This document shows positions 1 through 64,000 of a stretch of 64,000 nucleotides of DNA, piece by piece. The notes beneath the pieces are model-generated. The model was given only the letters and a program-made list of their open reading frames with translations. It was not told the DNA's origin and searched no databases. The stretch is from Pseudofrankia coriaricola. Its GTDB lineage: Bacteria; Actinomycetota; Actinomycetes; Frankiales; Frankiaceae. How positions within the stretch are numbered: the stretch's first letter is position 1; each line of letters starts with the position of its first letter. The stretch spans positions 124,001 through 188,000 of the forward strand of contig NZ_MBLO01000210.1 in assembly GCF_001854805.1 (NCBI RefSeq), read 5' to 3'. The position numbers were made by a program, and so were the translations under genes.

Positions 1-84
1 CCGGATGTTGGCGAAATCCTCTTTGGCGACCGAGACGGCCTTGTCCATCTTCTCCTCGGCCTCGAGGAGTGTGTCGTCGATCAC
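1..84 (-). CDS. frr: Ribosome recycling factor, N-terminal part (cut by window edge)
   Basis: Ribosome recycling factor splits post-termination ribosomes together with EF-G. Only the first 28 codons are inside the window; the gene runs off its left end. The peptide begins [17 protein letters not shown] and continues into AKEDFANIR, the usual start of this family. The GTG start shares four bases (GTGA) with the pyrH stop, so translation of the two genes is probably coupled. The neighbours pyrH and tsf are the normal context for frr. Confidence 0.93.
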
Positions 85-860
85 CGCTGTCCTTCCGTTC
101 CGTAGGCGTCGACACTAACCAGAGTCCCGATCTTCTCACCCCGCACGGCGCGCGAGATGTTCCCTTCGGTCAGCAGGTCGAAGACGACGATCGGCATCGC
201 GTTGTCCATGCAGAGGCTGATCGCGGTGGCGTCCATGACCTTCAGCCCACGAGTGAGGACTTCCCCGTAGGTGAGCGTGTCAAAGCGCACCGCGCCCGGG
301 TTGGTCCGCGGGTCGGCGTCGTAGACGCCGTCCACCTTCGTCGCCTTGAGCACGGCCTGTGCCTTGACCTCCAGGGCCCGCTGCGCGGCGGTGGTGTCGG
401 TCGAGAAGAACGGCGCGCCGAGACCGGCTCCGAAGATGACGACCCGCCCCTTCTCCAGGTGCCGGATGGCGCGCAACGGCAGGTACGGCTCGGCGACCTG
501 GCCCATGGCGATCGCCGTCTGGACCCGGGTGACCGTGCCTTCACGCTCAAGGAAGTCGGCCAGGGCGAGACAGTTGATGACCGTGCCGAGCATGCCCATG
601 TAGTCGGCTCTGGCCCGGTCCATCCCGCGTTCGGCGAGTGCCTGGCCCCGGAACATGTTGCCCCCGCCGACGACGATCGCGACCTCGATGCCCGACCGGG
701 CCACGTGCGCTACCTGCCGCGCGATCGTCGAGATGGTCACGGGGTCGATGCCCAGCTGATCGCTGCCGGCGAACGCCTCACCAGACAGCTTGAGCAGGAC
801 ACGCGGCCACCTGGGCTCGGTGCTCTCAGGCCCGGTGGCCACCTCGGCTTGATCGATCAC
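81..860 (-). CDS. pyrH: UMP kinase
   Basis: Uridylate kinase phosphorylates UMP to UDP in the cytoplasm, the first committed step from UMP to the pyrimidine nucleotides. The 259-residue product has the amino-acid-kinase-fold motifs KLSGEAF near residue 24, GGGNMFRG near 65, [10 protein letters not shown] near 155 and [10 protein letters not shown] near 170. I chose GTG at 858-860 because GGGGAGAGG lies about 10 bases upstream; the frame stays open further upstream (to 1034), but that extension has no family character. The stop overlaps the frr start. The gene lies downstream of tsf on the same strand after a gap of about 440 bases that holds a hairpin. Confidence 0.95.
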
Positions 861-1205
861 GGGTGGCCCTCTCCCCACAGGGGCCGCCGGAGGTGCGCGC
901 GTGGAGCATCGCGCCTCCTTTGGCCGCGCCAGCGGCCGTGATGTTCGGCCGGAGGTCTTCGCTGACTGCCAGTCTGCCCCATCCGGGGCCGTCCCTGGTG
1001 GCCCGGCCCCACCGGCGGCAGGTCGCCCGGTCATTTCAGTAGGACTGATGCCCGTGTACGGGCGGGCAACCGGAGACGCGGGGCAGTCGGCGGGCCATTC
1101 TGTCGGCGGCCCGCCGTTGAAGGGAACGTCGGCCTCCGGCCGGGGCCGCGTTCACCGCCCCAGCCAAGCGCCGACGACCGAGTAACCAGGAGGCGAAACC
1201 AGACG

Positions 1206-1255
1206 CGGCTCCGGGGCTGTCTCCCGAGCATCACTGCCCAGAAACCCCGGAGCCG
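1206..1255 (-). terminator. Long-loop hairpin between tsf and pyrH
   Basis: Bases 1206-1216 (CGGCTCCGGGG) pair perfectly with 1245-1255, giving an 11-bp GC-rich stem with a 28-base loop about 45 bases after the tsf stop. It could attenuate or end the rpsB-tsf transcript before pyrH. The loop is long and there is no T-run, so termination is a guess. Confidence 0.4.
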
Positions 1256-1298
1256 GTCCCAAAGGATGCCTAAACGGGCGAATCCCGCGGCGCCTGCC

Positions 1299-1913
1299 CT
1301 ATGACTGGCGGATGTTGAAGCGAGCGAAGCGCCCGATCTCGATCTTCTCGCCGAGCGACGCGCCCGCGTCCTCGACGAGCGCACCGATGGTGATCTTTCC
1401 GTCCTTCACCCACGGCTGGTCGAGGAGCGCCACGCTCTTCCTGTAGCCGTTCAGCTTGCCCTCGACGATCTTGGTGATCGCGGGCTCCGGCTTGCCCTCC
1501 TCGCGGGCGGCGGCCGCATAGATCCGCCGCTCCTGCTCGACGACCTCGTTCGGGATCGCGTCCGCGGTCACGTACAGCGGGTCGGCGGCCGCGATGTGCT
1601 GCGCGATGTCGCGGGCGAGTTGCTGGAACTGTTCCGTCTTGGCCACGAAGTCCGTCTCGCAGCGCAGCTCGACGAGCACCCCGATGGTCGGCGGGAGCTG
1701 CGGGTCGGTGCGATGCAGGTAGGAGTCGACCAGGCCGTTCGCGGTCGAGCGGCCGGACCGCTTGGCGACGCCCGCGAGGCCTTTCTCGCGCAGCCAGGCC
1801 TTCGCCTTCTCGAAGTCGCCGTCGTGGTCGACGAGCGCCCTCTTGACATCGCTCATCCCGGCCCCGGTTACTTCACGGAGCTTGCGGATCTCGCCGGCAG
1901 TGATCTGTGCCAT
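1299..1913 (-). CDS. tsf: Elongation factor Ts (short form)
   Basis: EF-Ts is the nucleotide-exchange factor for EF-Tu. The 204-residue protein has the N-terminal UBA-like helix bundle (residues 4-45, ITAGEIRKLREVTGAGM) and the TDFVAKTEQF signature near residue 88 that contacts EF-Tu. It is shorter than the roughly 280-residue E. coli protein and has essentially one core subdomain, a form common in actinobacteria and Thermus. It follows rpsB on the same strand, as in most bacteria, but the 450-base spacer is long for this pair. Confidence 0.97.
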   Translation of the reverse strand: MAQITAGEIRKLREVTGAGMSDVKRALVDHDGDFEKAKAWLREKGLAGVAKRSGRSTANGLVDSYLHRTDPQLPPTIGVLVELRCETDFVAKTEQFQQLARDIAQHIAAADPLYVTADAIPNEVVEQERRIYAAAAREEGKPEPAITKIVEGKLNGYRKSVALLDQPWVKDGKITIGALVEDAGASLGEKIEIGRFARFNIRQS

Positions 1914-2285
1914 CGTCTTTGTCGTCCCGTTCTGGGTGTGACGGGCGTTCCCGCCCGTCGTCGGGCGCTTCGCGCCCTCCTGCGCTTATTGCGGTTCAGG
2001 GGATGTCCACGGGCGGGGCAGCTACCGCGGTCGACATCCTTGTTGCGCTGGCACAAGGCAGCCCCGGAGCCGGCGCGGGGCGCCCCGCCCTCCCCGGCAC
2101 TCGCGACGAGCCTGAGGGCATCGGTCCTCGATCGCCTTGAGCCTGTAAGGCGGCTCGCGCGGCGTACCTGGTCAGGGCATGCCGCTTCGTCTCCTGGTTG
2201 GGCAGATGGCCCGCCCAGCATGCAACGCCAACCGACCAGAACTGCCGCGGGCGCCTGCCGCGCCGATCCGCTGGTCGCGCGGACC

Positions 2286-2323
2286 GTTCCCTGCCTGATC
2301 GGTGATACCGATCAGGCAGGGAC
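2286..2323. repeat. Family A palindrome in the tsf-rpsB spacer
   Basis: Bases 2288-2303 (TCCCTGCCTGATCGGT) pair perfectly with 2307-2322, a 16-bp stem with a 3-base loop. The arms match the family A element described under findings, but the loop is GAT instead of the usual GCGAAGC-type centre. It lies about 40 bases after the rpsB stop, so it may also act as an RNA hairpin there. I see no gene in the rest of the spacer 1914-2363. Confidence 0.8.
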
Positions 2324-2363
2324 GCGGAGCCCCGCACAAGCGAAGTAGCCGCCCGCGTCAGCC

Positions 2364-3236
<873 letters not shown>

Positions 3237-3846
3237 GACCGCCGCTCCTTCCCGTCCGGCACGCAAGGCCGGATTGTCTCGGTTGTCGGCCGCGGCAGGT
3301 GCCGGCGACCCCTGACGCCCGATAGGCCCCTTCCGCCGCGACGCGGCGGACCGAGGGAGCCCTCCCGACCACGCCGGCCGAGTGACCGGGTGGCGACGGG
3401 GCGCGGGAGGCCGTCGGTGATCGACCGACGACGTCGAGACACGACATCGACAGGACGACCATGGCCTGCCGCGCCCGCCGGGAGCGGGCGTGCGAAGTGA
3501 GCTCCTTGCGGAGCTCCGTTGCCGATGATACTCGGCCCGGCCGAGGGCCTGCTCGGCGCCGCCGCGCCTCCGGCCGCCAGGCCGGCCGAGATGAGGGTCG
3601 ATGCGCTCGCGGGGATCCTCAGCTCGGCGTCCGGTTGGCAACTATGCGGCGGTTGCCCACAGGACCCGGGTTGTCCACAGCCGCCGGGCTCGCACTGGCG
3701 CGCCGGGTTCGGGGCGCACATCGTGTGCCGGGCCGGCCGACGACGCCCCCGGGCCGGCGCACGGCGGCCGGGGGCGGGGTCCGGTCCTCCACACCGCGCC
3801 TCCCGCCCCCGGCCGCTCCAAGGCCCGCCGAGCCGCAGGAGTTCCC
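3237..3846. other. Divergent spacer between rpsB and the M23 gene
   Basis: This 610-base region separates divergent genes and must hold both promoters. I see no convincing gene. It contains a small hairpin at 3499-3516 (GAGCTCC, loop TTGC, GGAGCTC) in the rpsB leader, and on the rpsB strand a TATCAT hexamer (complement of 3528-3533) without a good -35 partner. Confidence 0.5.
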
Positions 3847-4752
3847 ATGGCCCCCGCCCCGAGCCACGACCCGCGCATCCCGCCGCTCGTCGCCGCCGCC
3901 TTCCTGGCCGCCGTCCTGGCACTCGGCGGTTGGCCTCGCCCCGCCACCGCGGGCCAGATCACCGCCGACCGACCGGCCGCCGTGGCCGAGCGGCTCGCCG
4001 CGGCGCCTCGGCTGAGCAGCGTCGCCTCCCCAGATTCGGGCGGCTCGGCGCCGCGGCCCACCGTCGTCGAGCGCCAGCCCAGCGTCGCGGCCACCGCCGA
4101 CGGCCTGGCCACCGCCGGCCGTCGGGTTACGAGCCAGGCGGGCGGCAGGAAGACCGACGGCGCCAGCCCCACCGCCAGCCCGGCACGGTCGGACTCCGGC
4201 CTTGGTCCCGTTCCGGACGGCCAGCGCACCGTCGGCCCCGTCCCCGGCGGCACTCCCCCGGGCTCCGGCCTCGTCCCACAGGGGCGAGCGGTGCCGGCCG
4301 CCGCGGTCAGATGGCGGGCGCCGCTGGACGGGTCGCTGACAGTTGCCCGGCCATTCCAGCCCCCGGCTACTCCCTACGGTGCCGGGCACCGCGGCATCGA
4401 CCTGCGCACTCGGGCCGGAGCGATGGTGCGGGCGGCCGGGGACGGGGTCGTGAGCTACGCGGGCGTCCTCGCGGGGCGAGGCGTCGTCGCGGTGACCCAC
4501 GGCGAGCTGCGGACCACGTACGAGCCGCTGGACGTGCTCGTCAGCGCGGGCCAGCGGGTGACGGCCGGGACGCCACTCGGCCGGCTGGCCACGGGCCACC
4601 CCGGCTGTTCTCAGGACGCCTGCCTGCACTGGGGCCTGCTGCGCGGTGCCGCCTACCTCAGCCCGCTTGTTCTGCTGCTCCCCGACCCACCCCGGCTGCT
4701 CCCCGTGGCCCGCCCGATCCCCGTCACCAGCCTCGGAATGGGAGCAGGCTGA
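3847..4752 (+). CDS. Secreted M23 (LytM-like) peptidase-family protein
   Basis: M23 proteins are zinc metallopeptidases that cut peptidoglycan cross-bridges, or catalytically dead regulators of amidases. The 301-residue product has an N-terminal hydrophobic segment (residues 12-30, [18 protein letters not shown]), a Pro/Ala/Ser-rich linker, and a C-terminal M23 domain from about residue 155 with HRGIDL (zinc His and Asp) and CLHWGL. In active LytM enzymes the last motif is HxH; here the first, catalytic His is replaced by Cys while the second, zinc-binding His remains, so activity is uncertain. The ATG has AGGAG 5 bases upstream. A gene of this type beside rpsB is normal in actinobacteria. 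Confidence 0.85.
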
Positions 4753-4771
4753 CGGTGAACGGCCGAGGAGC

Positions 4772-4827
4772 CTTCGCGGTCGCGCCACGCGGAGCCAGGA
4801 GGCTTCGCGGTCGCGCCACGCGGAGCC
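4772..4827. repeat. 25-bp direct repeat, two copies
   Basis: Bases 4772-4796 and 4803-4827 are identical over 25 positions (core TTCGCGGTCGCGCCACGCGG), period 31. They fill the gap between the convergent M23 and xerC genes, where a bidirectional terminator would be expected. Function unknown. Confidence 0.8.
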
Positions 4828-4836
4828 CTGGCCGGA

Positions 4837-6189
4837 TCAGGCGCGCGGATGGGCCTGTTGGAAGGCGGCACGCAGCCGCTCCGGGGTGACATGGGTGTAG
4901 ATCTGGGTGGTCGCAAGGCTGGCGTGGCCGAGCAGTTCCTGCACCGAGCGCAGGTCCGCGCCGCCGTCGAGCAGGTGGGTGGCTGCCGAATGCCGCAGTC
5001 CATGCGGGGTCACGCCATCCGGGCCGCCCGTCGCGGCGAGCCGGGCGGCCAGGATCCGCCGCACGGTCCGGGGGTCCAGTCGACCGCCACGGGCGCCGAG
5101 CAGCAGGGCATGGGCGGACCCGGCCGAGGCCGCAGACCCAGCCGACGCTCTGGGCGTGCTCGGAATGCTCGGGGGCCCGGGGGCTTTTGTCGGATCGACG
5201 AAGCCAGGCTGGGAGGCCCTCGAGGACGTTCGGACGAGTTCGGGCCGACCGGAACGCAACCAGCTGGCAAGCGCGCGGGCCGCCGGAAGGCCATAGGGAA
5301 CGGCGCGTTGCCGGTCGCCCTTGCCGGTGACCCTTAGCAGGCGCCGTTCATGGTCGACATCGTCGAGGTCGAGCCCGCACAGCTCGGACACGCGCACGCC
5401 GGTGGCGTAGAGCAGTTCGAGCACCGCGTCGTCGCGCATCCGCAGCGCGCCAGCCAACCGACCTTCCGGATCGCCGGCCGCCCGGATCGCCGGCCGCCCA
5501 GCAGGCCCCCCAGATAGCCGACCTCCCAACACACCTCCCAGATCGCGTTCGCCGATCCGGGAGGGACCCTGGGCTTCGTCGATCCCAGAGCAGCCGCGGG
5601 CCTCGCCGATGCGGCTGGGCCCCTGTCGTCGATCCGGCAGGGGCCCCGTGTCCGATGCGGCGGGAATCGTCTCGCCGATCCGGGAGGAACCCCGGCCGCC
5701 GGCCGGCGGCCCGCCGACGCCGCCCCGCGTCTCAGAGCCAGCCTCGTCGGCGGCCGGGGAGGGGCCCGACGGCGGCCCGGCGAGCAGGGTGCGTGCCTGC
5801 TCCACGGTGAGCACCCGTGGGATCCGCCTCGGCGCGCGCGCACCGGCCAGCCGGGCCGCGACATCCTCCGGCAGGTGGCCGCGCCGCGCGGCGAACGCGG
5901 AGAACGCCCGCGCGACCGACGCTCTGCGCGCGAGGGTGGCCGGCGCGGCGCCGTCCGCGCGCAGGCTCGCGAGCCAGCCCCGCAGCACGGCCAGGTCGAG
6001 CGCCGTAAGCTCCGGCCTTCCCAGCCTGATGGCATGTGCCCGCAGGCTCGCGAGATCCGCCCGGTAGGCGCGCACGGTCTGTGGTGACCGGTTCAGCTCC
6101 GCGATCAGGTGGTCCACGAAGGCGGCCACCGCTCGGTCCCAGCCGGGTTCCCCAGCACCACCCGGTCCAGAAGCCTCAGTCGGTCGCAT
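4837..6189 (-). CDS. xerC: Tyrosine recombinase XerC with two repeat-derived insertions
   Basis: XerC acts with XerD at dif sites to resolve chromosome dimers. The N-terminal SAM-like DNA-binding domain spans about residues 15-110. The catalytic domain keeps all active-site residues: Arg in ATGVRVSEL, Lys in [17 protein letters not shown] and the nucleophile Tyr in IYTHVT. The protein is 450 residues, about 150 longer than usual. The excess lies in two blocks, about residues 140-228 (between domains) and 305-355 (before the C-terminal catalytic block), and both contain family A repeat copies in frame (5489-5693 and 5181-5220). The active site is intact, so the gene is probably functional. It is convergent with the M23 gene. 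Confidence 0.92.
5181..5220. repeat. Family A element inside xerC (second site)
   Basis: The segment contains GTCGGATCGACGAAGCC followed by AGGCTGGGAGGCC, matching the family A consensus. Read in the xerC frame it gives [12 protein letters not shown], the same frame used by the copy in rnc ([12 protein letters not shown]). It lies in a Ser/Ala/Pro-rich insertion of the catalytic domain. Confidence 0.8.
5489..5693. repeat. Cluster of family A elements inside xerC (first site)
   Basis: At least three copies or part-copies lie close together, in the opposite orientation to the window: 5531-5572 is nearly full length (CTCCCAGATCGCGTTCGCCG then ATCCGGGAGGGACC), and 5622-5647 and 5669-5693 are partial. 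In the xerC frame they read as repeats of the type PSRIGE, with [13 protein letters not shown] after the full copy. The whole block is absent from ordinary XerC proteins. Confidence 0.8.
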
Positions 6190-6330
6190 GCCGCCACTTC
6201 ACCACCTCACAGCGGTCACGTCACGCCAGCTTGATCGCGCGTTCGCCATCCCGCCGATGTACGCATCTCCGCCCGCCCCTCCGATTGCGACGACAACCGT
6301 GCGGCGCGGCGACAGCCGCCGGACGGCCGG

Positions 6331-6888
6331 TCAGTTGTCCGTCTCGGGGCCGGGCTGCGCGGGGGAAGATCCGGCAAATGCCTGGCGGGGAGTCGCGGAG
6401 GGACGCGGGGCCGCAATCGCCAGGTGTCCGACTGGGGCTACGTCGTGGCCCTCGTCCGCGCCGCAGCGCCAGATCACCTCGTCGGCCGGAGTCCGGGCTT
6501 CGGCGCGAAGCGCCGCGCCGTGCCGCGGGCAGCGCGGCCAGGCATGCCAGAGGATCTCCGCGAAGCACTCCTGCACACCCAGGGCGACGGCGAGAACGGC
6601 TTCGTCCCCCTCGGCGCCGAGAGGCAACGGCCCGGCACCCGCCGGCCAGAACCGTCCGTCCGGCAGGGCCACGAAGAACCCCTGCTCGGTGCCGACCAGT
6701 CGGAACCGGCTGCTCCCCGCGACGGCGAGTCCGGTGGCCTCGCCCGAGCCGTCGCCGTCCAGGTCGAGGCCACCAGTCCCGTCGTCGTCGGTGCCGATGG
6801 CGGGACCGTCACCCGGATGGCTGTCGAGGTCGCGCTGGACAAGCCGCAGGGCGGCACGCAGTCCGGCGAGCTGATTGTTCGGGGTCAT
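6331..6888 (-). CDS. Unknown protein co-translated with dprA
   Basis: I do not recognise this 185-residue protein. Its ATG overlaps the dprA stop (ATGA) and has GGGAGGT 6 bases upstream, so it is very probably translated. The middle part (EQGFFVALPDGRFWPAG, then QECFAEILWHAWPRCP) and the segment CPRHGAALRAEA followed by VIWRCG look like a compact fold with a possible Cys/His metal site (CPRH...WRC). The C-terminal 40 residues are low complexity. It ends the lepB-to-dprA gene string. Confidence 0.75.
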   Translation of the reverse strand: MTPNNQLAGLRAALRLVQRDLDSHPGDGPAIGTDDDGTGGLDLDGDGSGEATGLAVAGSSRFRLVGTEQGFFVALPDGRFWPAGAGPLPLGAEGDEAVLAVALGVQECFAEILWHAWPRCPRHGAALRAEARTPADEVIWRCGADEGHDVAPVGHLAIAAPRPSATPRQAFAGSSPAQPGPETDN

Positions 6889-8228
6889 GGGTTTACCTCC
6901 CGCATCGGGAACAAGGCGTCATCGTCCGCATCCGCGTTGGGCATGCCGACGTGGGACGTGCCGGCCGGGGCCGAGCCGGCCGGGTCGGGTGCCGCGGGGT
7001 GGCGCTGGGCCAGCGAGGGCCGGGTCGGCCGAGGCCGGTCCGGACCGCGTCCGAGCGCGGTCAGCCGGTAGCCGTCCGGCCTGGACTCGAGGAGTCCTTC
7101 CAGTTCGAGCGGGCCGAGCATGGCGAGCACCTCGTTGGGTTCCCGGCCGATTCGCCGCGCCAGCACCGCGACGCCGGCGACGCCGCGCGTCGGCATGGCC
7201 TCCAGCAGGGCGTGAACCGCCGCGGGCAGATCGTCGCGTGGGCCGGTGGGAACGCCCGCGGGGCCGCCAGCGAGACCAACCGGCCCGATCTCCTCCTCGA
7301 TGTCGCGCGCGTCGGTGACCAGCGCACAGTCCTCGCGGTGGTCACGCAGCAGCCGGTGGCAGCCGGCCGACATCGCGCTGGTCACCGGGCCGGGGACGAC
7401 CATGAGCCCGCGGCCCAGCCGGCGGGCATGCCGCGCGGTACTGAGCGCGCCGCTGCGCACACCCGCCTCGACCAACACGGTGCCTCTGGTGAGCGCGGCG
7501 ATAAGTCGGTTACGGATGAGAAAACGTCGACGCAGCGGGGGGCTGCCCAGCGGCACTTCACTGACCAGCAGACCGTTACCACGGATCTCTTCGAGCAACC
7601 GCGCGTGCGCGGCCGGGTAGGGGATGTCGACGCCGCAGGCGAGCACGGCCGCCGTCATTCCGCCGCCGGCGAGAGCGCCTCGGTGCGCGGCGGCGTCGAT
7701 CCCGAACGCCGCGCCCGAGACGACCGTCCACTCCCGTTCGGCCAACGCGCATGCCAGCTCGCTCGCGACGTGCTGCCCGTAGGCGGTGGCGGCCCGGCTG
7801 CCGACAACCGCGACGCCGCGCTGGTCACCGTCCGTGAGAACCTTCCGCGCGGCGTCGGCTTCGCCAAGGACCCAGAGCGCGAGCGGCGCGCCGTACTCCG
7901 GCTCGCCCCGCTCCGCCACCCGGTCCAGGCCGTCGAGGCCCGACGGCCAGCCCGGGTCCCCGGGGCAGACCAGCCACCCACCGAGCTGGCGCAGCCGGTC
8001 CAGGTCGCGGCGCGGCTCGATGTCCGGATGCTCGGCGCGGATCTGGGCCCAGGCCTCGGCGGGGCCAACGGTGCGCAGCAGACCCGCCAGTCGCACGTTG
8101 CCATACCCGACGAGGTGCGAAAGTGCCGCCCGCGCGAGCCGGTCCGCCGAGCCCTCGCCGTCTGGAGCGCCGTCAAGGCCCAGGCCAGCCTGCCCGGCCT
8201 GCCCGGCGGGAGAATCTGGCGCGTTCAT
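6885..8228 (-). CDS. dprA: DNA-processing protein DprA
   Basis: DprA (Smf) binds incoming single-stranded DNA and loads RecA. The Rossmann-like core is seen in VAVVGSRAATAYG, VVSGAAFGIDAAAHRGAL, TAAVLACGVDIPYPAAH, LLVSEVPLGS and FLIRNRLIAAL, spanning about residues 145-330. A C-terminal winged-helix segment follows (HALLEAMPTRGVAGVAVLARR). I chose ATG at 8228 because its first bases overlap the comM stop (ATGA) with GGGAA just upstream; a longer open frame to 8459 runs over comM and has no family character. The 447-residue length includes low-complexity ends. Confidence 0.93.
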   Translation of the reverse strand: MNAPDSPAGQAGQAGLGLDGAPDGEGSADRLARAALSHLVGYGNVRLAGLLRTVGPAEAWAQIRAEHPDIEPRRDLDRLRQLGGWLVCPGDPGWPSGLDGLDRVAERGEPEYGAPLALWVLGEADAARKVLTDGDQRGVAVVGSRAATAYGQHVASELACALAEREWTVVSGAAFGIDAAAHRGALAGGGMTAAVLACGVDIPYPAAHARLLEEIRGNGLLVSEVPLGSPPLRRRFLIRNRLIAALTRGTVLVEAGVRSGALSTARHARRLGRGLMVVPGPVTSAMSAGCHRLLRDHREDCALVTDARDIEEEIGPVGLAGGPAGVPTGPRDDLPAAVHALLEAMPTRGVAGVAVLARRIGREPNEVLAMLGPLELEGLLESRPDGYRLTALGRGPDRPRPTRPSLAQRHPAAPDPAGSAPAGTSHVGMPNADADDDALFPMREVNP

Positions 8229-9808
8229 GCTTCCCGCCCGGGGATGCGCAGGCTCAACGCGAGGCCGAGCTCCGTCCCACCAGGCCGGTCCAGGCCACGC
8301 AGGTCGGCCAGCGTCCACGCGACCCGCAGCACCCGGTCGAGACCGCGAGCGGTGAGCGACCCGGTCTCGTAGGCCCGGTCGGCGGCGAACGTGACCGACG
8401 GCGACAGCGGCCAGCGGCGCCGCAACGTCGCGCCGGGCACCTCCGCGTTCGTCCGCCACGGGGTGCCGTGCAACCGCGCGGCCATGGCCGCCCGCGCCTG
8501 GGCGACCCGCTCGGCGACCAGCGCGCTGGACTCGGCCGAGCCGACGTCCGCCCGCAGCTCAGCCCGGCTGGGTGCTCCGAGCTCGACCTGCAGGTCGATC
8601 CGGTCGAGCAGGGGGCCGGACAGCCGCGCCTGGTAGCGGCGCCGGACCATGCTGGGGCACTCGCAGGCGTTCGCGCCCCTGACGCCGGTCTTGGCACACG
8701 GGCATGGGTTGGCCGCCAGTACCAGCAGGAACCGGGCGGGGAACCGGGTGGTCATCCGCGCCCTCGCGATCTCGATCATGCCGCTTTCCAGCGGCTGCCG
8801 CAGCGCGTCGAGCGCGGTCCGCCCGAATTCGGGGGCCTCATCCAAGAAAAGAATCCCGCGGTGTGCCTGGCAGGCGAGCCCGGGACGGATCACGGTGGTG
8901 CCGGCGCCGACCAGCGCGGCCGGCGTCGCGCTGTGGTGCGGGCTGCGGTAAGGCGGACGGCTGACCAGCGGCGTGTCGGAGGGCAGTACGCCGGCCACCG
9001 AGTGCACGGCCGTCACCTCGATGGCCGCCTCTAGGTCCAGATCAGGCAGGAGCCCTGGCAGCCGTTCGGCCAGCATCGTCTTACCGCCGCCCGGCGGCCC
9101 CTGCATGTACAGGTGATGGCCGCCGCCGGCGGCGACCTCGACCGCGAGCCGGCCGCGGCTCTGCCCGGCGACGTCGGCGAGGTCAAGATCCGTCTCGTCC
9201 GTCCACGCGGGGCCGGGGTTCCTGCCGGATCGACGAAGCCGACCCGGGAGGTCCGCGACGTCGCCCGCCATGGCCAGAGCCGGCTCGGGCTCGTACTCAC
9301 CGCGCAGCAGACCGATCGCGCTGCGCAGGTCAGGGACCGGCTCGACCTCGGCGCCGGGGACGAGCGCCGCCTCGGCGGCGTTACGCACCGGGACCACCAC
9401 CCTGCTCACGCCCGCGCCCACGGCGGCCAGCACCGCTGGCAGCACGCCGCGCACCGGGCGCACCCGCCCGTCCAGCGCGAGCTCGCCGAGCACCACGCGT
9501 CGGCGCGGGTCGGGCAACGGGACGACACCCGCGGCGGCGAGGATCGCGAGTGCCACCGCCAGGTCGAAGGAGCTGCCTGACTTCGGCAGGGTCGCCGGGA
9601 ACAGCCCGACGGTGATCCGCTCGTCAGGCCATTTCTGCCCGGAGTTGAGGACCGCGGCACGGACTCGGTCGCGGGCCTCGGCGAGCGCCGCGTCGGGCAG
9701 CCCGATCAGCGCGAGGCCGGGCAGGCCGCCGGAAAGGTGGGCCTCCACCTCCACCAGGTGGCCCTCGACACCGACGACGGCGACGGCGAGGGTCCGAGCC
9801 AGGGCCAT
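8225..9808 (-). CDS. comM: Mg-chelatase-like AAA ATPase ComM/YifB
   Basis: ComM is a hexameric helicase-type AAA+ ATPase that aids branch migration during transformation. The 527-residue protein has the N-terminal Lon-protease-like domain (LPDAALAEARDRVRAA, FPATLPKSGSSFDLAVAL), Walker A GPPGGGKTMLA near residue 235, Walker B ILFLDEAPEF and a Cys-rich NPCPC...CEC stretch. A family A repeat encodes about residues 185-198 ([14 protein letters not shown]) at the junction between the two domains. The stop overlaps the dprA start, and the start shares one base with the yraN stop. Confidence 0.95.
   Translation of the reverse strand: MALARTLAVAVVGVEGHLVEVEAHLSGGLPGLALIGLPDAALAEARDRVRAAVLNSGQKWPDERITVGLFPATLPKSGSSFDLAVALAILAAAGVVPLPDPRRRVVLGELALDGRVRPVRGVLPAVLAAVGAGVSRVVVPVRNAAEAALVPGAEVEPVPDLRSAIGLLRGEYEPEPALAMAGDVADLPGRLRRSGRNPGPAWTDETDLDLADVAGQSRGRLAVEVAAGGGHHLYMQGPPGGGKTMLAERLPGLLPDLDLEAAIEVTAVHSVAGVLPSDTPLVSRPPYRSPHHSATPAALVGAGTTVIRPGLACQAHRGILFLDEAPEFGRTALDALRQPLESGMIEIARARMTTRFPARFLLVLAANPCPCAKTGVRGANACECPSMVRRRYQARLSGPLLDRIDLQVELGAPSRAELRADVGSAESSALVAERVAQARAAMAARLHGTPWRTNAEVPGATLRRRWPLSPSVTFAADRAYETGSLTARGLDRVLRVAWTLADLRGLDRPGGTELGLALSLRIPGREA
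9215..9253. repeat. Family A element inside comM
   Basis: Bases read GGGGTTCCTGCCGGATCGAC then GAAGCCGACCCGGGAGGTC, a full-length copy. In the comM frame it codes [14 protein letters not shown], almost the same peptide as the lepB copy ([14 protein letters not shown]). It sits in the flexible joint before the AAA domain. Confidence 0.88.
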
Positions 9809-10200
9809 CAGAACGCCCCGCGCCGGTGCTCGACGCGCATCGCCCCGGGCTCGCCCGGTATCACGTCGCGGCTGACCGCCAACAGGTCGAAACGCACCGG
9901 GCCGCGCACGCGCGGGTGCTCCGCGAGCCAGCGCACGGCCAGCAGGCGCACCCGGGCGGCCTTGCGGCCCACGACGGCCTCCGCCGGTGTGCCGAACCGC
10001 GTTCCGGAGCGGGTCTTGACCTCACAGAACACCAGCGTGCCCGCCTCGCGGGCGACGATGTCCAGCTCGCCCTCGCGGCACCGCCAGTTCCGGTCGAGGA
10101 TCTCGGCGCCGCACTTGACGAGGTGGCGCGCGGCCAGTTCCTCACCGAACCGACCGAGCACGTCCTTGGCCTGGTGGCCCGTTCTTGGCCTGGATGTCAC
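9808..10200 (-). CDS. YraN/UPF0102 endonuclease-fold protein
   Basis: YraN proteins have a Holliday-junction-resolvase-like nuclease fold; their role is unproven. The core is visible in GRFGEELAARHLVKCG, NWRCREGELDIVAREAGTL and VFCEVKTRSG, giving the E-x-D...E-x-K pattern of this fold. I chose GTG at 10200, just before the conserved region (130 residues, near the family size); the frame is open to 10383 with a Pro/Arg-rich extension, so the start is uncertain. The stop shares one base with the comM start (TGATG). This order (DUF2469, yraN, comM, dprA) is typical of actinobacteria. Confidence 0.85.
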   Translation of the reverse strand: MTSRPRTGHQAKDVLGRFGEELAARHLVKCGAEILDRNWRCREGELDIVAREAGTLVFCEVKTRSGTRFGTPAEAVVGRKAARVRLLAVRWLAEHPRVRGPVRFDLLAVSRDVIPGEPGAMRVEHRRGAF

Positions 10201-10534
10201 AGCCGGACCCCCGCCGTCCGCCGGCCGTCCACGACCGGCTTCACCCGAGCGGCGTGGCCTGGCTGTTGCCAGGACGGTGCGCCGCCCACGGCGGCTGCTG
10301 CCGCCAGCGGGATCAGCGTGCGAGCCCGGCGGCCCCGCGTCGAGGCCGCCCGACGCTCCTGTGGACAACGGTCCGCCGTCCACAGAAGTGGCAGGAAGAC
10401 GGGTCAGCCAGGAGGGGCCTCACCGGCCACGGCCCACCCGAACCCGGGGCTCGGCGCGAGACACCAGCCGCCGAGCCGTCACGTCAGGCCGGGCGCAACC
10501 AGTGACCGGGAGTACGGGGAATGTGGCCTCCGCG
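10201..10534. other. Spacer upstream of yraN
   Basis: The 334 bases between the DUF2469 stop and the chosen yraN start hold no separate gene I can support. The part to 10383 could be a translated N-terminal extension of yraN. Confidence 0.4.
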
Positions 10535-10831
10535 CTACAGCTCCGCCTTCGTGAGCTCCTCGACGTTGACGTCCTTGAACGTGACAACCCGGACGTTCTT
10601 CACGAAACGCGCGGGCCGGAACATGTCCCACACCCAGGCGTCCCGCAGCGTCAGCTCGAAGAAGACCTCGCCGTCCGAGGTGTTCCGGACGTCGATCTTG
10701 TACTCGTTGGCGAGGTAGAAGCGGCGTTCGGTCTCGATGACATACGAGAAGAGCCCGACCACGTCCCGGTACTCCCGATAGAGCTGCAGCTCCATCTCGG
10801 TCTCGTACTTCTCGAGGTCCTCGGCGCTCAT
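10535..10831 (-). CDS. DUF2469 family protein
   Basis: A 98-residue actinobacterial protein of unknown function, starting [20 protein letters not shown] and containing [20 protein letters not shown]. The family is nearly always beside rnhB. The ATG overlaps the rnhB stop (ATGA), and GGAG lies about 6 bases upstream. It is acidic and lacks membrane segments or a signal peptide, so it is probably cytoplasmic. Confidence 0.93.
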
Positions 10832-11547
10832 ACGGTCTCCGTGTCCTGCCGGCCGGCCACTGCCACGGTCTCCTCCAGCCGCACCGATCGAAAGTCCCCA
10901 CCCTGCGCGACCAGGGACTGGACATTGACATACGACAGGCGGTGCTCCTTGCACGGCCCGTGTAGCGCCAGTGCCGCGGCGTGCGCGGCGGTGACGTATC
11001 CCTTGTGCTGCGCGAAATCGTACTCGCCATAGCGCTCGTGCAGCCGGCACATGATCCGGTCCCGAGTGACCTTGGCGATGACGGAGGCGGCCGCGACGCA
11101 GCCCGCGACCCGGTCGCCCTTTCGCACCGCGAGCGACGGCGCGTCGATCCCAGGGACCGGGAACCCGTCGACGAGCACATATCCCGGCCGTACCGCGAGG
11201 CGCGCCACGGCGCGACGCATCCCGGCGATGTTCATGACGTGCAGCCCGTGCCGATCGATGTCGGCCGCCGGGATCACGACCACGGACCACGCCGACGCCA
11301 CGGCCGTCACGTCGTCATAGACGCGTTCCCTGACCCGCTCGGTCAGCAGCTTGGAGTCGGCGAGGGCACTGAGGCGCCCGGTCCTGCGCGGATCAAGGAT
11401 GACCGCGGCCACCACCAGCGGGCCGGCGCAGGCGCCACGGCCCGCCTCGTCGACGCCGGCCACCGGGCCAAGACCGCGGCGCGCGAGCGCTCGCTCGTAG
11501 CCGAACAGACCGCTGTCGCGCCGGATGACCACGCCCGGGGGCCTCAT
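10828..11547 (-). CDS. rnhB: Ribonuclease HII
   Basis: RNase HII removes ribonucleotides from DNA and RNA-DNA hybrids. The metal-binding acidic residues are seen in [15 protein letters not shown] (D-E), in LADSKLLT and in [19 protein letters not shown] and [10 protein letters not shown] are also typical. I chose ATG at 11547 because it overlaps the lepB stop (ATGA), matching the overlaps of the neighbouring genes; a GTG at 11589 in the same frame would add 14 residues and overlap lepB by 46 bases. The product is 239 residues. Confidence 0.93.
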
Positions 11548-12749
11548 CGCGAACGTCGCCACCGCGCCCACCGTCGTCCGTTTCGACACGACGCCCGCCC
11601 GCCGCCCGGCCCGCGGCCCGGCGACAGCCCGCGTCGGCCGCCGCCGGCATGAATGGCGAGTGCGAGCACGCCGACGAGAGGCACCGAAGCGGGCGTTCCG
11701 ACCGGCAGCGACTCATCGCCCTGGGTACCGGGAGTGGCGGTGCCGGTGACGGGACGCGCCGAGCTGGCCGCCGGAATGCCATGGAAGGTGCCGGGAACGG
11801 TGAGGAAACCGAACCGGCTGAGTGGCCAGACGCGCACGAACGCGCGGCCGACGACGGCGCTGGTCGGGATCGTCCCGTTCGCGCGCGAGTCTGACGAGGC
11901 GCCGCGGTGATCGCCCATCACCCACAGCCGGCCATCGGGCACCTTCACCGGGGCGAAGGGCTGGAAGTCGTTCTCGAAGACATACGGCTCGTCGAGCGCC
12001 TTGCCGTTGACCATGACCCGGTTGTCGCTGTCGCAGCAGCTCACGGTGTCGCCACCGACGCCGATGACTCGTTTGATGAAGTCCTTGTCGCTGGGCGCGC
12101 CCAGACCGAGCAGGTTCTGGGTGCCGCGGACGAACCGGCTGAACCCGTTGCTCGGCGGGGCGATCACCGACTCGTGGCTCTGGAAACCGGTCCCGTCCCC
12201 GTTGAACACGACGATGTCGCCGCGGTGGACGTCACGGAAGTGGTAGACGACCTTGTTCACCAGCACCCGGTCGTTGATGAGCAGCGTCCGCTCCATCGAC
12301 TCCGACGGGATCCAGAAGGCCTGTACGAGCAGGGCCTTGATCAGCAGCGCCAGGACGAAGGCGATGAGCACGAGAACGGGCAGCTCGCGCAGGAACGAGC
12401 CGCGCCCGTCCTCGCGGTCGCCGCGCCCGGGCCGCGCGCGCCCGGGGTTCCTGCCCGATCGGCGAAGCCGATCGGGCAGGTCCGCGTCGCGTACCCGCCG
12501 ACCTAGGCGGGTTGTGGGCTTGGCGGAGTCATCGGGCTCGTCGGCGACGCGGTCGCCCTCGGCGTCACCGTCGCCGGCCGCCGGACCGAGGCCGTCGTCG
12601 TCCCAGGCACCGCGGTCCGCGGCTGGCGCGGGCCCGCGCGCGGGCCGTGACCCGCCGGCCGGCGACCGCCCGGAGCCCAGGCCGGCCCCAGCAGGCAACG
12701 CGCCTCCGATATCGGCCGGGTCCGGAGTGCCCTGCTCGGACGAGCTCAC
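11544..12749 (-). CDS. lepB: Signal peptidase I
   Basis: Type I signal peptidase removes signal peptides at the outer face of the membrane. After about 115 charged cytoplasmic residues there is one transmembrane helix ([19 protein letters not shown]), then [10 protein letters not shown] with the catalytic Ser and [14 protein letters not shown] with the catalytic Lys, then the family box [12 protein letters not shown] second hydrophobic stretch near residue 360 ([12 protein letters not shown]) is followed by a basic tail. The GTG start has GAGGTGG 5 bases upstream. A family A repeat encodes residues 89-102 in the cytoplasmic N-terminus. The gene is next to rplS, the usual actinobacterial place. 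Confidence 0.95.
12444..12482. repeat. Family A element inside lepB
   Basis: A full copy with a perfect 14-bp stem: 12450-12463 (CCTGCCCGATCGGC) pairs with 12467-12480 around a GAA loop. In the lepB frame it codes [14 protein letters not shown]. It lies in the disordered cytoplasmic segment before the membrane helix. Confidence 0.9.
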
Positions 12750-13187
12750 TACGCCACCTCACGTTGTGATCCTCGGCGGGGCCGGGACCCCGGCGCCTCG
12801 CCAGGCAGGCCCGTGACCACACGATGTCGACCAGCCGGGGTATTCGAGTTCCCGAGCGCGGCAGCCGTTATCCCCGCCTGCCGGCGCTCGGTCACGACCC
12901 GTCTATCTTCGTCCATCCGCCCGGAGCACGCCCGCACGCACCCATCCCCGCCACGCCGAGCATGGGCGGACGTTGTTCAGAGTCGTCCGGTCTTGGAGCG
13001 GGTGACGCAGCCCCAGCACCTGGTGCGAGCAGAGCACCAGCGTCCGGGCCGGCTCGGAGCAACCGGGCGGGGACACATCCCGCGCCCGGTATCCGCGCGC
13101 CTGAAGGCGCCGGCCTAACGCCTTCCGCGCTTCCGACCTCACACAGGCCGCGCGCTCAGCGCCCGACCGGGGTTCCACCAAGACAGA
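12750..13187. other. Upstream part of the rplS-lepB spacer
   Basis: No gene is supported in this 438-base stretch; open frames here lack ribosome binding sites and family features. It must hold the lepB promoter, but I could not pick one with confidence. Confidence 0.4.
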
Positions 13188-13334
13188 TGACAGGACCCGC
13201 CGGATCGGCGGAACCCGGTCCCTACCGGATCGGCGGAACCCGCGGTTCCTGCCGGATCGCGGAGCGATCTGGGAGGTCTGCTGGGAGGCTTCTGGCGGGT
13301 GTCTGCTGGGAGGTCAGCGATCTGAGGTCAGACT
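13188..13334. repeat. Cluster of family A elements downstream of rplS
   Basis: Partial units GGATCGGCGGAACCCGGTCC are followed by a full unit at 13244-13279 (GGTTCCTGCCGGATCG, CGGAGCGATCTGGGAGGTC) and then by repeats of the tail CTGCTGGGAGG. The same head-repeat plus tail-repeat structure occurs after ffh and near coaD. Confidence 0.85.
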
Positions 13335-13353
13335 CAGCGCGCGCTGGCGCGCT

Positions 13354-13382
13354 TGTGGCGAAGCGCTTCGCGCTTCGCCACA
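13354..13382 (-). terminator. rplS terminator hairpin
   Basis: Bases 13354-13365 (TGTGGCGAAGCG) pair perfectly with 13371-13382 around a CTTCG loop, 12 bp, starting 8 bases after the rplS stop. A second short hairpin GCGCGC-TG-GCGCGC follows at 13338-13351. There is no clear T-run. Confidence 0.65.
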
Positions 13383-13389
13383 GTCCGCC

Positions 13390-13731
13390 TTACCGCTTCT
13401 CCTTGATCTTAGCGGCCTTGCCGCGCAGGTCGCGCAGGTAGTACAGCTTGGCCCGGCGGACGGCACCGCGGGTCACGATCTCGATCTTCGAAACGATCGG
13501 GCTGTGCACCGGGAAGGTGCGCTCCACACCGACGCCGAAGCTGACCTTGCGGACGGTGAACGTCTCCCGCAGTCCATCGCCCTGCCGGCGGACCACGACG
13601 CCCTGGAAGACCTGGATGCGCTGGCGGCTTCCCTCGACCACGCGCACGTGGACCTTGAGGGTGTCGCCCGGCCAGAACTCGGGCACGTCGGTCCTCAGCG
13701 ACTCGGCGTCGAGGCTGTCCAGGGTTTGCAT
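13390..13731 (-). CDS. rplS: 50S ribosomal protein L19
   Basis: L19 sits at the 30S-50S interface. The 113-residue protein shows the family motifs [44 protein letters not shown] and [21 protein letters not shown] at 13731 has GAGGAAG 8 bases upstream. It lies between trmD (upstream) and lepB (downstream), the usual actinobacterial order. Confidence 0.97.
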
Positions 13732-14088
13732 GGCAGTCGCTTCCTCAGTGGTGGCAGTTGGTCCTAGGCATCGCTTGGTCCGTGGCGACACCGGTCTGTG
13801 CCGACCGGCGGGCCTGACGCCGGACCAGGAACTGATCCGGACCTCTCAGATCGGCTTCGCCGACCCGAGAGGAACGCCGAGGGTCCTCGCGGCGAGCCGC
13901 GCCTAAGGCGGCGAACTCGTCACGATCATCAAGGCCGGGCACCCGACTGGGCCGGAACCTGGCGCGCTGTGTCAAGCACGCGTCAGGTCGCCGACGCCGA
14001 GACCCGGCCGAGCCGGCCACGGACCGGCGGACACTGCATCCTACTGTGCCACACGACCGGCCCGTCGCATCGCGGCGGGCCACCACGA
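13732..14088. other. trmD-rplS spacer
   Basis: This 357-base spacer holds one family A element (13839-13877) and no gene that I can support. Confidence 0.5.
13839..13877. repeat. Family A element in the trmD-rplS spacer
   Basis: In reverse orientation it reads GGCGTTCCTCTCGGGTCGGC, GAAGCCGATCTGAGAGGTCC. The change TCCC to TCTC in one arm is matched by a compensating change in the other (GGGA to GAGA), so pairing is kept. Confidence 0.85.
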
Positions 14089-14952
14089 TCACTCGGCCCG
14101 TGAGGCCGTGTCGCGGGGGACGGTGTCCCGTGGCGCGGCGTCGACCGCCGTCCGGAGAGGTTCGTCCGGTTCGGCCGACTCCGCGACGGCGCTGGCCGCG
14201 CCGGCCGGCGGATGCGACTCCCTCGCCAGAGCCTGGGCGACGACCAACCGGTCACGGTCGTCGAGCTCGAGCGACGTGAGCAGGTCCGGACGGCGCTGGG
14301 CGGTCCGGCGCAACGCCTGCTCACGCCGCCATCGGGCTATCGCGCCGTGGTCGCCGGAAAGCAGCACGTCCGGGACCCGATGCCCCGCCCACTCGGGTGG
14401 ACGGGTGTAAACCGGCCCCTCGAGCAACCCGTGTGCGAACGAGTCGTCCGTGACCGATTCGGCGTTGCCGACGGCGCCGGGCAGCAGCCGGGTGATTGCC
14501 TCGAGCATGACGAGCGTCGCGACCTCTCCGCCGGAGAGCACATAGTCGCCGATGGAGACCTCGTCATCGGCCCAGGCATCGACGATGCGGGCGTCGATGC
14601 CCTCGTATCGGCCGCAGCAGAAGACCAGCCAGGGCTCGGCGGCCAGCTCGGCCGCGTAGGCCTGGGTGAAGGGACGCCCGGCCGGAGTCGGGACGATCAC
14701 ACGCGGCCGCGGCGCGGGCCCGCCCGAGCCCGCGATCGAGCGCAGCGCCGCGTCCCACGGCTCGGGGCGCATGACCATGCCTGGCCCGCCGCCGTAAGGC
14801 GTGTCGTCGACGGTCCGGTGCCGGTCGGTCGCCCAGTCCCTCAGGTCGCGGGTGTGGATCTCCACCATGCCGCGGTCGCGGGCCTTGCCGAGCAGCGAGA
14901 GACGCAGGGGCTCCAGATAGGCCGGGAAGATCGTGAGCACGTCCACCCGCAT
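14089..14952 (-). CDS. trmD: tRNA (guanine-N1)-methyltransferase
   Basis: TrmD methylates G37 of tRNAs that read CNN codons, preventing frameshifts. The SPOUT-fold core is present: MRVDVLTIFPAYLEPL, DDTPYGGGPGMVM, CGRYEGIDAR, IGDYVLSGGE and the trefoil-knot region. The 287-residue protein has about 45 extra Ala/Pro/Arg-rich residues at the C-terminus. ATG at 14952 has AAGGAGGG 9 bases upstream. It is downstream of rimM on the same strand. Confidence 0.96.
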   Translation of the reverse strand: MRVDVLTIFPAYLEPLRLSLLGKARDRGMVEIHTRDLRDWATDRHRTVDDTPYGGGPGMVMRPEPWDAALRSIAGSGGPAPRPRVIVPTPAGRPFTQAYAAELAAEPWLVFCCGRYEGIDARIVDAWADDEVSIGDYVLSGGEVATLVMLEAITRLLPGAVGNAESVTDDSFAHGLLEGPVYTRPPEWAGHRVPDVLLSGDHGAIARWRREQALRRTAQRRPDLLTSLELDDRDRLVVAQALARESHPPAGAASAVAESAEPDEPLRTAVDAAPRDTVPRDTASRAE

Positions 14953-15070
14953 GCCGGGTATCCCTCCTTCCCACCAGCGGCTGGGCCGAAGGAGGCCGCA
15001 AGGATGCTCTTCCTTCATGCCTCCGGAGGGCGTTGAGCCACGCGGAGGGCCCCGGCTACGCGGCCTGCCG

Positions 15071-15607
15071 TCAGCCGAGATCCAGCAGGCCAGGCGGGGC
15101 GTCCACGACGATCCGGCCGCCGGCCCGGTCAACGGTGGGGACGATGTCGTGGACGAACGGCACGAGGTGCTCGCCGCCGTCAGGCTTGCCGATCGCCAGC
15201 AACTCGCCGGCCGCGGTGTGCACGATGTCGGTCACCTCGCCGAGCGGGCTCCCATCCGGGGTAACGGCCCGCAGGCCGACCAGGTCACGGTCCCACCAGA
15301 ATTCGCCGTCATCGTCCGGCTCATCCGGGTCCGCCGCGTCGCCTGCCTGATCCGCGTCGATCGTGAGCACAGTCCCACGCAGTGCCTCGGCCGCGTTCCG
15401 GTCGGCCACGCCCTCGAAGCGCAGGAGGAGCCGCCCGGAGTGCCACCGCGACTCGGCGATCACCAGGTCCGGCCCATCACCGGACCGGTCGAACCGGGCA
15501 CCGACGGTGAACCGGCGCTCGGGCACGTCGGTCCGGACGTCGATGGTCACGTCGCCGCGAACGCCGTGCGCCTTCCCGACCCGTCCCACAACGATCGCGT
15601 CACCCAT
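15071..15607 (-). CDS. rimM: Ribosome maturation factor RimM
   Basis: RimM helps 30S assembly by binding S19. The N-terminal RimM domain (VGRVGKAHGVRGDVTI) and the C-terminal PRC-barrel (WDRDLVGLRAVTPDG, LGEVTDIVHTAAGELL) are both present in 178 residues. An acidic loop, residues 90-101, separates them. It is encoded with khpA and rpsP upstream and trmD downstream. Confidence 0.95.
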   Translation of the reverse strand: MGDAIVVGRVGKAHGVRGDVTIDVRTDVPERRFTVGARFDRSGDGPDLVIAESRWHSGRLLLRFEGVADRNAAEALRGTVLTIDADQAGDAADPDEPDDDGEFWWDRDLVGLRAVTPDGSPLGEVTDIVHTAAGELLAIGKPDGGEHLVPFVHDIVPTVDRAGGRIVVDAPPGLLDLG

Positions 15608-15673
15608 GGCCGGCCCGCATGCCTACCCGCGCTGGCCGAAGCACTTTCCCCGCCGGCCCGCTCACGCGGATCT

Positions 15674-15755
15674 GGACCTCCCGGCAGGCCTCCCAGACCA
15701 CTGACCCACCAGGTCGCCGACCCGGCAGGAACCCGGTCGCCGGTCTGGGAGGAGC
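15674..15755. repeat. Family A elements in the khpA-rimM spacer
   Basis: Two tail units (CCTCCCGGCAGG, CCTCCCAGACC) precede GGTCGCCGACCCGGCAGGAA and CCGGTCTGGGAGG. It is a rearranged, partly palindromic pair of copies in the 190-base gap between khpA and rimM. Confidence 0.7.
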
Positions 15756-15796
15756 CACGAGGGATTGCCCGCGGTGAGCAAGGCCCACCGCCCACC

Positions 15797-16030
15797 TCAC
15801 CGGTCGACGTCGACGACGTCGACACGCAGCCCGCGACCGCCGACGCCGGCCATGACGGTACGCAACGCCTTGGCGGTCCGGCCACGCCGACCGATCACTT
15901 TCCCGAGGTCGTCGGGATGCACCCGGACCTCGAGGGTGCGGCCGCGTCGGTTCGACAGCAGGTCCACTCGGACGTCCTCCGGGTGGTCGACGATCCCTCG
16001 AACGAGGTGTTCGAGCGCCGATTCGAGCAC
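15797..16030 (-). CDS. khpA: KH-domain RNA-binding protein KhpA
   Basis: A 77-residue single KH-domain protein; relatives bind many RNAs with a KhpB partner and affect cell-envelope growth. The KH signature is VIGRRGRTAKALRTVM, with GRRG as the GxxG loop. The GTG start directly follows the rpsP stop with no gap, so the two are probably co-translated. The position between rpsP and rimM is standard in Gram-positive bacteria. Confidence 0.93.
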   Translation of the reverse strand: MLESALEHLVRGIVDHPEDVRVDLLSNRRGRTLEVRVHPDDLGKVIGRRGRTAKALRTVMAGVGGRGLRVDVVDVDR

Positions 16031-16456
16031 CTACTGCCCCGCGGCCGGCGTCTCGTCGCCTTCGGCGGCGGGCTTGCTCTTCTTCTTCGGCGTGGTGGCC
16101 GGCTTCTCCTCGAGACCGGCGGCCTCGCGCGCCGCGGCCTGGAAGACCTCGCGCCGGTCGACCTTGGGAGCCGCGACCTTCATCGGCTCGGGCGCCGGCA
16201 GGCCCTTGAACTTCTGCCAGTCACCGGTGACCTTGAGCAGGACAAGCACCGGGTCGGTCGGCTGCGCGCCGACGGACAGCCAATGGGCGGCCCGCTCGCC
16301 ATCCACGATGATGGTGCTGGGGTCGTCCTTCGGGTGGTACTGGCCGATGGCCTCGATGACCCGGCCGTCCCGCTTGGTGCGGGCGTCGGCGACGACGATG
16401 CGGTAGTGCGGCTCACGCATCTTGCCGGTGCGCTGCAGCTTGATCTTGGTTGCCAC
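16031..16456 (-). CDS. rpsP: 30S ribosomal protein S16
   Basis: S16 is an early-binding 30S protein. The N-terminal domain is typical ([35 protein letters not shown]). The 141 residues include a long Lys/Glu/Ala tail of about 55 residues with [11 protein letters not shown], seen in many actinobacterial S16 proteins. I chose GTG at 16456 from the family N-terminus; the nearest GGAG is about 13 bases upstream, longer than usual. Confidence 0.94.
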
Positions 16457-16773
16457 GGTTGTTGAAAAGCTCCATTGCTTGAGGGCCACGCGGAGGCGCG
16501 GCACCGGGGTGGGGGGATGATCCTCCCCCGAAGTCTGCGTACTGGCCCGCCGGCCCGTCACGTCGACGCTGACGGGCGTGGGCTCGTGCGCCCCTACAGT
16601 TTGCCAGATCGTCTCCGCGGCTGGACGCCCGCCACCCGTCACGACCGACCCGGCCGGCTTCCCGGCCCGGAAGGCGTAGGCCCAGCCATGCGGACCGATC
16701 CCTGACAGCGTATGCCGGGCGCCGAGCCCTGAGCCCGCCGAACCCTGAGCCGGTGGCACCGAGCGCGGCCGTC
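16457..16773. other. ffh-rpsP spacer
   Basis: I see no gene in these 317 bases. The promoter of the rpsP-khpA-rimM-trmD genes is presumably here. Confidence 0.45.
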
Positions 16774-18345
16774 CTAGCGACCGCGGCGTCCGGGCTGGTT
16801 GAAGGCGCCGGGCTTGAGCAGGGCGGACAGGTCGACGTCCCCCACCCCCGCGGGCGGCATGCCGCCCGGCAGTCCGTCGACGCCGGGGGGCCCGCTCACG
16901 CGACCGCCGCCGGCCTGCTTGGACTTGGCCTGTGCCGCCTGCGCGGCGCGCGCCGCGGGGTTGCCCTTCTTGCTTGCGCCCTTGCCCTTCTTCGGCGCCT
17001 TACGAGCCTGTGCCGCCTTCCCCCGCCCCATTCCCGGGATGCCAGCGCCGTTCGCGAGCTGACGCATCATCTTGCGCGCCTCGCCGAACCGGTCCAGCAG
17101 CTGGTTGACCTCGGTGACAGTGACCCCGGATCCTCGGGCCACCCGCTCCTTGCGGCTCTTCTGCAGGATGCTCGGGTCGCTCCGCTCGCCCGGCGTCATC
17201 GACCGGATGATCGCGACGACCCGGTCGACGTCCCGATCGTCGATCTGGGACAGCTGATCCTTCATCTGGCCCATGCCGGGCAGCATTCCGAGCAGGTTGC
17301 CGATCGGCCCCAGCCGGCGGACGGCCAGCATCTGGTTGAGGAAGTCCTCGAGGGTGAACTCCGACGCGGCCATCTTCCGCGCCATCTCTTCGGCCTCGTC
17401 CTGATCGAAGGCCTGCTCGGCCTGCTCGATCAGGGTGAGGACGTCACCCATGCCCAGGATGCGCGACGCCATCCGCTCCGGGTGGAAGACGTCGAAGTCC
17501 GCGAGCGCCTCGCCGGTGGACGCGAACATGATCGGCCGACCGGTGACGTGCGCGACCGACAGCGCGGCGCCGCCGCGGGCATCACCGTCGAGCTTCGTGA
17601 GCACGACACCGCTGAAGCCGACTCCGTCGAGGAACGCCAGCGCCGTGGTGACGGCGTCCTGGCCGACCATCGCGTCGACGACGAAGAGGATCTCGTCCGG
17701 GTCGACGGCGTCGCGGATGTCGGCCGCCTGTCGCATCATCTCCTCGTCGATGCCGAGGCGGCCGGCGGTGTCGACGACGACCACGTCGTGGACCTGCCGG
17801 CGGGCGTGGGCGATGGCGTCGCGGGCGACCGCGACCGGGTCACCGACACCGTTGCCCGGCTCGGGGGCGAACACCTCGACGCCAGCCCTCGACCCGACGA
17901 CCTGCAGCTGGTTCACCGCGTTCGGGCGCTGCAGGTCGGCGGCCACCAGCAGCGGCGTGTGCCCCTGCTTCTTCAGCCACGTGCCGAGCTTGCCGGCGAG
18001 CGTCGTCTTACCAGTGCCCTGCAGACCGGCGAGCAGAATCACCGTCGGCGGCGTCTTGGCCATCCGCAGCGTCGTGGTGCCGCCGCCGAGGATGCCGACG
18101 AGCTCCTCGTTGACGATCTTGATGACCTGCTGGGCCGGGTTCAGCGCCTGGCTGACCGCGACACCGCGGGCACGCTCCTTGACCGCCGCGACGAACGCGC
18201 GGACGACCGGTAGCGCGACGTCGGCCTCGAGCAGCGCGACCCGGATCTCCCGCGCGGTGGCGTCGATGTCCGCCTCGGACAGCCGACCCCGGCCGCGCAG
18301 CGACTTGAAGACCGTGTCGAGCCGGCTGGACAGGGTGTCGAACAC
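16774..18345 (-). CDS. ffh: Signal recognition particle protein Ffh
   Basis: Ffh with 4.5S RNA brings ribosomes making membrane proteins to FtsY. The N and G domains span about residues 1-295: G1 [26 protein letters not shown] (G3), [10 protein letters not shown] (G4). The methionine-rich M domain follows ([38 protein letters not shown]). After residue 445 comes a Lys/Gly/Pro tail. I chose GTG at 18345 because GGAGAG lies 5 bases upstream and the protein then starts [14 protein letters not shown] as in the family; 523 residues. Confidence 0.96.
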
Positions 18346-19213
18346 GCGCACTCTCCGGGATCGCTGGCCTGTGGTGGGAGGGGCCCGTCCGCGCGGCCAC
18401 CGGCCGGCCCGACCACCCCGACGAGCCGCCGACCGCCACCACATCGGGCGAACGCGACTCGGCGGAAGAATCGCTTACCACGCCCCGGGCAGCATTGGAA
18501 CGGACAGTCCTAGGGTACGCATTCGGACCGGCCCCCGCCCCAAGGGTGAACCCAAACGCCGTCGCATCGTCATAGGCCTCGATCCGGAACCACGTGTGAG
18601 CAGAGTCCTGCCGGATCGGCGACAGGGTCCCTACCGGATCCGGGTCCCTGCCCGATTGGCGACAGGGTCCCTGCCGGATCGCGAAGCCGGGGTTCCTGCC
18701 GGATCGCGAAGCGATCTGGGAGGTCTGCTGGGAGGTCTGCTGGGAGGTAAGCGATCGGGGAGGTCTGGGAGCCGATCTGGGAGGTTAGCGATCTGGGGAG
18801 GTCAGGCTCAGCGCCCGCCCGCCAGGCTGGCGCGAAGCGCCAAGCCGCGGCGCCAGCCGGTCCGGCGAGGCATGCCGCACGGACTCGGGCAGGCGATGAC
18901 CGCCAGCCGGGTCCGCCCTCTCCGTTGAGGAGGGCGGGACACCTCGCCGGACGCTGGCTTCCCCGGCCGGACCTCGCCAGTGGGGACCCTCGCGGACGTG
19001 CGTGGCGCGGTCAGCGGGCCAAAGAAGACCGCCCGAAGATGCTAGATCGAGCCCGGGGCCGAAATAAAGACCTGGGGGCAACTTGGTGTGTCTCAGGCCA
19101 CATCCGGACTTCGCGGCCGCCCCCGCCACCCTGTGGGCTCATCGGCCGGCAGCGGAGAACCGACACGAAAGACACCATCCGGCCGGCCGGCCTACGAGGC
19201 CGCGCGAGGCAGG
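18346..19213. other. Large ftsY-ffh spacer
   Basis: The 868 bases hold no supported gene. The only clear content is the family A cluster at 18602-18810. Such a long gap is unusual between SRP genes in this compact region. Confidence 0.5.
18602..18810. repeat. Largest cluster of family A elements
   Basis: About five head units (TCCTGCCGGATCGGCGACAG, TCCCTACCGGATCC, TCCCTGCCCGATTGGCGACA and two GCGAAGC types) are followed by a full palindrome at 18691-18725 and then by four to five tail units of the form CTGGGAGGT. Direct duplication of parts of the element is evident. Confidence 0.88.
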
Positions 19214-20383
19214 TCAGCCGACGGGGTCACCGAGCAGGGCGTCGACGAAGCCCTCGGGCTCAAACGGCGCGAGGTCGTCGGGACCCTCACCCAGGCCGAC
19301 CAGCTTGACCGGGACGCCCAGCTCGCGCTGGACGGCGATGACGATCCCCCCCTTGGCGGTGCCGTCCAGCTTGGTGAGGGCGACGCCGGTGATGTCGACG
19401 GCCTCGGCGAAGACCCGCGCCTGGGTGAGGGCGTTCTGGCCGGTCGTCGCGTCCAGCACGAGGATCACCTCGTCGACCGGGCTCTGCTTGACGACGACCC
19501 TTTTGATCTTAGAAAGCTCGTCCATCAGGCCCACCTTGGTGTGCAGGCGGCCGGCTGTGTCGATCACGACGGTATCGACGCCGTCCACGATGCCCTGCTT
19601 CACCGCCTCGAAGGCGACCGACGCCGGGTCCGCGCCCTCCGGCCCGCGGACGGTGACCGCTCCGACCCGGCCGCCCCAGGTCTCCAGCTGGTCGGCGGCG
19701 GCGGCGCGGAACGTGTCCGCAGCCCCGAGCACGACCGACCGGCCGTCGGCCACCAGCAGCCGCGCGATCTTGCCGCAGGTGGTCGTCTTACCGGTGCCGT
19801 TGACGCCGACGACCAGCATGACCGCGGGTCGATCCTCGGCCGAGACGCGCAGCGACCGGTCGGCGGTGGTGCCGATCTGGGCGAGCAGCTCGTCGCGCAG
19901 CATCTCCCGCACGTCGTTGTAGCTACGGGCCCCGAGCACGGCGGTGCGCTCCCGCAGCGCCGTGACGAGCTCGCCGGTCGCGCCGACGCCCACGTCGGCG
20001 AGCAGCAGCGTCGACTCGACGTCCTCCCAGTCGTCGTCGGAGAGCTCGTCGCCGGACAGCAGTGACAGCAGGCCGCGGCCGAGCGACGACTGCGAGCGGG
20101 CCAGCCGGGCGCGCAGCCGGACGAGCCGGCCCACCGCCGGCGCCGGCACCTCGAGGCCGGGCGGTTCAGCCACCTCGGCTGGCGCGCCCGCCTCGGCCTC
20201 CTGCGCGCGAGGTGGTGCCTCCAGCGTGCCGACACCGCCGGCCGGCGCGGTCCCGGTCAGCTCCTCGGCGCCGGAGCGGGCCCGCGGCAGCCGGGGCCGG
20301 CGGCGCACGGCGTTGCCAACGAGCGCGCCGGCCGCGACCACCAGCACGACGGCGACCACGACGATGATGTACAGGTACTCCAC
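19214..20383 (-). CDS. ftsY: SRP receptor FtsY
   Basis: FtsY is the membrane-side GTPase partner of Ffh. Residues 3-26 form a transmembrane anchor (YIIVVVAVVLVVAAGALV), then an Ala/Pro/Glu linker, then the NG domain: GVNGTGKTTTCGK, GAADTFRAAAADQLE, DTAGRLHTK, TKLDGTAKGG and VGLGEGPDDLAPF. Length 389 residues, GTG start. The real N-terminal membrane helix is typical of actinobacterial FtsY. It lies downstream of smc on the same strand. Confidence 0.96.
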   Translation of the reverse strand: MEYLYIIVVVAVVLVVAAGALVGNAVRRRPRLPRARSGAEELTGTAPAGGVGTLEAPPRAQEAEAGAPAEVAEPPGLEVPAPAVGRLVRLRARLARSQSSLGRGLLSLLSGDELSDDDWEDVESTLLLADVGVGATGELVTALRERTAVLGARSYNDVREMLRDELLAQIGTTADRSLRVSAEDRPAVMLVVGVNGTGKTTTCGKIARLLVADGRSVVLGAADTFRAAAADQLETWGGRVGAVTVRGPEGADPASVAFEAVKQGIVDGVDTVVIDTAGRLHTKVGLMDELSKIKRVVVKQSPVDEVILVLDATTGQNALTQARVFAEAVDITGVALTKLDGTAKGGIVIAVQRELGVPVKLVGLGEGPDDLAPFEPEGFVDALLGDPVG

Positions 20384-20391
20384 GCTTCGAT

Positions 20392-20629
20392 CCTTCCAGC
20401 CCTCGCGAGTCGAGGTCGTCCCGCCCCAAGCACCGCCATGGCCACAGCGCCTGCATCACGCCAACACAGCCACCTCAGTAGGTGCGATGCCGCTCCGACG
20501 AGCAAGGCGCACACCTTCCAGCCCGGCGAGCCGAGGTCGTCCCGCCCCAAGCACCGCCATGGCCAAAGCACCTGCACCCGCCAGCCCAACCTCAGTAGGT
20601 GCGATATCGCTCCGACGAGCAAGGCGCGC
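20392..20629. repeat. 122-bp tandem duplication between smc and ftsY
   Basis: Two copies start at 20392 and 20514 with CCTTCCAGCCC and end in GCTCCGACGAGCAAGGCGC, period 122 and most positions identical (for example CGAGGTCGTCCCGCCCCAAG in both). The second copy runs straight into the family B element that follows smc. The promoter of ftsY should be in or near this array. Confidence 0.85.
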
Positions 20630-20805
20630 AACCCAGCCACAGATGGTGACGGCGCATCAGCGCGGCGCCAAGCCAGCCACCTCGTCAGCCCGGGATCGGC
20701 CCCACCACCGCCATAAGCCAGGGCCCGGAACCACGTGGGGAGGGCGCTCTGCGCCCGACAGGCTGCGCCCGGCGGCGGGCGCGGAGCGTCCGCCGCGGGA
20801 CAGCC
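20626..20805 (-). repeat. Family B element after smc
   Basis: Read on the smc strand, the element starts at the base after the stop with GGCTGTCCCGCGGCGGACGC, continues through GCCGCCGGGCGCAGCCTGTC and CCCTCCCCACGTGGTTCCGG, and ends in TGTGGCTGGGTTGCG, about 180 bases. Copies with the same limits follow recG and rpmB. It contains GC-rich hairpins and may form a structured 3' RNA end. Confidence 0.85.
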
Positions 20806-23800
20806 TCAGGCGGAGGCCCGCTCGCGCAGCCGCTGGCTGATCACCGTGGTCACACCGTCACCGCGCATCGAGACTCCGTACAACGCGTCGGCGATCTCCA
20901 TGGTGCGTTTCTGGTGCGTAATGATGATCAGCTGCGACTTCTGCCTGAGCCCCTCGACGGCGTTCAGCAGGCGGCCGAGGTTGCGGTCGTCGAGCGCCGC
21001 CTCGACCTCGTCGAGGACGTAGAACGGCGACGGCCGGGCCCGGAAGATCGCCAACAGCATCGCGAGGGCGGTCAGCGAGCGCTCGCCGCCGGACAGCAGT
21101 GACAGCCGCTTGACCTTCTTGCCCGGCGGGCGGGCCTCCACCTCGATTCCGGTCGTGAGCATGTCCTCGGGGTCGGTGAGCACGAGCCGGCCCTCGCCGC
21201 CGGGGAACAGCGTGTCGAAGACGATCTCGAACTCGCGGGCGGTGTCCTGGAACGCGGCGGCGAACACCTCGCGGACCCGGGAGTCGACCTCCTCGACGAC
21301 GAGCAACAGGTCGCGCCGGGTGTTCTTGATGTCGTCGAGCTGCGCGGACAGGAACGCGGCCCGCTCCTGCAGGGCCTCGAACTCCTCGAGGGCGAGCGGG
21401 TTGATCTTCCCAAGCCGAACCAGCTGCTTCTCCGCGGTGGCGAGCCTCGCGGTCTGCTCGGCGCGGTCGAAGGGCCGCTCCTTGCCGCCCTCCTCGTCCG
21501 GCGGTACCGGCAGCGCGGGGCCGTACTCGGTGACCAGGTCGTCGGCGGCGATGCCGTGCTCCTCCAGCGCCTTGGCCTCGAGCGCCTCGGACCGCAGCCG
21601 CTTGGCCTCCCGGGCCAGCTCGTCCCGGTGAGCCTCGTCGCGCAGCGCGGACAGTGCCGCGGCGTAGGCGCGCACCCGGTCGCGCACTCCGGCGAGCTCG
21701 GTGTCGGTCGCCCGGCGGGCGGTCTCCGCCTGCTCCCGCTCAGCCGCCGCGGCGGCCAGCGAGGTCTCGCAGGCGGCGAGCGCCTGATCGGCCGCGGCCG
21801 CGACGGCGGCGGCGATCTTCGCCTGCCGCTCGCGCAGCGCCCGGGTGCGGGCGGCCGCGGCGCGGGCGGCGCGTTCCTGGGCGGCCTGGCGCAGCAGGGC
21901 GTCGGCCCGCCCGGCGAGCCCGCGGGCGCGCTCCTCGCTGGTGCGCACCGCGAGCCTGGCCTCGACCTCCTCGCCCCGGACCGCGGCCGTGGCGGCGACG
22001 AGCCGGTCGCGCTCCTCGGCCGACCGCTCGTCGACGTCCAGCTCGTCGTCGCTCGCCGCGAGTGCCGCCTCGAGCTCGGCGAGCGCGCCGTAGGTCTGGT
22101 CGCGCGTCGCCTCGGCGGCGAGCCGGCCGCGTTCCAACCGGCTGATCTCCCCGGCGACGGAGCCCCTGCCCCGGTCCAGCTGGGCGAGCTGGTCGGTCAG
22201 CGCCCGGTGGCGGGCGCCGGCGGCGGAGCGGTCGGCGTTGGCCGCGTCGATCGCGGCCCTGGTCCTGGCGACCTCCTCGCGGGCGGGCTCCATGGCGGTG
22301 CGCGACGCCTCAGCCCGCGCCTCGGCGGTGGCCATCGCGACCGCGGCCTCCTCCGCGGCGGCGGCGAGCTCGAGCAGCGAGGGCGCGTGCGCGCTGCCGC
22401 CGACCGCGGCCGGCGGGCCAAGGGTGTCGCCATCGCGGGTCACCAGCCGAAGCCCGGGCCGGGCCGCGGCGAGCCTGGCGGCGCCGGCCAGGTCGTCGAC
22501 GACGACGACCCCGCCGAGGATGGCGGCCACGGCCGGCGCGAACCGCTGGTCGACGACCCGCACGAGCTCCAGCGCCGGCACGGCCTCGGCAGGCAGGCCG
22601 TCGGCGAGCTCGCCGGCGGCCGGCGGGGCGGGCGGCGGAAACGCGGGGACGAAGGCGGCCCGGCCGGCCTCGGCGGTCCGCAGCCAGCTCAGGGCGGTGA
22701 CCACGTCGTCGACGGACCCGACGGCGAGCGCGTCGGCGGCCGGCCCCAGGGCGGCGGCGATCGCCACCTCCGCGCCCGGCGTGACCGCGAGGATGTTCAC
22801 CAACCGCCCGAAGATCTGGATCGGGGTCCGCGGCGGTTCGAACACCCGCGCGGGCTCGGCTGGTCGCCCCTGCTTGCCCTTGCCAGCCGCTCTGCCCCCG
22901 CCGGCTCGCCCGCCACCCGTGCCTCCGGGCTCGGATCCACCGGTCTGGGAGGAAGCCCGCGCCTGGCCGCCGCCTCGCTCGTCCGTGGCGTCGCCGGTGG
23001 CCGTGAGCAGCGCGGCGGCGCCGTCGGCCGGGGCCAGCGACAGCGAGAGCGCGTCCCGGCGGGCGGCGGCCGACGCGCGGTCCCGGTCGGCGCCGCGCTC
23101 CTGGGTCCGCAGCGCCTCCAGCCGCTCGGTCGCCGCGGTGTGCAGGGCGATGGCCGACTCGTGCCGGCCGGCCAGTTCGTCCCGCTCCGTCTCGATCCTG
23201 GCGAGCTCTGTGTCGAGCGCCTCACGCGAGCCGCTGGCCTCGGCGTCGCGGGCCTGAGCCGCGTCGAGCGCCTCGGTAAGCCGGACGATGTCGGACTCCG
23301 CCGCCGCCGCGCGGGAGCGGGCCGTCTCGACCTTGCCCGCGAGCCTGGCGATGCCCTCGCGCCGGGCCGCGGCGGCGCGGCTCGCGGTGAGCAGGGCCTG
23401 CTCCTCCGCGGCGAGGGCGGCTTCCAGCTCGGCGCGCCGGCTCACGACCTCGGTCAGCGTGTCCCGGTCGCGTTCCAGACGGGCCTGCAGCGCGGCCTCG
23501 CGCTCGTGAACGGCCGCCGCCTCCTGCTCCAGTTCCTCGGGGTCGCGCCCGCCCCGGGTGGCCTGGGCGCCGGCTCGCAGCAGCCGGGCGCGCTCGGTGG
23601 CCAGCTGGCCGGTGCCCCGCAGCCGCTCGCGCACCGACGAGAGGGCGTACCAGGTCTCCTGGGCGGCGGCGGCGCGGGGGACGATCCGGGCGAGCTCGGC
23701 CTCGAGCGCCTGCTCCCGCTCGGCGGCGGCGGCGTGGGCGCCCTCGGTCTCGGCAAGCTTGGCCCGGACGGTCTCCTCGTCGGCGATGTCGGCGGCGAGC

Positions 23801-24519
23801 TCCGTCCGCGCGGTGACCAGGTCGTCGGCGAGCAGCCGCAGCCGCGCGTCGCGCAGCGTCGCCTGGATGACGCCAGCCTTGCGGGCGATCTCGGCCTGCC
23901 GGCCCAGCGGGCCCAGTTGGCGGCGCAGCTCGGCGGACAGGTCGGTCAGCCGGGTGAGGTTGGCGGCCATCGCCTCCAGCTTGCGAAGCGCCTTCTCCTT
24001 GCGCTTGCGGTGTTTGAGGACGCCCGCGGCCTCCTCGATGAACGCCCGGCGCTCCTCGGGGCTCGCGTGCAGCACGGCGTCCAGCTGCCCCTGTCCGACG
24101 ATCACGTGCAGCTCGCGGCCGATCCCGGAGTCGCTCATGAGCTCCTGGATGTCCAGCAGCCGGCAGGAGGTGCCATTGATCGTGTACTCGCTCTGGCCGC
24201 TGCGGAACATCAGCCGCCCGACCGTGACCTCGCTGTACTCGATGGGCAGCGCGCCATCGGAGTTGTCGATCGTCAGCAACACCTCGGCGCGGCCCAGCGG
24301 CGGCCGCGACGGCGTCCCGGCGAAGATGACGTCGGACATCGTGCCGCCACGCAGCGCCTTCGCGCCCTGCTCCCCGAGTACCCAGGCCATCGCGTCGACG
24401 ACGTTGCTCTTGCCCGAGCCGTTGGGCCCGACGACACAGGTGATCCCCGGCTCGAGGCGCAGCGTCGTCGAGCTCGCGAAGGACTTGAAGCCCCGCAGTG
24501 TCAGGCTCTTGAGGTACAC
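20806..24519 (-). CDS. smc: Chromosome partition protein SMC
   Basis: SMC forms the ring-shaped condensin with ScpA/B. The 1237-residue protein has the N-terminal ATPase half (GPNGSGKSN near residue 32), a long coiled coil, the hinge (about 520-690), a second coiled coil, and the C-terminal half with LSGGERSLTALAMLL and FYVLDEVEAALDD. A Gly/Ala/Arg-rich insertion of about 50 residues precedes the hinge core and includes a partial family A copy. I chose GTG at 24519 (VYLKSLTLRGFKSFA is the family N-terminus); GGAG is 4-5 bases upstream. A long antisense open frame over the gene is a GC-bias shadow. Confidence 0.97.
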   Translation of the reverse strand: MYLKSLTLRGFKSFASSTTLRLEPGITCVVGPNGSGKSNVVDAMAWVLGEQGAKALRGGTMSDVIFAGTPSRPPLGRAEVLLTIDNSDGALPIEYSEVTVGRLMFRSGQSEYTINGTSCRLLDIQELMSDSGIGRELHVIVGQGQLDAVLHASPEERRAFIEEAAGVLKHRKRKEKALRKLEAMAANLTRLTDLSAELRRQLGPLGRQAEIARKAGVIQATLRDARLRLLADDLVTARTELAADIADEETVRAKLAETEGAHAAAAEREQALEAELARIVPRAAAAQETWYALSSVRERLRGTGQLATERARLLRAGAQATRGGRDPEELEQEAAAVHEREAALQARLERDRDTLTEVVSRRAELEAALAAEEQALLTASRAAAARREGIARLAGKVETARSRAAAAESDIVRLTEALDAAQARDAEASGSREALDTELARIETERDELAGRHESAIALHTAATERLEALRTQERGADRDRASAAARRDALSLSLAPADGAAALLTATGDATDERGGGQARASSQTGGSEPGGTGGGRAGGGRAAGKGKQGRPAEPARVFEPPRTPIQIFGRLVNILAVTPGAEVAIAAALGPAADALAVGSVDDVVTALSWLRTAEAGRAAFVPAFPPPAPPAAGELADGLPAEAVPALELVRVVDQRFAPAVAAILGGVVVVDDLAGAARLAAARPGLRLVTRDGDTLGPPAAVGGSAHAPSLLELAAAAEEAAVAMATAEARAEASRTAMEPAREEVARTRAAIDAANADRSAAGARHRALTDQLAQLDRGRGSVAGEISRLERGRLAAEATRDQTYGALAELEAALAASDDELDVDERSAEERDRLVAATAAVRGEEVEARLAVRTSEERARGLAGRADALLRQAAQERAARAAAARTRALRERQAKIAAAVAAAADQALAACETSLAAAAAEREQAETARRATDTELAGVRDRVRAYAAALSALRDEAHRDELAREAKRLRSEALEAKALEEHGIAADDLVTEYGPALPVPPDEEGGKERPFDRAEQTARLATAEKQLVRLGKINPLALEEFEALQERAAFLSAQLDDIKNTRRDLLLVVEEVDSRVREVFAAAFQDTAREFEIVFDTLFPGGEGRLVLTDPEDMLTTGIEVEARPPGKKVKRLSLLSGGERSLTALAMLLAIFRARPSPFYVLDEVEAALDDRNLGRLLNAVEGLRQKSQLIIITHQKRTMEIADALYGVSMRGDGVTTVISQRLRERASA
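22934..22960. repeat. Partial family A element inside smc
   Basis: The bases CCGGTCTGGGAGGAAGCCCG match one arm and tail of the element. In the smc frame they give SSQTGGSEP, inside a low-complexity insertion just before the hinge domain. Confidence 0.6.
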
Positions 24520-25697
24520 CGGTCTCCGCAGCGATGGGGCGGTCGTGGTCGGGCCCGAAGGTCGCCCTCCGGATGAGCGCCGCGGTGCGCCGGAAACCGG
24601 ACCGACGATCTTCGCCGCGACCGGCCGCCGATCAGGATGCCGATCAAGGACCATGGGCGCCGGCACCGCGGCCGGCCCGCATCCGGGCCGCCGCCAACGA
24701 TATCCGCCAACTCACTGTCACGAACAGGACACGCCACTGTGCGCACGGAGTGGCCAGAACGCGATAGTCTGCCCGGCACCATCAGACTCACGCCGGGACA
24801 CCAAGATCCGTAGATCACGGACATGCGTGCCCCACGCGGCCATCAACCACAGCGCGATCCCGCTCGGCCGGCCGTCGGCAACCTGGCACGACCCCGCCGA
24901 ACCGGCCCGGGCCCGTCGCCAGGGTTGTCGGACACGTGGGTGTGCATGGTTGGAACGACAGGAGTAGGCACCCCACGAGAAGGGCAGCACTGACCCGAGG
25001 CGGGTGACCCGCCCGGCGACGCCGTCCAGCGGCCCGCGATGCGACGGCGATCTCCGGACCCGGAGAGCTCGTCGAGCCACGGAGCGGCTACGACAGCCAC
25101 GAGAGCACGCGAACCGGTGGGCACGGACCGGACCCTCGTCGACATACCGCGGGGAGGCTCACAAGGAAACCACTCCCAAACCGACGGCCACGAGGCAGGC
25201 CGGAAGCCGAAGCGCCACGACGACATCCCGCCGGAGCGGACAGGCCAATGGGGACGTACCGGCCGGAAGCCCCAGAGGACCTCACCGACCAAGCACGATC
25301 ACCGGGCCCACGGCAGCCGCGAACGCCCCGCAGGTGCGCCCACAAAACCGAGACGCCGCCGTCGGATCTTCACCCGACGAGGCGCGACGGCGAGCAGAAC
25401 GGACAACTCCAGACCCGTACACCCACGCCACGGCGAGACCGTCGGGCCACGAGCGAGCGGGTGGCGGAGCCGATCTCCGGCCGACCCTGGGCACACGTAA
25501 CGTCGCCCGAGGGTCGATCGACAAGATCGTTGGTCCGGGTAGCCAGCTCCGAGAACCGTCCGGGCGTTCGAGGATCCTTCAGCGATCCGAGAACAGACCG
25601 AGTGAGACTCGGCCTGAGGGTTCCAGGAGGCGGCCCCCAGCGAGACGTCTGACCCGACGCCTGGCGAAGCCGCTCGAAAGGCGGCTAAGAGGTCAGG
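24520..25697. other. Long spacer upstream of smc
   Basis: This is the longest gene-poor stretch of the window, 1178 bases. Open frames exist on both strands (for example 25004-25771, plus), but none has a good ribosome binding site, a recognisable domain or normal amino-acid balance. A small inverted repeat CCGAG-TGAGA-CTCGG is at 25606-25620. The smc promoter must be here. Confidence 0.5.
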
Positions 25698-25892
25698 TCA
25701 GGTCAGGGCCGGTTCGACGTCCAGCTCGCGGACGTCCTCAGGGACGTCAACGCCGACGAGCGCGTCGTTGACGTCACGCGTCCGGGCGAGCTCAGCCTCG
25801 AGCTCGGCTACGCGGGCACGCAGCCGACGTACCTCGTACGAAAGCCGGAGGTCGTTGCCGGAACCGACGTGGCCGAAAAGGGCCTTCGCCAT
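25698..25892 (-). CDS. Small conserved coiled-coil protein
   Basis: A 64-residue protein starting MAKALFGHVGSGNDLRLSYE, followed by a short coiled coil (VRRLRARVAELEAELARTR) and an acidic tail. Similar small proteins beginning MAKALxGHVG are, to my knowledge, conserved in actinobacteria; function unknown. Start is firm: GGAGGA 8 bases before ATG. It lies alone between smc and acyP. Confidence 0.85.
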   Translation of the reverse strand: MAKALFGHVGSGNDLRLSYEVRRLRARVAELEAELARTRDVNDALVGVDVPEDVRELDVEPALT

Positions 25893-26208
25893 GGTGATGG
25901 TCCTCCACGATGAGTGACCTTGCGGGATGCTGGGCGCGACAAAGCCCGGGACGAAGCCGGTAGACTCGTCCCTCCAACCACTGGTGTTACTCCAGCCGCT
26001 GGTCTACTCCGGCCAGCGTGCGTGACCTTGCGCCACGCACGTAGACGGAGTCCGCCCCAAAGAATGACCTAAGGTTCCCACACCCGGTCACCGAAAGTCA
26101 AGAGCATGCCACATGGCAGGGCATCCGTCCCTGAAACACGGGAATCTTGAGCCTCGTTTTGACCCGGCCGTCAGGCCTGTCTGTCCAGGTCAACGGGGTG
26201 CCGACGGC
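25893..26208. other. Spacer between acyP and the small coiled-coil gene
   Basis: These 316 bases contain no gene I can support. The promoter for the small coiled-coil gene is expected here; TTGACT occurs on its strand (complement of 26091-26096), but no -10 lies at a normal distance. Confidence 0.4.
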
Positions 26209-26574
26209 TCAGCGGCGCACAAACCCAGTCATGCCGCCTATCGCGGCACCGATCGTGTGTTCTACCCGATCGGTCCGCCCGGGGGTATGGCCGGTTACAA
26301 GGAGTTCCAGCAGCGCCTCGCAGGCGTCCGCCGGCCCCTCAGCCACGACATCGACTCCGCTGTCCGCGCGGTTGGTCGCCGAGCCCACCAGGCCGAGGCG
26401 GCGGCCCTTTGTGCGTACGTAGTCCCGGAATCCGACACCCTGCACCAGGCCGAACACGGTGGCGGTCAGCCGCACGCGTGCGCCCGCGTCGGCCGTCTCC
26501 CGCGCCTGGTCACCGCCGGTGTTCGCCGGTCCACCGGGCTCGACCGGCGGCCACTTCTGAGGAAGGTCATTCAT
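26209..26574 (-). CDS. acyP: Acylphosphatase
   Basis: Acylphosphatase hydrolyses carboxyl-phosphate bonds in small molecules such as acetyl or carbamoyl phosphate. The domain runs from about residue 35: VRLTATVFGLVQGVGFRDYV, with the catalytic Arg in GFRDYV and the catalytic Asn expected in GSATNRADSGVDVVAEG. The first 33 residues are not conserved, and ATG 26574, GTG 26580 and an internal GTG are all possible starts. The position between mutM and smc is typical of actinobacteria. Confidence 0.88.
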   Translation of the reverse strand: MNDLPQKWPPVEPGGPANTGGDQARETADAGARVRLTATVFGLVQGVGFRDYVRTKGRRLGLVGSATNRADSGVDVVAEGPADACEALLELLVTGHTPGRTDRVEHTIGAAIGGMTGFVRR

Positions 26575-26599
26575 CGGCACGGTAGGCTACTGAGCCATC

Positions 26600-26908
26600 G
26601 TGAACACGACATCTCTCCTCCTCAGCAGCCTGGCCCGGCGTGCCGCCCGGCCTGGCCGAAGCGCCGCGGTGGCGGCCATCGCAGTCGGGGCCGTCAGCTG
26701 CTCGATGCTGCTCGCCGGCTGTGGCCAGAACTTCCAACAGGACGGCGGCTCCGTGCCGGTGCCACGAGCCACGATCGTGGACGGGCCCAGCGCGACCCCG
26801 TTCGGCAACCCGAACGCGGTACCCGCGCCGAGCGACGGCTACGCGCCCCCGCGCACGGCCGGCCCGACCCAGACCGCCGCCCCGAACCTCCCTGGCGGCA
26901 AGCTCTAA
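26600..26908 (+). CDS. Small lipoprotein
   Basis: A 102-residue predicted lipoprotein: an Arg-rich N-terminus, hydrophobic segment (AAVAAIAVGAVSCSMLLAGC) with lipobox LLAGC, then a short Pro/Ala-rich exported part. No domain is recognised. GTG at 26600 lies 12 bases after TAGGCT (26583-26588), a possible -10 box, so the mRNA may be leaderless. It is divergent from acyP. Confidence 0.7.
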   Translation: MNTTSLLLSSLARRAARPGRSAAVAAIAVGAVSCSMLLAGCGQNFQQDGGSVPVPRATIVDGPSATPFGNPNAVPAPSDGYAPPRTAGPTQTAAPNLPGGKL

Positions 26909-26954
26909 GATCTCCCGATTCCGGGCGATCCCACTGTCCCGTTGGACGCTTGCC

Positions 26955-27698
26955 TCAACCGAGGGCACGACGGGCGGTTGGCGTCTCGACCCGGCCCTGG
27001 GTGCCGAGGTCGGCGCGCTGGCCGGCGCTGTAACCGGCATGGCCGCCGGAGCCGGACAGCTGACGTCCACGCGCCGCCCGCAGCTGCGGATAGACGCTCG
27101 CCAGGTGCGCCTCGACCCGGGAGGAGCGGTCGGCGAGCACAAGTGCCACCGAGGCCCCAGAGCCGGACTTTCCGGTTTCCGGCTCGGCCGCGGCCCTGGC
27201 GGCCTGTTCCGCGGCCGTCAGCCGCTGCTGCACGGCGACCGCGAACCCCGCCATCCAGGACCGGCGAAACGCCCGTGGGTCCTCCCAGGACGGGGGCACC
27301 GCGACAGCGATCCCGTGTGCCTGCTGGACGAGCAGCGAGGTGAACAGCAGCTGCGCCCTGGTGAGATCGGCCTCCATGCCGAACAGGTGCGCGGTGTGGC
27401 CGGTGCGCCCCTGCTGCCGCTCGGTGCGGTGCACCAGCCGGCAGCCCAGCGGCGCGACGATGCTGGCCAATAGAGTGATCTTGTCCCGCGCATATGGGGG
27501 GTGGATGTCGAGCACCAGGTCGGCGGCGGCGACCTTGCTCGGCCCGGCCTCCTCGAGCAGCGCACGGTCGATGCCGTACTGGGCGATCAGCTCGGCGGCC
27601 TTGGCGTTGTAGGTCTCCCTGGCCGCGTCGGTCAGCCCCTCGGCCTCGGCCATCGCGAGCAGTTTGCGTACCCGGCCGAGCAGGGCGTCCGAGTTCAT
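26955..27698 (-). CDS. DUF2786 domain protein
   Basis: The N-terminal 40 residues (LLGRVRKLLAMAEAEGLTDA, ARETYNAKAAELIAQYGID) match the DUF2786 domain known from phage and actinobacterial proteins of unknown function. The central part (KITLLASIVAPLGCRLVH, HLFGMEADLTRAQLLFTSLL) is the DUF7168-like companion often fused to it. The protein is 247 residues; ATG at 27698 has AGGAGA 6 bases upstream. It is probably cytoplasmic and has no obvious operon partner. Confidence 0.85.
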   Translation of the reverse strand: MNSDALLGRVRKLLAMAEAEGLTDAARETYNAKAAELIAQYGIDRALLEEAGPSKVAAADLVLDIHPPYARDKITLLASIVAPLGCRLVHRTERQQGRTGHTAHLFGMEADLTRAQLLFTSLLVQQAHGIAVAVPPSWEDPRAFRRSWMAGFAVAVQQRLTAAEQAARAAAEPETGKSGSGASVALVLADRSSRVEAHLASVYPQLRAARGRQLSGSGGHAGYSAGQRADLGTQGRVETPTARRALG

Positions 27699-28148
27699 GG
27701 GTCGTCTCCTTCGTCGACGCCGAGCACGGTCCATGGGCCAGATCGCGGACCGTCCGCTGACGAGCGGACCGGGTCAGGGTGCGCGGGCGGCATCCCTCGC
27801 GGTCCGCTCACGGGTCGTCCGCGACCCGCTGGCACGCCGTCAGGGTCCCCGGCCACCCGACCCGGTGGGCCCCCGGATGCGGCCCCTGAAGGGCGCTCAG
27901 GTTCCCGCGGTGCCCGACTCGCCGGGGCGCACCTGGTCAGGCCCAGTGTGGGTGCCGGCATGACCCTACGGACATCGGGGGGTGCACCCCCCGAATCGAC
28001 ACCCCACCGGGACTGGCGAAGAATCGTTGACGGCGCCGAACGCGGCCGGGTTCCTGCCGGCTGGGCCTACTTCGGCTGGACCTACCGGTAGGCCAGCGCA
28101 CGTTCGCCCAAGCCGGCACGACGGGCGTCGCCACGTCGGGCCGGCGGC
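27699..28148. other. mutM to DUF2786 spacer
   Basis: No gene is supported in these 450 bases. They contain a perfect palindrome at 27975-27994, inverted repeats around CGGGTCG/CGACCCG near 27815, and a decayed family A-like piece near 28050 (GGTTCCTGCCGGCTGGGCC). Confidence 0.5.
27975..27994. repeat. Perfect 20-bp palindrome
   Basis: TCGGGGGGTGCACCCCCCGA reads the same on both strands. It could be a protein-binding operator or part of a hairpin about 155 bases downstream of mutM. Confidence 0.75.
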
Positions 28149-29069
28149 CTACCAGCGGCCGCCGCGAGGGCGGGGCTGGCAGGTGGGGCAGGTGAAGCTG
28201 GATCTGTTCATGAACGCGTCGCGGCGGATCTGGCTCGCGCACCGCCGGCACGGCGCTCCCTCGCGGCCGTAGGCCGCGAGCTCCCGCTCGAACAGTCCGC
28301 TGACACCCTCGGTGGAGACATAAAGCTGGTCGAACGACGTGCCGCCGGCCTCGAGCGCCGCGGTCAGCACGGCACGCACCTCGGCGAGCAGGCCGCGGGC
28401 TTCGGACCGTCGCAGGGTGTCGGTCCCCCTCGCGTAGTGCAGTCCGGCTGCCCACAGGGCCTCGTCGGCGTAGATGTTGCCGATGCCGCTGACCAGCCGC
28501 TGATCGAGCAGCGCCCGCTTGAGCCCGGTACGGCGAGCCCCGAGCCCGGCCACGAAGGCGTCGTCGTCGAACAGCGGGTCCAGCGGGTCGCGGGCGATGT
28601 GGGCGATCGGGTCGGGCAACGACGCTCCCCCCGCCACGATCGCCATCCCCCCGAACGTCCGCTGGTCGACGAACCGGAGCTCGCGGCCGCCGTCGGTGAA
28701 GGTGAAGCGGATCCGCAGGTGGGTCTGGTCCGGCGTGCTCGGCGGCACGACAAGCAGCTGGCCGCTCATGCCGAGATGCCCGAGCAGCGCGTCACCGTCC
28801 TCGGCCGGCCGGAGCGGGGCGGGCAACTCGCCGGGCACGCCCGGAGTGTCCAGGTCACCTGGGGCCGCGAGCGCCAGCCACAGGTACTTGCCCCGGCGGC
28901 GGGCAGCCGTGATCGTCTGGCCGATGAGCGCCGCCTCGAAGTCGGCGGCGCCCGTCACGTGCCGGCGCACGGCGCGCGGGTGCAGCACACTCACTTTCGC
29001 GATCGTGCGGCCGACCACGCCGCGTTCCAGGCCGCGCCGTACCACCTCGACCTCGGGCAGTTCTGGCAT
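28149..29069 (-). CDS. mutM: Formamidopyrimidine-DNA glycosylase
   Basis: MutM (Fpg) excises oxidised purines such as 8-oxoG. The catalytic N-terminus PELPEVE is present (Pro2, Glu3), as are GRRGK-type RRRGKYLWL with the conserved Lys, LGHLGMSG, the H2TH helix region ([18 protein letters not shown]) and the C-terminal zinc finger CRRC...CPTC. 306 residues. It starts 3 bases after the rnc stop on the same strand, and the rnc-mutM order is standard. Confidence 0.97.
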
Positions 29070-29072
29070 GGC

Positions 29073-30122
29073 TCAGCCCGGCTCCCCCGCGGGCGCGGGA
29101 GCAGCAGCCTCGGCGCTGGCCATCCGTGCCAGCGGGTCCGTGAGACCGGCCTCCGGCGGCGTCGGGGACGGGCCGGCCGGGCCGCCGTCGCCTGGCAGGC
29201 CCGAAGCATCGGCGGTGGCCGCGGCAACGGAGGTGGCCGGAGCAAGGCCCTGGAGGGCTACGAACGCATGCTCGGCCGCGCGCTGCTCGGCCTCCTTCTT
29301 GCTGCCCCCCTCGCCCTCGCCGTAGATCCGGTCGGAGATGCGAGCTCTCGCCCGGAACCTCTTGGCGTGATCCGGGCCGGAGTCGGTGACCACGTAGTCG
29401 GGCGGGCCCATCCCCAGTTCGGCGGTGCGCTCCTGCAGGGAGGTCTTCCAGTCGAGGCCCGCGCCGCGGCCGGCCGCCTCGTCGAGGAGCGGGTCGAAGT
29501 GGCGGTGCACGAACTCCGAGGCGACCTCGAGCCCGAGCTCCAGGTAGACCGCGCCGATGAGAGCCTCGAGCGTGTCGGCGAGGATGCTCGGCTTGTCCCG
29601 GCCCCCCGTGGTCTCCTCGCCCTTGCCGAGCAGCAGATAGGGGCCGATGCCCGCCGGGCCGATGTCGCGGGCGACGGCGGCGAGCGCCCGCATGTTCACC
29701 ACCGAGGCCCGTTGCTTGGCCAGCGCACCCTCGGCAAGGTCCGGGTGGCGCCGGTAGAGCGCATCGGTGACGACCAGCTGAAGCACGGCGTCGCCGAGAA
29801 ACTCCAGCCGTTCGTTGGTAGGCAGGTTGCCGTTCTCGTAGGCGTACGACCGGTGGGTGAGCGCCCGGTCGAGCAGCCTGGGGTCGAGGCGCAGGTCGAG
29901 CGCGGTGAGCAGCCCCTCACGGCCCTGCGGGACCGTCGCGCCGCGGCTCACCGTCTCTCGGGTTCGCTCCGTCGCCGCACTCCTCGCTCCCCCGGTCGTC
30001 GCATCCGCGCCGAACGGGGACCCCTGCTCGCGGCCGTCCTCCGGGGTTCCTGCCGGATCGACGGAGTCGATCTGGGAGGTCCGCCTCGGACGACCACTCC
30101 GCTCGCTTGCTCCTGCGCTCAC
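29073..30122 (-). CDS. rnc: Ribonuclease III with a repeat-bearing N-terminal extension
   Basis: RNase III cuts double-stranded RNA, including rRNA precursors. The catalytic domain starts near residue 72 and has [16 protein letters not shown] (signature) and [15 protein letters not shown] with the metal ligands; the dsRNA-binding domain follows ([30 protein letters not shown]), then an Ala/Pro tail. I chose GTG at 30122 because it overlaps the plsX stop (GTGA). The N-terminal extension of about 70 residues holds a family A copy coding [12 protein letters not shown]. Length 349 against about 240 usual. Confidence 0.93.
30043..30082. repeat. Family A element inside rnc
   Basis: The copy reads GGGGTTCCTGCCGGATCGAC, GGAGTCGATCTGGGAGGTCC. 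In the rnc frame it codes [15 protein letters not shown]. It lies near residues 13-26, before the catalytic domain. Confidence 0.88.
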
Positions 30123-31153
30123 AGCGACAGCCCCGCGATCGCTCTGCGCCGGGCGATCAGGCGGGCGAGCTCGGCGCGGATCTGGGCGACGAGCCCGCCC
30201 CGCCATACCGTCGCCGCCGTCGCGAGCGCCGCCGGAATGCCGGTGGAAAGGTCGTCCGGGCCGCCGACGGGGTCGCCCGCCCGCACCGCGACACCGTCCA
30301 CTCCCAACACGATCGTCCCCCCCTGCAGATCCGCGCCGGCCGGGCTACGCCAGGCCGGGTCGAGCCCCGTCGGCGTCTCCGGGAAGGCAGTCGTTGCCGC
30401 CGTCCTGACCGCCCGCAGACATGCCAGCACGACGTCGCCGGTGAACCCGTCGGTCACGACGACGTCGGGACCTTTGCCGGTCACCGTGCCAGCCTGGCCG
30501 GTGTCGACCAGCACTCCGGCGTCCACCTGGCCGACGTAGTCGACGCCAAGCGTGCCGAGCAGCCCGTGCGCCGCCCGGCGCATCGTGTCCGGCAGCGCGG
30601 GGCGGGCGGCGAGCAAGCCAACCCGCGGCTCACCGGAACCGGCACGCACCCTGGCGTAGGCCGCCCCGGCCAGCGCGAACTGGGCAAGGTCGTCCGCGGC
30701 CACGTCGACGGACGCGCCGGCGTCACACAGCACGATGCCTGGCGCGTGACCGACGTCCACGACGGCCGCCAGCGACGCCCTGGTGGCGCCGGGCAGCAGG
30801 CCGAAGGTGAACAGCGCCGCCGCGGCGACCGCCTCGGGCGGCGCGACCGAGACCATCGCGTCGGCGCGCCCGTCCCGGACCAGCCGGGCGGCCACGCGCA
30901 CGCCGCTGTCCCGCCGCGCGCGCACGTCACGGACGGCGTCGGCGCCGGCGGGGATGCCCCGCGCGGCGGTCACCAGGTGGACGCGATCGCCGGTCACAAT
31001 GCCGCGGCCGGCCAGGTCTTCGGCCGTCGGGCCTGGCGGGACGACGAGCGTGACCACCAGCTCCGGATCGGCATCCAGCGCGGCAGGCAGAGCGTCCAGC
31101 ACCGATTCCGGTGGGACGCCCTCCCCGAGGAGGTCTACGGCGACGCGGATCAC
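30119..31153 (-). CDS. plsX: PlsX-family protein (divergent phosphate acyltransferase)
   Basis: PlsX makes acyl-phosphate from acyl-ACP for phospholipid synthesis. Position (rpmF-plsX-rnc) and overall shape support the family: [15 protein letters not shown] at the N-terminus, [19 protein letters not shown] and a C-terminal [10 protein letters not shown]-type helix region. Motifs of normal PlsX have changed: DAMGGD is DLLGEG, and the SxGNTGA loop reads SVAPPEA. Activity is therefore uncertain. GTG at 31153 starts 7 bases after the rpmF stop; 344 residues. Confidence 0.8.
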
Positions 31154-31160
31154 GTCAAGA

Positions 31161-31331
31161 TCAGACGTCGAGCACCTGTCGGTCGTTGTACCGGCCGCAG
31201 GTCGGGCAGGCGTTGTGCTGCCGGACCACGTGCCCACGCGGGCAGCGCGACAACGCCGGCAGCGTCGCCTTCCACTGTGCCCGCCGAGACCGGGTGTTGC
31301 TGCGCGACATCCGCCGCTTCGGGACGGCCAC
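31161..31331 (-). CDS. rpmF: 50S ribosomal protein L32 (zinc form)
   Basis: A 56-residue L32 starting [20 protein letters not shown]. Cys residues in SRCPRGH and NACPTCGRY form the zinc-binding set, so this is the C+ (zinc-containing) form rather than a zinc-starvation paralog. The GTG shares one base with the DUF177 stop (TAGTG), and GGAG is just upstream within the end of that gene. Confidence 0.96.
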
Positions 31332-31966
31332 TAGTCCTTCTCCTTCGTTTCCCGCCCGGCGACGTCGCCGACGGATCCAGCTTGGGTCAATGCCGACAGC
31401 GCGGCCCACCGGGGGTCGGCACTGTCGTGGGAGTGGTCTGGGCCGACCTCGTCCAGCCGCGCGCCGCAGTCGACGCACAGGCCAGCGCAGTCGGGGCGGC
31501 ACAGCGGTGAGAGCGGCAGGTCGAGGACCAGGGCATCCCGCACGACCGGCGCCAGGTCGAGGTGGTCGTCCACGATCACGAGCACGTCCTCGTCCTCGTC
31601 GTCGATCTCGGCGGCCCGGTCGGGGTAGTAGAACAGCTCGCGCAGCTCGACGGACACGTGATCGTGCACCTCGTCCAGGCAGCGCGAGCACTCACCGACC
31701 AGGTCGGCCGACACCGTTCCGCTGACCAGCACGCCCTCGTGGACGGACTCGAGCCGGAGGTCCAGCTCTACCGGGCCGCCCTGCGGCACTCGCAGTACCG
31801 GCGTGCCCAGCTCGTTCGGCGCGAGCGCCCTCGTGACGACAGGCCTCATCGACCCCGGCCGACGGCCCAGCTCACGGGTGTCGAGCACAAAGGGGCCACG
31901 GGGGGTCTGACGGCGGGGACGGTGGTGTCCGGTCATCGCTTGTCCGGTCAAGGCTGCGGAGTTCAC
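31331..31966 (-). CDS. DUF177/YceD family protein
   Basis: YceD-type proteins sit before rpmF in most bacteria and are linked to 23S rRNA and fatty-acid gene regulation. The motif set is present: [21 protein letters not shown] near the middle, ELFYYPD, and [19 protein letters not shown] with four cysteines. The protein is 211 residues from GTG at 31966; ATG at 31936 is an alternative, and neither has a strong ribosome binding site. Confidence 0.9.
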
Positions 31967-32390
31967 GGGATCTCATCAAGGTGGTGGTTGCTGGAGCGCA
32001 TCTGGAAGCCACCGGCTCCAGGCACGGATAACTAGCCTATCCGATCCCAGCTTCCAACCCGGTCCCGGCCAACTCGACGCACCACCTCACCGATGCGAGG
32101 GCGCCCCAGCGCCCGGCAGGCACCGCGGCGTCCCCGCCGGATCCGGCGGAGCCCGGGGTCCCTTCCGGATCGCGGAGCCGGGGTCCCTGCCGGATCGCGG
32201 AGCGATCTGGGGGGTCTGCTGGGAGGTCTGCTGGGGTCTGCTGGCAGGTCCAGGTCGGTGCAGGCGACCGTCCCCGTCAGCGTCGCCCTAGGAGACCGCC
32301 GAATGACTCGGGACCGCGCCGGGCTCGTCCCAGGTTTGCCCCGATCGACCTATGCGGACGGACTCTGGCGAGTCGGGCCGCCGGAGCTAC
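31967..32390. other. coaD to DUF177 spacer
   Basis: Besides the family A cluster (32131-32252) I see no gene in these 424 bases. Confidence 0.5.
32131..32252. repeat. Cluster of family A elements
   Basis: Head units (CCCCGCCGGATCCGGCGGAG, GTCCCTTCCGGATCGCGGAG) lead to a full unit at 32180-32216 (GTCCCTGCCGGATCGCGGAG, CGATCTGGGGGGTC) and three tail units of CTGCTGGGAGGT type. The order head-head-full-tail-tail matches the clusters near rplS and ffh. Confidence 0.87.
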
Positions 32391-32888
32391 TTATTCGGCG
32401 GTCTCCTGGAGCCGTTCGCGCAGGTGCTTGAGGACGACGTCGGGGACCAGGCCGCTGACGTCGCCGCCGTAGCGGGCGACATCCTTGACCAGGCTCGAGG
32501 ACAGGAACGCGTACTGCGGGTTCGTGCTCATGAACAGCGTCTCGACCCCGGCCAGCCGGTTGTTCATCTGCGCCATCTGCAGCTCGTAGTCGAAGTCGCT
32601 CACCGCACGCAGACCCTTGACGATCGACATGACGCCGTGTGCCTGGCAGAAGTCGACCAGAAGCCCATGTGACGTCTCCACGACGACGTTGGCCGTCGCC
32701 TGCGGATGGTCACGCACAGCCTCACGGATGAGTTCCATCCGTTCCTCGACGGTGAACAGCGTCGTCTTCGTCTTGTTGATCGACACCGCGACGATGACCT
32801 CGTCGAAGAGCTTGCTCGCCCGCATGATGATGTCGAGATGGCCGTTCGTGATCGGGTCGAATGAACCAGGACAGACAGCCCTCCTCAT
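32391..32888 (-). CDS. coaD: Phosphopantetheine adenylyltransferase
   Basis: CoaD makes dephospho-CoA from ATP and 4'-phosphopantetheine. The 165-residue protein starts MRRAVCPGSFDPITNGHLD, with the nucleotidyl-transferase TNGH motif, and has KGLRAVSDFDYELQMAQMN and the C-terminal FLSSSLVKDVARYGGDVSG. The ATG overlaps the rsmD stop (ATGA), which fixes the start. The rsmD-coaD pair is standard. Confidence 0.97.
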   Translation of the reverse strand: MRRAVCPGSFDPITNGHLDIIMRASKLFDEVIVAVSINKTKTTLFTVEERMELIREAVRDHPQATANVVVETSHGLLVDFCQAHGVMSIVKGLRAVSDFDYELQMAQMNNRLAGVETLFMSTNPQYAFLSSSLVKDVARYGGDVSGLVPDVVLKHLRERLQETAE

Positions 32889-33442
32889 GATCGAGAACCG
32901 TACCAGAGGACGGCCTCCCCGTACCCCCTCGAACGGAGCTCGGTCACACCGTCTGGCCAGGTCGGGGGCGGCGAACGGCGAGTTCGCTCGACCACACAGA
33001 CACCGTCCCTGTTCAGCCAGCACTGATCTACGAGCTGACGGAGCACCTCGGCGAGCCGAACGTCGTCAAGCGCGTACGGAGGGTCCAGGAAAACCACGTC
33101 GTAGGGCTGCCCGACAGTGGCGTCCACCACACGCTCCACGGCGCCCACGACGACCTCGGCGCCGGCGAGGCCCAACTCGGTGGCGTTACGCCGCGCGACC
33201 CTCGCCGCCGCCGGGTCACGCTCGACGAGCAGGGCATGCTTGGCGCCCCGCGACAGCGCCTCCAGGCCGACCGCCCCGCTGCCCGCGTACAGGTCGGCCA
33301 CCCGGGCACCCGACAGGTCGACAAGGGTCGCCAACGTGTTGAAAAGTCCCTCCCGCGCTCGGTCCGAGGTGGGTCTGGTCCCCATTCCCGGCGGCACGGC
33401 GAGCCGGCGCCCACCCGCGACCCCACCCACGATCCGCGTCAT
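32885..33442 (-). CDS. rsmD: 16S rRNA (guanine966-N2)-methyltransferase RsmD
   Basis: RsmD methylates G966 of 16S rRNA. Signatures are TRIVGGVAGGRRL, PTSDRAREGLFNTL, VADLYAGSGAVGLEALSRGA (SAM site) and VFLDPPYAL (catalytic DPPY). ATG at 33442 has GGAGG 10 bases upstream; an upstream TTG at 33451 is in frame. It is co-translated with coaD. Confidence 0.95.
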   Translation of the reverse strand: MTRIVGGVAGGRRLAVPPGMGTRPTSDRAREGLFNTLATLVDLSGARVADLYAGSGAVGLEALSRGAKHALLVERDPAAARVARRNATELGLAGAEVVVGAVERVVDATVGQPYDVVFLDPPYALDDVRLAEVLRQLVDQCWLNRDGVCVVERTRRSPPPTWPDGVTELRSRGYGEAVLWYGSRS

Positions 33443-33506
33443 CCGGTCCAAGCCTCCGGCCGATCAAGCGACATCATCAGCCGCGACCTGCTCTGATAGG
33501 CGATCA

Positions 33507-33726
33507 GCGCAACCCAGCCACCACAAGTGACAGCGCATCGGCGCACCACCAACCCAGCCACCTCCCCGACCCCGACTCAGGCCGACCCCGGCCATACGCA
33601 TCAGCCCCGAATCCAGGCTAGGAGGGCGCTCTGGCGCCCGACAGGCGCCGCCCGGCCGGGGTCCCTGCCGGATCGCGAAGCGATCTGGGAGGTCTGGGGC
33701 GCGAAGCGTCCGGCCGCGGGAGCGCC
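33507..33726 (-). repeat. Family B element after recG, carrying an inserted family A copy
   Basis: On the recG strand the element begins right after the TAG stop with GGCGCTCCCGCGGCCGGACG and CTTCGCGCCC, is interrupted by a family A copy (33657-33699), resumes with GGCGGCGCCTGTCGGGCGCC, and ends in TGGTGGCTGGGTTGCGC. Without the 43-base insertion it is about 177 bases, the same size as the smc and rpmB copies. Confidence 0.85.
33657..33699. repeat. Family A element nested in family B
   Basis: The copy reads GGGGTCCCTGCCGGATCGCG, AAGCGATCTGGGAGGTCTGG. The family B sequence resumes on both sides, so this looks like an insertion event with clear boundaries. Confidence 0.87.
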
Positions 33727-36012
33727 CTAGCCCTTCTCGAGGTACTCGACGGGACGGTCGTCCAGGGCCAGCGCGACGCGGCGGGCCAGGGCCGGGTGGG
33801 AGGCGAGATCCGGGTCGGTGGCGACGAGACGGCCGGACTCCTCCCGGGCATCCAGGATCAGCCGCTCGTCCTTGAGCAGCTCCAGCAGGCGCACCGTGCG
33901 GCTCCGGCCGGACTGGCTCGCGCCCAGCACATCCCCCTCACGGCGCTGGCCCAGGTCGAGGCGGGCGAGCTCGGCGCCGTCGGTGGTGGCCGCGACGTTC
34001 GCGAGCCGCTGCGTGGCCGGCGTGTCGCCGTCGACCTCCGTGTGTAGCAGGCAGACGCCGGCGGCCTCCCCACGCCCGACCCGCCCGCGAAGCTGGTGGA
34101 GCTGGGAGACGCCGAACCGGTCCGCGTCCATGATGGCGATCACCGTCGCGTTGGGGACGTCCACGCCCACCTCGATCACGGTCGTCGCGACCAGCACGTC
34201 GACCTCGCCGGCCGCGAACCTGGTCATCACCGCGTCCTTGACGTCCGTCGGCAGCCGGCCGTGCAGCGCGGCGACCCGCAGACCAGCGAGCGGCCCCTCG
34301 GCGAGCCAGGGCAGCAGCTCCTCGACTCCAACCCCGGCGAGCGAACCCGCTCCATCGCCGAAACCGAGCTCATCGGCGCGGCCGCCCGCCTCCGCGGCGG
34401 GCGGACCCGTCCGCGACCCCGGTGGACGGCCCGGCGTGGTTCCGCTCGGTCCGTCCTCCGGCTCGAGCGGGTCCTCGTCATCGTCCTGGCCGGCCGCCAC
34501 AGAGCTGATCCGTGGGCATACGACGTACGCCTGGTGACCGGCGGCCACCTCGTCACGGATGCGGCCCCAGATCCGGTCACGCCAGCTCGGATGCGCGGCC
34601 GCGTCCACGACGAACGTGGCGATCGGCGACCGGCCGGCCGGCAGCTGGGTGAGCGTGGAGACCTCGAGGTCACCGAACACCGTCATCGCGACCGTGCGCG
34701 GGATCGGCGTAGCCGTCATCACCAGCACATGTGGGGGGTCGGTGGCCCGGGTACGCAGCGCGTCGCGCTGCTCGACCCCGAAGCGGTGCTGCTCGTCCAC
34801 CACGACGAGCCCCAGATCGCGGAAGGCGACACCCTCGTGCAGCAGCGCGTGCGTGCCGATCACCAGACCGGCGCCGCCGTCGGCGGCCGCCGCCAGCGCC
34901 TCCCGCTTCGCCCGGGCGCCGAGCGAGCCCGTGACCAGCGCGACCCTGGTCGCCGGCGGGGTCTCGTCCAGCTCCCCCGCCCGGCCGAATCCGCCCAGCA
35001 GGGCACGGATACCCCGGTAGTGCTGGACCGCGAGGGTCTCCGTCGGCGCGAGCAGGGCGGCCTGGCCGCCGGCGTCGACGACGGTGAGCATCGCCCGCAG
35101 CGCGACCACCGTCTTGCCCGATCCGACCTCGCCCTGCAGCAGCCGGTGCATCGGGACCGGCTCGGCGAGCTCGGCCTGGAGCGTCGCCCCGACCTCGCGC
35201 TGGCCGTCGGTGAGCGTGAACGGAAGCTGGGCGTCGAAGGCCGTCAGGATCCCGTCGGGGCGAGCCCGGCGGGCGATCGTCGCCATGGCCGAGATCTCGT
35301 GGCGGCGGCGGGCGAGGATCACCTGCAGCGTCATCGCCTCGTCCCACTTCAGCCGCCGGTGGGCCCGCTCGACGTCGCCCGTCGACTCCGGTTGGTGCAC
35401 CAGCTCGTAGGCCTTGCGCAGGTCGACCAGCCGGTAGCGGGCCCGCAGGTCGGCGGGCAGCGGATCGGCCAGCTCGCCCAGCCCGCCGAGCAGCACCCGC
35501 ACGCAGCGACCGATCGCCGGCGAGTTGACCTGCTCGGTGGCCGGGTAGATCGGCACCAGCGCCCGGGCCCACCGGTCCGGGTCGTCGCCAGGGCCGTCAT
35601 CGTCCTCCAGCGGGTGCGTCTCCGGGTTGACCATCTGCAGGCGTTGGTTGAACCGCTCGACCTTGCCGGAGAACACCGCCACCGAGCCGCCGGACAGCCG
35701 GCGGACCGGCGACCTGGCTGGGTTGAAGTAGGTGACGGCCATCTGGGCGGTCCCGTCCGTCACGGTCAGGACCGCGTAGCGCCGTCCGGTGCGAGCAGTC
35801 TTGCTCTCGGACCTGACGACCCGCGCATGCACGGTGGAGACCTCGCCCTCGACGAGGTCGGCGAGGTTGGTCAGCTCCCCACGCCGGTGGTAGCGCCGCG
35901 GCAGGTGCTCGAGCAGGTCGGCGACGGTGACCAGCTCTAGCGGGCGCTCGCCCAGCCGCTTCGCGTCCTTCGCCGGCAGCAGGTGCCGCAGCGGGGTGTC
36001 CAGCTCGATCAC
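33727..36012 (-). CDS. recG: ATP-dependent DNA helicase RecG
   Basis: RecG reverses stalled forks and processes branched DNA. The wedge (OB) domain is in residues 50-200 ([17 protein letters not shown]). Helicase motifs are [59 protein letters not shown] and [14 protein letters not shown]. An Asp/Glu/Gly/Pro-rich insertion of about 45 residues lies between helicase lobes 1 and 2. I chose GTG at 36012 ([12 protein letters not shown]); 761 residues. It is divergent from rpmB. Confidence 0.95.
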
Positions 36013-36309
36013 ATTCCCGATACTGCACCCGGACAGCGACAGTCTGGCGCCGCGTGCCGCCTGGCCGCGCCGCCCGCCGCGACTCGCGGGCACCTCAGGG
36101 AACCCGCGGGGACCCACGGCGGCCCAGGCACCAGTCGCGCTGTCTCTGCGGTAGCCTTCAGTGAGTACCGCCGTGTCCGGGTTGTTTCGGCGCCCGTTCG
36201 GCACCACTCGTCCGCCGGCATCCGCCCGTGGGCGGGCGCCAGCGGCGGGCCAGCGCGGCCGGAACCCCGGCCACGGCTTCATCAACAACCTCTCGGCGGA
36301 GTGTTTCTC

Positions 36310-36498
36310 GTGTCTTCGGTGTGCGACGTCTGCGGCAAGGGACCGGGCTTCGGCATGTCGGTCTCCCACTCCCACCGGCGCACGCGGCGGCGTTGGAACC
36401 CCAACATCCAGACCGTGCATGCCCTCGTCGGCCGCACCCCCAAGCGCCTGAACGTGTGCACCTCGTGCATCAAGGCGGGCAAGGTGACCCGCGCATAG
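36310..36498 (+). CDS. rpmB: 50S ribosomal protein L28 (zinc form)
   Basis: A 62-residue L28: [20 protein letters not shown], followed by [12 protein letters not shown] and [15 protein letters not shown]. The two CxxC pairs mark the zinc-binding C+ form. GTG at 36310 has GGAG 8 bases upstream. It is divergent from recG; the gene for a DAK-type phosphatase that often lies between them in actinobacteria is absent here. Confidence 0.96.
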
Positions 36499-36680
36499 CG
36501 CTGTCCCGCGCCGGACGCTTCGCGCCCGCCGCCGGGCGCAGCCTGTCGGACGCTGAGCGTCCTCCCCACGTGGTTCCGGACCCTGGCATATGGCGGTGGT
36601 AGTGCCTGGTTTCGGGCTGGCGAGGTGGCCGGCTTTGACGCAGCGCTGAGGCGCCGTCACTTTCTGTGGCTAGGTTGCGT
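36499..36680 (+). repeat. Family B element after rpmB
   Basis: It begins at the base after the rpmB stop: CGCTGTCCCGCGCCGGACGC, TTCGCGCCCGCCGCCGGGCG, then CCTCCCCACGTGGTTCCGGA, and ends TTCTGTGGCTAGGTTGCG. It aligns end to end with the element after smc. A strong terminator follows at once. Confidence 0.87.
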
Positions 36681-37025
36681 ACATAGCTCGCTAAAGAGGC
36701 GCCACGTGCGTGGCGCCTCTTTCTTGTCCGGTGATGGCGCTTATCCGGTGATGGCACGAATGCCCGCCGGCTGACGCCTCGCGCCCGACGAGGTGGCCGG
36801 CAGGCTGGCCCCCTGGCTCAGGCCGGTCTTCGCCGGGGGCGGACGAGGCGGCGCGGAGCCGAGGAACACTCCCGTCGTAGGACGCTTCGCGCCGGTGACC
36901 GGGGATGGAGACAACGGCTCACCACCGACCGGCGATCAGGCAGGTGCCCCTGACGATCCGCCGACCCAGGCGTGCTGATATGAGAGGGATCGTTTCTCGG
37001 ACCCTCTTGTACCGGAGCCGCCGAC
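36681..37025. other. Spacer between rpmB end and the SCP2 gene
   Basis: Apart from the terminator (36693-36722), I see no gene in this stretch of 345 bases. The promoter of the SCP2 gene is expected near 36975-37000 (TGATATGAGAGGG), but no clear pair of boxes was found. Confidence 0.45.
36693..36722 (+). terminator. Strong intrinsic terminator after rpmB
   Basis: A perfect 14-bp stem: AAAGAGGCGCCACG at 36693-36706 pairs with CGTGGCGCCTCTTT at 36709-36722 around a two-base loop, followed by CTTG. The arms end in A-run and T-run, so it can act on both strands. Confidence 0.9.
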
Positions 37026-37475
37026 ATGCCCCAGACCTTGCCGGACCTGAACACGCTCAGCCTTGAGCAACTGGTCTCCTACACCGCCGGGCTCCCCGAC
37101 GCGGCGCTTGAGGACCTGATGAGCGGGGCGGAGCGATCGGTCCTCCTCGACGAGTACTTCGACCGGATGGCGAAGCAGGCCGACCCAAACAAGATCAAGG
37201 ACCAGAACGCGGTGGTGCACTTCCACATCACCGAGCGGCCGGGTGGCGGCACGGACAACTACGAGATGGTCATCCGGGACGGCGCCTGCGTCATCAACCG
37301 CCAGCCCGTCGAGAGCCCCAAGGTGACCGTCACCCTCGACGGCGTCCGCTTCATCAAGCTGATCAGCGGCACGGCCGACCCGACGAAGATGTTCCTGACC
37401 CGCAAGCTGAAGATCAGCGGCGACATGATCTTCGGTGGCAAGGTGCTCGGCTGGTTCGACATCCCCACTCCCTGA
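37026..37475 (+). CDS. SCP2 sterol-binding domain protein
   Basis: A 149-residue protein whose residues 45-145 match the SCP2 lipid-binding fold (VVHFHITERPGGGTDNYEMV, VTVTLDGVRFIKLISG, FLTRKLKISGDMIFGGKVLG). Such proteins bind lipids or acyl-CoA; the substrate here is unknown. ATG at 37026 has CGGAG about 8 bases upstream. It stands alone between rpmB and thiD, where no such gene is usual. Confidence 0.88.
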   Translation: MPQTLPDLNTLSLEQLVSYTAGLPDAALEDLMSGAERSVLLDEYFDRMAKQADPNKIKDQNAVVHFHITERPGGGTDNYEMVIRDGACVINRQPVESPKVTVTLDGVRFIKLISGTADPTKMFLTRKLKISGDMIFGGKVLGWFDIPTP

Positions 37476-37690
37476 TCCACGGGCGTCCGGGCGCGCGAGG
37501 CCTCGATACCGTCGCGCGCCCTTCGGCCTGGCCCGGTTCGGGACCCGCTCTCCGGCCCGGCCCGCCGTGCGCCCGGAGATCACGCGACCGGCCTCATGCC
37601 ATCGGCCTCGGGAGATCAGCGATCTGAGAGGCCGGCGACGGCTGCCTGGGGCTGGTATAAGGCCGGACCCGCCAACACCCTCCGGGGCCC

Positions 37691-38590
37691 CTACCTGGCC
37701 AGTCGGTGAGAAGGAGCGATCGGGGGTGACGGCGCTTCCCCGCCCGCCGACGCGGCCGACGCGGCCCGCCACCGCCAGCCGTGATCGACCGGCCCGATCC
37801 CGGCCCCCAGGGCAAACCCCACCCGCAACGCGCCGGTGACGTAGTCCTTGGCGACCCGCGCCGCCGCCGGAACGTCGAGCCCCATCGCGAGCCCGGCGGC
37901 GATCGCCGAGGCGAGCGTGCAGCCCGTCCCATGCGTGTGTCGGTTGTCGGCTCGCTCGGCCCGCAGGACGACATCGGTCGTCCCATCGGTGAGCAGGTCG
38001 ACCGCCTCACCGGGGAGATGTCCGCCCTTCACGAGCACCCAACGCGGCCCGAGGCTCAGCATCGCCTCAGCGGCCCGCCACAGCCCGGCCTCGTCGCGCA
38101 CCTCGACGCCGGTCAGCAGGGCCACCTCGTCCAGATTCGGCGTCGTCACCGTGGCCAGCGGCAGGAGCAGGTCGCGCAGCACCGACACGGCGGCCGGCTC
38201 GAGCAGCCGGTGGCCGTGCTTGGACACTCCGACCGGGTCTACGACGAGCGGCGCCGAGAGCCCCCTCAGCTCCTCGGCGACCACCCGGACCAGCTCGGGC
38301 GTGGCCAGCATGCCGGTCTTGACCGCGTCCACACCGATGTCGCTGACCACCGAGACGATCTGTGCCCGCACGGCCTCGGCCGGCAGCTCCCACGCCCCCT
38401 GGACGCCGACCGAGTTCTGCGCGGTCACCGCCGTGACCGCCGTCATCCCGTGCACGCCGAACGCGGCGGCCGTCTTCAGGTCCGCCTGGATTCCGGCGCC
38501 GCCGCCGGAGTCGGAACCCGCGATCGCGAGCACCCGCGGGGGCGCGGTACCCGGCCCCGGAATGGCGGTGACGGCCGCGGCCGACGTCAT
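37691..38590 (-). CDS. thiD: Hydroxymethylpyrimidine (phosphate) kinase
   Basis: ThiD phosphorylates HMP and HMP-P for thiamine synthesis. The ribokinase-like fold is clear: [84 protein letters not shown], and [18 protein letters not shown] with the catalytic Cys. 299 residues. I found no thiamine riboswitch upstream and no thiL beside it. Confidence 0.95.
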
Positions 38591-38997
38591 CGTGATGCCC
38601 CGGAGGTGGCCCCGCCCGCCCCCGGCCTCGCGGCTCCGTCTGTCTTGCTGGTCACATTTCCTCCGTCACGCCGGTCACGGCCATGTTGTCATCCGGGCCC
38701 CTGGAACCGCGCCGCGCGACCGCGCCAACCCGACGGTTCGCCCACCTGAACCCAGGTTCGGCCTTGGCCAGACAAACGCATGGTGGTATCAATCACAGAT
38801 CGGGGGTCGTGATTGTTCCGCGGTGGTGGCGCCGTCGCCCGAACCGAGGCCGGTCAAGCCCTCTGGCGGCACGGAGACTCGCGCGTTCACAGCAGTTCCT
38901 TCGGCTGGGAGCCTCTCCCGGAGGCCGATTGCCTGTTACCGTCTCTCGGCCCGTACTTCTGCTCGACGGGCTGTCGACGTCCGACGAGGGAGCGTCT
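38591..38997. other. Divergent spacer thiD / Lrp-type gene
   Basis: These 407 bases hold both promoters. I see no gene, and none of the conserved bases of a TPP riboswitch (no CTGAGA / ACCTGATCTGG pair) on the thiD strand. Confidence 0.5.
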
Positions 38998-39231
38998 GTG
39001 GTTCACGCGTACATCCTTATCCAGACCGAGGTCGGCAAGTCCGCGTCGGTGGCAAAGGAGATCGAGCAGATCCCCGGTGTCACGCAGGCGGAGGACGTCA
39101 CCGGCCCGTACGACGTGATCGTGCGCGCGGAGGCGAGTTCGGTCGACGATCTGGGCAAGCTGGTCATGGCCCGGGTGCAGGCCGTCGAAGGAATCACCCG
39201 CACGCTGACCTGCCCGGTCGTGCATTTCTGA
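38998..39231 (+). CDS. Stand-alone RAM-domain (Lrp/AsnC ligand-binding) protein
   Basis: A 77-residue protein consisting only of the RAM domain of Lrp/AsnC regulators: VVHAYILIQTEVGKSASVAK, IPGVTQAEDVTGPYDVIVRA, LGKLVMARVQAVEGITRTLT. There is no DNA-binding helix-turn-helix. Such proteins bind amino acids and form dimers or rings; in actinobacteria one is often beside ddl. GTG at 38998 has GAGGGAG 5 bases upstream. The DUF3515 gene starts 4 bases after its stop. Confidence 0.9.
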   Translation: MVHAYILIQTEVGKSASVAKEIEQIPGVTQAEDVTGPYDVIVRAEASSVDDLGKLVMARVQAVEGITRTLTCPVVHF

Positions 39232-39235
39232 CCGG

Positions 39236-39703
39236 ATGAGCAACTGGCGGGCGGCCGGCCTGGCGGCCGCGATGGCACTTTTCGCCGCGGGATGCGCGGG
39301 CGGGCCCAAGCCGGTGACGGTGACGGGTGCGCCGACGCCGACCGGCGAGGCCGCCGCGTCGTGCCGGGCTCTGCTGGACGCACTGCCCGACTCGCTCGGC
39401 GAGGGGCTGGACCGGCGCCAGGTCACTCCGCAGGGGGTGGCCGCCGCCGCGTTCGGCTCCGCGCCCGTCCTGGTCACCTGCGGGGTCGAAGGCGTCGCCA
39501 CCACCTACCGGCCGGACTCCGTCGTCTCCGAGCACGACGGTGTGCGCTGGTTCCCGGAGGAGGCCGAAGGGAGGTCACGCTGGTCGACGCCGACCAGGCG
39601 GCCGCAGGTGACGCTGACCTTTCCGGACGACATCGTGCCCTACAACGTGATCGCGGCTGTCAACCCCGCCGTCCTGGCCCATACCGTCGACACCGCGCCC
39701 TGA
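39236..39703 (+). CDS. DUF3515 lipoprotein
   Basis: A 155-residue lipoprotein: hydrophobic N-terminus (GLAAAMALFAAGC) with lipobox FAAGC, then the DUF3515 domain (CRALLDALPDSLGEGLDRRQ, VLVTCGVEG, DGVRWFPEE, DIVPYNVIAAVNPAVL). Function unknown; the family is typical of actinobacteria next to ddl. Probably co-transcribed with the RAM-domain gene. Confidence 0.92.
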   Translation: MSNWRAAGLAAAMALFAAGCAGGPKPVTVTGAPTPTGEAAASCRALLDALPDSLGEGLDRRQVTPQGVAAAAFGSAPVLVTCGVEGVATTYRPDSVVSEHDGVRWFPEEAEGRSRWSTPTRRPQVTLTFPDDIVPYNVIAAVNPAVLAHTVDTAP

Positions 39704-39751
39704 GCCCTGGGCCCTGAGACGAACGGAGGACGCCGGGGCTACCGCCGGTCA

Positions 39752-40897
39752 CTACCGCAGGCCGCTGCCGCGGCGCAGCGCCAGCTCGATGAGGCGGTCC
39801 ACCAAGGCCGGGTAGTCCAGGCCGCTGGCCGCCCACATCCGGGGGAACAGCGAGGTGGGGGTGAAGCCCGGCATCGTGTTCACCTCGTTGATGATCACCC
39901 CGCCGGCCGGGGTGAGGAAGACGTCGACCCGGGCGAGCCCGGCGCAGTCGAGCGCGCGGAACGCGGCGGCCGCCGCGGCGCGCACCCGGGCGGCGGTCTC
40001 GGGTGGCAGGCCGGCAGGGACGTCCAGGCGGGTGTTCGATGAGGCGTACTTGGCCTCGAAGTCGTAGAAACCGGCCGAGGAGTCGACGACGATCTCCGCT
40101 GGGACGCTGGTCTCAGGCTCGCCGCCGCCGAGCCGGTCGAGCACGCCGCACTCGATCTCCCGACCGACGATCGCCGCTTCGACGAGCACCTTCGGGTCCG
40201 ACTCGCGCGCGGTCTTGATCGCGGTGTCCAGGTCCTCCCAGGCGTCCACCCGGCTGATCCCGATGCTCGACCCGCCCCGCGCGGGCTTGACGAACATCGG
40301 CAGGCCCAGACGCGCCTTGTCGGCCTCCGAGAGGGTCTCCCCCACCCGCAGCACCGCATACGGACCGACCGGCAGCCCGGCCGCCGCCAGCAGGGCCTTC
40401 ATGTGCTGCTTGTCCATCGCGGCGGCACTGGCGAACACCCCGGAGCCGACGTAGGGCAGCCCGGCCATCTCCAGCAGGCCCTGGATCGTGCCGTCCTCGC
40501 CGTAAGGGCCATGCAGCAGCGGGAAGACCACGTCAACGTCCAGGCCGCCGGGCTCACCGCCGACGATCCCGGCCGCCAAGGCGGGCGCGGCCGCCGCCTC
40601 CGTGACGGAGTCCAGCGCGACGAGGGCGGCCCCGTTCGGGCCCGGTGAAAGGATGACGCCCTGGCCGGCGCCCGAACGCACCTCGGGCAGCTCATGGCCG
40701 TTACCGGCCAGCGCCGCCGGGTCGTCGGGCAGCGCCAGCCACCGCCCGTCCGGCGCGATGCCGACCGGGACGACCTCATACCGGTCGCGGTCCACCGCGG
40801 CCAGCACGCCGCGAGCGGACACGCAGGAGATCGCGTGCTCCGGGCCGCGCCCGCCAAACACGATCGCCACCCTGGGCCTTCGCGCGAAGCCAGCCAT
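39752..40897 (-). CDS. ddl: D-alanine-D-alanine ligase
   Basis: Ddl joins two D-Ala for peptidoglycan. Features: RVAIVFGGRGPEHAISCVSA at the N-terminus, HGPYGEDGTIQGLLEMAGL, the ATP-grasp region (MFVKPARGGSSIGISRV, VLVEAAIVGREIECGVL), and the Mg-binding end INEVNTMPGFT. 381 residues from ATG at 40897; a longer open frame continues upstream only because of GC bias. It is convergent with DUF3515. Confidence 0.96.
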   Translation of the reverse strand: MAGFARRPRVAIVFGGRGPEHAISCVSARGVLAAVDRDRYEVVPVGIAPDGRWLALPDDPAALAGNGHELPEVRSGAGQGVILSPGPNGAALVALDSVTEAAAAPALAAGIVGGEPGGLDVDVVFPLLHGPYGEDGTIQGLLEMAGLPYVGSGVFASAAAMDKQHMKALLAAAGLPVGPYAVLRVGETLSEADKARLGLPMFVKPARGGSSIGISRVDAWEDLDTAIKTARESDPKVLVEAAIVGREIECGVLDRLGGGEPETSVPAEIVVDSSAGFYDFEAKYASSNTRLDVPAGLPPETAARVRAAAAAAFRALDCAGLARVDVFLTPAGGVIINEVNTMPGFTPTSLFPRMWAASGLDYPALVDRLIELALRRGSGLR

Positions 40898-41282
40898 GCG
40901 GGGACAGTAACCGAGGGTCTGTTGCGGCCAGGTGAACCTCTTCCCACCGGCCCGGGCCCGAAGGGGCCAGGCGCGATGTGGGCGAGACGTGGTGTGGGCG
41001 AGACGTGGTGTGGGCGAGACGTGGTGTCCAGCGCCAACCGGGTGGCGCCGGGTCACACCGCCGAAGCCGTCTGGTTGAATTCCCGGGGCCGGCTGTCGTC
41101 GGCCCGAAGCCCTTGGACCACCGGATCGCGACCGACAGTGATCGCGCATTCCGCCTTGGCCCGCGTCCCGAGGGCGGGCCAAGAAGTTCGCCGCCCAGCG
41201 CGGCGCCTCGTGGCCCGCCCATTCCGCCCAAGGGGCGCCCCGGACTCCGGGAGACCCGCCCCGACCGCGAGGAGGCCACCCC
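40898..41282. other. Divergent spacer ddl / murA
   Basis: The 385 bases hold the 16-bp tandem array (40978-41025) and no gene that I can support. The promoters of both cell-wall genes should be here. Confidence 0.5.
40978..41025. repeat. Three exact 16-bp tandem repeats
   Basis: GTGGGCGAGACGTGGT is repeated three times without a gap. It lies about 80 bases upstream of the ddl start in the divergent ddl/murA control region, so it may bind a regulator, but replication slippage is as likely. Confidence 0.9.
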
Positions 41283-42794
41283 ATGCCCCCGACCTCCCAG
41301 CAATCCTCCCCGCCGGCCTCCCGGGCTGGCGAAGCCGACCCAGGAGGAGCCCCGGGCTCCGCGGGGCCGAGAGGAGCTACGCCGGCGCCTGGCTCTATCA
41401 CCTCCCGGCGGGAGGCGCCCCAGGCCACGGCCGGCCCCGCGGCGCCGCTCCTGGCCCCTTCCGCCAGCGACCGGCACCGGTACCGGATCGTCGGCGGGCA
41501 GCCGCTGGTCGGCTCCGTGGAGGTCTCCGGCGCCAAGAACTCGGTGACCAAGCTCCTGGTCGCGACGCTGTTGACGGACGAGCCGTGCACGCTGGCGCGG
41601 GTGCCCCGCATCGTCGAGGTCGACGTCGTCCTCGGGATGCTCGCCGAGCTCGGCGCGCAGGTCGAATGGCTCGACGACCACCGGGTGCGCATCGCGACGC
41701 CACGGATCGCCGACGCGTCGCTGTCCGAGGCGTACTCGGGCGTCAACCGGATCCCGATCCTGATGATGGGACCGCTGCTGCACCGGGTGGGTGAGGCGGT
41801 CGTGCCGCTGCCCGGCGGCTGCCGGATCGGGAAGCGCCCCGTCGACTTCCACCTGGCCGGGCTGCGCGCGATGGGCGCGGAGATCGTTGAGCAGCTCCGG
41901 TCGGTGCAGGTCAAGACCCTGGGCCTGCACGGCGCGCATGTCGAACTGCCGTTCCCGAGCGTCGGCGCCACCGAGAACCTGCTGCTCGCCGCCGTCCGCG
42001 CGAAGGGCACCACGGTGATCTCGAACGCCGCCGTCGAGCCCGAGGTGATCGACCTCATCCTGTTCCTGCAGCAGATGGGTGCCCTGGTCGACGTCGAGGT
42101 GGACCGCACGATCGTGGTCCAGGGGGTGGAGCGGCTGCACGGCGCCGACCACACCGCGATCCCCGACCGGATCGAGGTCGCCTCGTTCGCCGCCGCCGCG
42201 GTGGCGACCAACGGCCGCGTCGACGTCCGCGGCGCTCATCAGGAGCACGCCGCGACGTTCCTGAACCACCTGCGCCGCCTCGGCGGCGAGTTCAAGGTCA
42301 CCGACGGTGGGATCACCTTCTACCGGGCCCGCGAGCTCACCGCCACCCATGTGCAGACGGACGTCCACCCCGGCTACATGACCGACTGGCAGCAGCCACT
42401 GGTCGTGCTGCTCACCCAGGCCCGGGGCGCGTCGGTGGTCCACGAGACGATCTACGAGGACCGGTTCGGCTACACCCGCCAGCTCAACGAGATGGGCGCG
42501 AGCATCGCGCTTTCGACGACCTGCCTCGGCGGCAAGGCCTGCCGGTTCGCGGCCAGGGACTTCGAGCACTCGGCGGTCGTGTCCGGGCCGACCCCGCTGG
42601 TCGGCGGCGATCTGGAGATCCCCGACCTGCGCGCGGGCTTCGCCTACATCCTGGCCGCGCTGGTCGCGGGCGGCGCCAGCACGATCTCGGGCACCCGCTT
42701 CCTCGAGCGCGGCTATGAGGACCCGGTCGGCAAGCTCCGCTCGATCGGCGCCCTCATCGAGACGCTGCCCAGCTTCCCCGTGGATTTTTGCTGA
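41283..42794 (+). CDS. murA: MurA-family enolpyruvyl transferase
   Basis: MurA transfers enolpyruvate to UDP-GlcNAc, the first step of peptidoglycan synthesis. The family Lys is in SGAKNSVTKLL, the catalytic Cys in PGGCRIGKRPVDFH, the Asp in HPGYMTDWQQPL and the Arg in LERGYEDPVGKL, so the enzyme should be active. The 503 residues include an N-terminal extension of about 62 residues with a family A copy near residues 3-23. GAGGAGG 7 bases before ATG 41283 shows the extension is translated. A paralog elsewhere could be the main MurA, so the symbol is family level. Confidence 0.88.
   Translation: MPPTSQQSSPPASRAGEADPGGAPGSAGPRGATPAPGSITSRREAPQATAGPAAPLLAPSASDRHRYRIVGGQPLVGSVEVSGAKNSVTKLLVATLLTDEPCTLARVPRIVEVDVVLGMLAELGAQVEWLDDHRVRIATPRIADASLSEAYSGVNRIPILMMGPLLHRVGEAVVPLPGGCRIGKRPVDFHLAGLRAMGAEIVEQLRSVQVKTLGLHGAHVELPFPSVGATENLLLAAVRAKGTTVISNAAVEPEVIDLILFLQQMGALVDVEVDRTIVVQGVERLHGADHTAIPDRIEVASFAAAAVATNGRVDVRGAHQEHAATFLNHLRRLGGEFKVTDGGITFYRARELTATHVQTDVHPGYMTDWQQPLVVLLTQARGASVVHETIYEDRFGYTRQLNEMGASIALSTTCLGGKACRFAARDFEHSAVVSGPTPLVGGDLEIPDLRAGFAYILAALVAGGASTISGTRFLERGYEDPVGKLRSIGALIETLPSFPVDFC
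41291..41353. repeat. Family A element at the start of murA
   Basis: ACCTCCCAGCAATCCTCCCC precedes CCTCCCGGGCTGGCGAAGCC and GACCCAGGAGGAGCCCC. In the murA frame it reads ASRAGEADPGGAP, the same frame as the xerC cluster ([11 protein letters not shown]). Confidence 0.78.
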
Positions 42795-42811
42795 CGCAAA
42801 AATCCACGGGG
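42776..42811 (+). terminator. murA terminator containing the murA stop codon in its loop
   Basis: CCCCGTGGATTTTTG (42776-42790) pairs perfectly with CAAAAATCCACGGGG (42797-42811), 15 bp, loop CTGACG. The murA TGA (42792-42794) lies in the loop, so the last five codons form the stem. Base composition of the stem suits an intrinsic terminator, though no T-run follows. Confidence 0.8.
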
Positions 42812-42872
42812 ACCCCTCGCGTCGGGCCGGGGCAGAAGGACCCCATCGGATGTCTCCCGCGCGGCTACGCCT

Positions 42873-42911
42873 CGGTGGGATCTTCGGAACAGTCGTCCGA
42901 AGATCCCACCG
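42873..42911 (-). terminator. gpsA-side terminator hairpin
   Basis: CGGTGGGATCTTCGGA (42873-42888) pairs perfectly with 42896-42911, 16 bp, loop ACAGTCG. It lies about 45 bases after the gpsA stop, back to back with the murA hairpin between the two convergent genes. Confidence 0.8.
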
Positions 42912-42957
42912 GAGCCTGGCATCAGGCCCACACCTCCGGCGACGCCCCGACAGGTCT

Positions 42958-44013
42958 TCACCCGCCGCCTCGGTACACGGGGCGGTTCTCGGGTCCCGGC
43001 TCTCGGCTCATCAGCTCCTTGACCGCCTCCAGCGGCGGCAGCCCGTCGTAGAGGACCCGTTCCACCTGCCGGCTGATCGGCATGTGCACGCCGAGCCGGT
43101 AGGCGAGCGCGAGCAGGGGGCGGCACGACCGCACCCCTTCCGCCACCTGACGCTGTTCGGCCAGCACCGCCTCCAGCGTCATCCCGCGGCCGAGCTTCTC
43201 GCCGACGGTGCGGTTGCGCGACAGCGGCGAGGAACAGGTCGCGACCAGGTCCCCCAGGCCCGCGAGCCCGGCGAAGGTCATGGGATCGGCGCCCAGCGCC
43301 ACCCCCAGCCGGGAGGTCTCCGCGAGCCCTCGGGTAATGAGCGACGCGACGCTGTTCGCCCCGAACCCGAGACCCTCGACCATCCCGGCGGCGAGCGCGA
43401 TGACGTTCTTCGTCGCGCCGCCGAGCTCGCAGCCGATGACGTCGGTGTTGGTGTACGGGCGCAGGTACGGCGTCCAGCAGGCGGCCTGGACGGCGGCCGC
43501 AGTCGCGGCCGAGACGCTGGCGATCACGGTCGCCGCCGGGTCCTCGGCCGCGATCTCCCTCGCCAGGTTCGGCCCGCTGACGACCGCGATCCGCTCCGGG
43601 CCGCAGCCCGCGATCTCGCCGATCACCTCGCTCATCCGCCGGCTGCTGCCGTCCTCGATGCCCTTCATGAGGCTCACGTAGATCGCCGTCGGCTCGACCA
43701 GCGGCGCCCAGGCGGCCAGCGCCGGGCGAAGCGCCTGCGCCGGCACGGCCAGCACCACGAGGTCGGACCGGGCCAGCGCCTCAGCCGGGTCCGATGTCGC
43801 CAGTACCCGGTCTGGTAACCGGACCTCGGGCAGGTAGCGCGGGTTCTGGTGCTCCCGGTTGATCGTCGCCGCCAGCGCGTCGTCGCGGGTGACCAACATC
43901 ACCCTCCGCCCGGCGTCCGCGAGGATCTTCGCGAAGACCGTTCCCCACGACCCGGCGGTGAGCACCGCGGCCGCCCGCAGCGGACCGCCGCCGTCACTGC
44001 CGTTCGTCGTCAT
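42958..44013 (-). CDS. gpsA: Glycerol-3-phosphate dehydrogenase (NAD(P)+)
   Basis: GpsA makes sn-glycerol-3-phosphate for phospholipids. The N-terminal Rossmann site reads VLTAGSWGTVFAKILADAG (GxGxxG with Thr-Ala in the first positions). Catalytic region: ATKNVIALAAGMVEGLGFG (conserved Lys), LITRGLAE and AGLGDLVATCSSPLSRNR. 351 residues. In actinobacteria it usually neighbours cofC and ddl, as here. Confidence 0.95.
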   Translation of the reverse strand: MTTNGSDGGGPLRAAAVLTAGSWGTVFAKILADAGRRVMLVTRDDALAATINREHQNPRYLPEVRLPDRVLATSDPAEALARSDLVVLAVPAQALRPALAAWAPLVEPTAIYVSLMKGIEDGSSRRMSEVIGEIAGCGPERIAVVSGPNLAREIAAEDPAATVIASVSAATAAAVQAACWTPYLRPYTNTDVIGCELGGATKNVIALAAGMVEGLGFGANSVASLITRGLAETSRLGVALGADPMTFAGLAGLGDLVATCSSPLSRNRTVGEKLGRGMTLEAVLAEQRQVAEGVRSCRPLLALAYRLGVHMPISRQVERVLYDGLPPLEAVKELMSREPGPENRPVYRGGG

Positions 44014-44196
44014 GCTGCCGAAGTCTCATCCACTCGTAACCGGCTCGTCGACCAGCTCAGCCGTACCGGGCTTGGGCCGACGTTATGTCAGCGCCCTCCG
44101 TGCGGCGGCGCCGCCACCGCGCTATGACCCGCCGGGGCACCCGCCGGACGTGGTCTCGACGTCTCGTCACGCCAGACAAGCCCATATGGTCGGGTC

Positions 44197-44919
44197 GTGG
44201 CGGGCGGGCGACCCAAGGGGTGGATCGTCGTGCTGCCGTTGAAGCGGCTGGGCGCGGCCAAGAGCCGCCTGGAGCACCCGGGCCGGGCGCTGCTCGCGCT
44301 CGCGATGGCGACCGACACCGCCGCGGCGGCGGCGGCCGTCGGTCGTGACGTCGTGACAGGCGTGCTGCTGGTGACCAACGACCCGGCGGCGAGCGCCGCG
44401 ATCACGACTCACGCCGCGGACGGCGGTGACCTCGCGGGAGACGGCCCCGAGGGCCAGGGCCACGGAGGCCTGGCACCGGTGCTGGCCGTGCCCGACCTGC
44501 CCGACCTGGGGCTCAACGCGGCGCTGCGGCACGGCGCCAGGATCGCCACGCGGCGCTGGCCGGGGCATGGCATCGCCGCGATGTCGGCCGACCTCGCCGC
44601 GCTGCGGCCGGCCGAGCTGCGCGCCGCGCTGCTGGCGGCGCCGCCCACCGGCCGCGCGGTCCTCGCCGATGCCGCCGGAACGGGCACCGTCCTGCTGTGC
44701 GCGGCGCCAGGCAGCGAGCTGCTCCCCCGGTTCGGCGAGGACAGCCACGCGCTGCACCTGCGGTCGGGCGCCGTCGACCTGACCGGCGGGCTCGCGGCCA
44801 CGGTTCCCGGTCTGCGCCGCGATGTCGACACGGTCGCGGACCTCGCGGCGGCGCGGCTGCTGGGCGTAGGCCCGGCGACCAGCGCCGCGCTCGCCACGGC
44901 GGCGGCGAACGCCGGCTGA
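44197..44919 (+). CDS. cofC: Phospholactate/phosphoenolpyruvate guanylyltransferase (F420 synthesis)
   Basis: CofC/FbiD couples GTP to 2-phospholactate or PEP to start the coenzyme F420 side chain. Motifs: VVLPLKRLGAAKSRLEHPGR at the N-terminus (nucleotide site), LGLNAALRHGARIA, IAAMSADLAALRPAEL, and GTGTVLLCAAPG with FGEDSHALH. 240 residues from GTG at 44197. The presence of F420 genes fits actinobacteria. Divergent from gpsA. Confidence 0.9.
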   Translation: MAGGRPKGWIVVLPLKRLGAAKSRLEHPGRALLALAMATDTAAAAAAVGRDVVTGVLLVTNDPAASAAITTHAADGGDLAGDGPEGQGHGGLAPVLAVPDLPDLGLNAALRHGARIATRRWPGHGIAAMSADLAALRPAELRAALLAAPPTGRAVLADAAGTGTVLLCAAPGSELLPRFGEDSHALHLRSGAVDLTGGLAATVPGLRRDVDTVADLAAARLLGVGPATSAALATAAANAG

Positions 44920-45095
44920 CCTCACCGTGCGGTAGAGGCCGGCGACGGCACAGGTAGAGGCCGGCGACGGCGGCCGTCCAGGCCGCAAATGCCAGCGCGC
45001 CCACCACCCAACCCGGAACAAGGCGAACCCGGTCGAGGAACGTCTCGCCCAGCAAGGAGAGTTCGCCGCTGGCGGCCGTCCAGGCCCGCCAGCCC

Positions 45096-46565
45096 TCACG
45101 AGCTCAAATACGCGCCGACCGCCGAGCCAGCCAGCGGCGCCACGGGCGCGGCGGCCGCCAGCAGCGGTGCGAGCGTCGCCAGCGGCGCCGGGCGGGCGAA
45201 CAGGTAGCCCTGTCCCAGCTCGCAGCCGAGCAGGGCGAGGTCGGCGCGCTGCGCCCGCCGCTCGATACCCTCCGCGACCACCACGGCGCCCAGCGAGCGC
45301 GCGACCGTGATCACCGACCGCCCGAGCCGCGAGGCCCGCCCCGGGCCGAGCGGGTTCTCGATCAGGCACCGGTCGAGCTTCACGACGTCGACCGGCAGCT
45401 CGTGCAGCGCCGCGAGGTTCGTGTGCCCCGCGCCGACGTCGTCCACCGCGATGCTCGGCCCGAGCGCGCGGATGGCCTCCAGCACCCGCGCGGCGACGGC
45501 CAGGTCGGCGATCCGGAACGTCTCGGTGATCTCGACGACGAGCCGGCGCGGGTCGAGGCCACTGGCGCCGAAGGCTCTGGCGAACACGTCGGGCAACGCG
45601 GGGTCGGCGAGCCGCGACGCGGAGACGTTGACATGCAGCCGGGTCGCCGGGATGCCGCGCGCCGCCGGCAGCACCGCGGCGACCTCGGCACAGGCCCTGC
45701 CCAGCACGAGCTCGTCGAGCGTCCCCACCAGGCCCCCGTCCTCGGCGGCGGCCACGAACGTCAGCGGCGACACCGGGCCGCGCCCCGGTTCGGTCCAGCG
45801 CGCCAGCGCCTCCAGCCCGACCACGGCGCCGTCCACGAGCCGCACTATCGGCTGGTAGTGCACGTCGAAACCAGCCTCGTCCCAGCCGTGGTGGCGCACG
45901 GTCACGAGCGCCTCCGCCAGCCGGGCGCCCAGGGTCGCCCCCGTGACCTTCCCGGCGAGGCCTCCCTCGGCCTGCGCGGCCCGCTTCCCTGCCTGTTTGA
46001 CGCCCTCGCCCAGGCCGCGGGCCACGGCGAGGCCGGGCGGGAACGGCCTCGGCAGGGCGACGAGGGCGGCGGCGGCCAGCAGCGGCGCCGCGAGCGCCCC
46101 GGCCGCCACCGCCGCCCGCGCGAGCCCCGACGCGGGCGCGGGGCCCAGCCCCACGCCGACGGCCTGCAGGACGGTCCAGCCCGCGAGCGCCATCGTCAGG
46201 CGCCCGAGCCAGCCGCGGTCGGGAGCCGTCGCCCTCCACAGCGACCAGCCCGCGACTCCGGTCGCGGCGACACCCGCGCCAGCGGCGCCGGCCTCGACGA
46301 TCGTCACGGCGCCGTCGTCAGTGACGACCCGCGCGAGCCCGGCGACCAGCGCCGCGAGCAGCGGCACCAGGGAGGCCGGCCGCGCCGGAACCGAGACGGT
46401 CGGCGCCGGCCCGGCGGGGCGTCGGGGCGGCGCATGCCGGCCGGCTGGCATGCCGGTGGCGAGGACTCCGCCCGGGCCCAGCGGGCCGCCGATGCCCAGC
46501 GGGCCAGGCGCGCCCAGGGGGCTGCCCGCGGCCGCCGACCGGCTCACGGCGTCGATGTCTGTCAC
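45096..46565 (-). CDS. Membrane EAL-domain c-di-GMP phosphodiesterase
   Basis: EAL domains hydrolyse cyclic di-GMP. About residues 240-480 form the domain, with catalytic motifs GLEALARW, NVSASRL, EITET, DDVGAGHTN, VKLDRCLI, AEGIE and GQGYLFARP; all metal and general-base residues are present, though the DDFG motif has Val for Phe. The N-terminal half has several hydrophobic segments (SLVPLLAALVAGLARV and ALAAPLLAAAALVALP among them), so it is likely membrane bound. No GGDEF partner is near. I chose GTG at 46565, with GGAGG 11 bases upstream; 489 residues. Confidence 0.9.
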   Translation of the reverse strand: MTDIDAVSRSAAAGSPLGAPGPLGIGGPLGPGGVLATGMPAGRHAPPRRPAGPAPTVSVPARPASLVPLLAALVAGLARVVTDDGAVTIVEAGAAGAGVAATGVAGWSLWRATAPDRGWLGRLTMALAGWTVLQAVGVGLGPAPASGLARAAVAAGALAAPLLAAAALVALPRPFPPGLAVARGLGEGVKQAGKRAAQAEGGLAGKVTGATLGARLAEALVTVRHHGWDEAGFDVHYQPIVRLVDGAVVGLEALARWTEPGRGPVSPLTFVAAAEDGGLVGTLDELVLGRACAEVAAVLPAARGIPATRLHVNVSASRLADPALPDVFARAFGASGLDPRRLVVEITETFRIADLAVAARVLEAIRALGPSIAVDDVGAGHTNLAALHELPVDVVKLDRCLIENPLGPGRASRLGRSVITVARSLGAVVVAEGIERRAQRADLALLGCELGQGYLFARPAPLATLAPLLAAAAPVAPLAGSAVGAYLSS

Positions 46566-46965
46566 GGCCTGAGCCGCCTCCCTCTCCCGCACCGCGCGGT
46601 GCCCGCCGCGCCCGGCCCCGCCACCTGCGCGCGCTCGAGCCAGGCGCGCCCGCACGGGCGCGCCTCCGAACGGTGTCCCTGGGCCGGGTGCCCGCCGCCT
46701 GTCCCAGCCGCGATCCCGCTGAGGACAGGTCAGACCGACGGACAGTCATGCCAGTCGTGCATCCAACCCGCGCACACTTTGACACGCACCGTATCCGCAC
46801 TGCGGCGGAACACTGCATCGAGTGGCGAATGAATCACGACCAGTCGCCGAAGTGGCGATCAAGTGGGCCATCGCGCGGGCCGCCGGAAGCCGGCGGAGAC
46901 CGGAGTGGGCAGGCTGGCGGCGGCTGGGGAGCGGATTCGTGGTGAGGGCCGCCGCGGGTCACCAC

Positions 46966-46985
46966 CGGCGTGTCGCGACACGCCG
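46966..46985. repeat. Perfect 20-bp palindrome
   Basis: CGGCGTGTCGCGACACGCCG is a complete palindrome. It lies in the spacer upstream of the EAL gene and may be an operator or a hairpin. Confidence 0.75.
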
Positions 46986-47011
46986 ACGGTCGTGATCCAC
47001 TTCCGGCCGCC

Positions 47012-47042
47012 CCCACGGACCCCCGTGAGAGGCGTCCGTGGG
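47012..47042 (-). terminator. Possible terminator of the transglutaminase gene
   Basis: CCCACGGAC (47012-47020) pairs with GTCCGTGGG (47034-47042), 9 bp with a 13-base loop, about 60 bases after the stop. No T-run. Confidence 0.4.
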
Positions 47043-47103
47043 AGGCGCCTCTGGGAGGCGTCCGGCCGCGGGCGCCGGCGTCTTGCTCCGGGCGGTGGGG
47101 CGC

Positions 47104-48195
47104 TCAGCCCTCGCCCAGGTCGATGACGTCGACACGCTGGCTCGCGGCGAGGACACCCCGGCCGGTGCCTCGGTACGCGCCGGAGGTCGGCATGACGTCG
47201 TGGTAGTCCCGGCCGGCCGCGATGGTCACGTACCGGCGGTCGGCGAGCCGGTTGTGGCATGGGTCGAGCGCCACCGCCACGGCGCCCGCGCCGCCGGGCG
47301 CCGCCCAGGCCGCCCGGCCCCGGCCCGGCGTCGACGGGCCGGGCGGAGGCGGCGCCCAGCCATCGGGCAGGACCACCTCGACCCAGGCGTGTGACTCACC
47401 GTCACCGACGAGATGGCCGAGCACATACCGGGCCGGAAGGCCCGCCGCCCGGCACAACGCGATCATCACGTGCGCCTGGTCCTGGCAGACGCCCGCGCCG
47501 CCGGCGACCGCCTGCGCGGCTGTCGTCCCGACGTGGGTCGTGCCCGGGCGGTACGCGATGTTCTCGAACACCCATGCGCAGCACCGACGCGCGGTGGTCA
47601 GCGGATCCGGGCCGGTGAGCCGGCTCGCGACAGCGGTGAGCGTCTCGTCCGGGGTGGTCAGCGGCGTCGGCGTGTGCAGCCGCCGGCCGGTGAGCGCGGA
47701 CGCGGGCAGCGCCGGCCAGCCGGCGGACGGGCCGCGTTCGACGATCGCCGTGACGTCGAAGTCGAGAACGGTGGGCACCTCGTCGAGGAAGACGGTCGCG
47801 GTCCGCGCCCCGTCGGGCCCGCGTTCCCAGCGGACCGACGCCGCGGCCGCCGAGACGGCCAGCTCCCCGTGCCGGGCGGTCTGGTCGCCGTGGCGGCGCG
47901 GCGGCAGCACGACCAGGCGGTGCGCCAGATCACGCGCGGGGCCGTCGTAGCTGTAGCGAAGCCGCTGGCGGATCCGGTAGGTCACCCGCCCGGCCGCCGC
48001 CAGGGCCTCCGCGCCGGCGTCGACCGCGGGTCTGCCCAGCAGATCACCATCGATGCCCGGCTGGCCGGCGCTCGGCTGGCCGGCGCCCGGGTGCTCGGCC
48101 GGCGTGGCGTGGCCGCCGTCCACCGAGGAGCCCTGGGCGGAAGGGACGACGGGGCGTGGCCGGGACAGCAGGTCCTGCACGGTCAGCGCACCCAT
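47104..48195 (-). CDS. Transglutaminase-like cysteine protease family protein
   Basis: The N-terminal bacterial transglutaminase-associated domain (VTYRIRQRLRYSYDGPARDL, LVVLPPRR) precedes the core with the catalytic triad: Cys in GAGVCQDQAH, His in GESHAWVEVVLPDG, Asp in VALDPCHN. Related proteins are often near peptide ligases or ATP-grasp genes; none is adjacent here. About 30 Pro/Gly/Ala residues are inserted between the His and Asp motifs. I use ATG at 48195; GGAGGG lies directly against it, so the true start may differ. 363 residues. Confidence 0.88.
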   Translation of the reverse strand: MGALTVQDLLSRPRPVVPSAQGSSVDGGHATPAEHPGAGQPSAGQPGIDGDLLGRPAVDAGAEALAAAGRVTYRIRQRLRYSYDGPARDLAHRLVVLPPRRHGDQTARHGELAVSAAAASVRWERGPDGARTATVFLDEVPTVLDFDVTAIVERGPSAGWPALPASALTGRRLHTPTPLTTPDETLTAVASRLTGPDPLTTARRCCAWVFENIAYRPGTTHVGTTAAQAVAGGAGVCQDQAHVMIALCRAAGLPARYVLGHLVGDGESHAWVEVVLPDGWAPPPPGPSTPGRGRAAWAAPGGAGAVAVALDPCHNRLADRRYVTIAAGRDYHDVMPTSGAYRGTGRGVLAASQRVDVIDLGEG

Positions 48196-48553
48196 CCCTC
48201 CCCCGCCGGGCCCAGACGCGGCGACACCCAACTACCGCCCGGCTGCCTCCGCCCGCCTCGTCGGCCGGCGAGCCGGATCGACGCTTCGGCTCTCCCAGGC
48301 CCGGCCGTCGCACCCACGCTAGGGGAATACCGGCGGGCGTCCGGCCTCGGGGCCAGCGCACAGGTGGCCGACGGCGTCTCCCGTGGACCGCGGCGGCCCG
48401 GAGACCCTCGCTGACGGACGTGCCGCCGCCAGCGCGAGCGGCCACCCGCCCGCCGCTCTCGCCCCGGGAGGGCGACACTCGTCAGCCTGCAGAGTGAGTC
48501 GTTTGGTAACCCGCTCGCAACCGATGGTCCGCCCAAAGTGTTTCCCGCTCATT

Positions 48554-48585
48554 AACAGACGTGATCCGGAACAGACGTCATCCGG
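48554..48585. promoter_or_regulatory. Two tandem 16-bp repeats upstream of ppk
   Basis: AACAGACGTGATCCGG is followed at once by AACAGACGTCATCCGG. They are 104-135 bases before the ppk start, a place where an activator could bind. Confidence 0.5.
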
Positions 48586-48659
48586 ACAGCGAGCGCCGTA
48601 CGCACCACGGCGGGCGCGCCGAGTGACGACCGATGCAGGACATCGGGATCGGCTGCCGA

Positions 48660-48670
48660 GTTCACCTCGG
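48660..48670 (+). promoter_or_regulatory. Possible PHO box half-site before ppk
   Basis: GTTCACCTCGG matches 10 of 11 positions of the Streptomyces PhoP direct-repeat unit as I recall it (GKTCAYYYRSG). The next 11 bases are a poor second unit, so the site is incomplete. It lies 19 bases before the ppk ATG. Confidence 0.35.
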
Positions 48671-48688
48671 GCTGGCACCATCGCTGGC

Positions 48689-50953
48689 ATGGCTGAGCTG
48701 GTGGTGACGAGGTCCGGTACCCAGTCTGAGCAGGGTTCAGATCAGCAGCGGCGCAAGCCCCGCAGTGGCCTGCTTGAGCCGCTGGAGGCGCCCAGGCCCC
48801 CGCTGCCCTCCGACCTCCCGGATGACCGGTTCATCAACCGTGAGACGTCCTGGCTGGACTTCAACGCGCGTGTGCTGGCGCTCGCGGAGGATGTGAGCAC
48901 TCCGCTGCTGGAGCGGGCCAAGTTCCTCGCGATCTTCGCGAGCAACCTGGACGAGTTCTACATGGTCCGGGTTGCCGGGCTGATGCGGCGGGAGGCGACC
49001 GGGCTCACCGTCCGCTCCGCCGACGGGCTGACCCCCCGGGCGCAGCTGGACCTGATCAGCGGCAAGACCGCCCAGCTCACCGACCGCGCGATCCGCTGCT
49101 TCACCGACGAGGTGCTGCCCTCGCTGGTACACGCGGGCATCAGCATCCGGTTCTGGCACCAGCTGACCACCAAGCAGCAGCAGCGCCTGCACGAGTTCTT
49201 CCACGACCAGATCTTCCCGGTGCTCACCCCGCTCGCCGTCGACCCCGCGCACCCGTTCCCGTACATCAGCGGCCTGTCGCTCAACCTCGCGGTGACGGTG
49301 CGGGACCCGGGCGACGAGGCCGAGCGCTTCGCCCGCGTCAAGGTGCCGCAGAACGTTCCCCGGCTGATCCGGGTGGACCTCTCCCCCGAGGACGCCGCCG
49401 GCGACGAGACGGCCGGCCTGGACGGCGCGGGCAACGGTGTCGAGGGCGGCGCAGGCGAGCCGGAGCCCGACCGCTACGCGTGCTTCGTGCCGTTGGAGGA
49501 GGTGATCGCCGCCCATCTGTCCCAGCTGTTCCCGGGCATGGAGGTGGTCGACTCCCACATGTTCCGGGTGACCCGCAACGCCGACCTCGAGGTCGAGGAG
49601 GACGAGGCGGAGGACCTGCTGCAGGCGTTGGAGCGCGAGCTCGCCCGCCGCCGCTTCGGCCCGGCGGTGCGGCTCGAGGTGGACGCGGACATCGACGACG
49701 GCCTGCTGAAGATGCTCTGCCGCGAGCTGGAGGTCCTGCGCCGTGACGTGCACCTGGTGCACGGCCTGCTCGACCTGTCCGTGCTGTGGGCGCTGTTCGA
49801 CCTCGACCGGCCGGAGCTGAAGTTCCCGCCGCGGGTCCCGGTGACCCACCCGAGCCTGGTCACCGAGGCGGGCGAGGCTGCGGACTTCTTCACGGTGCTG
49901 CGCGAGCGCGACGTGCTCGTCCACCACCCGTACGACTCGTTCACCACCTCCGTCCAGCGCTTCATCGAGCAGGCCGCGGCTGACCCGCGGGTGCTGGCGA
50001 TCAAGCAGACGCTGTACCGGACCTCCGGCGACTCCCCGATCGTGGACGCGCTGATCGCGGCGGCCGAGGCGGGCAAGCAGGTGGTCGTGCTCGTCGAGAT
50101 CAAGGCGAGGTTCGACGAGACCGCCAACATCCGGTGGGCACGTGAGCTGGAGCGTGCGGGCTGCCACGTCGTCTACGGCCTGATCGGGCTGAAGACGCAC
50201 ACCAAGACCTGCCTGGTCGTCCGCCAGGAGGAGGACGGGCTACGCCGCTACTGCCACGTCGGCACCGGCAACTACAACCCGAAGACGGCCAGGCTCTACG
50301 AGGACCTGGGCCTGCTGACGGCGGACGAAGAGGTCGGCGCGGACCTGACCGACCTGTTCAACGTGCTCACCGGCTACAGCCGCCAGACGGTGTACCGGTC
50401 GCTGCTGGTCGCCCCCGAGCGCATGCGCGACGGCATCATCGAACGGATCGAGCGGGAGGCGGCCGCGGCCAGGGCCGGCGAGCCCTCCGGGGTCCGGATC
50501 AAGGTGAACAGCCTCGTCGACGAACAGATCATTGACGCTCTCTACCGGGCATCCCGGGATGGCGTGCCGGTACGTTGCCTGGTGCGCGGCATCTGCGCGC
50601 TGCGTCCCGGAGTGCCCGGCCTGTCAGAGACCGTGCTGGTGCGCTCGGTCCTCGGCCGCTACCTCGAGCACAGCCGGGTCCTCGACTTCACCTCGCTGGA
50701 CGAGGTCTGGATCGGCAGCGCGGACATGATGCACCGCAACCTGGACCGCCGGGTCGAGGCGTTGGTCCGGGTGACACAGGCCGACAACCGGAGGGCCCTG
50801 CGCCGGATGCTCGACTACGCGTTCTCGCCCGACGTGTCCGTCTGGGACCTCGCGCAGGACGGCCGCTGGGAGCGCCGCGTCACCGGGCCCCAGGAGAACC
50901 GTCTCTCGGACTACCAGGCCGATCTCGCCGCCTGGGCACTGCGCCGCGCCTGA
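48689..50953 (+). CDS. ppk: Polyphosphate kinase
   Basis: PPK1 makes long polyphosphate from ATP. All domains are present in 754 residues: N-terminal [19 protein letters not shown], head domain [17 protein letters not shown], and the two phospholipase-D-like catalytic domains with [24 protein letters not shown] and the autophosphorylated His in [20 protein letters not shown], plus [10 protein letters not shown]. An acidic insertion of about 28 residues ([14 protein letters not shown]...) lies near residue 235. ATG at 48689; the ribosome binding site is weak. Confidence 0.97.
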
Positions 50954-51069
50954 GCCGGGACGGAGACCCCTCGGCGCGGCGCGGCCCGCCGTTTTCGCCG
51001 CCTTTCCGGAGGTGAAACACGGCGGGCCGACGCGGCCCGCTCGGGCTAGGAGCTAGCCGAAGTCGCTCC

Positions 51070-51103
51070 CCCCGGAAGACCGGCTGGCGCCGGTCTTCCG
51101 GGG
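51070..51103. terminator. Bidirectional terminator between ppk and hup
   Basis: CCCCGGAAGACCGG (51070-51083) pairs perfectly with CCGGTCTTCCGGGG (51090-51103), 14 bp with loop CTGGCG. It sits between convergent genes and can serve both. Confidence 0.8.
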
Positions 51104-51158
51104 ACCCCTGCGGCGATGATGGCGAAGCCTCGCGTGGCCGGAGGCCGTCAGACGCGGC

Positions 51159-51440
51159 CTAGTCGTTGGACGAGACGCTGGACTTGAAGTCCGAGCCCGG
51201 GCGGAACTTCGGCACCACCGACGCGGGGACGTGAACCGGTTCGCCGGTCGCGGGGTTGCGTCCGGTCCGCTCGGCACGCTCCACCCGCTCGAAGACCCCG
51301 AAGCCGGTGATCGTCACCTTCTCGCCGGCGGAGACGGCCTCCTGGATCGCGTGGAACACCGCGTCGACGGCCTTGGTCGCGTTCGACCGGCCGCCTTCGA
51401 TCTGCTGAGCAATGCGGTCAACCAACTGGGACTTGTTCAC
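51159..51440 (-). CDS. hup: DNA-binding protein HU
   Basis: HU is a dimeric nucleoid protein. The 93 residues start MNKSQLVDRIAQQIEGG and contain GEKVTITGFGVFE and RTGRNPATGEPVHVPASVVP, the DNA-wrapping arm. It lacks the Lys/Ala-rich tail of the long actinobacterial HU, so it is the short form. Leader and promoter are in 51441-51540. Convergent with ppk. Confidence 0.96.
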   Translation of the reverse strand: MNKSQLVDRIAQQIEGGRSNATKAVDAVFHAIQEAVSAGEKVTITGFGVFERVERAERTGRNPATGEPVHVPASVVPKFRPGSDFKSSVSSND

Positions 51441-51979
51441 AACAACCTCCGGACACCCCCCGCGGGTGCGGGGTGGGGAGCAGATCGGGCATCACACTGC
51501 GCTGCACCGTAGGCATCTCTACTGTCGAGGGCAATTCCCAGAAGCGTGTCGCGTCACACAAACCCGCACGTCAGCGGGTTCGAGACAATCGGCGACCGGA
51601 TCACTCTCTTCTGTTGCGGCGCACAGTCGAACACGATCAGCACAATCAACCCGCCGATTTTCGAGCCGTTTCAGACGTTCTGTTACCGTTTGGTCGCCCG
51701 CCGCCGCGACCGACGCGGCCCCGTTCATCCCTGAGCGCGCAGCGCGAGGCATTGGCGGCGGGGTCAGCGTCACTGCCCACCCTGTCCGCGGCCCGACACC
51801 CGGATCGCCAGTTCCTTCGGCGCGCTCGGCCAGAACGGCACCGCCGGGCCAGAAACCCCGCCTTACCGGGAGCCCTTCCCGAGACGGCCTGGTCCCCACC
51901 GCCCACCGGGCGGCGGGGACCAGGCCTCCGCTTCCCCGCCGATCCGACGGGGACCCCTCGCGCCACTCGACGCGGAGGA
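51441..51979. other. Spacer between leuD and hup
   Basis: These 539 bases contain no gene I can support. The part 51520-51690 is less GC-rich than the surroundings and holds the hup promoter (51506-51534) and an inverted repeat CCCGC-ACGTCA-GCGGG near 51570. Confidence 0.5.
51506..51534 (-). promoter_or_regulatory. hup: Likely hup promoter
   Basis: On the hup strand, TTGCCC (complement of 51529-51534) is followed after 17 bases by TACGGT (complement of 51506-51511), a reasonable vegetative-type promoter 66-94 bases before the hup start. Confidence 0.5.
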
Positions 51980-52573
51980 TCAGGCCGACGCCGTGGTGGG
52001 AAGCCAGGACGGGCGGGTCTGCTCGAAGGCTGTGATGGCATCGGCGTGGCGGAGGGTGAGGCCGACGTCGTCAAGGCCCTCCATGAGGCGCCAACGGGTG
52101 AAATCGTCCAGCTCGAACGGCGCGACGATGCCCGCGCCGCGGACCTCGCGGGCCCCGAGGTCGACGGTGATCTCCGTCGCCGGGTCATCCTCGACGGCCA
52201 GGAGCAGCGCGTCGACGGTCTCGGCCGGCAGGACGACCGTCAGCAGGCCGTTGCCCAGCGAGTTGCCACGGAAGATGTCGGCGAACTTCGGCGCGATCAC
52301 GGCGCGGAAGCCATGGTCCTGCAGCGCCCAGACGGCGTGCTCACGGGAGGAGCCGGAGCCGAAGTTCGGCCCGGCCAGCAGGATCGTGGCGCCGGCGTAG
52401 GCCTGGTTGTTGAGCACGAACGACGGGTCGGTCCGCCACTCGGAGAACAGGCCCGCGCCGAAACCGGTCCGCTCGATGCGCTTGAGCCAGTCGCTGGGGA
52501 TGATCTGATCGGTGTCGACGTCGCTGCGCCGCAGCGGCACCGCCCGGCCGGTGTGCGTGGTGAACGCCTCCAT
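51980..52573 (-). CDS. leuD: 3-isopropylmalate dehydratase small subunit
   Basis: LeuD with LeuC isomerises 2- to 3-isopropylmalate in leucine synthesis. Motifs: MEAFTTHTGRAVPLRRSDVD, DTDQIIPSDWLKRI, LAGPNFGSGSSREHAVWAL and FADIFRGNSLGNGLL. 197 residues. ATG at 52573 has GGGAG about 8 bases upstream. A repeat-bearing spacer of 412 bases separates it from leuC upstream. Confidence 0.97.
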   Translation of the reverse strand: MEAFTTHTGRAVPLRRSDVDTDQIIPSDWLKRIERTGFGAGLFSEWRTDPSFVLNNQAYAGATILLAGPNFGSGSSREHAVWALQDHGFRAVIAPKFADIFRGNSLGNGLLTVVLPAETVDALLLAVEDDPATEITVDLGAREVRGAGIVAPFELDDFTRWRLMEGLDDVGLTLRHADAITAFEQTRPSWLPTTASA

Positions 52574-52617
52574 CGGGCGCTCTCCCTTCCTGACGAGGTC
52601 TGAGAAGTTGTTCAGGT

Positions 52618-52830
52618 CGTGACGTTCAGCGGCACGTAAGCGAGCTGGCCCGGAGGCGCGCCTCGCGGAGGCCCGGCCCACGCGCGAGGCGAAGGGCTCC
52701 CGGACAGGACCCGCTGTGGCCTGGTGACGTGCAGTGGTGGGTGACCCCGCGGCGCGGAGGCGCACCTCGCGGAGGCCCAGCCCACGAGCGAAGCGACGTG
52801 GGTTGGGCCGCAGCGAGGTCGCCGGAGCGC
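52618..52830. repeat. Imperfect tandem repeat between leuC and leuD
   Basis: Two units of about 105 bases, starting GTGACGTTCAGCGGC and GTGACGTGCAGTGGT, share GGAGGCGCRCCTCGCGGAGG and GCCCACG. The second also forms a 13-bp hairpin (52774-52786 with 52797-52809, loop AGCGAAGCGA). The spacer could cause separate control of leuD. Confidence 0.7.
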
Positions 52831-52847
52831 CCGTGAGCGGAGGAGGC

Positions 52848-52895
52848 GGACCTCCCAGATTGGCTCCGCAAGCTCCGCCAATCCGGCAGGAACCC
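52848..52895. repeat. Family A element between leuC and leuD
   Basis: In reverse orientation it reads GGGGTTCCTGCCGGATTGGC, then a longer loop GGAGCTTGCGGA, then GCCAATCTGGGAGGTCC. The arms are paired (ATTGGC/GCCAAT), and the loop is expanded compared with other copies. Confidence 0.82.
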
Positions 52896-52985
52896 CGTCG
52901 CGCGGAGGTCCCTCGGGAGCGAAGCGAGTGAGGGGCCGGAGCGCGGTGCCCGGACGGAGCGAACCAGAGACACAGCGAACCAATG

Positions 52986-54407
52986 TCACAGGTCGGCGGG
53001 AGCGGCGAACCGGCCGGTGACGGCGGTCGCGGCGGCGACCTCGGGCGAGACCAGGTGGGTCCGGCCGCCCTGGCCCTGCCGGCCCTCGAAGTTGCGGTTC
53101 GAGGTCGACGCGCTGCGCTCCCCCGGCTTAAGCGTGTCCGGGTTCATCCCGAGGCACATGGAGCAGCCCGCGCTGCGCCACTCGGCTCCGGAGGCGCGGA
53201 ACACCTCGTCCAGGCCCTCGGCCTCGGCGTCCGCCTTGACCTGCATCGAGCCGGGGACGACAAGCACTCGCAGGCCGGCGGCGACCTTGCGGCCGCGCAG
53301 GATGTCGGCGGCGGCCCGCAGGTCGGAAAGCCGACCATTCGTGCATGAGCCGATGAACACCGTGTCGACGGCGATCTCGCGCAGCGGGGTGCCGGCGGTG
53401 AGGCCCATGTAGGCCAGCGCGCGCTCAGCGGCCGCCCGGGCGCCAGGGTCGGCGAACGAGGCCGGGTCCGGCACGGAGGCATCCAGCGGGACGCCCTGGC
53501 CGGGGTTGGTTCCCCAGGTGACGAACGGCGTGAGCGTGCTCGCGTCGATGACCACCTCCCGGTCGAACACCGCGTCCTCGTCGGTCGCCAGCGTCTTCCA
53601 GTAGGCGACCGCCGCGTCCCAGTCTGTGTCTCGGCCGTGCTCCGCCGCGGAGCCCTTCGGCGCGTGGGGGCGGCCCTTCAGGAACTCGAACGTCGTCTCG
53701 TCGGGAGCGATCATGCCCGCGCGGGCGCCCGCCTCGATCGACATGTTGCAGACCGTCATCCGGCCTTCCATCGACAGCGACCGGACCGCCTCGCCCCGGT
53801 ACTCCAGGACGTAGCCCTGCCCGCCGCCGGTGCCGATCTCGGCGATGATCGCCAGGATCAGGTCCTTGGCGGTGACGCCCTCGGGCAGCGCGCCGTCGAC
53901 CGTGATCGCCATGGTCTTCGGGCGGCCCTGCGGCAGCGTCTGGGTGGCCAGCACGTGCTCCACCTGGCTCGTGCCGATGCCGAACGCGAGCGCCCCGAAC
54001 GCGCCGTGGGTGGCGGTGTGGCTGTCGCCGCAGACGACCGTCATGCCCGGCTGGGTCAGGCCCAGCTGGGGGCCGACGACGTGCACGATGCCCTGGCCGG
54101 GGTCGTTCATCGGGTGCAGCCGGACGCCGAAGTCGGCGGCGTTCTTGCGCAGCGCCTCGACCTGGGCGCGGGAGACCGGGTCCGCGATCGGCAGCAGCGT
54201 GTCGGTGGTCGGGACGTTGTGGTCCTCGGTCGCGATGGTCAGGTCCGGCCGGCGGACGGGCCGGCCGGCGAGCCGCAGCGCCTCGAACGCCTGCGGCGAG
54301 GTGACCTCATGCACAAGATGCAGGTCGATGTACAGCAGATCGGGCTCACCGTCGGCACGTCGCACGACGTGCGCGTCCCAGACCTTCTCCGCGAGTGTGC
54401 GCCCCAT
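52986..54407 (-). CDS. leuC: 3-isopropylmalate dehydratase large subunit
   Basis: LeuC carries the 4Fe-4S cluster of isopropylmalate isomerase. Features: [51 protein letters not shown], and the cluster cysteines in [10 protein letters not shown] and SMCLGMNPD. 473 residues; ATG at 54407 has AAGGAG 8 bases upstream. It is divergent from an IclR regulator, as in Streptomyces and Corynebacterium. Confidence 0.97.
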
Positions 54408-54430
54408 TGGCCCACTCCTTCTCTGACAAT

Positions 54431-54462
54431 GTCGCAGTGCTGTGTCGTCGCAGTGCTGTGTC
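54431..54462. promoter_or_regulatory. Two exact 16-bp tandem repeats in the leuC leader
   Basis: GTCGCAGTGCTGTGTC occurs twice in a row, 24-55 bases before the leuC start. It may be part of the leuC promoter or leader. Confidence 0.55.
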
Positions 54463-54481
54463 CCGCCGCCGGCCAGCCCAG

Positions 54482-54500
54482 CCGTCTCGCCCTGAGACGG
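54482..54500. promoter_or_regulatory. Candidate operator of the IclR regulator
   Basis: CCGTCTC-GCCCT-GAGACGG is a perfect 7-bp inverted repeat with a 5-base spacer in the shared leuC/regulator control region. A further half-site CCGTCTC is at 54571-54577. IclR dimers usually bind such sites; autoregulation and leuCD control are inferred. Confidence 0.5.
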
Positions 54501-54516
54501 CACCCTCGGCGCTTCC

Positions 54517-54572
54517 GTTCGAAAGTCACCGTTCGAAAGTCACCGTTCGAAAGTGGCCGTTCGAGGGTCGCC
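54517..54572. promoter_or_regulatory. Four tandem 14-bp repeats before the IclR gene
   Basis: GTTCGAAAGTCACC, GTTCGAAAGTCACC, GTTCGAAAGTGGCC and GTTCGAGGGTCGCC follow each other without gaps. The last copies have drifted. The array ends 31 bases before the regulator start and may bind a regulator in phase of about 1.3 helical turns. Confidence 0.6.
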
Positions 54573-54603
54573 GTCTCAGCGATTGGGATGGCAGTATCAA
54601 CGT

Positions 54604-55506
54604 ATGGAACAGCGTATCCCCTCTCCGGGCCTGGCCGTCGGCACCCCTGGGCTCGGCGCGGACAGCCTCACCGGCGCCGACGGCATCGGCACCCAGGAGG
54701 TGACCAGCGGGGTCGGCGTGCTGGACAAGGCGGCGCTGGTGCTCTCGGCCGTCGAGGCGGGCCCCATGTCGCTCGGCGAGCTGGTGGCGCGCACCGGGCT
54801 CAGCCGCGCCACCGCGCACCGGCTCGCGATGGCGCTGCAGACGCATCGGCTGGTCGGGCGGGACGCGGACGGGCGGTTCGTCGCCGGGCCGCGCCTGGCC
54901 GCGGGGTCGGCGACCGCCGCGCTGTGGCCGCTGCCCTGGCAGGTACTGCAGGCCGCCCCGACGGTGCTCGCGGAGCTGCGGGACGCCACCGGGGAAAGCA
55001 CCCAGCTCTACGTGCGCCGTGGCGCCGAGCGGGTGTGCGTCGCGGCCGCCGAGAGCGGCAGCGGGCTGCGGGACACGGTCCCGGTCGGCGCCATCCTGCC
55101 GATGACGGCCGGGTCCGGCGCCCAAGTGCTGCTCGCCTTCGTCTCCGGCGACGATGCGGGCGGTGGCGAGGCGCCCGGCCAGGGACCGCGAACCGGAGGT
55201 GTCCCGGCCGGCTCGGTGTTCGACGAGGCGGTGCTGGCCGAGGTGCGCGCCCGCGGCTGGGCGCAGAGCGCCGGCGAGCGCGAGGCGGGGCTCGCCTCGG
55301 TGTCGGCGCCGGTCCGCGGTGCCTCCGGCGCCGTGATCGCCGCGCTGTCCATGTCCGGGCCCGACGGCCGGCTCACCCGTGCTCCGGGCGAGCTGTTCGG
55401 CGCCACCGTCGCGGCCGCCGCGGACCGGTTGTCCCTCATCGCCGGCTACACACGGGTGTCACATGTGACTACCCCCAGCGGACTACCCGCGGATGCGACA
55501 GCGTAG
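54604..55506 (+). CDS. ndgR: IclR-family regulator, NdgR/LtbR type
   Basis: NdgR/LtbR proteins control leuCD and amino-acid genes in actinobacteria. The winged helix-turn-helix lies at about residues 38-100 (MSLGELVARTGLSRATAHRL, ALQTHRLVGRDADGRFVAG), followed by the IclR effector domain (GESTQLYVRRGAERVCVAAA, DTVPVGAILPMTAGSGAQVL, SVSAPVRGASGAVIAALSMS). 300 residues from ATG at 54604. The symbol rests on the divergent leuC position; the N-terminal 35 residues are Gly/Pro-rich and variable. Confidence 0.85.
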   Translation: MEQRIPSPGLAVGTPGLGADSLTGADGIGTQEVTSGVGVLDKAALVLSAVEAGPMSLGELVARTGLSRATAHRLAMALQTHRLVGRDADGRFVAGPRLAAGSATAALWPLPWQVLQAAPTVLAELRDATGESTQLYVRRGAERVCVAAAESGSGLRDTVPVGAILPMTAGSGAQVLLAFVSGDDAGGGEAPGQGPRTGGVPAGSVFDEAVLAEVRARGWAQSAGEREAGLASVSAPVRGASGAVIAALSMSGPDGRLTRAPGELFGATVAAAADRLSLIAGYTRVSHVTTPSGLPADATA

Positions 55507-55823
55507 CCTTTTCCGTGTCGTCCTGGGTGATATCGGTAGTCTCAATGCCGGTACGTCAGGGTCGGTGGTCGCACGGTCGTGGCATTTCAGGCCGTGGCAC
55601 GCCGGCGACCACTGGCCCCGGCCGCTGCTCCGGACCCGGCCCTGTGGCGTCGGTCCGGACCAGCCGGCCACCCGCCCAGGACCGACACGAGCCGTCGTTC
55701 GGGGGGTCGGACGGGCGGCTCGGGCGAGATCGTGACCGGGCATGCCGCGCGCCCCGCCGCGGCCTCGCCGTCGTGGCCGTCACCCGCCTCCCGCTGGGCG
55801 GCGCGTAGAGGGGGAGTCTGGCA
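55507..55823. other. Spacer upstream of the Ser/Thr kinase
   Basis: I see no gene in these 317 bases. An 8-bp inverted repeat, GTGGTCGC (55565-55572) and GCGACCAC (55605-55612), could be an operator. Confidence 0.4.
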
Positions 55824-58019
55824 GTGCGCACACTCGGCTCGCGGTACGTCCTGCACGAGCTGCTCGGGCAGGGCACCACCGGCGAGGTGTGGCGGGCCAG
55901 CCGCCGCGACGACGGTGCCGCCGTCGCCGTGAAGATGCTGCGCCCCGAGTTCGCCGACGACCCGGTAGTGGTCGACCGGTTTCTGCGAGAGTGGCAGATC
56001 CTCTACGACATTGACAGCCCCGATCTGGTACGCGTTCTCGATCTGGTCAACGAGCGGGACGCGCTGGCGATCGTCATGGAGCTCGTCGAGGGCACCGACC
56101 TGCGCGAGTACCTGCGCCACGAGGCGCCGCTGCCGGTCGACGAGGCCGTACGGATCGTCATCGACGTGCTGTGGGCACTCGACAACGTGCACGGCGCGGG
56201 CGTGGTGCACCGCGACGTCAAGCCGGAGAACGTGCTGCTGGAGAGCCGCGGCAACGGCCCGGCGGTCCGGCTCACCGACTTCGGTATCGCCCGGATGGTG
56301 GACACCCTGTCCCGCGGCCGCACCCCGGCCACCGGCCCGATCGGCACACCGCTCTACATGGCCCCGGAGCTCGGCACCAGCACGCCGCCCACCCCCGCCG
56401 TCGACATCTACTCCGCCGGCATCGTGCTCTACGAGCTGCTCGCCGGCATGCCGCCATTCGACGAGGCGAACCCGGCCGACATGCTCGCCGCGCATCGCGA
56501 GCAGGAGCCGCTGCCCATCAAGGGCGTGCCGCGGCCGGTGTGGGACGTTCTGGCGGCGATGCTGGCCAAGTCGCCGGCGCACCGCCCGCCGACGGCCGCC
56601 GAGGCGGCGCGCGCGCTGGAGTCCGCGCTGCGCCGCGACCGGGACCGCGACCTGGACCTGGACCTGGACGACGACCGGCGGCGAAACGACGACCGGGACT
56701 GGGACCGTCGCGAGGACACCTGGGAGCGCGGCGTCCCGGACCGCCGGAACGAGGCCGGCGACGCCATGGCCGGCGCCGGCGGCCGGCGCACCGCCGCCGC
56801 TGCGGCCGCCGGTGCGGGTGCGGGTGCGGCGCTCGGCATGACGAAGGTCGCCCACGCCGAGGCCGGCCAGGGAGGTCCGCCATACGGACCCGGCCGGGGC
56901 TACCCCGATGACGACTGGAACCCGGACGCGGCCACCGGCCTGATGCCGCCCGTGCCGGGGCCCCGCCCCGGCGGGCCGCGCGGCGGCGGCGCCTGGGACG
57001 ACGACCACGACGCGCCGACGGGCATACTCCCGCCCGTCCCCGGCGCCGGCCCGGGCGGCCCGCGGCGCGGCTGGGACGACGATGACGAGCCGCCGACCGG
57101 CGGCCAGCCGGTCCGGGTACCCGGCCGCGCCGGGGCGACCCAGTCCGACCGCAACACGGTGATCTCGGCCATTCCCGCCTCGCGCCAGCCCGCGCCCGGA
57201 GGTGGCGGCGGACGGCCCCCCAGCCAGAACAACCGCCAGCAGCGACTCAAGATCGCCGCCGGAGCGGCGCTCGTCGTCGCCCTCATCGCGGGCGCCGGCG
57301 GCTGGGCGCTGGCCGCGTCGACCGGCGGCCAGTCCGGGGCCACCGACACCGGCAGCGAGTCCTCCGTCGGCGCGCCGGGCGTCAGGTCGACCCCGTTCGT
57401 CGACACCTCCGGCAACATCATCGACCCGGCGGCCACGGCGCCGTATGCCACGGTTGTAAACGGCACGACAGTCATGGTCACCCCCAAGTCCTCGGCCTCC
57501 GGCGCGTCGACGAAGCCCGGTTCTCCGTCGAACTCGACCGCCGCCGGCGCGCCGACGACCAGCGCCGCCCCGACGACACCGTCGACCGCGACCGTCCCCA
57601 ACCTGATCGGCCAGAACGTGAGTGACGCTCAAGCCGCGGTCGCCGACGCCGGTTTCACCAACCAACTGCAGACGCAGCAGAAGTGCTTCGATTCGGACAC
57701 GCCGATCGGGGAGATCCAGTCGCAGGCACCGGCCGCGGGCTCCCGGGCGGACAGGTCCACCACGGTCTCCGCGGTTGTCGCCGGTGACTGCGTCACGGTG
57801 CCCAACGTCGTCGGGATGTCGGTTGCCGACGCCAAGTCCGCGCTGGAGAGTAGAGGCTTCGCCGTGGGCTACCCATGGGGGACCTGCGACTACGGCACCT
57901 CCAGCGTCACCGGCCAGAGCCCGGCGAACGGCTCACGGCAGCTCCGATCAAGCTGGGTGAACATCGCCTACGACTGCAAGGCGTCGCCGCCGCCGCCCTC
58001 GTCCCCGTCAAGCGGCTGA
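55824..58019 (+). CDS. PASTA-domain Ser/Thr protein kinase
   Basis: A PknB-like membrane kinase of 731 residues. The kinase domain (1-270) has GQGTTGEVWR, AVKML with the ATP Lys, VVHRDVKPENVLL, LTDFGIARM and GTPLYMAPELG. A long Asp/Arg/Pro/Gly juxtamembrane segment follows, then one membrane helix near 475-498 (IAAGAALVVALIAGAGGWAL), a Ser/Thr linker, and two PASTA repeats near 590 and 657 (VPNLIGQNVSDAQAAVADAG and VPNVVGMSVADAKSALESRG). Such kinases sense peptidoglycan. GTG at 55824 has GGGGAG 8 bases upstream. Confidence 0.95.
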   Translation: MRTLGSRYVLHELLGQGTTGEVWRASRRDDGAAVAVKMLRPEFADDPVVVDRFLREWQILYDIDSPDLVRVLDLVNERDALAIVMELVEGTDLREYLRHEAPLPVDEAVRIVIDVLWALDNVHGAGVVHRDVKPENVLLESRGNGPAVRLTDFGIARMVDTLSRGRTPATGPIGTPLYMAPELGTSTPPTPAVDIYSAGIVLYELLAGMPPFDEANPADMLAAHREQEPLPIKGVPRPVWDVLAAMLAKSPAHRPPTAAEAARALESALRRDRDRDLDLDLDDDRRRNDDRDWDRREDTWERGVPDRRNEAGDAMAGAGGRRTAAAAAAGAGAGAALGMTKVAHAEAGQGGPPYGPGRGYPDDDWNPDAATGLMPPVPGPRPGGPRGGGAWDDDHDAPTGILPPVPGAGPGGPRRGWDDDDEPPTGGQPVRVPGRAGATQSDRNTVISAIPASRQPAPGGGGGRPPSQNNRQQRLKIAAGAALVVALIAGAGGWALAASTGGQSGATDTGSESSVGAPGVRSTPFVDTSGNIIDPAATAPYATVVNGTTVMVTPKSSASGASTKPGSPSNSTAAGAPTTSAAPTTPSTATVPNLIGQNVSDAQAAVADAGFTNQLQTQQKCFDSDTPIGEIQSQAPAAGSRADRSTTVSAVVAGDCVTVPNVVGMSVADAKSALESRGFAVGYPWGTCDYGTSSVTGQSPANGSRQLRSSWVNIAYDCKASPPPPSSPSSG

Positions 58020-58037
58020 CCCTGGCCATCTGAACTG

Positions 58038-58081
58038 AACAGTCCGGCCCGCCCCGCGTCTCCGGGGTGGGCCGGACTGTT
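58038..58081 (+). terminator. Terminator after the kinase gene
   Basis: AACAGTCCGGCCCGCCCC (58038-58055) pairs with GGGGTGGGCCGGACTGTT (58064-58081), 18 bp with a single G-U pair, loop GCGTCTCC, 18 bases after the stop. Confidence 0.85.
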
Positions 58082-58290
58082 ATCCCGACCAGTGCGGCAC
58101 GTCAGTGACCCGACCCGGCTGCCCGGCGGCAGGTCGCTCGCGGGTGTGGACGACCCGCCGCGTTGGCGCTGGCGGTAGGGACGCCGGCACCCGGACGAAA
58201 CCACGCCGGCCCGAACGACCCGACGCTCCAGCGGGTGGTGGCGCGGCCAGGACAGTGATTGTCGGACCCCAGCCACAGGCCGCTGGCGTG

Positions 58291-60045
58291 TCAGCCTGAG
58301 CGGTCCAGGGGGAAGTCGTCGGGTGTCCGCCAGGACGACGCGACGCGGCGCCCCAGCGGGGCGGAGTGGCCAGGACCACCGCCACCGTCCAGGGCGATGC
58401 GGCCAGGGGCGGGGGCGTCGGCAGGGATGGGCCCGTGGGAGGGCCAGTCCCAGCGCGGCGGGCGCTGGCCCGCCAGCGGCGGCGTGGGGGCCAGCGCGGG
58501 CTCGTCGTGGGGGTAGTCCTGGGCCAGGCGCTCGGGACGCAGCCCCGGCAGGTCGGGCATGTTCGGAAGGTGGGTCGGGTCGTTGGTGGGCAGCGACAGC
58601 TCGGCGGCCCACATGTCGACCTCGACGTTGATCTCGCCGCCGTCCGCCGTCATCCGCAGCCGGCCGCCATGCACCTCGACCAGCCGGCGCACCACGTACA
58701 GGCCCATGCCAGCGCCGTCGATCGACCTCGTCGCCGAGCCGTCCCGCTGAGTGAACGGCTCGAACAGCCGGTCGATCGTCTCCTTGTCGAGGTCGGGCCC
58801 CTGGTTGCGGACCCGCAGCACGACCTCGTCACCGACCCGGCCCGCGATGAGACGGACGGGGGTCCCCGGCCAGGAGTGCACGAGCGCGTTGTCGACCAGG
58901 TTCGCGACCACCTGGTGCAGCGCCTGGCGGGACATCCGCACCGGCAGGTGCTCGGGCAGGTCGACCGCCACGGCGCCCGCCATGGAGGCGTGGCGCAGGC
59001 TGCCGAGCGCCTCGTGGACCACCTCGGGCAGGTCGGAGACGGTGTTGTCGTCGATGCCGGTCGCGGTCGCCGCGGTCAGCATGTTCTCCAGCAACCGGGA
59101 CAGCCGCTCGGAGGAGTTCAGCGCCGAGTCGAGCATGACGTCCAACTGCTCGTCGGACATGCGGTGGCGGCGGCGGCGGATCGTCAGCAGGTTGCCGCGG
59201 ATGCCGGCCAGCGGCGTGCGGAACTCGTGGGACACCGTGGCGACCAGGTCGGTGCGGATCTTCTCGGTCTCCTCCAGCCGCGCCATCAGGCTCTGCTGGC
59301 CCTCGTAGAGCTGGTGGCGGTAGCGCTCCGTCCGGCGGCGCTCCTTTTGGTTGTAGTGCCAGAAGACGACCTGGGCGCAGGCGAGCGCGACGATGAAGCC
59401 GGCGTGCATCGCGGCCAGCATCAGTGCGCTGTGCCGGGCGTTGTCGGTGAGCGCGCCCGGGCTGACCAGGTAGCGCAGCACCAGGTTCGAGATGAAGACG
59501 AACCCGATCGCCAGCACGTACACGGACCAGTCCTCGTACAGCGCGATCAGCGCGACGACGACGAAGAAGTGGAAGTACATCGGGCCGAGCCCGTCCGAGA
59601 GGTGGACGAGCACCACCGAGCAGCACAGCAGCCCGAGGCTCGCGGCCAGCGCCCGGACCCGTCGCGCGCCCGGCAGCGCGGCCGCGCCGAACAGCAGCAG
59701 CGACGGGCTCGCGGCCGCCAGGCCGTGCGTGAGGCTGAAGTCGCGCAGGAGCGCGTAGCCGACGATCGCCGGCAGGTGCAGCGCGAGGATCCACTTCAGC
59801 AACCGGTGACGAGCGGTCCAGTCCTCGAACGGCAGCCGGTGGCCGTGGGGCACCAGGCTCGCGACCCACCCGCCGGCGCGGCCGGCCCTGCTGTGCGCAT
59901 CCGTCTGGCTGGGCTTCTCGGCCTGCCGGTGACGCTCGGCGGCGGGACGCTCAGACCGGACACCGACGTGTTTGGTCCGCGCGGCGCGCGCCCGCTCATG
60001 CCGACGCCGCGCCCGCTCTCCGAAGGGGGGACCGGCGGCGGACAT
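58291..60045 (-). CDS. Membrane sensor histidine kinase
   Basis: A 584-residue histidine kinase without an adjacent response regulator. Residues 83-230 carry about six membrane segments (WILALHLPAIVGYALL, ALAASLGLLCCSVVLVHL, GPMYFHFFVVVALIALYEDW, YVLAIGFVFISNLVLRYLV, AMHAGFIVALACAQVVFW). The kinase core follows: H-box VATVSHEFRTPLAGIRGN with the phospho-His, N-box HQVVANLVDNALVHSW, and the G-box GAGMGLYVVRRLVEVHGG. The C-terminal 110 residues are Pro-rich. The FHFFVVVALIALYEDW segment resembles a membrane module also found in chemoreceptors; its ligand is unknown. Confidence 0.93.
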   Translation of the reverse strand: MSAAGPPFGERARRRHERARAARTKHVGVRSERPAAERHRQAEKPSQTDAHSRAGRAGGWVASLVPHGHRLPFEDWTARHRLLKWILALHLPAIVGYALLRDFSLTHGLAAASPSLLLFGAAALPGARRVRALAASLGLLCCSVVLVHLSDGLGPMYFHFFVVVALIALYEDWSVYVLAIGFVFISNLVLRYLVSPGALTDNARHSALMLAAMHAGFIVALACAQVVFWHYNQKERRRTERYRHQLYEGQQSLMARLEETEKIRTDLVATVSHEFRTPLAGIRGNLLTIRRRRHRMSDEQLDVMLDSALNSSERLSRLLENMLTAATATGIDDNTVSDLPEVVHEALGSLRHASMAGAVAVDLPEHLPVRMSRQALHQVVANLVDNALVHSWPGTPVRLIAGRVGDEVVLRVRNQGPDLDKETIDRLFEPFTQRDGSATRSIDGAGMGLYVVRRLVEVHGGRLRMTADGGEINVEVDMWAAELSLPTNDPTHLPNMPDLPGLRPERLAQDYPHDEPALAPTPPLAGQRPPRWDWPSHGPIPADAPAPGRIALDGGGGPGHSAPLGRRVASSWRTPDDFPLDRSG

Positions 60046-60333
60046 CCGCGCAAGTTTCTACCGAGACGACCGGTAGCCGCCATGGTTGTCAAGGGTGGTG
60101 TGTGATGGCGACAGTGTCCACTTTTGACTAGGCACTCAGGACCAGCCCGGAACAGGCTAGACGGAGCATGGCGCCGCAAGGCGGCCACCGACAGTGTGGT
60201 CCGCGTCGGCGCCCCAAGGGAAGCCTTCGCTTCCACTGGTTTCGCGGACAACGGTGTACGGGTCACAAGCCCGTCACTGTCGGCGAGACAGCACCGTCGC
60301 AGGTCCCAGGTTGTTGCCCACGAGGAGGACACC

Positions 60334-60654
60334 GTGCCCCCAGTCGCCCTGACCGTCGCGTCTGCCCCGGCCTGCCTGTCGTCCCGGCGAGCCGCCGCCG
60401 TCGCCCCGTGCCCGAGCACCACGGAGGCTGTCCCGATGCCCGCGCTCGCGCCCGTCCTCCCGGAGCAGCCGGCCGCGCGTCCCCACCTGCGCCTCGTGAC
60501 CGCCGCCGCCTCGCCTCGGGTCGACGACGTCGACGAGGCCGAGGTCATCGAGATCGTCCACGGCCACGGTGGCCCCGCCTCCTGCCGCTGCCGCGCCTGC
60601 ACGATGGCCCGGCACCCCGCCGCCCTCCTCCCCCGTCTCACCGTCGTCCGCTAA
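60334..60654 (+). CDS. Small protein with CxC-x2-C motif
   Basis: A 106-residue unknown protein. GAGGAGG lies 5 bases before GTG 60334, so translation is likely. The first 70 residues are Ala/Pro-rich; the end (VDEAEVIEIVHGHGGPASCR then CRACTMARH) holds three cysteines in SCRCRAC, which could bind metal. I know no family for it. The terminator at 60746 may end its mRNA. Confidence 0.6.
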   Translation: MPPVALTVASAPACLSSRRAAAVAPCPSTTEAVPMPALAPVLPEQPAARPHLRLVTAAASPRVDDVDEAEVIEIVHGHGGPASCRCRACTMARHPAALLPRLTVVR

Positions 60655-60745
60655 CCGGACCGGGAGAGAAGTAGCCGCCATAGCCACTCGCGCCTGCCTG
60701 GGCTTTCCAGCTCAGGCAGGCCGCGGAGGCATCGCGAACAGCAAG

Positions 60746-60781
60746 AAGCCCGTCAGATCGCTTGGATGATCTGACGGGCTT
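60746..60781. terminator. Bidirectional terminator
   Basis: AAGCCCGTCAGATC (60746-60759) pairs perfectly with GATCTGACGGGCTT (60768-60781), loop GCTTGGAT, followed by T and C. It can end the small gene at 60334-60654 and, on the other strand, the tRNA-Glu transcript. Confidence 0.82.
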
Positions 60782-60791
60782 TCAAGCTTCT

Positions 60792-60995
60792 TCAAGCAAC
60801 CCCCGAGCCTGTCGAAGCCAGACACCGGGCGTCCGGGGATGACCGCCGGAACAACATGGCAGCCAACGGGAAGATGACCGAAAGGTCATCAACTCAAGCA
60901 ACCCCCGAGCCTGGCGAAGCCAGACACTGGGAGTCCGGGGGTGGCCCCCGGAGCAAAATCGCGGCCGACGGGAAGATGACCAAAGGTCATCGAAC
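60792..60995. repeat. 102-bp tandem duplication downstream of tRNA-Glu
   Basis: Two copies at 60792-60893 and 60894-60995, exact period 102, most positions identical (both begin TCAAGCAACCCCCGAGCCTG and end in AAAGGTCATC). Both contain a hairpin CTGGCGAAGCCAG or its variant. Because 102 is a multiple of three, a minus-strand frame from 61000 would encode a duplicated 34-residue peptide (GGHPRTPGVWLRQARGLLE), but no ribosome binding site supports it. Confidence 0.85.
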
Positions 60996-61011
60996 AGCAT
61001 CGGCCAGCTCG

Positions 61012-61084
61012 TAGCCCCGACCGGATTCGAACCGGCGCTACCGCCTTGAGAGGGCGGCGTCCTAGGCCACTAGACGACGGGGCC
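61012..61084 (-). tRNA. tRNA-Glu (anticodon CTC)
   Basis: On the minus strand the gene starts GGCCCCGTCGTCTAGTGGCC, has the anticodon arm CCGCC-CTCTCAA-GGCGG with anticodon CTC, the T-arm GCCGGTTCGAATCCGGT, and closes with CGGGGCT plus discriminator A. CCA is not encoded. 73 bases. Confidence 0.96.
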
Positions 61085-61179
61085 AGACTTTTAAAAGCAT
61101 CTACCACGCGCTCGCCGCAGTATGTCTCCACCCCGCGACGTCCCACACCATACACGACATCCGCCCGCCCCGGTGGGGG

Positions 61180-61234
61180 GTGTCGGGGGGGCGAAGCCCC
61201 CTGACACGGGGGTTCCAGGGAGTCGCCCCCCTGG
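61180..61234. repeat. Twin GC hairpins between the two tRNA genes
   Basis: GTGTCGGGGG, then GGCGAAGCC-type loop and CCCCTGACAC form one hairpin (61180-61207); CCAGGG (61215-61220) and CCCTGG (61229-61234) form a second. Similar GGGGCGAAGCCCC hairpins are common next to actinobacterial genes. The loop GGCGAAGCC is the same as the centre of family A. Confidence 0.7.
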
Positions 61235-61286
61235 GCAGACATCGAGGCCCCGGGGAGCCGATCAACGATCGGCGAACAGGGCCTTG

Positions 61287-61358
61287 CTGGGGTACCAGGA
61301 CTCGAACCTAGACTAACGGAACCAGAATCCGTTGGGCTGCCAATTACCCCATACCCCA
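61287..61358 (-). tRNA. tRNA-Gln (anticodon CTG)
   Basis: Minus strand: acceptor TGGGGTA, D-arm TGGGGTAATTGGCAGCC, anticodon arm ACGGA-TTCTGGT-TCCGT with anticodon CTG, T-arm CTAGGTTCGAGTCCTGG, closing TACCCCA and discriminator G. CCA is not encoded. 72 bases. Confidence 0.96.
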
Positions 61359-61524
61359 TGGGATGCCCGCGTGGGCGTTGCCTACTGTACCGCATCCCGC
61401 GAGGGTGGTTCGCTCCCAGGTCGGGAGATCGAACCGGCATCGAACCGGCCCGGAGAGAGCCGCTCCGGCACGGCCTGGGGGTGGGCTGCGGGGACCGGGT
61501 GGATGGGCTCGATACGGTCGCTGC

Positions 61525-62304
61525 GTGCGTATCGCTAGGTTTACAGACGGCTCGGAGCCAGCCTTCGGCGTGGTGGAGGGCTCGGTCGAGCGCGGCGAGG
61601 CGACCATTGCCGCCCTGACCCCCCACCCGTTCGGGCCTTTCACGTTCACGGGGGCCCGCCGGCCGCTTGGCGAGGTGCGGCTGCTGGCGCCCGTGCTGCC
61701 GAGCAAGGTCCTCGCGGTCGGCAAGAACTACGCCGACCACGTGAAGGAGATGGGTGGCGACGCCCCGCCCGAACGCCCGATCCTCTTCCTCAAACCGTCG
61801 ACCAGCGTCGTCGGCCCCGGTGACCCGATCATCCATCCCGACCCGACCAGCCGGATGGACTACGAGGGCGAACTGGCGATCGTCATCAGCCGGCTGTGCC
61901 GCGATGTACCGCAGGAGCGGGCGATGTCGGTCGTGCTCGGATTCACATGCGCGAACGACGTCACGATGCGCGAGCAGCAAAGTGCCGACGGCCAGTGGAC
62001 CAGAGCCAAGGGCCACGACAGCTTCTGCCCGCTCGGCCCGTGGATCGAGACCGACCTCGACCCTTCGAACGTCGGCCTCCGCACCACCCTCGACGGCGAG
62101 GTCCGCCAGAACTCCACCACCGCGGCCCTCATCCACACGATCCCGCAGCTGATCGCCTACATGTCGGCCGCGATGACGCTGCTGCCTGGCGACGTCCTCC
62201 TCACCGGCACACCCGCCGGCGTCGGCCCGATGCGCCCCGGCCAGACGGTCGCCGTCACCGTCGGCGGCGTCGGCACCCTCACCAACCCCGTCACCGCGCG
62301 CTGA
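61525..62304 (+). CDS. Fumarylacetoacetate hydrolase family protein
   Basis: FAH-family enzymes hydrolyse C-C bonds or decarboxylate small ketoacids using a divalent metal. The core is LAVGKNYADHVKEMG, FLKPSTSVVGPGDPI, MDYEGELAIVISRL (metal-binding E-x-E), FTCANDVTMREQQ, KGHDSFCPLGPWI and LLPGDVLLTGTPAGVGPM. 259 residues. GTG at 61525 lies 9 bases after TACGGT and lacks a ribosome binding site, so a leaderless mRNA is possible. In other actinobacteria this gene precedes gltX; here gltX is not in the window. Confidence 0.93.
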   Translation: MRIARFTDGSEPAFGVVEGSVERGEATIAALTPHPFGPFTFTGARRPLGEVRLLAPVLPSKVLAVGKNYADHVKEMGGDAPPERPILFLKPSTSVVGPGDPIIHPDPTSRMDYEGELAIVISRLCRDVPQERAMSVVLGFTCANDVTMREQQSADGQWTRAKGHDSFCPLGPWIETDLDPSNVGLRTTLDGEVRQNSTTAALIHTIPQLIAYMSAAMTLLPGDVLLTGTPAGVGPMRPGQTVAVTVGGVGTLTNPVTAR

Positions 62305-62591
62305 TCACCGTCACTCGCTCTCAACCCCTCAGAGCCTCGGCGCGGGTACCGGGCCGGTCCGCCACCGTGGGTGACCGGCGCGACGAGACGGGGCAGCCTG
62401 CCCACGCTCGGCACTGTGAGCTGGACCTCGGCCGGGTGGCTGTCAGGCCGGCGCGAGCATGGCAGAGAATTCGGAGCAGATCCGGCGGTGTGCCGTAGCC
62501 GGGGTATGAAGACCCGGTCACACGACTTAGGTCAGCGGACCGCCGGTGGGGGTCCACTGACGAACGAACGGAAACGGACAGAAGGAGCGGC

Positions 62592-62843
62592 ATGACCGAG
62601 GCCGTCTACGAGGTTGGCGCACCGGAGCCCAAGCCGATCGACGAGGAGCTGAGCGTCAAGCTCGGTCACCTGGCGGAGGACGCGATCCTGCGCGGCAAGC
62701 CGAACCGCGACGAGCGGTGCGACAACTGCCTGTACTACCTGGACACCGACAAGGACATCTCGTACTGCTGGCACCCGAAGCTGCGGATCCTGGTCGGCGG
62801 CCCGTGGTGGTGCCAGTGGTGGGAGGAGATCCCCGAGGACTGA
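62592..62843 (+). CDS. Small four-cysteine, HiPIP-like protein
   Basis: An 83-residue protein with AGGAG 5 bases before ATG. Its second half reads RCDNCLYYLDTDKDISYCWH and ends GGPWWCQWWEEIPED, giving Cys-x2-Cys, Cys and Trp-Cys. This order and the aromatic residues resemble the 4Fe-4S site of high-potential iron-sulfur proteins and of the small subunits of some glycyl-radical enzymes. There is no signal peptide. The cluster is inferred, not shown. Confidence 0.8.
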   Translation: MTEAVYEVGAPEPKPIDEELSVKLGHLAEDAILRGKPNRDERCDNCLYYLDTDKDISYCWHPKLRILVGGPWWCQWWEEIPED

Positions 62844-63002
62844 CCACAGTCCGAGGCAGGACGGTTCCGAGGCAGGACGGTACCGGCGGGCCGGGGCAAG
62901 CGGGCACGGTGTGCGCGCGAACCCGGCCCGCCGTCGCGTCAGGGACGCTGTTGCCTCCGACGGTCACCCTCACAAGATCCCGGGAAAGGCCCCCGGAAAG
63001 GT

Positions 63003-63686
63003 CTAGCGGCGGTGCCCGGCCGCGCGGCGGGTGTCCCGGGGCTCGGTGGTCGCCTCGGCCGCCGACCGCCCGGCCCGAGCCAAGGGCGGCGAAACGAGCC
63101 ACGGGTGGCGCAGGTCGTGGTACGTCGGCTCACCGGTGAGCTCACGCATGTCGAAGAGGACCTCCTCGATCTCCGGGAGCTGTTCGCCATGCTCGCCGGC
63201 GCGCGCCAGCTCCTCGGAGCTGAAGTAGAACACCCGGACGAACCGGCCGTCCGGGCCAACCGCGGCCAGACCGCCGATGATGTCCTGCCGGCCCTCCGGA
63301 AGGTAGCGGAGCAGTTCCTTCTCCAGGGACCGCAGCCGCCACGGGTCGGTGGTGCGGCCCTGGATGACCTGCACGAAGCCCGCGTCGTCGGAGCCACCCT
63401 CGATCATCAGCACGGCGTCGGCGAACTCGGTGGTGACCACCGGGCCCAGGAAGAGCCGCTCCGTCCTGGCCCACCATTCCCGGTGGTCGGAGCGGGCCGA
63501 GAGCTTTGCCAGTGCCTCAACCGAGGCGAACCGGCTGAGACAGATAAACCGGTCGTCCTCGGTGATGCCGGCCGTCGAGCCCAGCCAGCCAGGCGTGCCC
63601 GATCCGATGTCGGCAAGCCACCGCTCGTGCTGGGCCCGCATCGCTGCGCGGTCCGGCACCCTTCCCTGGATCACCTGCAGAAACAT
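63003..63686 (-). CDS. Duplicated ABM-like (dimeric alpha-beta barrel) protein
   Basis: A 227-residue protein with two similar halves: MFLQVIQGRVPDRAAMRAQH near residue 1 and FVQVIQGRTTDPWRLRSLEK near 105. Each has the beta-alpha-beta pattern of small monooxygenase/dabb-type barrels (RFICLSRFASVEALAKLS, RFVRVFYFSSEELARAG). The second half ends in a conserved-looking YHDLRHPWLVSP. Function unknown. ATG at 63686 has GGAGG 5 bases upstream. The fused pair would form a pseudo-dimer. Confidence 0.8.
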   Translation of the reverse strand: MFLQVIQGRVPDRAAMRAQHERWLADIGSGTPGWLGSTAGITEDDRFICLSRFASVEALAKLSARSDHREWWARTERLFLGPVVTTEFADAVLMIEGGSDDAGFVQVIQGRTTDPWRLRSLEKELLRYLPEGRQDIIGGLAAVGPDGRFVRVFYFSSEELARAGEHGEQLPEIEEVLFDMRELTGEPTYHDLRHPWLVSPPLARAGRSAAEATTEPRDTRRAAGHRR

Positions 63687-64000
63687 CACGACCTCCGCGC
63701 CGCGTCCCACCCGTAACCACGAACGGACGGACCGTAACCCCGGACGGCCACAACTTCGAACCGATCTTCAGGGTGTCGGTGACAGCGGCCGTCCAGGCCG
63801 CGGCGCCACCGCCTCCACCGGTCCGACCTCACATGAGCGCCGTCCCCAAGGGAACACCGGGCCCGACAAAGGGCACTCACGGCTGGCCGGCTGGCCGCCG
63901 TCCAGGCCCGCCAGTCGGCATCCACCGCCCAGACCCAACAAGGCCACGCCCCGAAGCGAACGTGGACCCCCGACCCCCCGATCGCGCGGGTCACGTCTGA
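63687..64000. other. Right-hand end of the window
   Basis: No gene is supported in the last 314 bases. The piece GCGGCCGTCCAGGCCG near 63785 and GCCGTCCAGGCCCGCC near 63898 also occur near 44970 and 45075, a minor repeated motif. Confidence 0.4.

Follow-up and report, generated by a model that had tools for sequence, protein, structure and literature searches.

The window analysed here is a stretch of 64,000 nucleotides of Pseudofrankia coriaricola, a member of a genus of soil bacteria, and all positions below are numbered within it. Its smc, recG and rpmB genes are each followed, at the stop codon, by a copy of a repeated element whose first and second hairpins we call H1 and H2. On re-reading the junctions, the first base after the stop codon proved to be the first base of the element in all three, and all three lie in the sense orientation, as an earlier note on this DNA had claimed. 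The features are these:

20806–24666, minus strand: smc open reading frame; its stop codon TGA (20806–20808) is the 5' junction of copy 1
20555–20805, minus strand: copy 1 (smc), a unit of about 251 nt, its 3' end placed by reading the alignment; site empty in genomes G005 and G006
20761–20805, minus strand: H1 of copy 1, GGCTG...CAGCC, from covariation and a covariance-model match
20742–20756, minus strand: H2 of copy 1, GGGCGCAGAGCGCCC, preceded by the linker TGTC
20392–20627, minus strand: 121-nt tandem duplication spanning the 3' tail of copy 1 and native smc 3'UTR
33727–33729, minus strand: recG stop codon TAG, the 5' junction of copy 2
33507–33726, minus strand: copy 2 (recG), 3' end approximate; site empty in three named relatives and in G005 and G006
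about 33656–33696, minus strand: family A palindrome inside H1 of copy 2, read from the sequence
36499–36692, plus strand: copy 3 (rpmB, stop codon TAG), reaching the native rpmB terminator; orthologous copy in G006
36499–36543, plus strand: H1 of copy 3, from covariation and a covariance-model match
36548–36562, plus strand: H2 of copy 3, GGACGCTGAGCGTCC, from sequence and covariation
36693–36722, plus strand: native rpmB intrinsic terminator, AAAGAGGCGCC...GGCGCCTCTTT, retained 3' of copy 3
about 18550–18862, minus strand: a decayed fourth copy, not at a stop codon, in which family A repeats are nested

How far does the unit extend? The earlier note gave it 180 bases and a shared end motif as its terminus, and neither holds: the smc unit runs on for about 251 nt from the stop codon before native 3'UTR returns, and copy 1 therefore occupies about 20555–20805. 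The recG copy is longer because the family A palindrome is nested in its first hairpin; both blocks named as conserved are missing from it. At the empty rpmB site of P. asymbiotica there is a hairpin similar to the native rpmB terminator, and G006 carries a fresh copy at the site of the decayed fourth window copy.

In the unit H1 and H2 lie next to one another, both strongly covarying, and are followed by a core and a degenerate tail. The linker between the hairpins is mostly TGTC, with GGTC, CGTC, TATC and CTC as variants, and copies with wholly different arms have one apical module in common (AATCGGCGCTTCGCGCCTCC). The covarying pairs that the earlier note proposed to look for are present in the folded alignment, where variation affects both sides in 10 of 23 pairs and 95% of cells are paired. 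The covariation score is 0.198, against 0.075 (sd 0.008) for shuffled and at most 0.071 for slid alignments. Of the note's suggestion, a structured 3'UTR RNA, only the structure is supported. The folding energy of the single window copies is no better than that of shuffles (z = −0.07, −0.67 and 0.12); as a criterion it was dropped, being uninformative at the G+C of these sequences. Which strand is folded? A T.G stem pair at columns 7 and 43 of A1 favours the sense strand; the apical A-C opposition of most H1 copies would read G.T on the antisense strand. At the gathering score, Rfam returns two tRNAs and no element match from the whole window, the only scan that covered the recG copy. The smc copy has no match at E ≤ 1, and the rpmB copy has three sub-threshold matches, the best being ncS54 (21.2 of 43 bits, 36658–36724).

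A covariance model whose training set includes the smc and rpmB window copies and excludes the recG copy matches the window at 36499–36563 (plus), 20741–20805 (minus) and 33623–33726 (minus). It also matches seven of eight Pseudofrankia genomes, G007 being the only one without a match, and none of 27 other genomes of the family. In one genome 79 of 149 scored candidates are matches, and the exact H2 motif occurs at 93 sites, a reversed-pattern control at none; copy numbers are lower bounds, part of the candidates having been scored per genome. Phages and plasmids gave no match to one element copy, nor did viral contigs contain an exact match to one 21-base motif. The element is a mobile repeat family of Pseudofrankia, so far found only there, and in having many dispersed palindromes per genome it is a REP in the broad sense.

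Is the stop codon a constant junction, as the three copies led the earlier note to propose? We read the junctions of 40 H1 copies in G000, the genome of the window. They are the copies with a readable 5' end among 106 clusters from 93 segments (582 kb), mostly around motif and BLAST hits and picked regardless of junction; this is a sample, not a complete census. Genes were called by codon-usage scores, not annotation; rpmB, scoring 0.01, was counted as a gene by identity. A stop triplet precedes the element in 25 copies and ends a gene in 22 of these (21 by codon score, plus rpmB), leaving three stop triplets without coding support (C253, C25 and C224). Among noncoding T-purine-N sites such gene-stop junctions are expected at 2.0% (binomial p = 2.4e-27). 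The triplets before H1 are TGA (10), TAG (8), TAA (5), TAC, TGG and TGC (4 each) and others (5). A T followed by a purine stands at −3 and −2 in 36 of the 40, compared with 6.4% of noncoding positions, and the 18 copies not directly at a gene stop mostly still follow T-purine-N.

An independent sample of 40 copies was drawn from five other genomes (copies over model matches: G001 16/27, G003 12/25, G004 7/13, G005 1/5, G006 4/12). A coding stop lies within 3 nt in 13 of them (p = 3e-17 against all noncoding positions), and four more hold a stop inside the first arm. The other 23 have no gene stop, whether exact or internal; 21 of the 40 have no sense gene end nearby. The T-purine tag, too, is weaker here (25/40). 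A constant junction with the stop codon is not supported for the family at large, where the link to stop codons is strong without being general.

Two further comparisons set gene ends with the element against those without. GG follows directly after the stop at 42 of 59 gene ends with an element and at 12 of 141 others (p = 8e-19). Once five genes carrying H2 were excluded, none of 104 genes of the same contigs had its strongest stem (first 30 positions) starting directly after the stop, and host terminators are for that reason rejected as the source of H1.

If the copies are insertions, the corresponding sites of relatives should include empty ones. In the close relative G005 none of 17 G000 gene-end sites is occupied; since all 17 orthologous gene ends are empty there, the G000 copies are insertions. 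The recG and rpmB sites are likewise empty in all three named relatives, two of which are G005 and G003. At smc, G000 on the one hand and G002/G003 on the other carry subfamilies with unrelated cores behind one and the same stop codon, and insertion positions recur across species at the same position or within about 3 nt. The suggestion of a mobile element targeting gene ends is supported by these sites, together with stop junctions far above chance. Ancestral presence at smc is not supported, homologous native 3'UTR being common to G005 and G006. For rpmB, the cores of G000 and G006 are reciprocal best matches and G005 is empty, which supports ancestral presence there. G000 and G005 have a copy in common behind gene 77318. 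The smc and L002 copies are 94–95% identical up to a point within the unit where identity stops abruptly; gene conversion between resident copies fits this as well as new insertion does. At most sites the native sequence on the 3' side is difficult to make out, so that neither a target duplication nor a clean 3' junction has been established.

What happens to the stop codon itself? It differs from that of the empty ortholog in 11 of 17 cases, against a background of 15 in 115, as if insertion rewrote it. Yet between G005 and G006, both empty at the element genes, stops also differ (7/13 versus 12/56, p = 0.035), so that part of the change may be a property of these gene ends. The counts of changed stops (11/17, 8/15 and 7/13) were tallied by hand and then tested statistically.

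Several explanations compete. Insertion at random in noncoding DNA, without any preference and with the surviving copies lying near gene ends, would suit the many intergenic copies; with stop junctions orders of magnitude above the matched null and sites recurring across species, it is hardly credible. Scarcely better is the proposal of an attC-type site left behind gene ends by recombination. The attC sites of integron cassettes are hairpins of variable sequence and conserved structure, and a hairpin with these properties stands here behind the stop codon; but related genomes contain both gene ends that have the element and gene ends that lack it, and so does one long pair of orthologous contigs. 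A functional 3'UTR RNA, serving as a terminator, as an exonuclease barrier or to control translation termination, spread by copying, kept at stops by selection and held together by compensatory stems, deserves more weight, although we consider it rather unlikely. It would explain the sense orientation at gene ends; an old common site (C279/L227/L229) where one stem pair is G-C in one species, T.G in another and T-A in a third; and the rpmB copies, which in G000 and G006 have a common core and compensated stem changes. Against it, sites are often empty in relatives, rpmB retains its own terminator downstream, about half of the copies in other species (the 21 above) have no sense gene end nearby, window copies fold like shuffles and fall in no Rfam family, and the copy behind gene 77318 has one disrupted stem pair in G005.

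The pairing of H1 with host codons bears both on that RNA and on a further possibility, that during insertion fold-back synthesis on the host flank produces the distal arm of H1, giving an inverted copy of the gene end. At gene a, pairing by eye, GTC AGC GAG TAG G of G000 forms 13 pairs and one bulge with CCTACTCGCT(T)GAC; GTC GAC GAG TAA of G002 forms 11 of 12 pairs with TTCCTCGTCGAC, and GTC AGC GAG TAG of G004 11 of 12 with CTACTCGCCGAC. The empty G005, G006 and G007 likewise end this gene in GTC-x-GAG-stop, and its end codons are therefore host sequence. The arm thus pairs with each species' own last codons, as selection on a 3'UTR RNA might also bring about. At gene b, GAG TGA TGG pairs with CCATCACTC, and the single apical module between wholly different arms would also suit templating. 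At gene c, however, three orthologs that are empty have codons to which the arm is no match, and most of the 40 G000 stems start after the stop and are shared element sequence. The outcome would, moreover, look identical if template-switch correction had occurred or if selection had acted after insertion. We regard templating from the target as unlikely.

Could an enzyme that moves the element be recognised? Y1_Tnp (PF01797) has no match at E ≤ 0.1 in the seven carrier genomes, some of them drafts that may miss genes (G001, G002 and G006 are in one or two contigs); the sole match of the genus is in G007. Mobilisation by RAYT or IS200 is accordingly unsupported in the genus. Around nine reverse transcriptase and five IS110 matches the loci contain no element sequence, and both were rejected as carriers; among these three classes no mobilising enzyme was found. 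Isolated 3' tails did not lead to an autonomous parent, C271 being a 5'-truncated copy and C19 and C180 lying at contig ends.

We favour, with a probability of roughly 0.55, a REP-like, non-autonomous mobile palindrome of about 250 nt, with a new tag and a preference for stops, moved in trans by a non-Y1 enzyme. The foot of H1 would stand directly behind a T-purine-N triplet, with TGTC, H2, the core and a degenerate 3' hairpin following. Insertion would occur in one orientation behind T-purine-N, with a strong preference for gene stop codons, and the stop codon of the gene would then act as the tag, presumably recognised as such. Insertion would often leave a stop codon other than the ancestral one, the element rather than later drift probably being the rewriter. 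The moving form would be a folded single strand, mobilised in trans by an enzyme other than Y1 (RAYT/IS200). A bolder version is doubtful: that the stop codon is an integration tag, that H1 is rebuilt against the last codons of the host, each insertion thereby bearing its target in inverted copy, and that the mover belongs to a class new to palindromic repeats.

Bacterial chromosomes commonly hold REP-type repeats, some of them without a RAYT. In Pseudofrankia filled and empty sites occur naturally, 5' junctions are sharp, the preference for stops can be measured and unrelated subfamilies re-use sites, which allows the mobiliser and the target rule to be searched for directly. Were the stop codon a real tag, the integration rule would be set by the end of translation and the host gene left intact.

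How does the element compare with known systems (PMC3733652, PMC12306157, PMC2817692)? MITE/PATE-type elements are non-autonomous, short, non-coding and of high copy number, with hairpin-like ends. The present element resembles them in the last four respects; no terminal inverted repeats were noted, however, and no autonomous parent was found among tail matches. IS200/IS605 elements have a Y1 (HUH) transposase and a fixed short target motif, whereas here the carriers have no Y1 match and the triplet before H1 varies. Like the GTAG-tagged REPs of RAYTs, the element is a palindrome that occurs dispersed, mostly downstream of genes, and has an unpaired tag at one foot. It differs in its tag, which is T-purine-N and varies among the 40 copies, not a fixed GTAG; in its size, the 20–40 nt of those REPs contrasting with a unit of about 250 nt that comprises two adjacent hairpins and a core; and in that its carriers have no Y1/RAYT match, such a transposase being encoded in genomes with the GTAG type. 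Literature searches gave no title describing such an element for Frankia, Pseudofrankia or stop codons, which is not proof of absence. CGTC-tagged REPs lack an apparent dedicated transposase and are described mainly in Proteobacteria (PMC3733652), in a paper that nowhere uses the word "Frankia". Their GTC-like unpaired motif recalls the TGTC linker before H2, but their definition does not include a stop codon at the foot of H1 (PMC3733652). In E. coli, REPs are reported to lie within 15 nt of stop codons, and earlier work linked them to ribosome stalling (PMC12306157). In both cases hairpins stand close behind stop codons; the distance is up to 15 nt there and zero at the exact copies here.

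How constant is the junction between the element and the stop codon? At smc, recG and rpmB, where the earlier note had seen it, a reading of the sequence confirms that the first base of the element is the base after the stop, on the sense strand. The window belongs to contig C210 of a draft assembly, G000, 11.2 Mb in size; its RecG is 94% identical to that of Pseudofrankia asymbiotica, and the genus is accordingly taken to be Pseudofrankia. A similarity search of G000 gave at least 49 element matches (40 of 324 candidates scored); the motif of the second hairpin, H2, alone occurs 93 times, a reversed control motif not once. We then took the 40 copies with a readable 5′ end from fetched G000 segments. 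A stop triplet directly precedes the first hairpin, H1, in 25 of these (two are one base out of register). For 22 of them the stop is that of a gene, 21 judged by codon score and the other being rpmB. Indiscriminate use of noncoding T-purine-N sites would place only 2.0% of copies at such stops, giving a binomial probability of 2.4e-27 for 22 of 40. T-purine precedes H1 in 36 of the 40, versus 6.4% of noncoding positions. Seven of the 15 copies lacking a stop triplet lie downstream of an opposite-strand coding stretch by our own codon score, and the remainder lie behind sense or unclear stretches. A coding sense frame ends near 59 of 106 G000 clusters, and GG immediately follows the stop at 42 of 59 element gene ends versus 12 of 141 other genes.

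Independently, a covariance model supplied 40 matches from five genomes other than G000. Thirteen begin no more than 3 nt from a coding stop, four have the stop inside the first arm, two lie 11 and 22 nt past a stop and 21 have no nearby sense gene end. We conclude from both samples that the stop-codon preference is real and present in several species, though weaker outside G000. 

Two loci in G000 may be mentioned here. On the minus strand of L044 (G000:C20:4659-7659), TGG rather than a stop precedes the copy, and the open sense frame continues into the element, ending at a TAG within it. L048 (G000:C33:25640-30344) holds two copies with a common, unusual H1, GACTGACGCGCGG...; they lie in facing orientation with about 1.7 kb between them, each close to a coding gene end.

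In most of the 40 copies H1 is a long hairpin with the foot GGC...GCC, joined by a linker, usually TGTC, to H2, GGGCGCTGAGCGCCC; the core follows, CCCCACGTGGTTCCGG..., then ...GTGGCTGGGTTGGCACTGCGCTGATGCGCCGTCAC...GTGGCTGGGTTGCG. A degenerate tail, which can close with a hairpin resembling GACATCCGAGCCCATGGGATGTC, ends the element. If the native 3′UTR restarts where we read it in the alignment, the smc unit would be about 251 nt long. Several older copies carry, at their TGTC linker, a member of a younger subfamily, X, which has a different first hairpin, and H1 of the recG copy is interrupted by a nested palindrome of another kind. The window holds these further repeats:

9203-9260, 12432-12489, 13218-13297, 18607-18803, 30031-30088, 32126-32250, 33656-33696: second palindromic family, CGGGGTTCCTGCCGGATCG...CGATCTGGGAGGTCCG, partly tandem and nested in other repeats, the recG copy included
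60792-60991: two tandem units of 102 nt, adjoining two tRNA genes (61012-61084 and 61287-61358)
20392-20627: 121-nt tandem duplication of element tail and native smc 3′UTR together
1940-1978: short hairpin GTCGGGCGCTTCGCGCCCTC, a weak model match (29.6 bits), perhaps a remnant

Is the paired structure maintained? Among 30 distinct H1–H2 sequences (26 from G000, four from G006 and G002, two other Pseudofrankia genomes), 95.0% of 686 cells are paired and both sides vary in 10 of 23 pairs. The covariation score is 0.198, versus 0.075 (sd 0.008) after shuffling and at most 0.071 with the partner slid. Around one apical module the H1 arms can differ wholly between copies yet are still complementary, and the variable H2 pair is G-C or A-T at all but one of the 93 exact motif sites. 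Since the folding energies of the three window copies show no advantage over shuffles, the claim of structure rests on covariation.

Nineteen G000 gene ends were sought in related genomes, and the orthologs at hand compared. The element is absent at 17 of 17 in G005; G006 has a copy at three of 18 (rpmB, the C207 gene and the C220 gene, the last having lost H2), and G002 has H1–H2 directly after the stop at three of 12, smc among them. The smc stop is likewise occupied in G003. The native smc 3′UTR is homologous between G005 and G006, and parts of it lie after the element in G000, so the G000 copy was probably gained after the split. The smc cores of G002 and G003 are mutual best matches; the G000 core shows no relation to either and instead resembles other copies in G000. 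We infer two independent occupations of this stop codon. An unrelated pair also occupies the C213 site across species, and unrelated elements are separated by no more than about 3 nt at the ends of the C254 and C207 genes. At rpmB, by contrast, the G000 and G006 copies are reciprocal best matches and probably descend from a single old insertion that G005 has lost. For some cases gene conversion between resident copies is a live alternative to insertion, because the 94–95% identity of two G000 copies breaks off abruptly within the unit.

Does insertion alter the host gene? The stop codon differs between filled G000 and empty G005 sites at 11 of 17; among other genes the figure is 15 of 115 (p 1.3e-5). 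Between G000 and G006 it differs at eight of 15, versus 16 of 91 (p 0.005). TAA is the stop at 14 of 59 element gene ends and at six of 141 others (p 9e-5). Together these suggest that insertion rewrites the stop. Against this, stop codons at the same genes are also unusually often unlike between G005 and G006, where neither genome has the element (seven of 13, background 12 of 56, p 0.035). At one gene, a, the distal H1 arm in G000, G002 and G004 is complementary to the last codons and stop, and it tracks the codons peculiar to each species, never with more than a single mismatch or bulge; G005, G006 and G007, which lack the element, show these codons to be host sequence. At gene c the arm does not resemble the host. 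The match at gene a could arise by templating on the host flank, by template-switch correction or by compensatory selection.

With 149 candidates scored per genome, model matches, all lower bounds, number at least 79 in G000, 68 in G002, 27 in G001, 25 in G003, 13 in G004, 12 in G006 and five in G005. None was found among those scored in G007, nor in any of 27 genomes of other genera in the family. One element copy had no match among plasmids and phages, and one element motif none in viral contigs. The search for a mobiliser covered Y1, IS110 and reverse transcriptase. No Y1 transposase match occurs in the seven element-carrying genomes; the sole one in the genus (L281, G007:C610:9267-9632) is in the genome without model matches.

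As a tagged palindrome, spread in trans and frequently lodged behind genes, the element behaves like a repetitive extragenic palindrome (REP), any role in the cell being putative. Membership of the GTAG-type REPs was rejected, tag and transposase both having been sought and neither found. Its T-purine-N foot is variable, it comprises two hairpins in a unit of about 250 nt, the genomes bearing it have no match to RAYT, the Y1 transposase tied to GTAG-type REPs, unrelated subfamilies occupy single stop codons, and at one gene it pairs with host codons; these features set it apart from known REPs.
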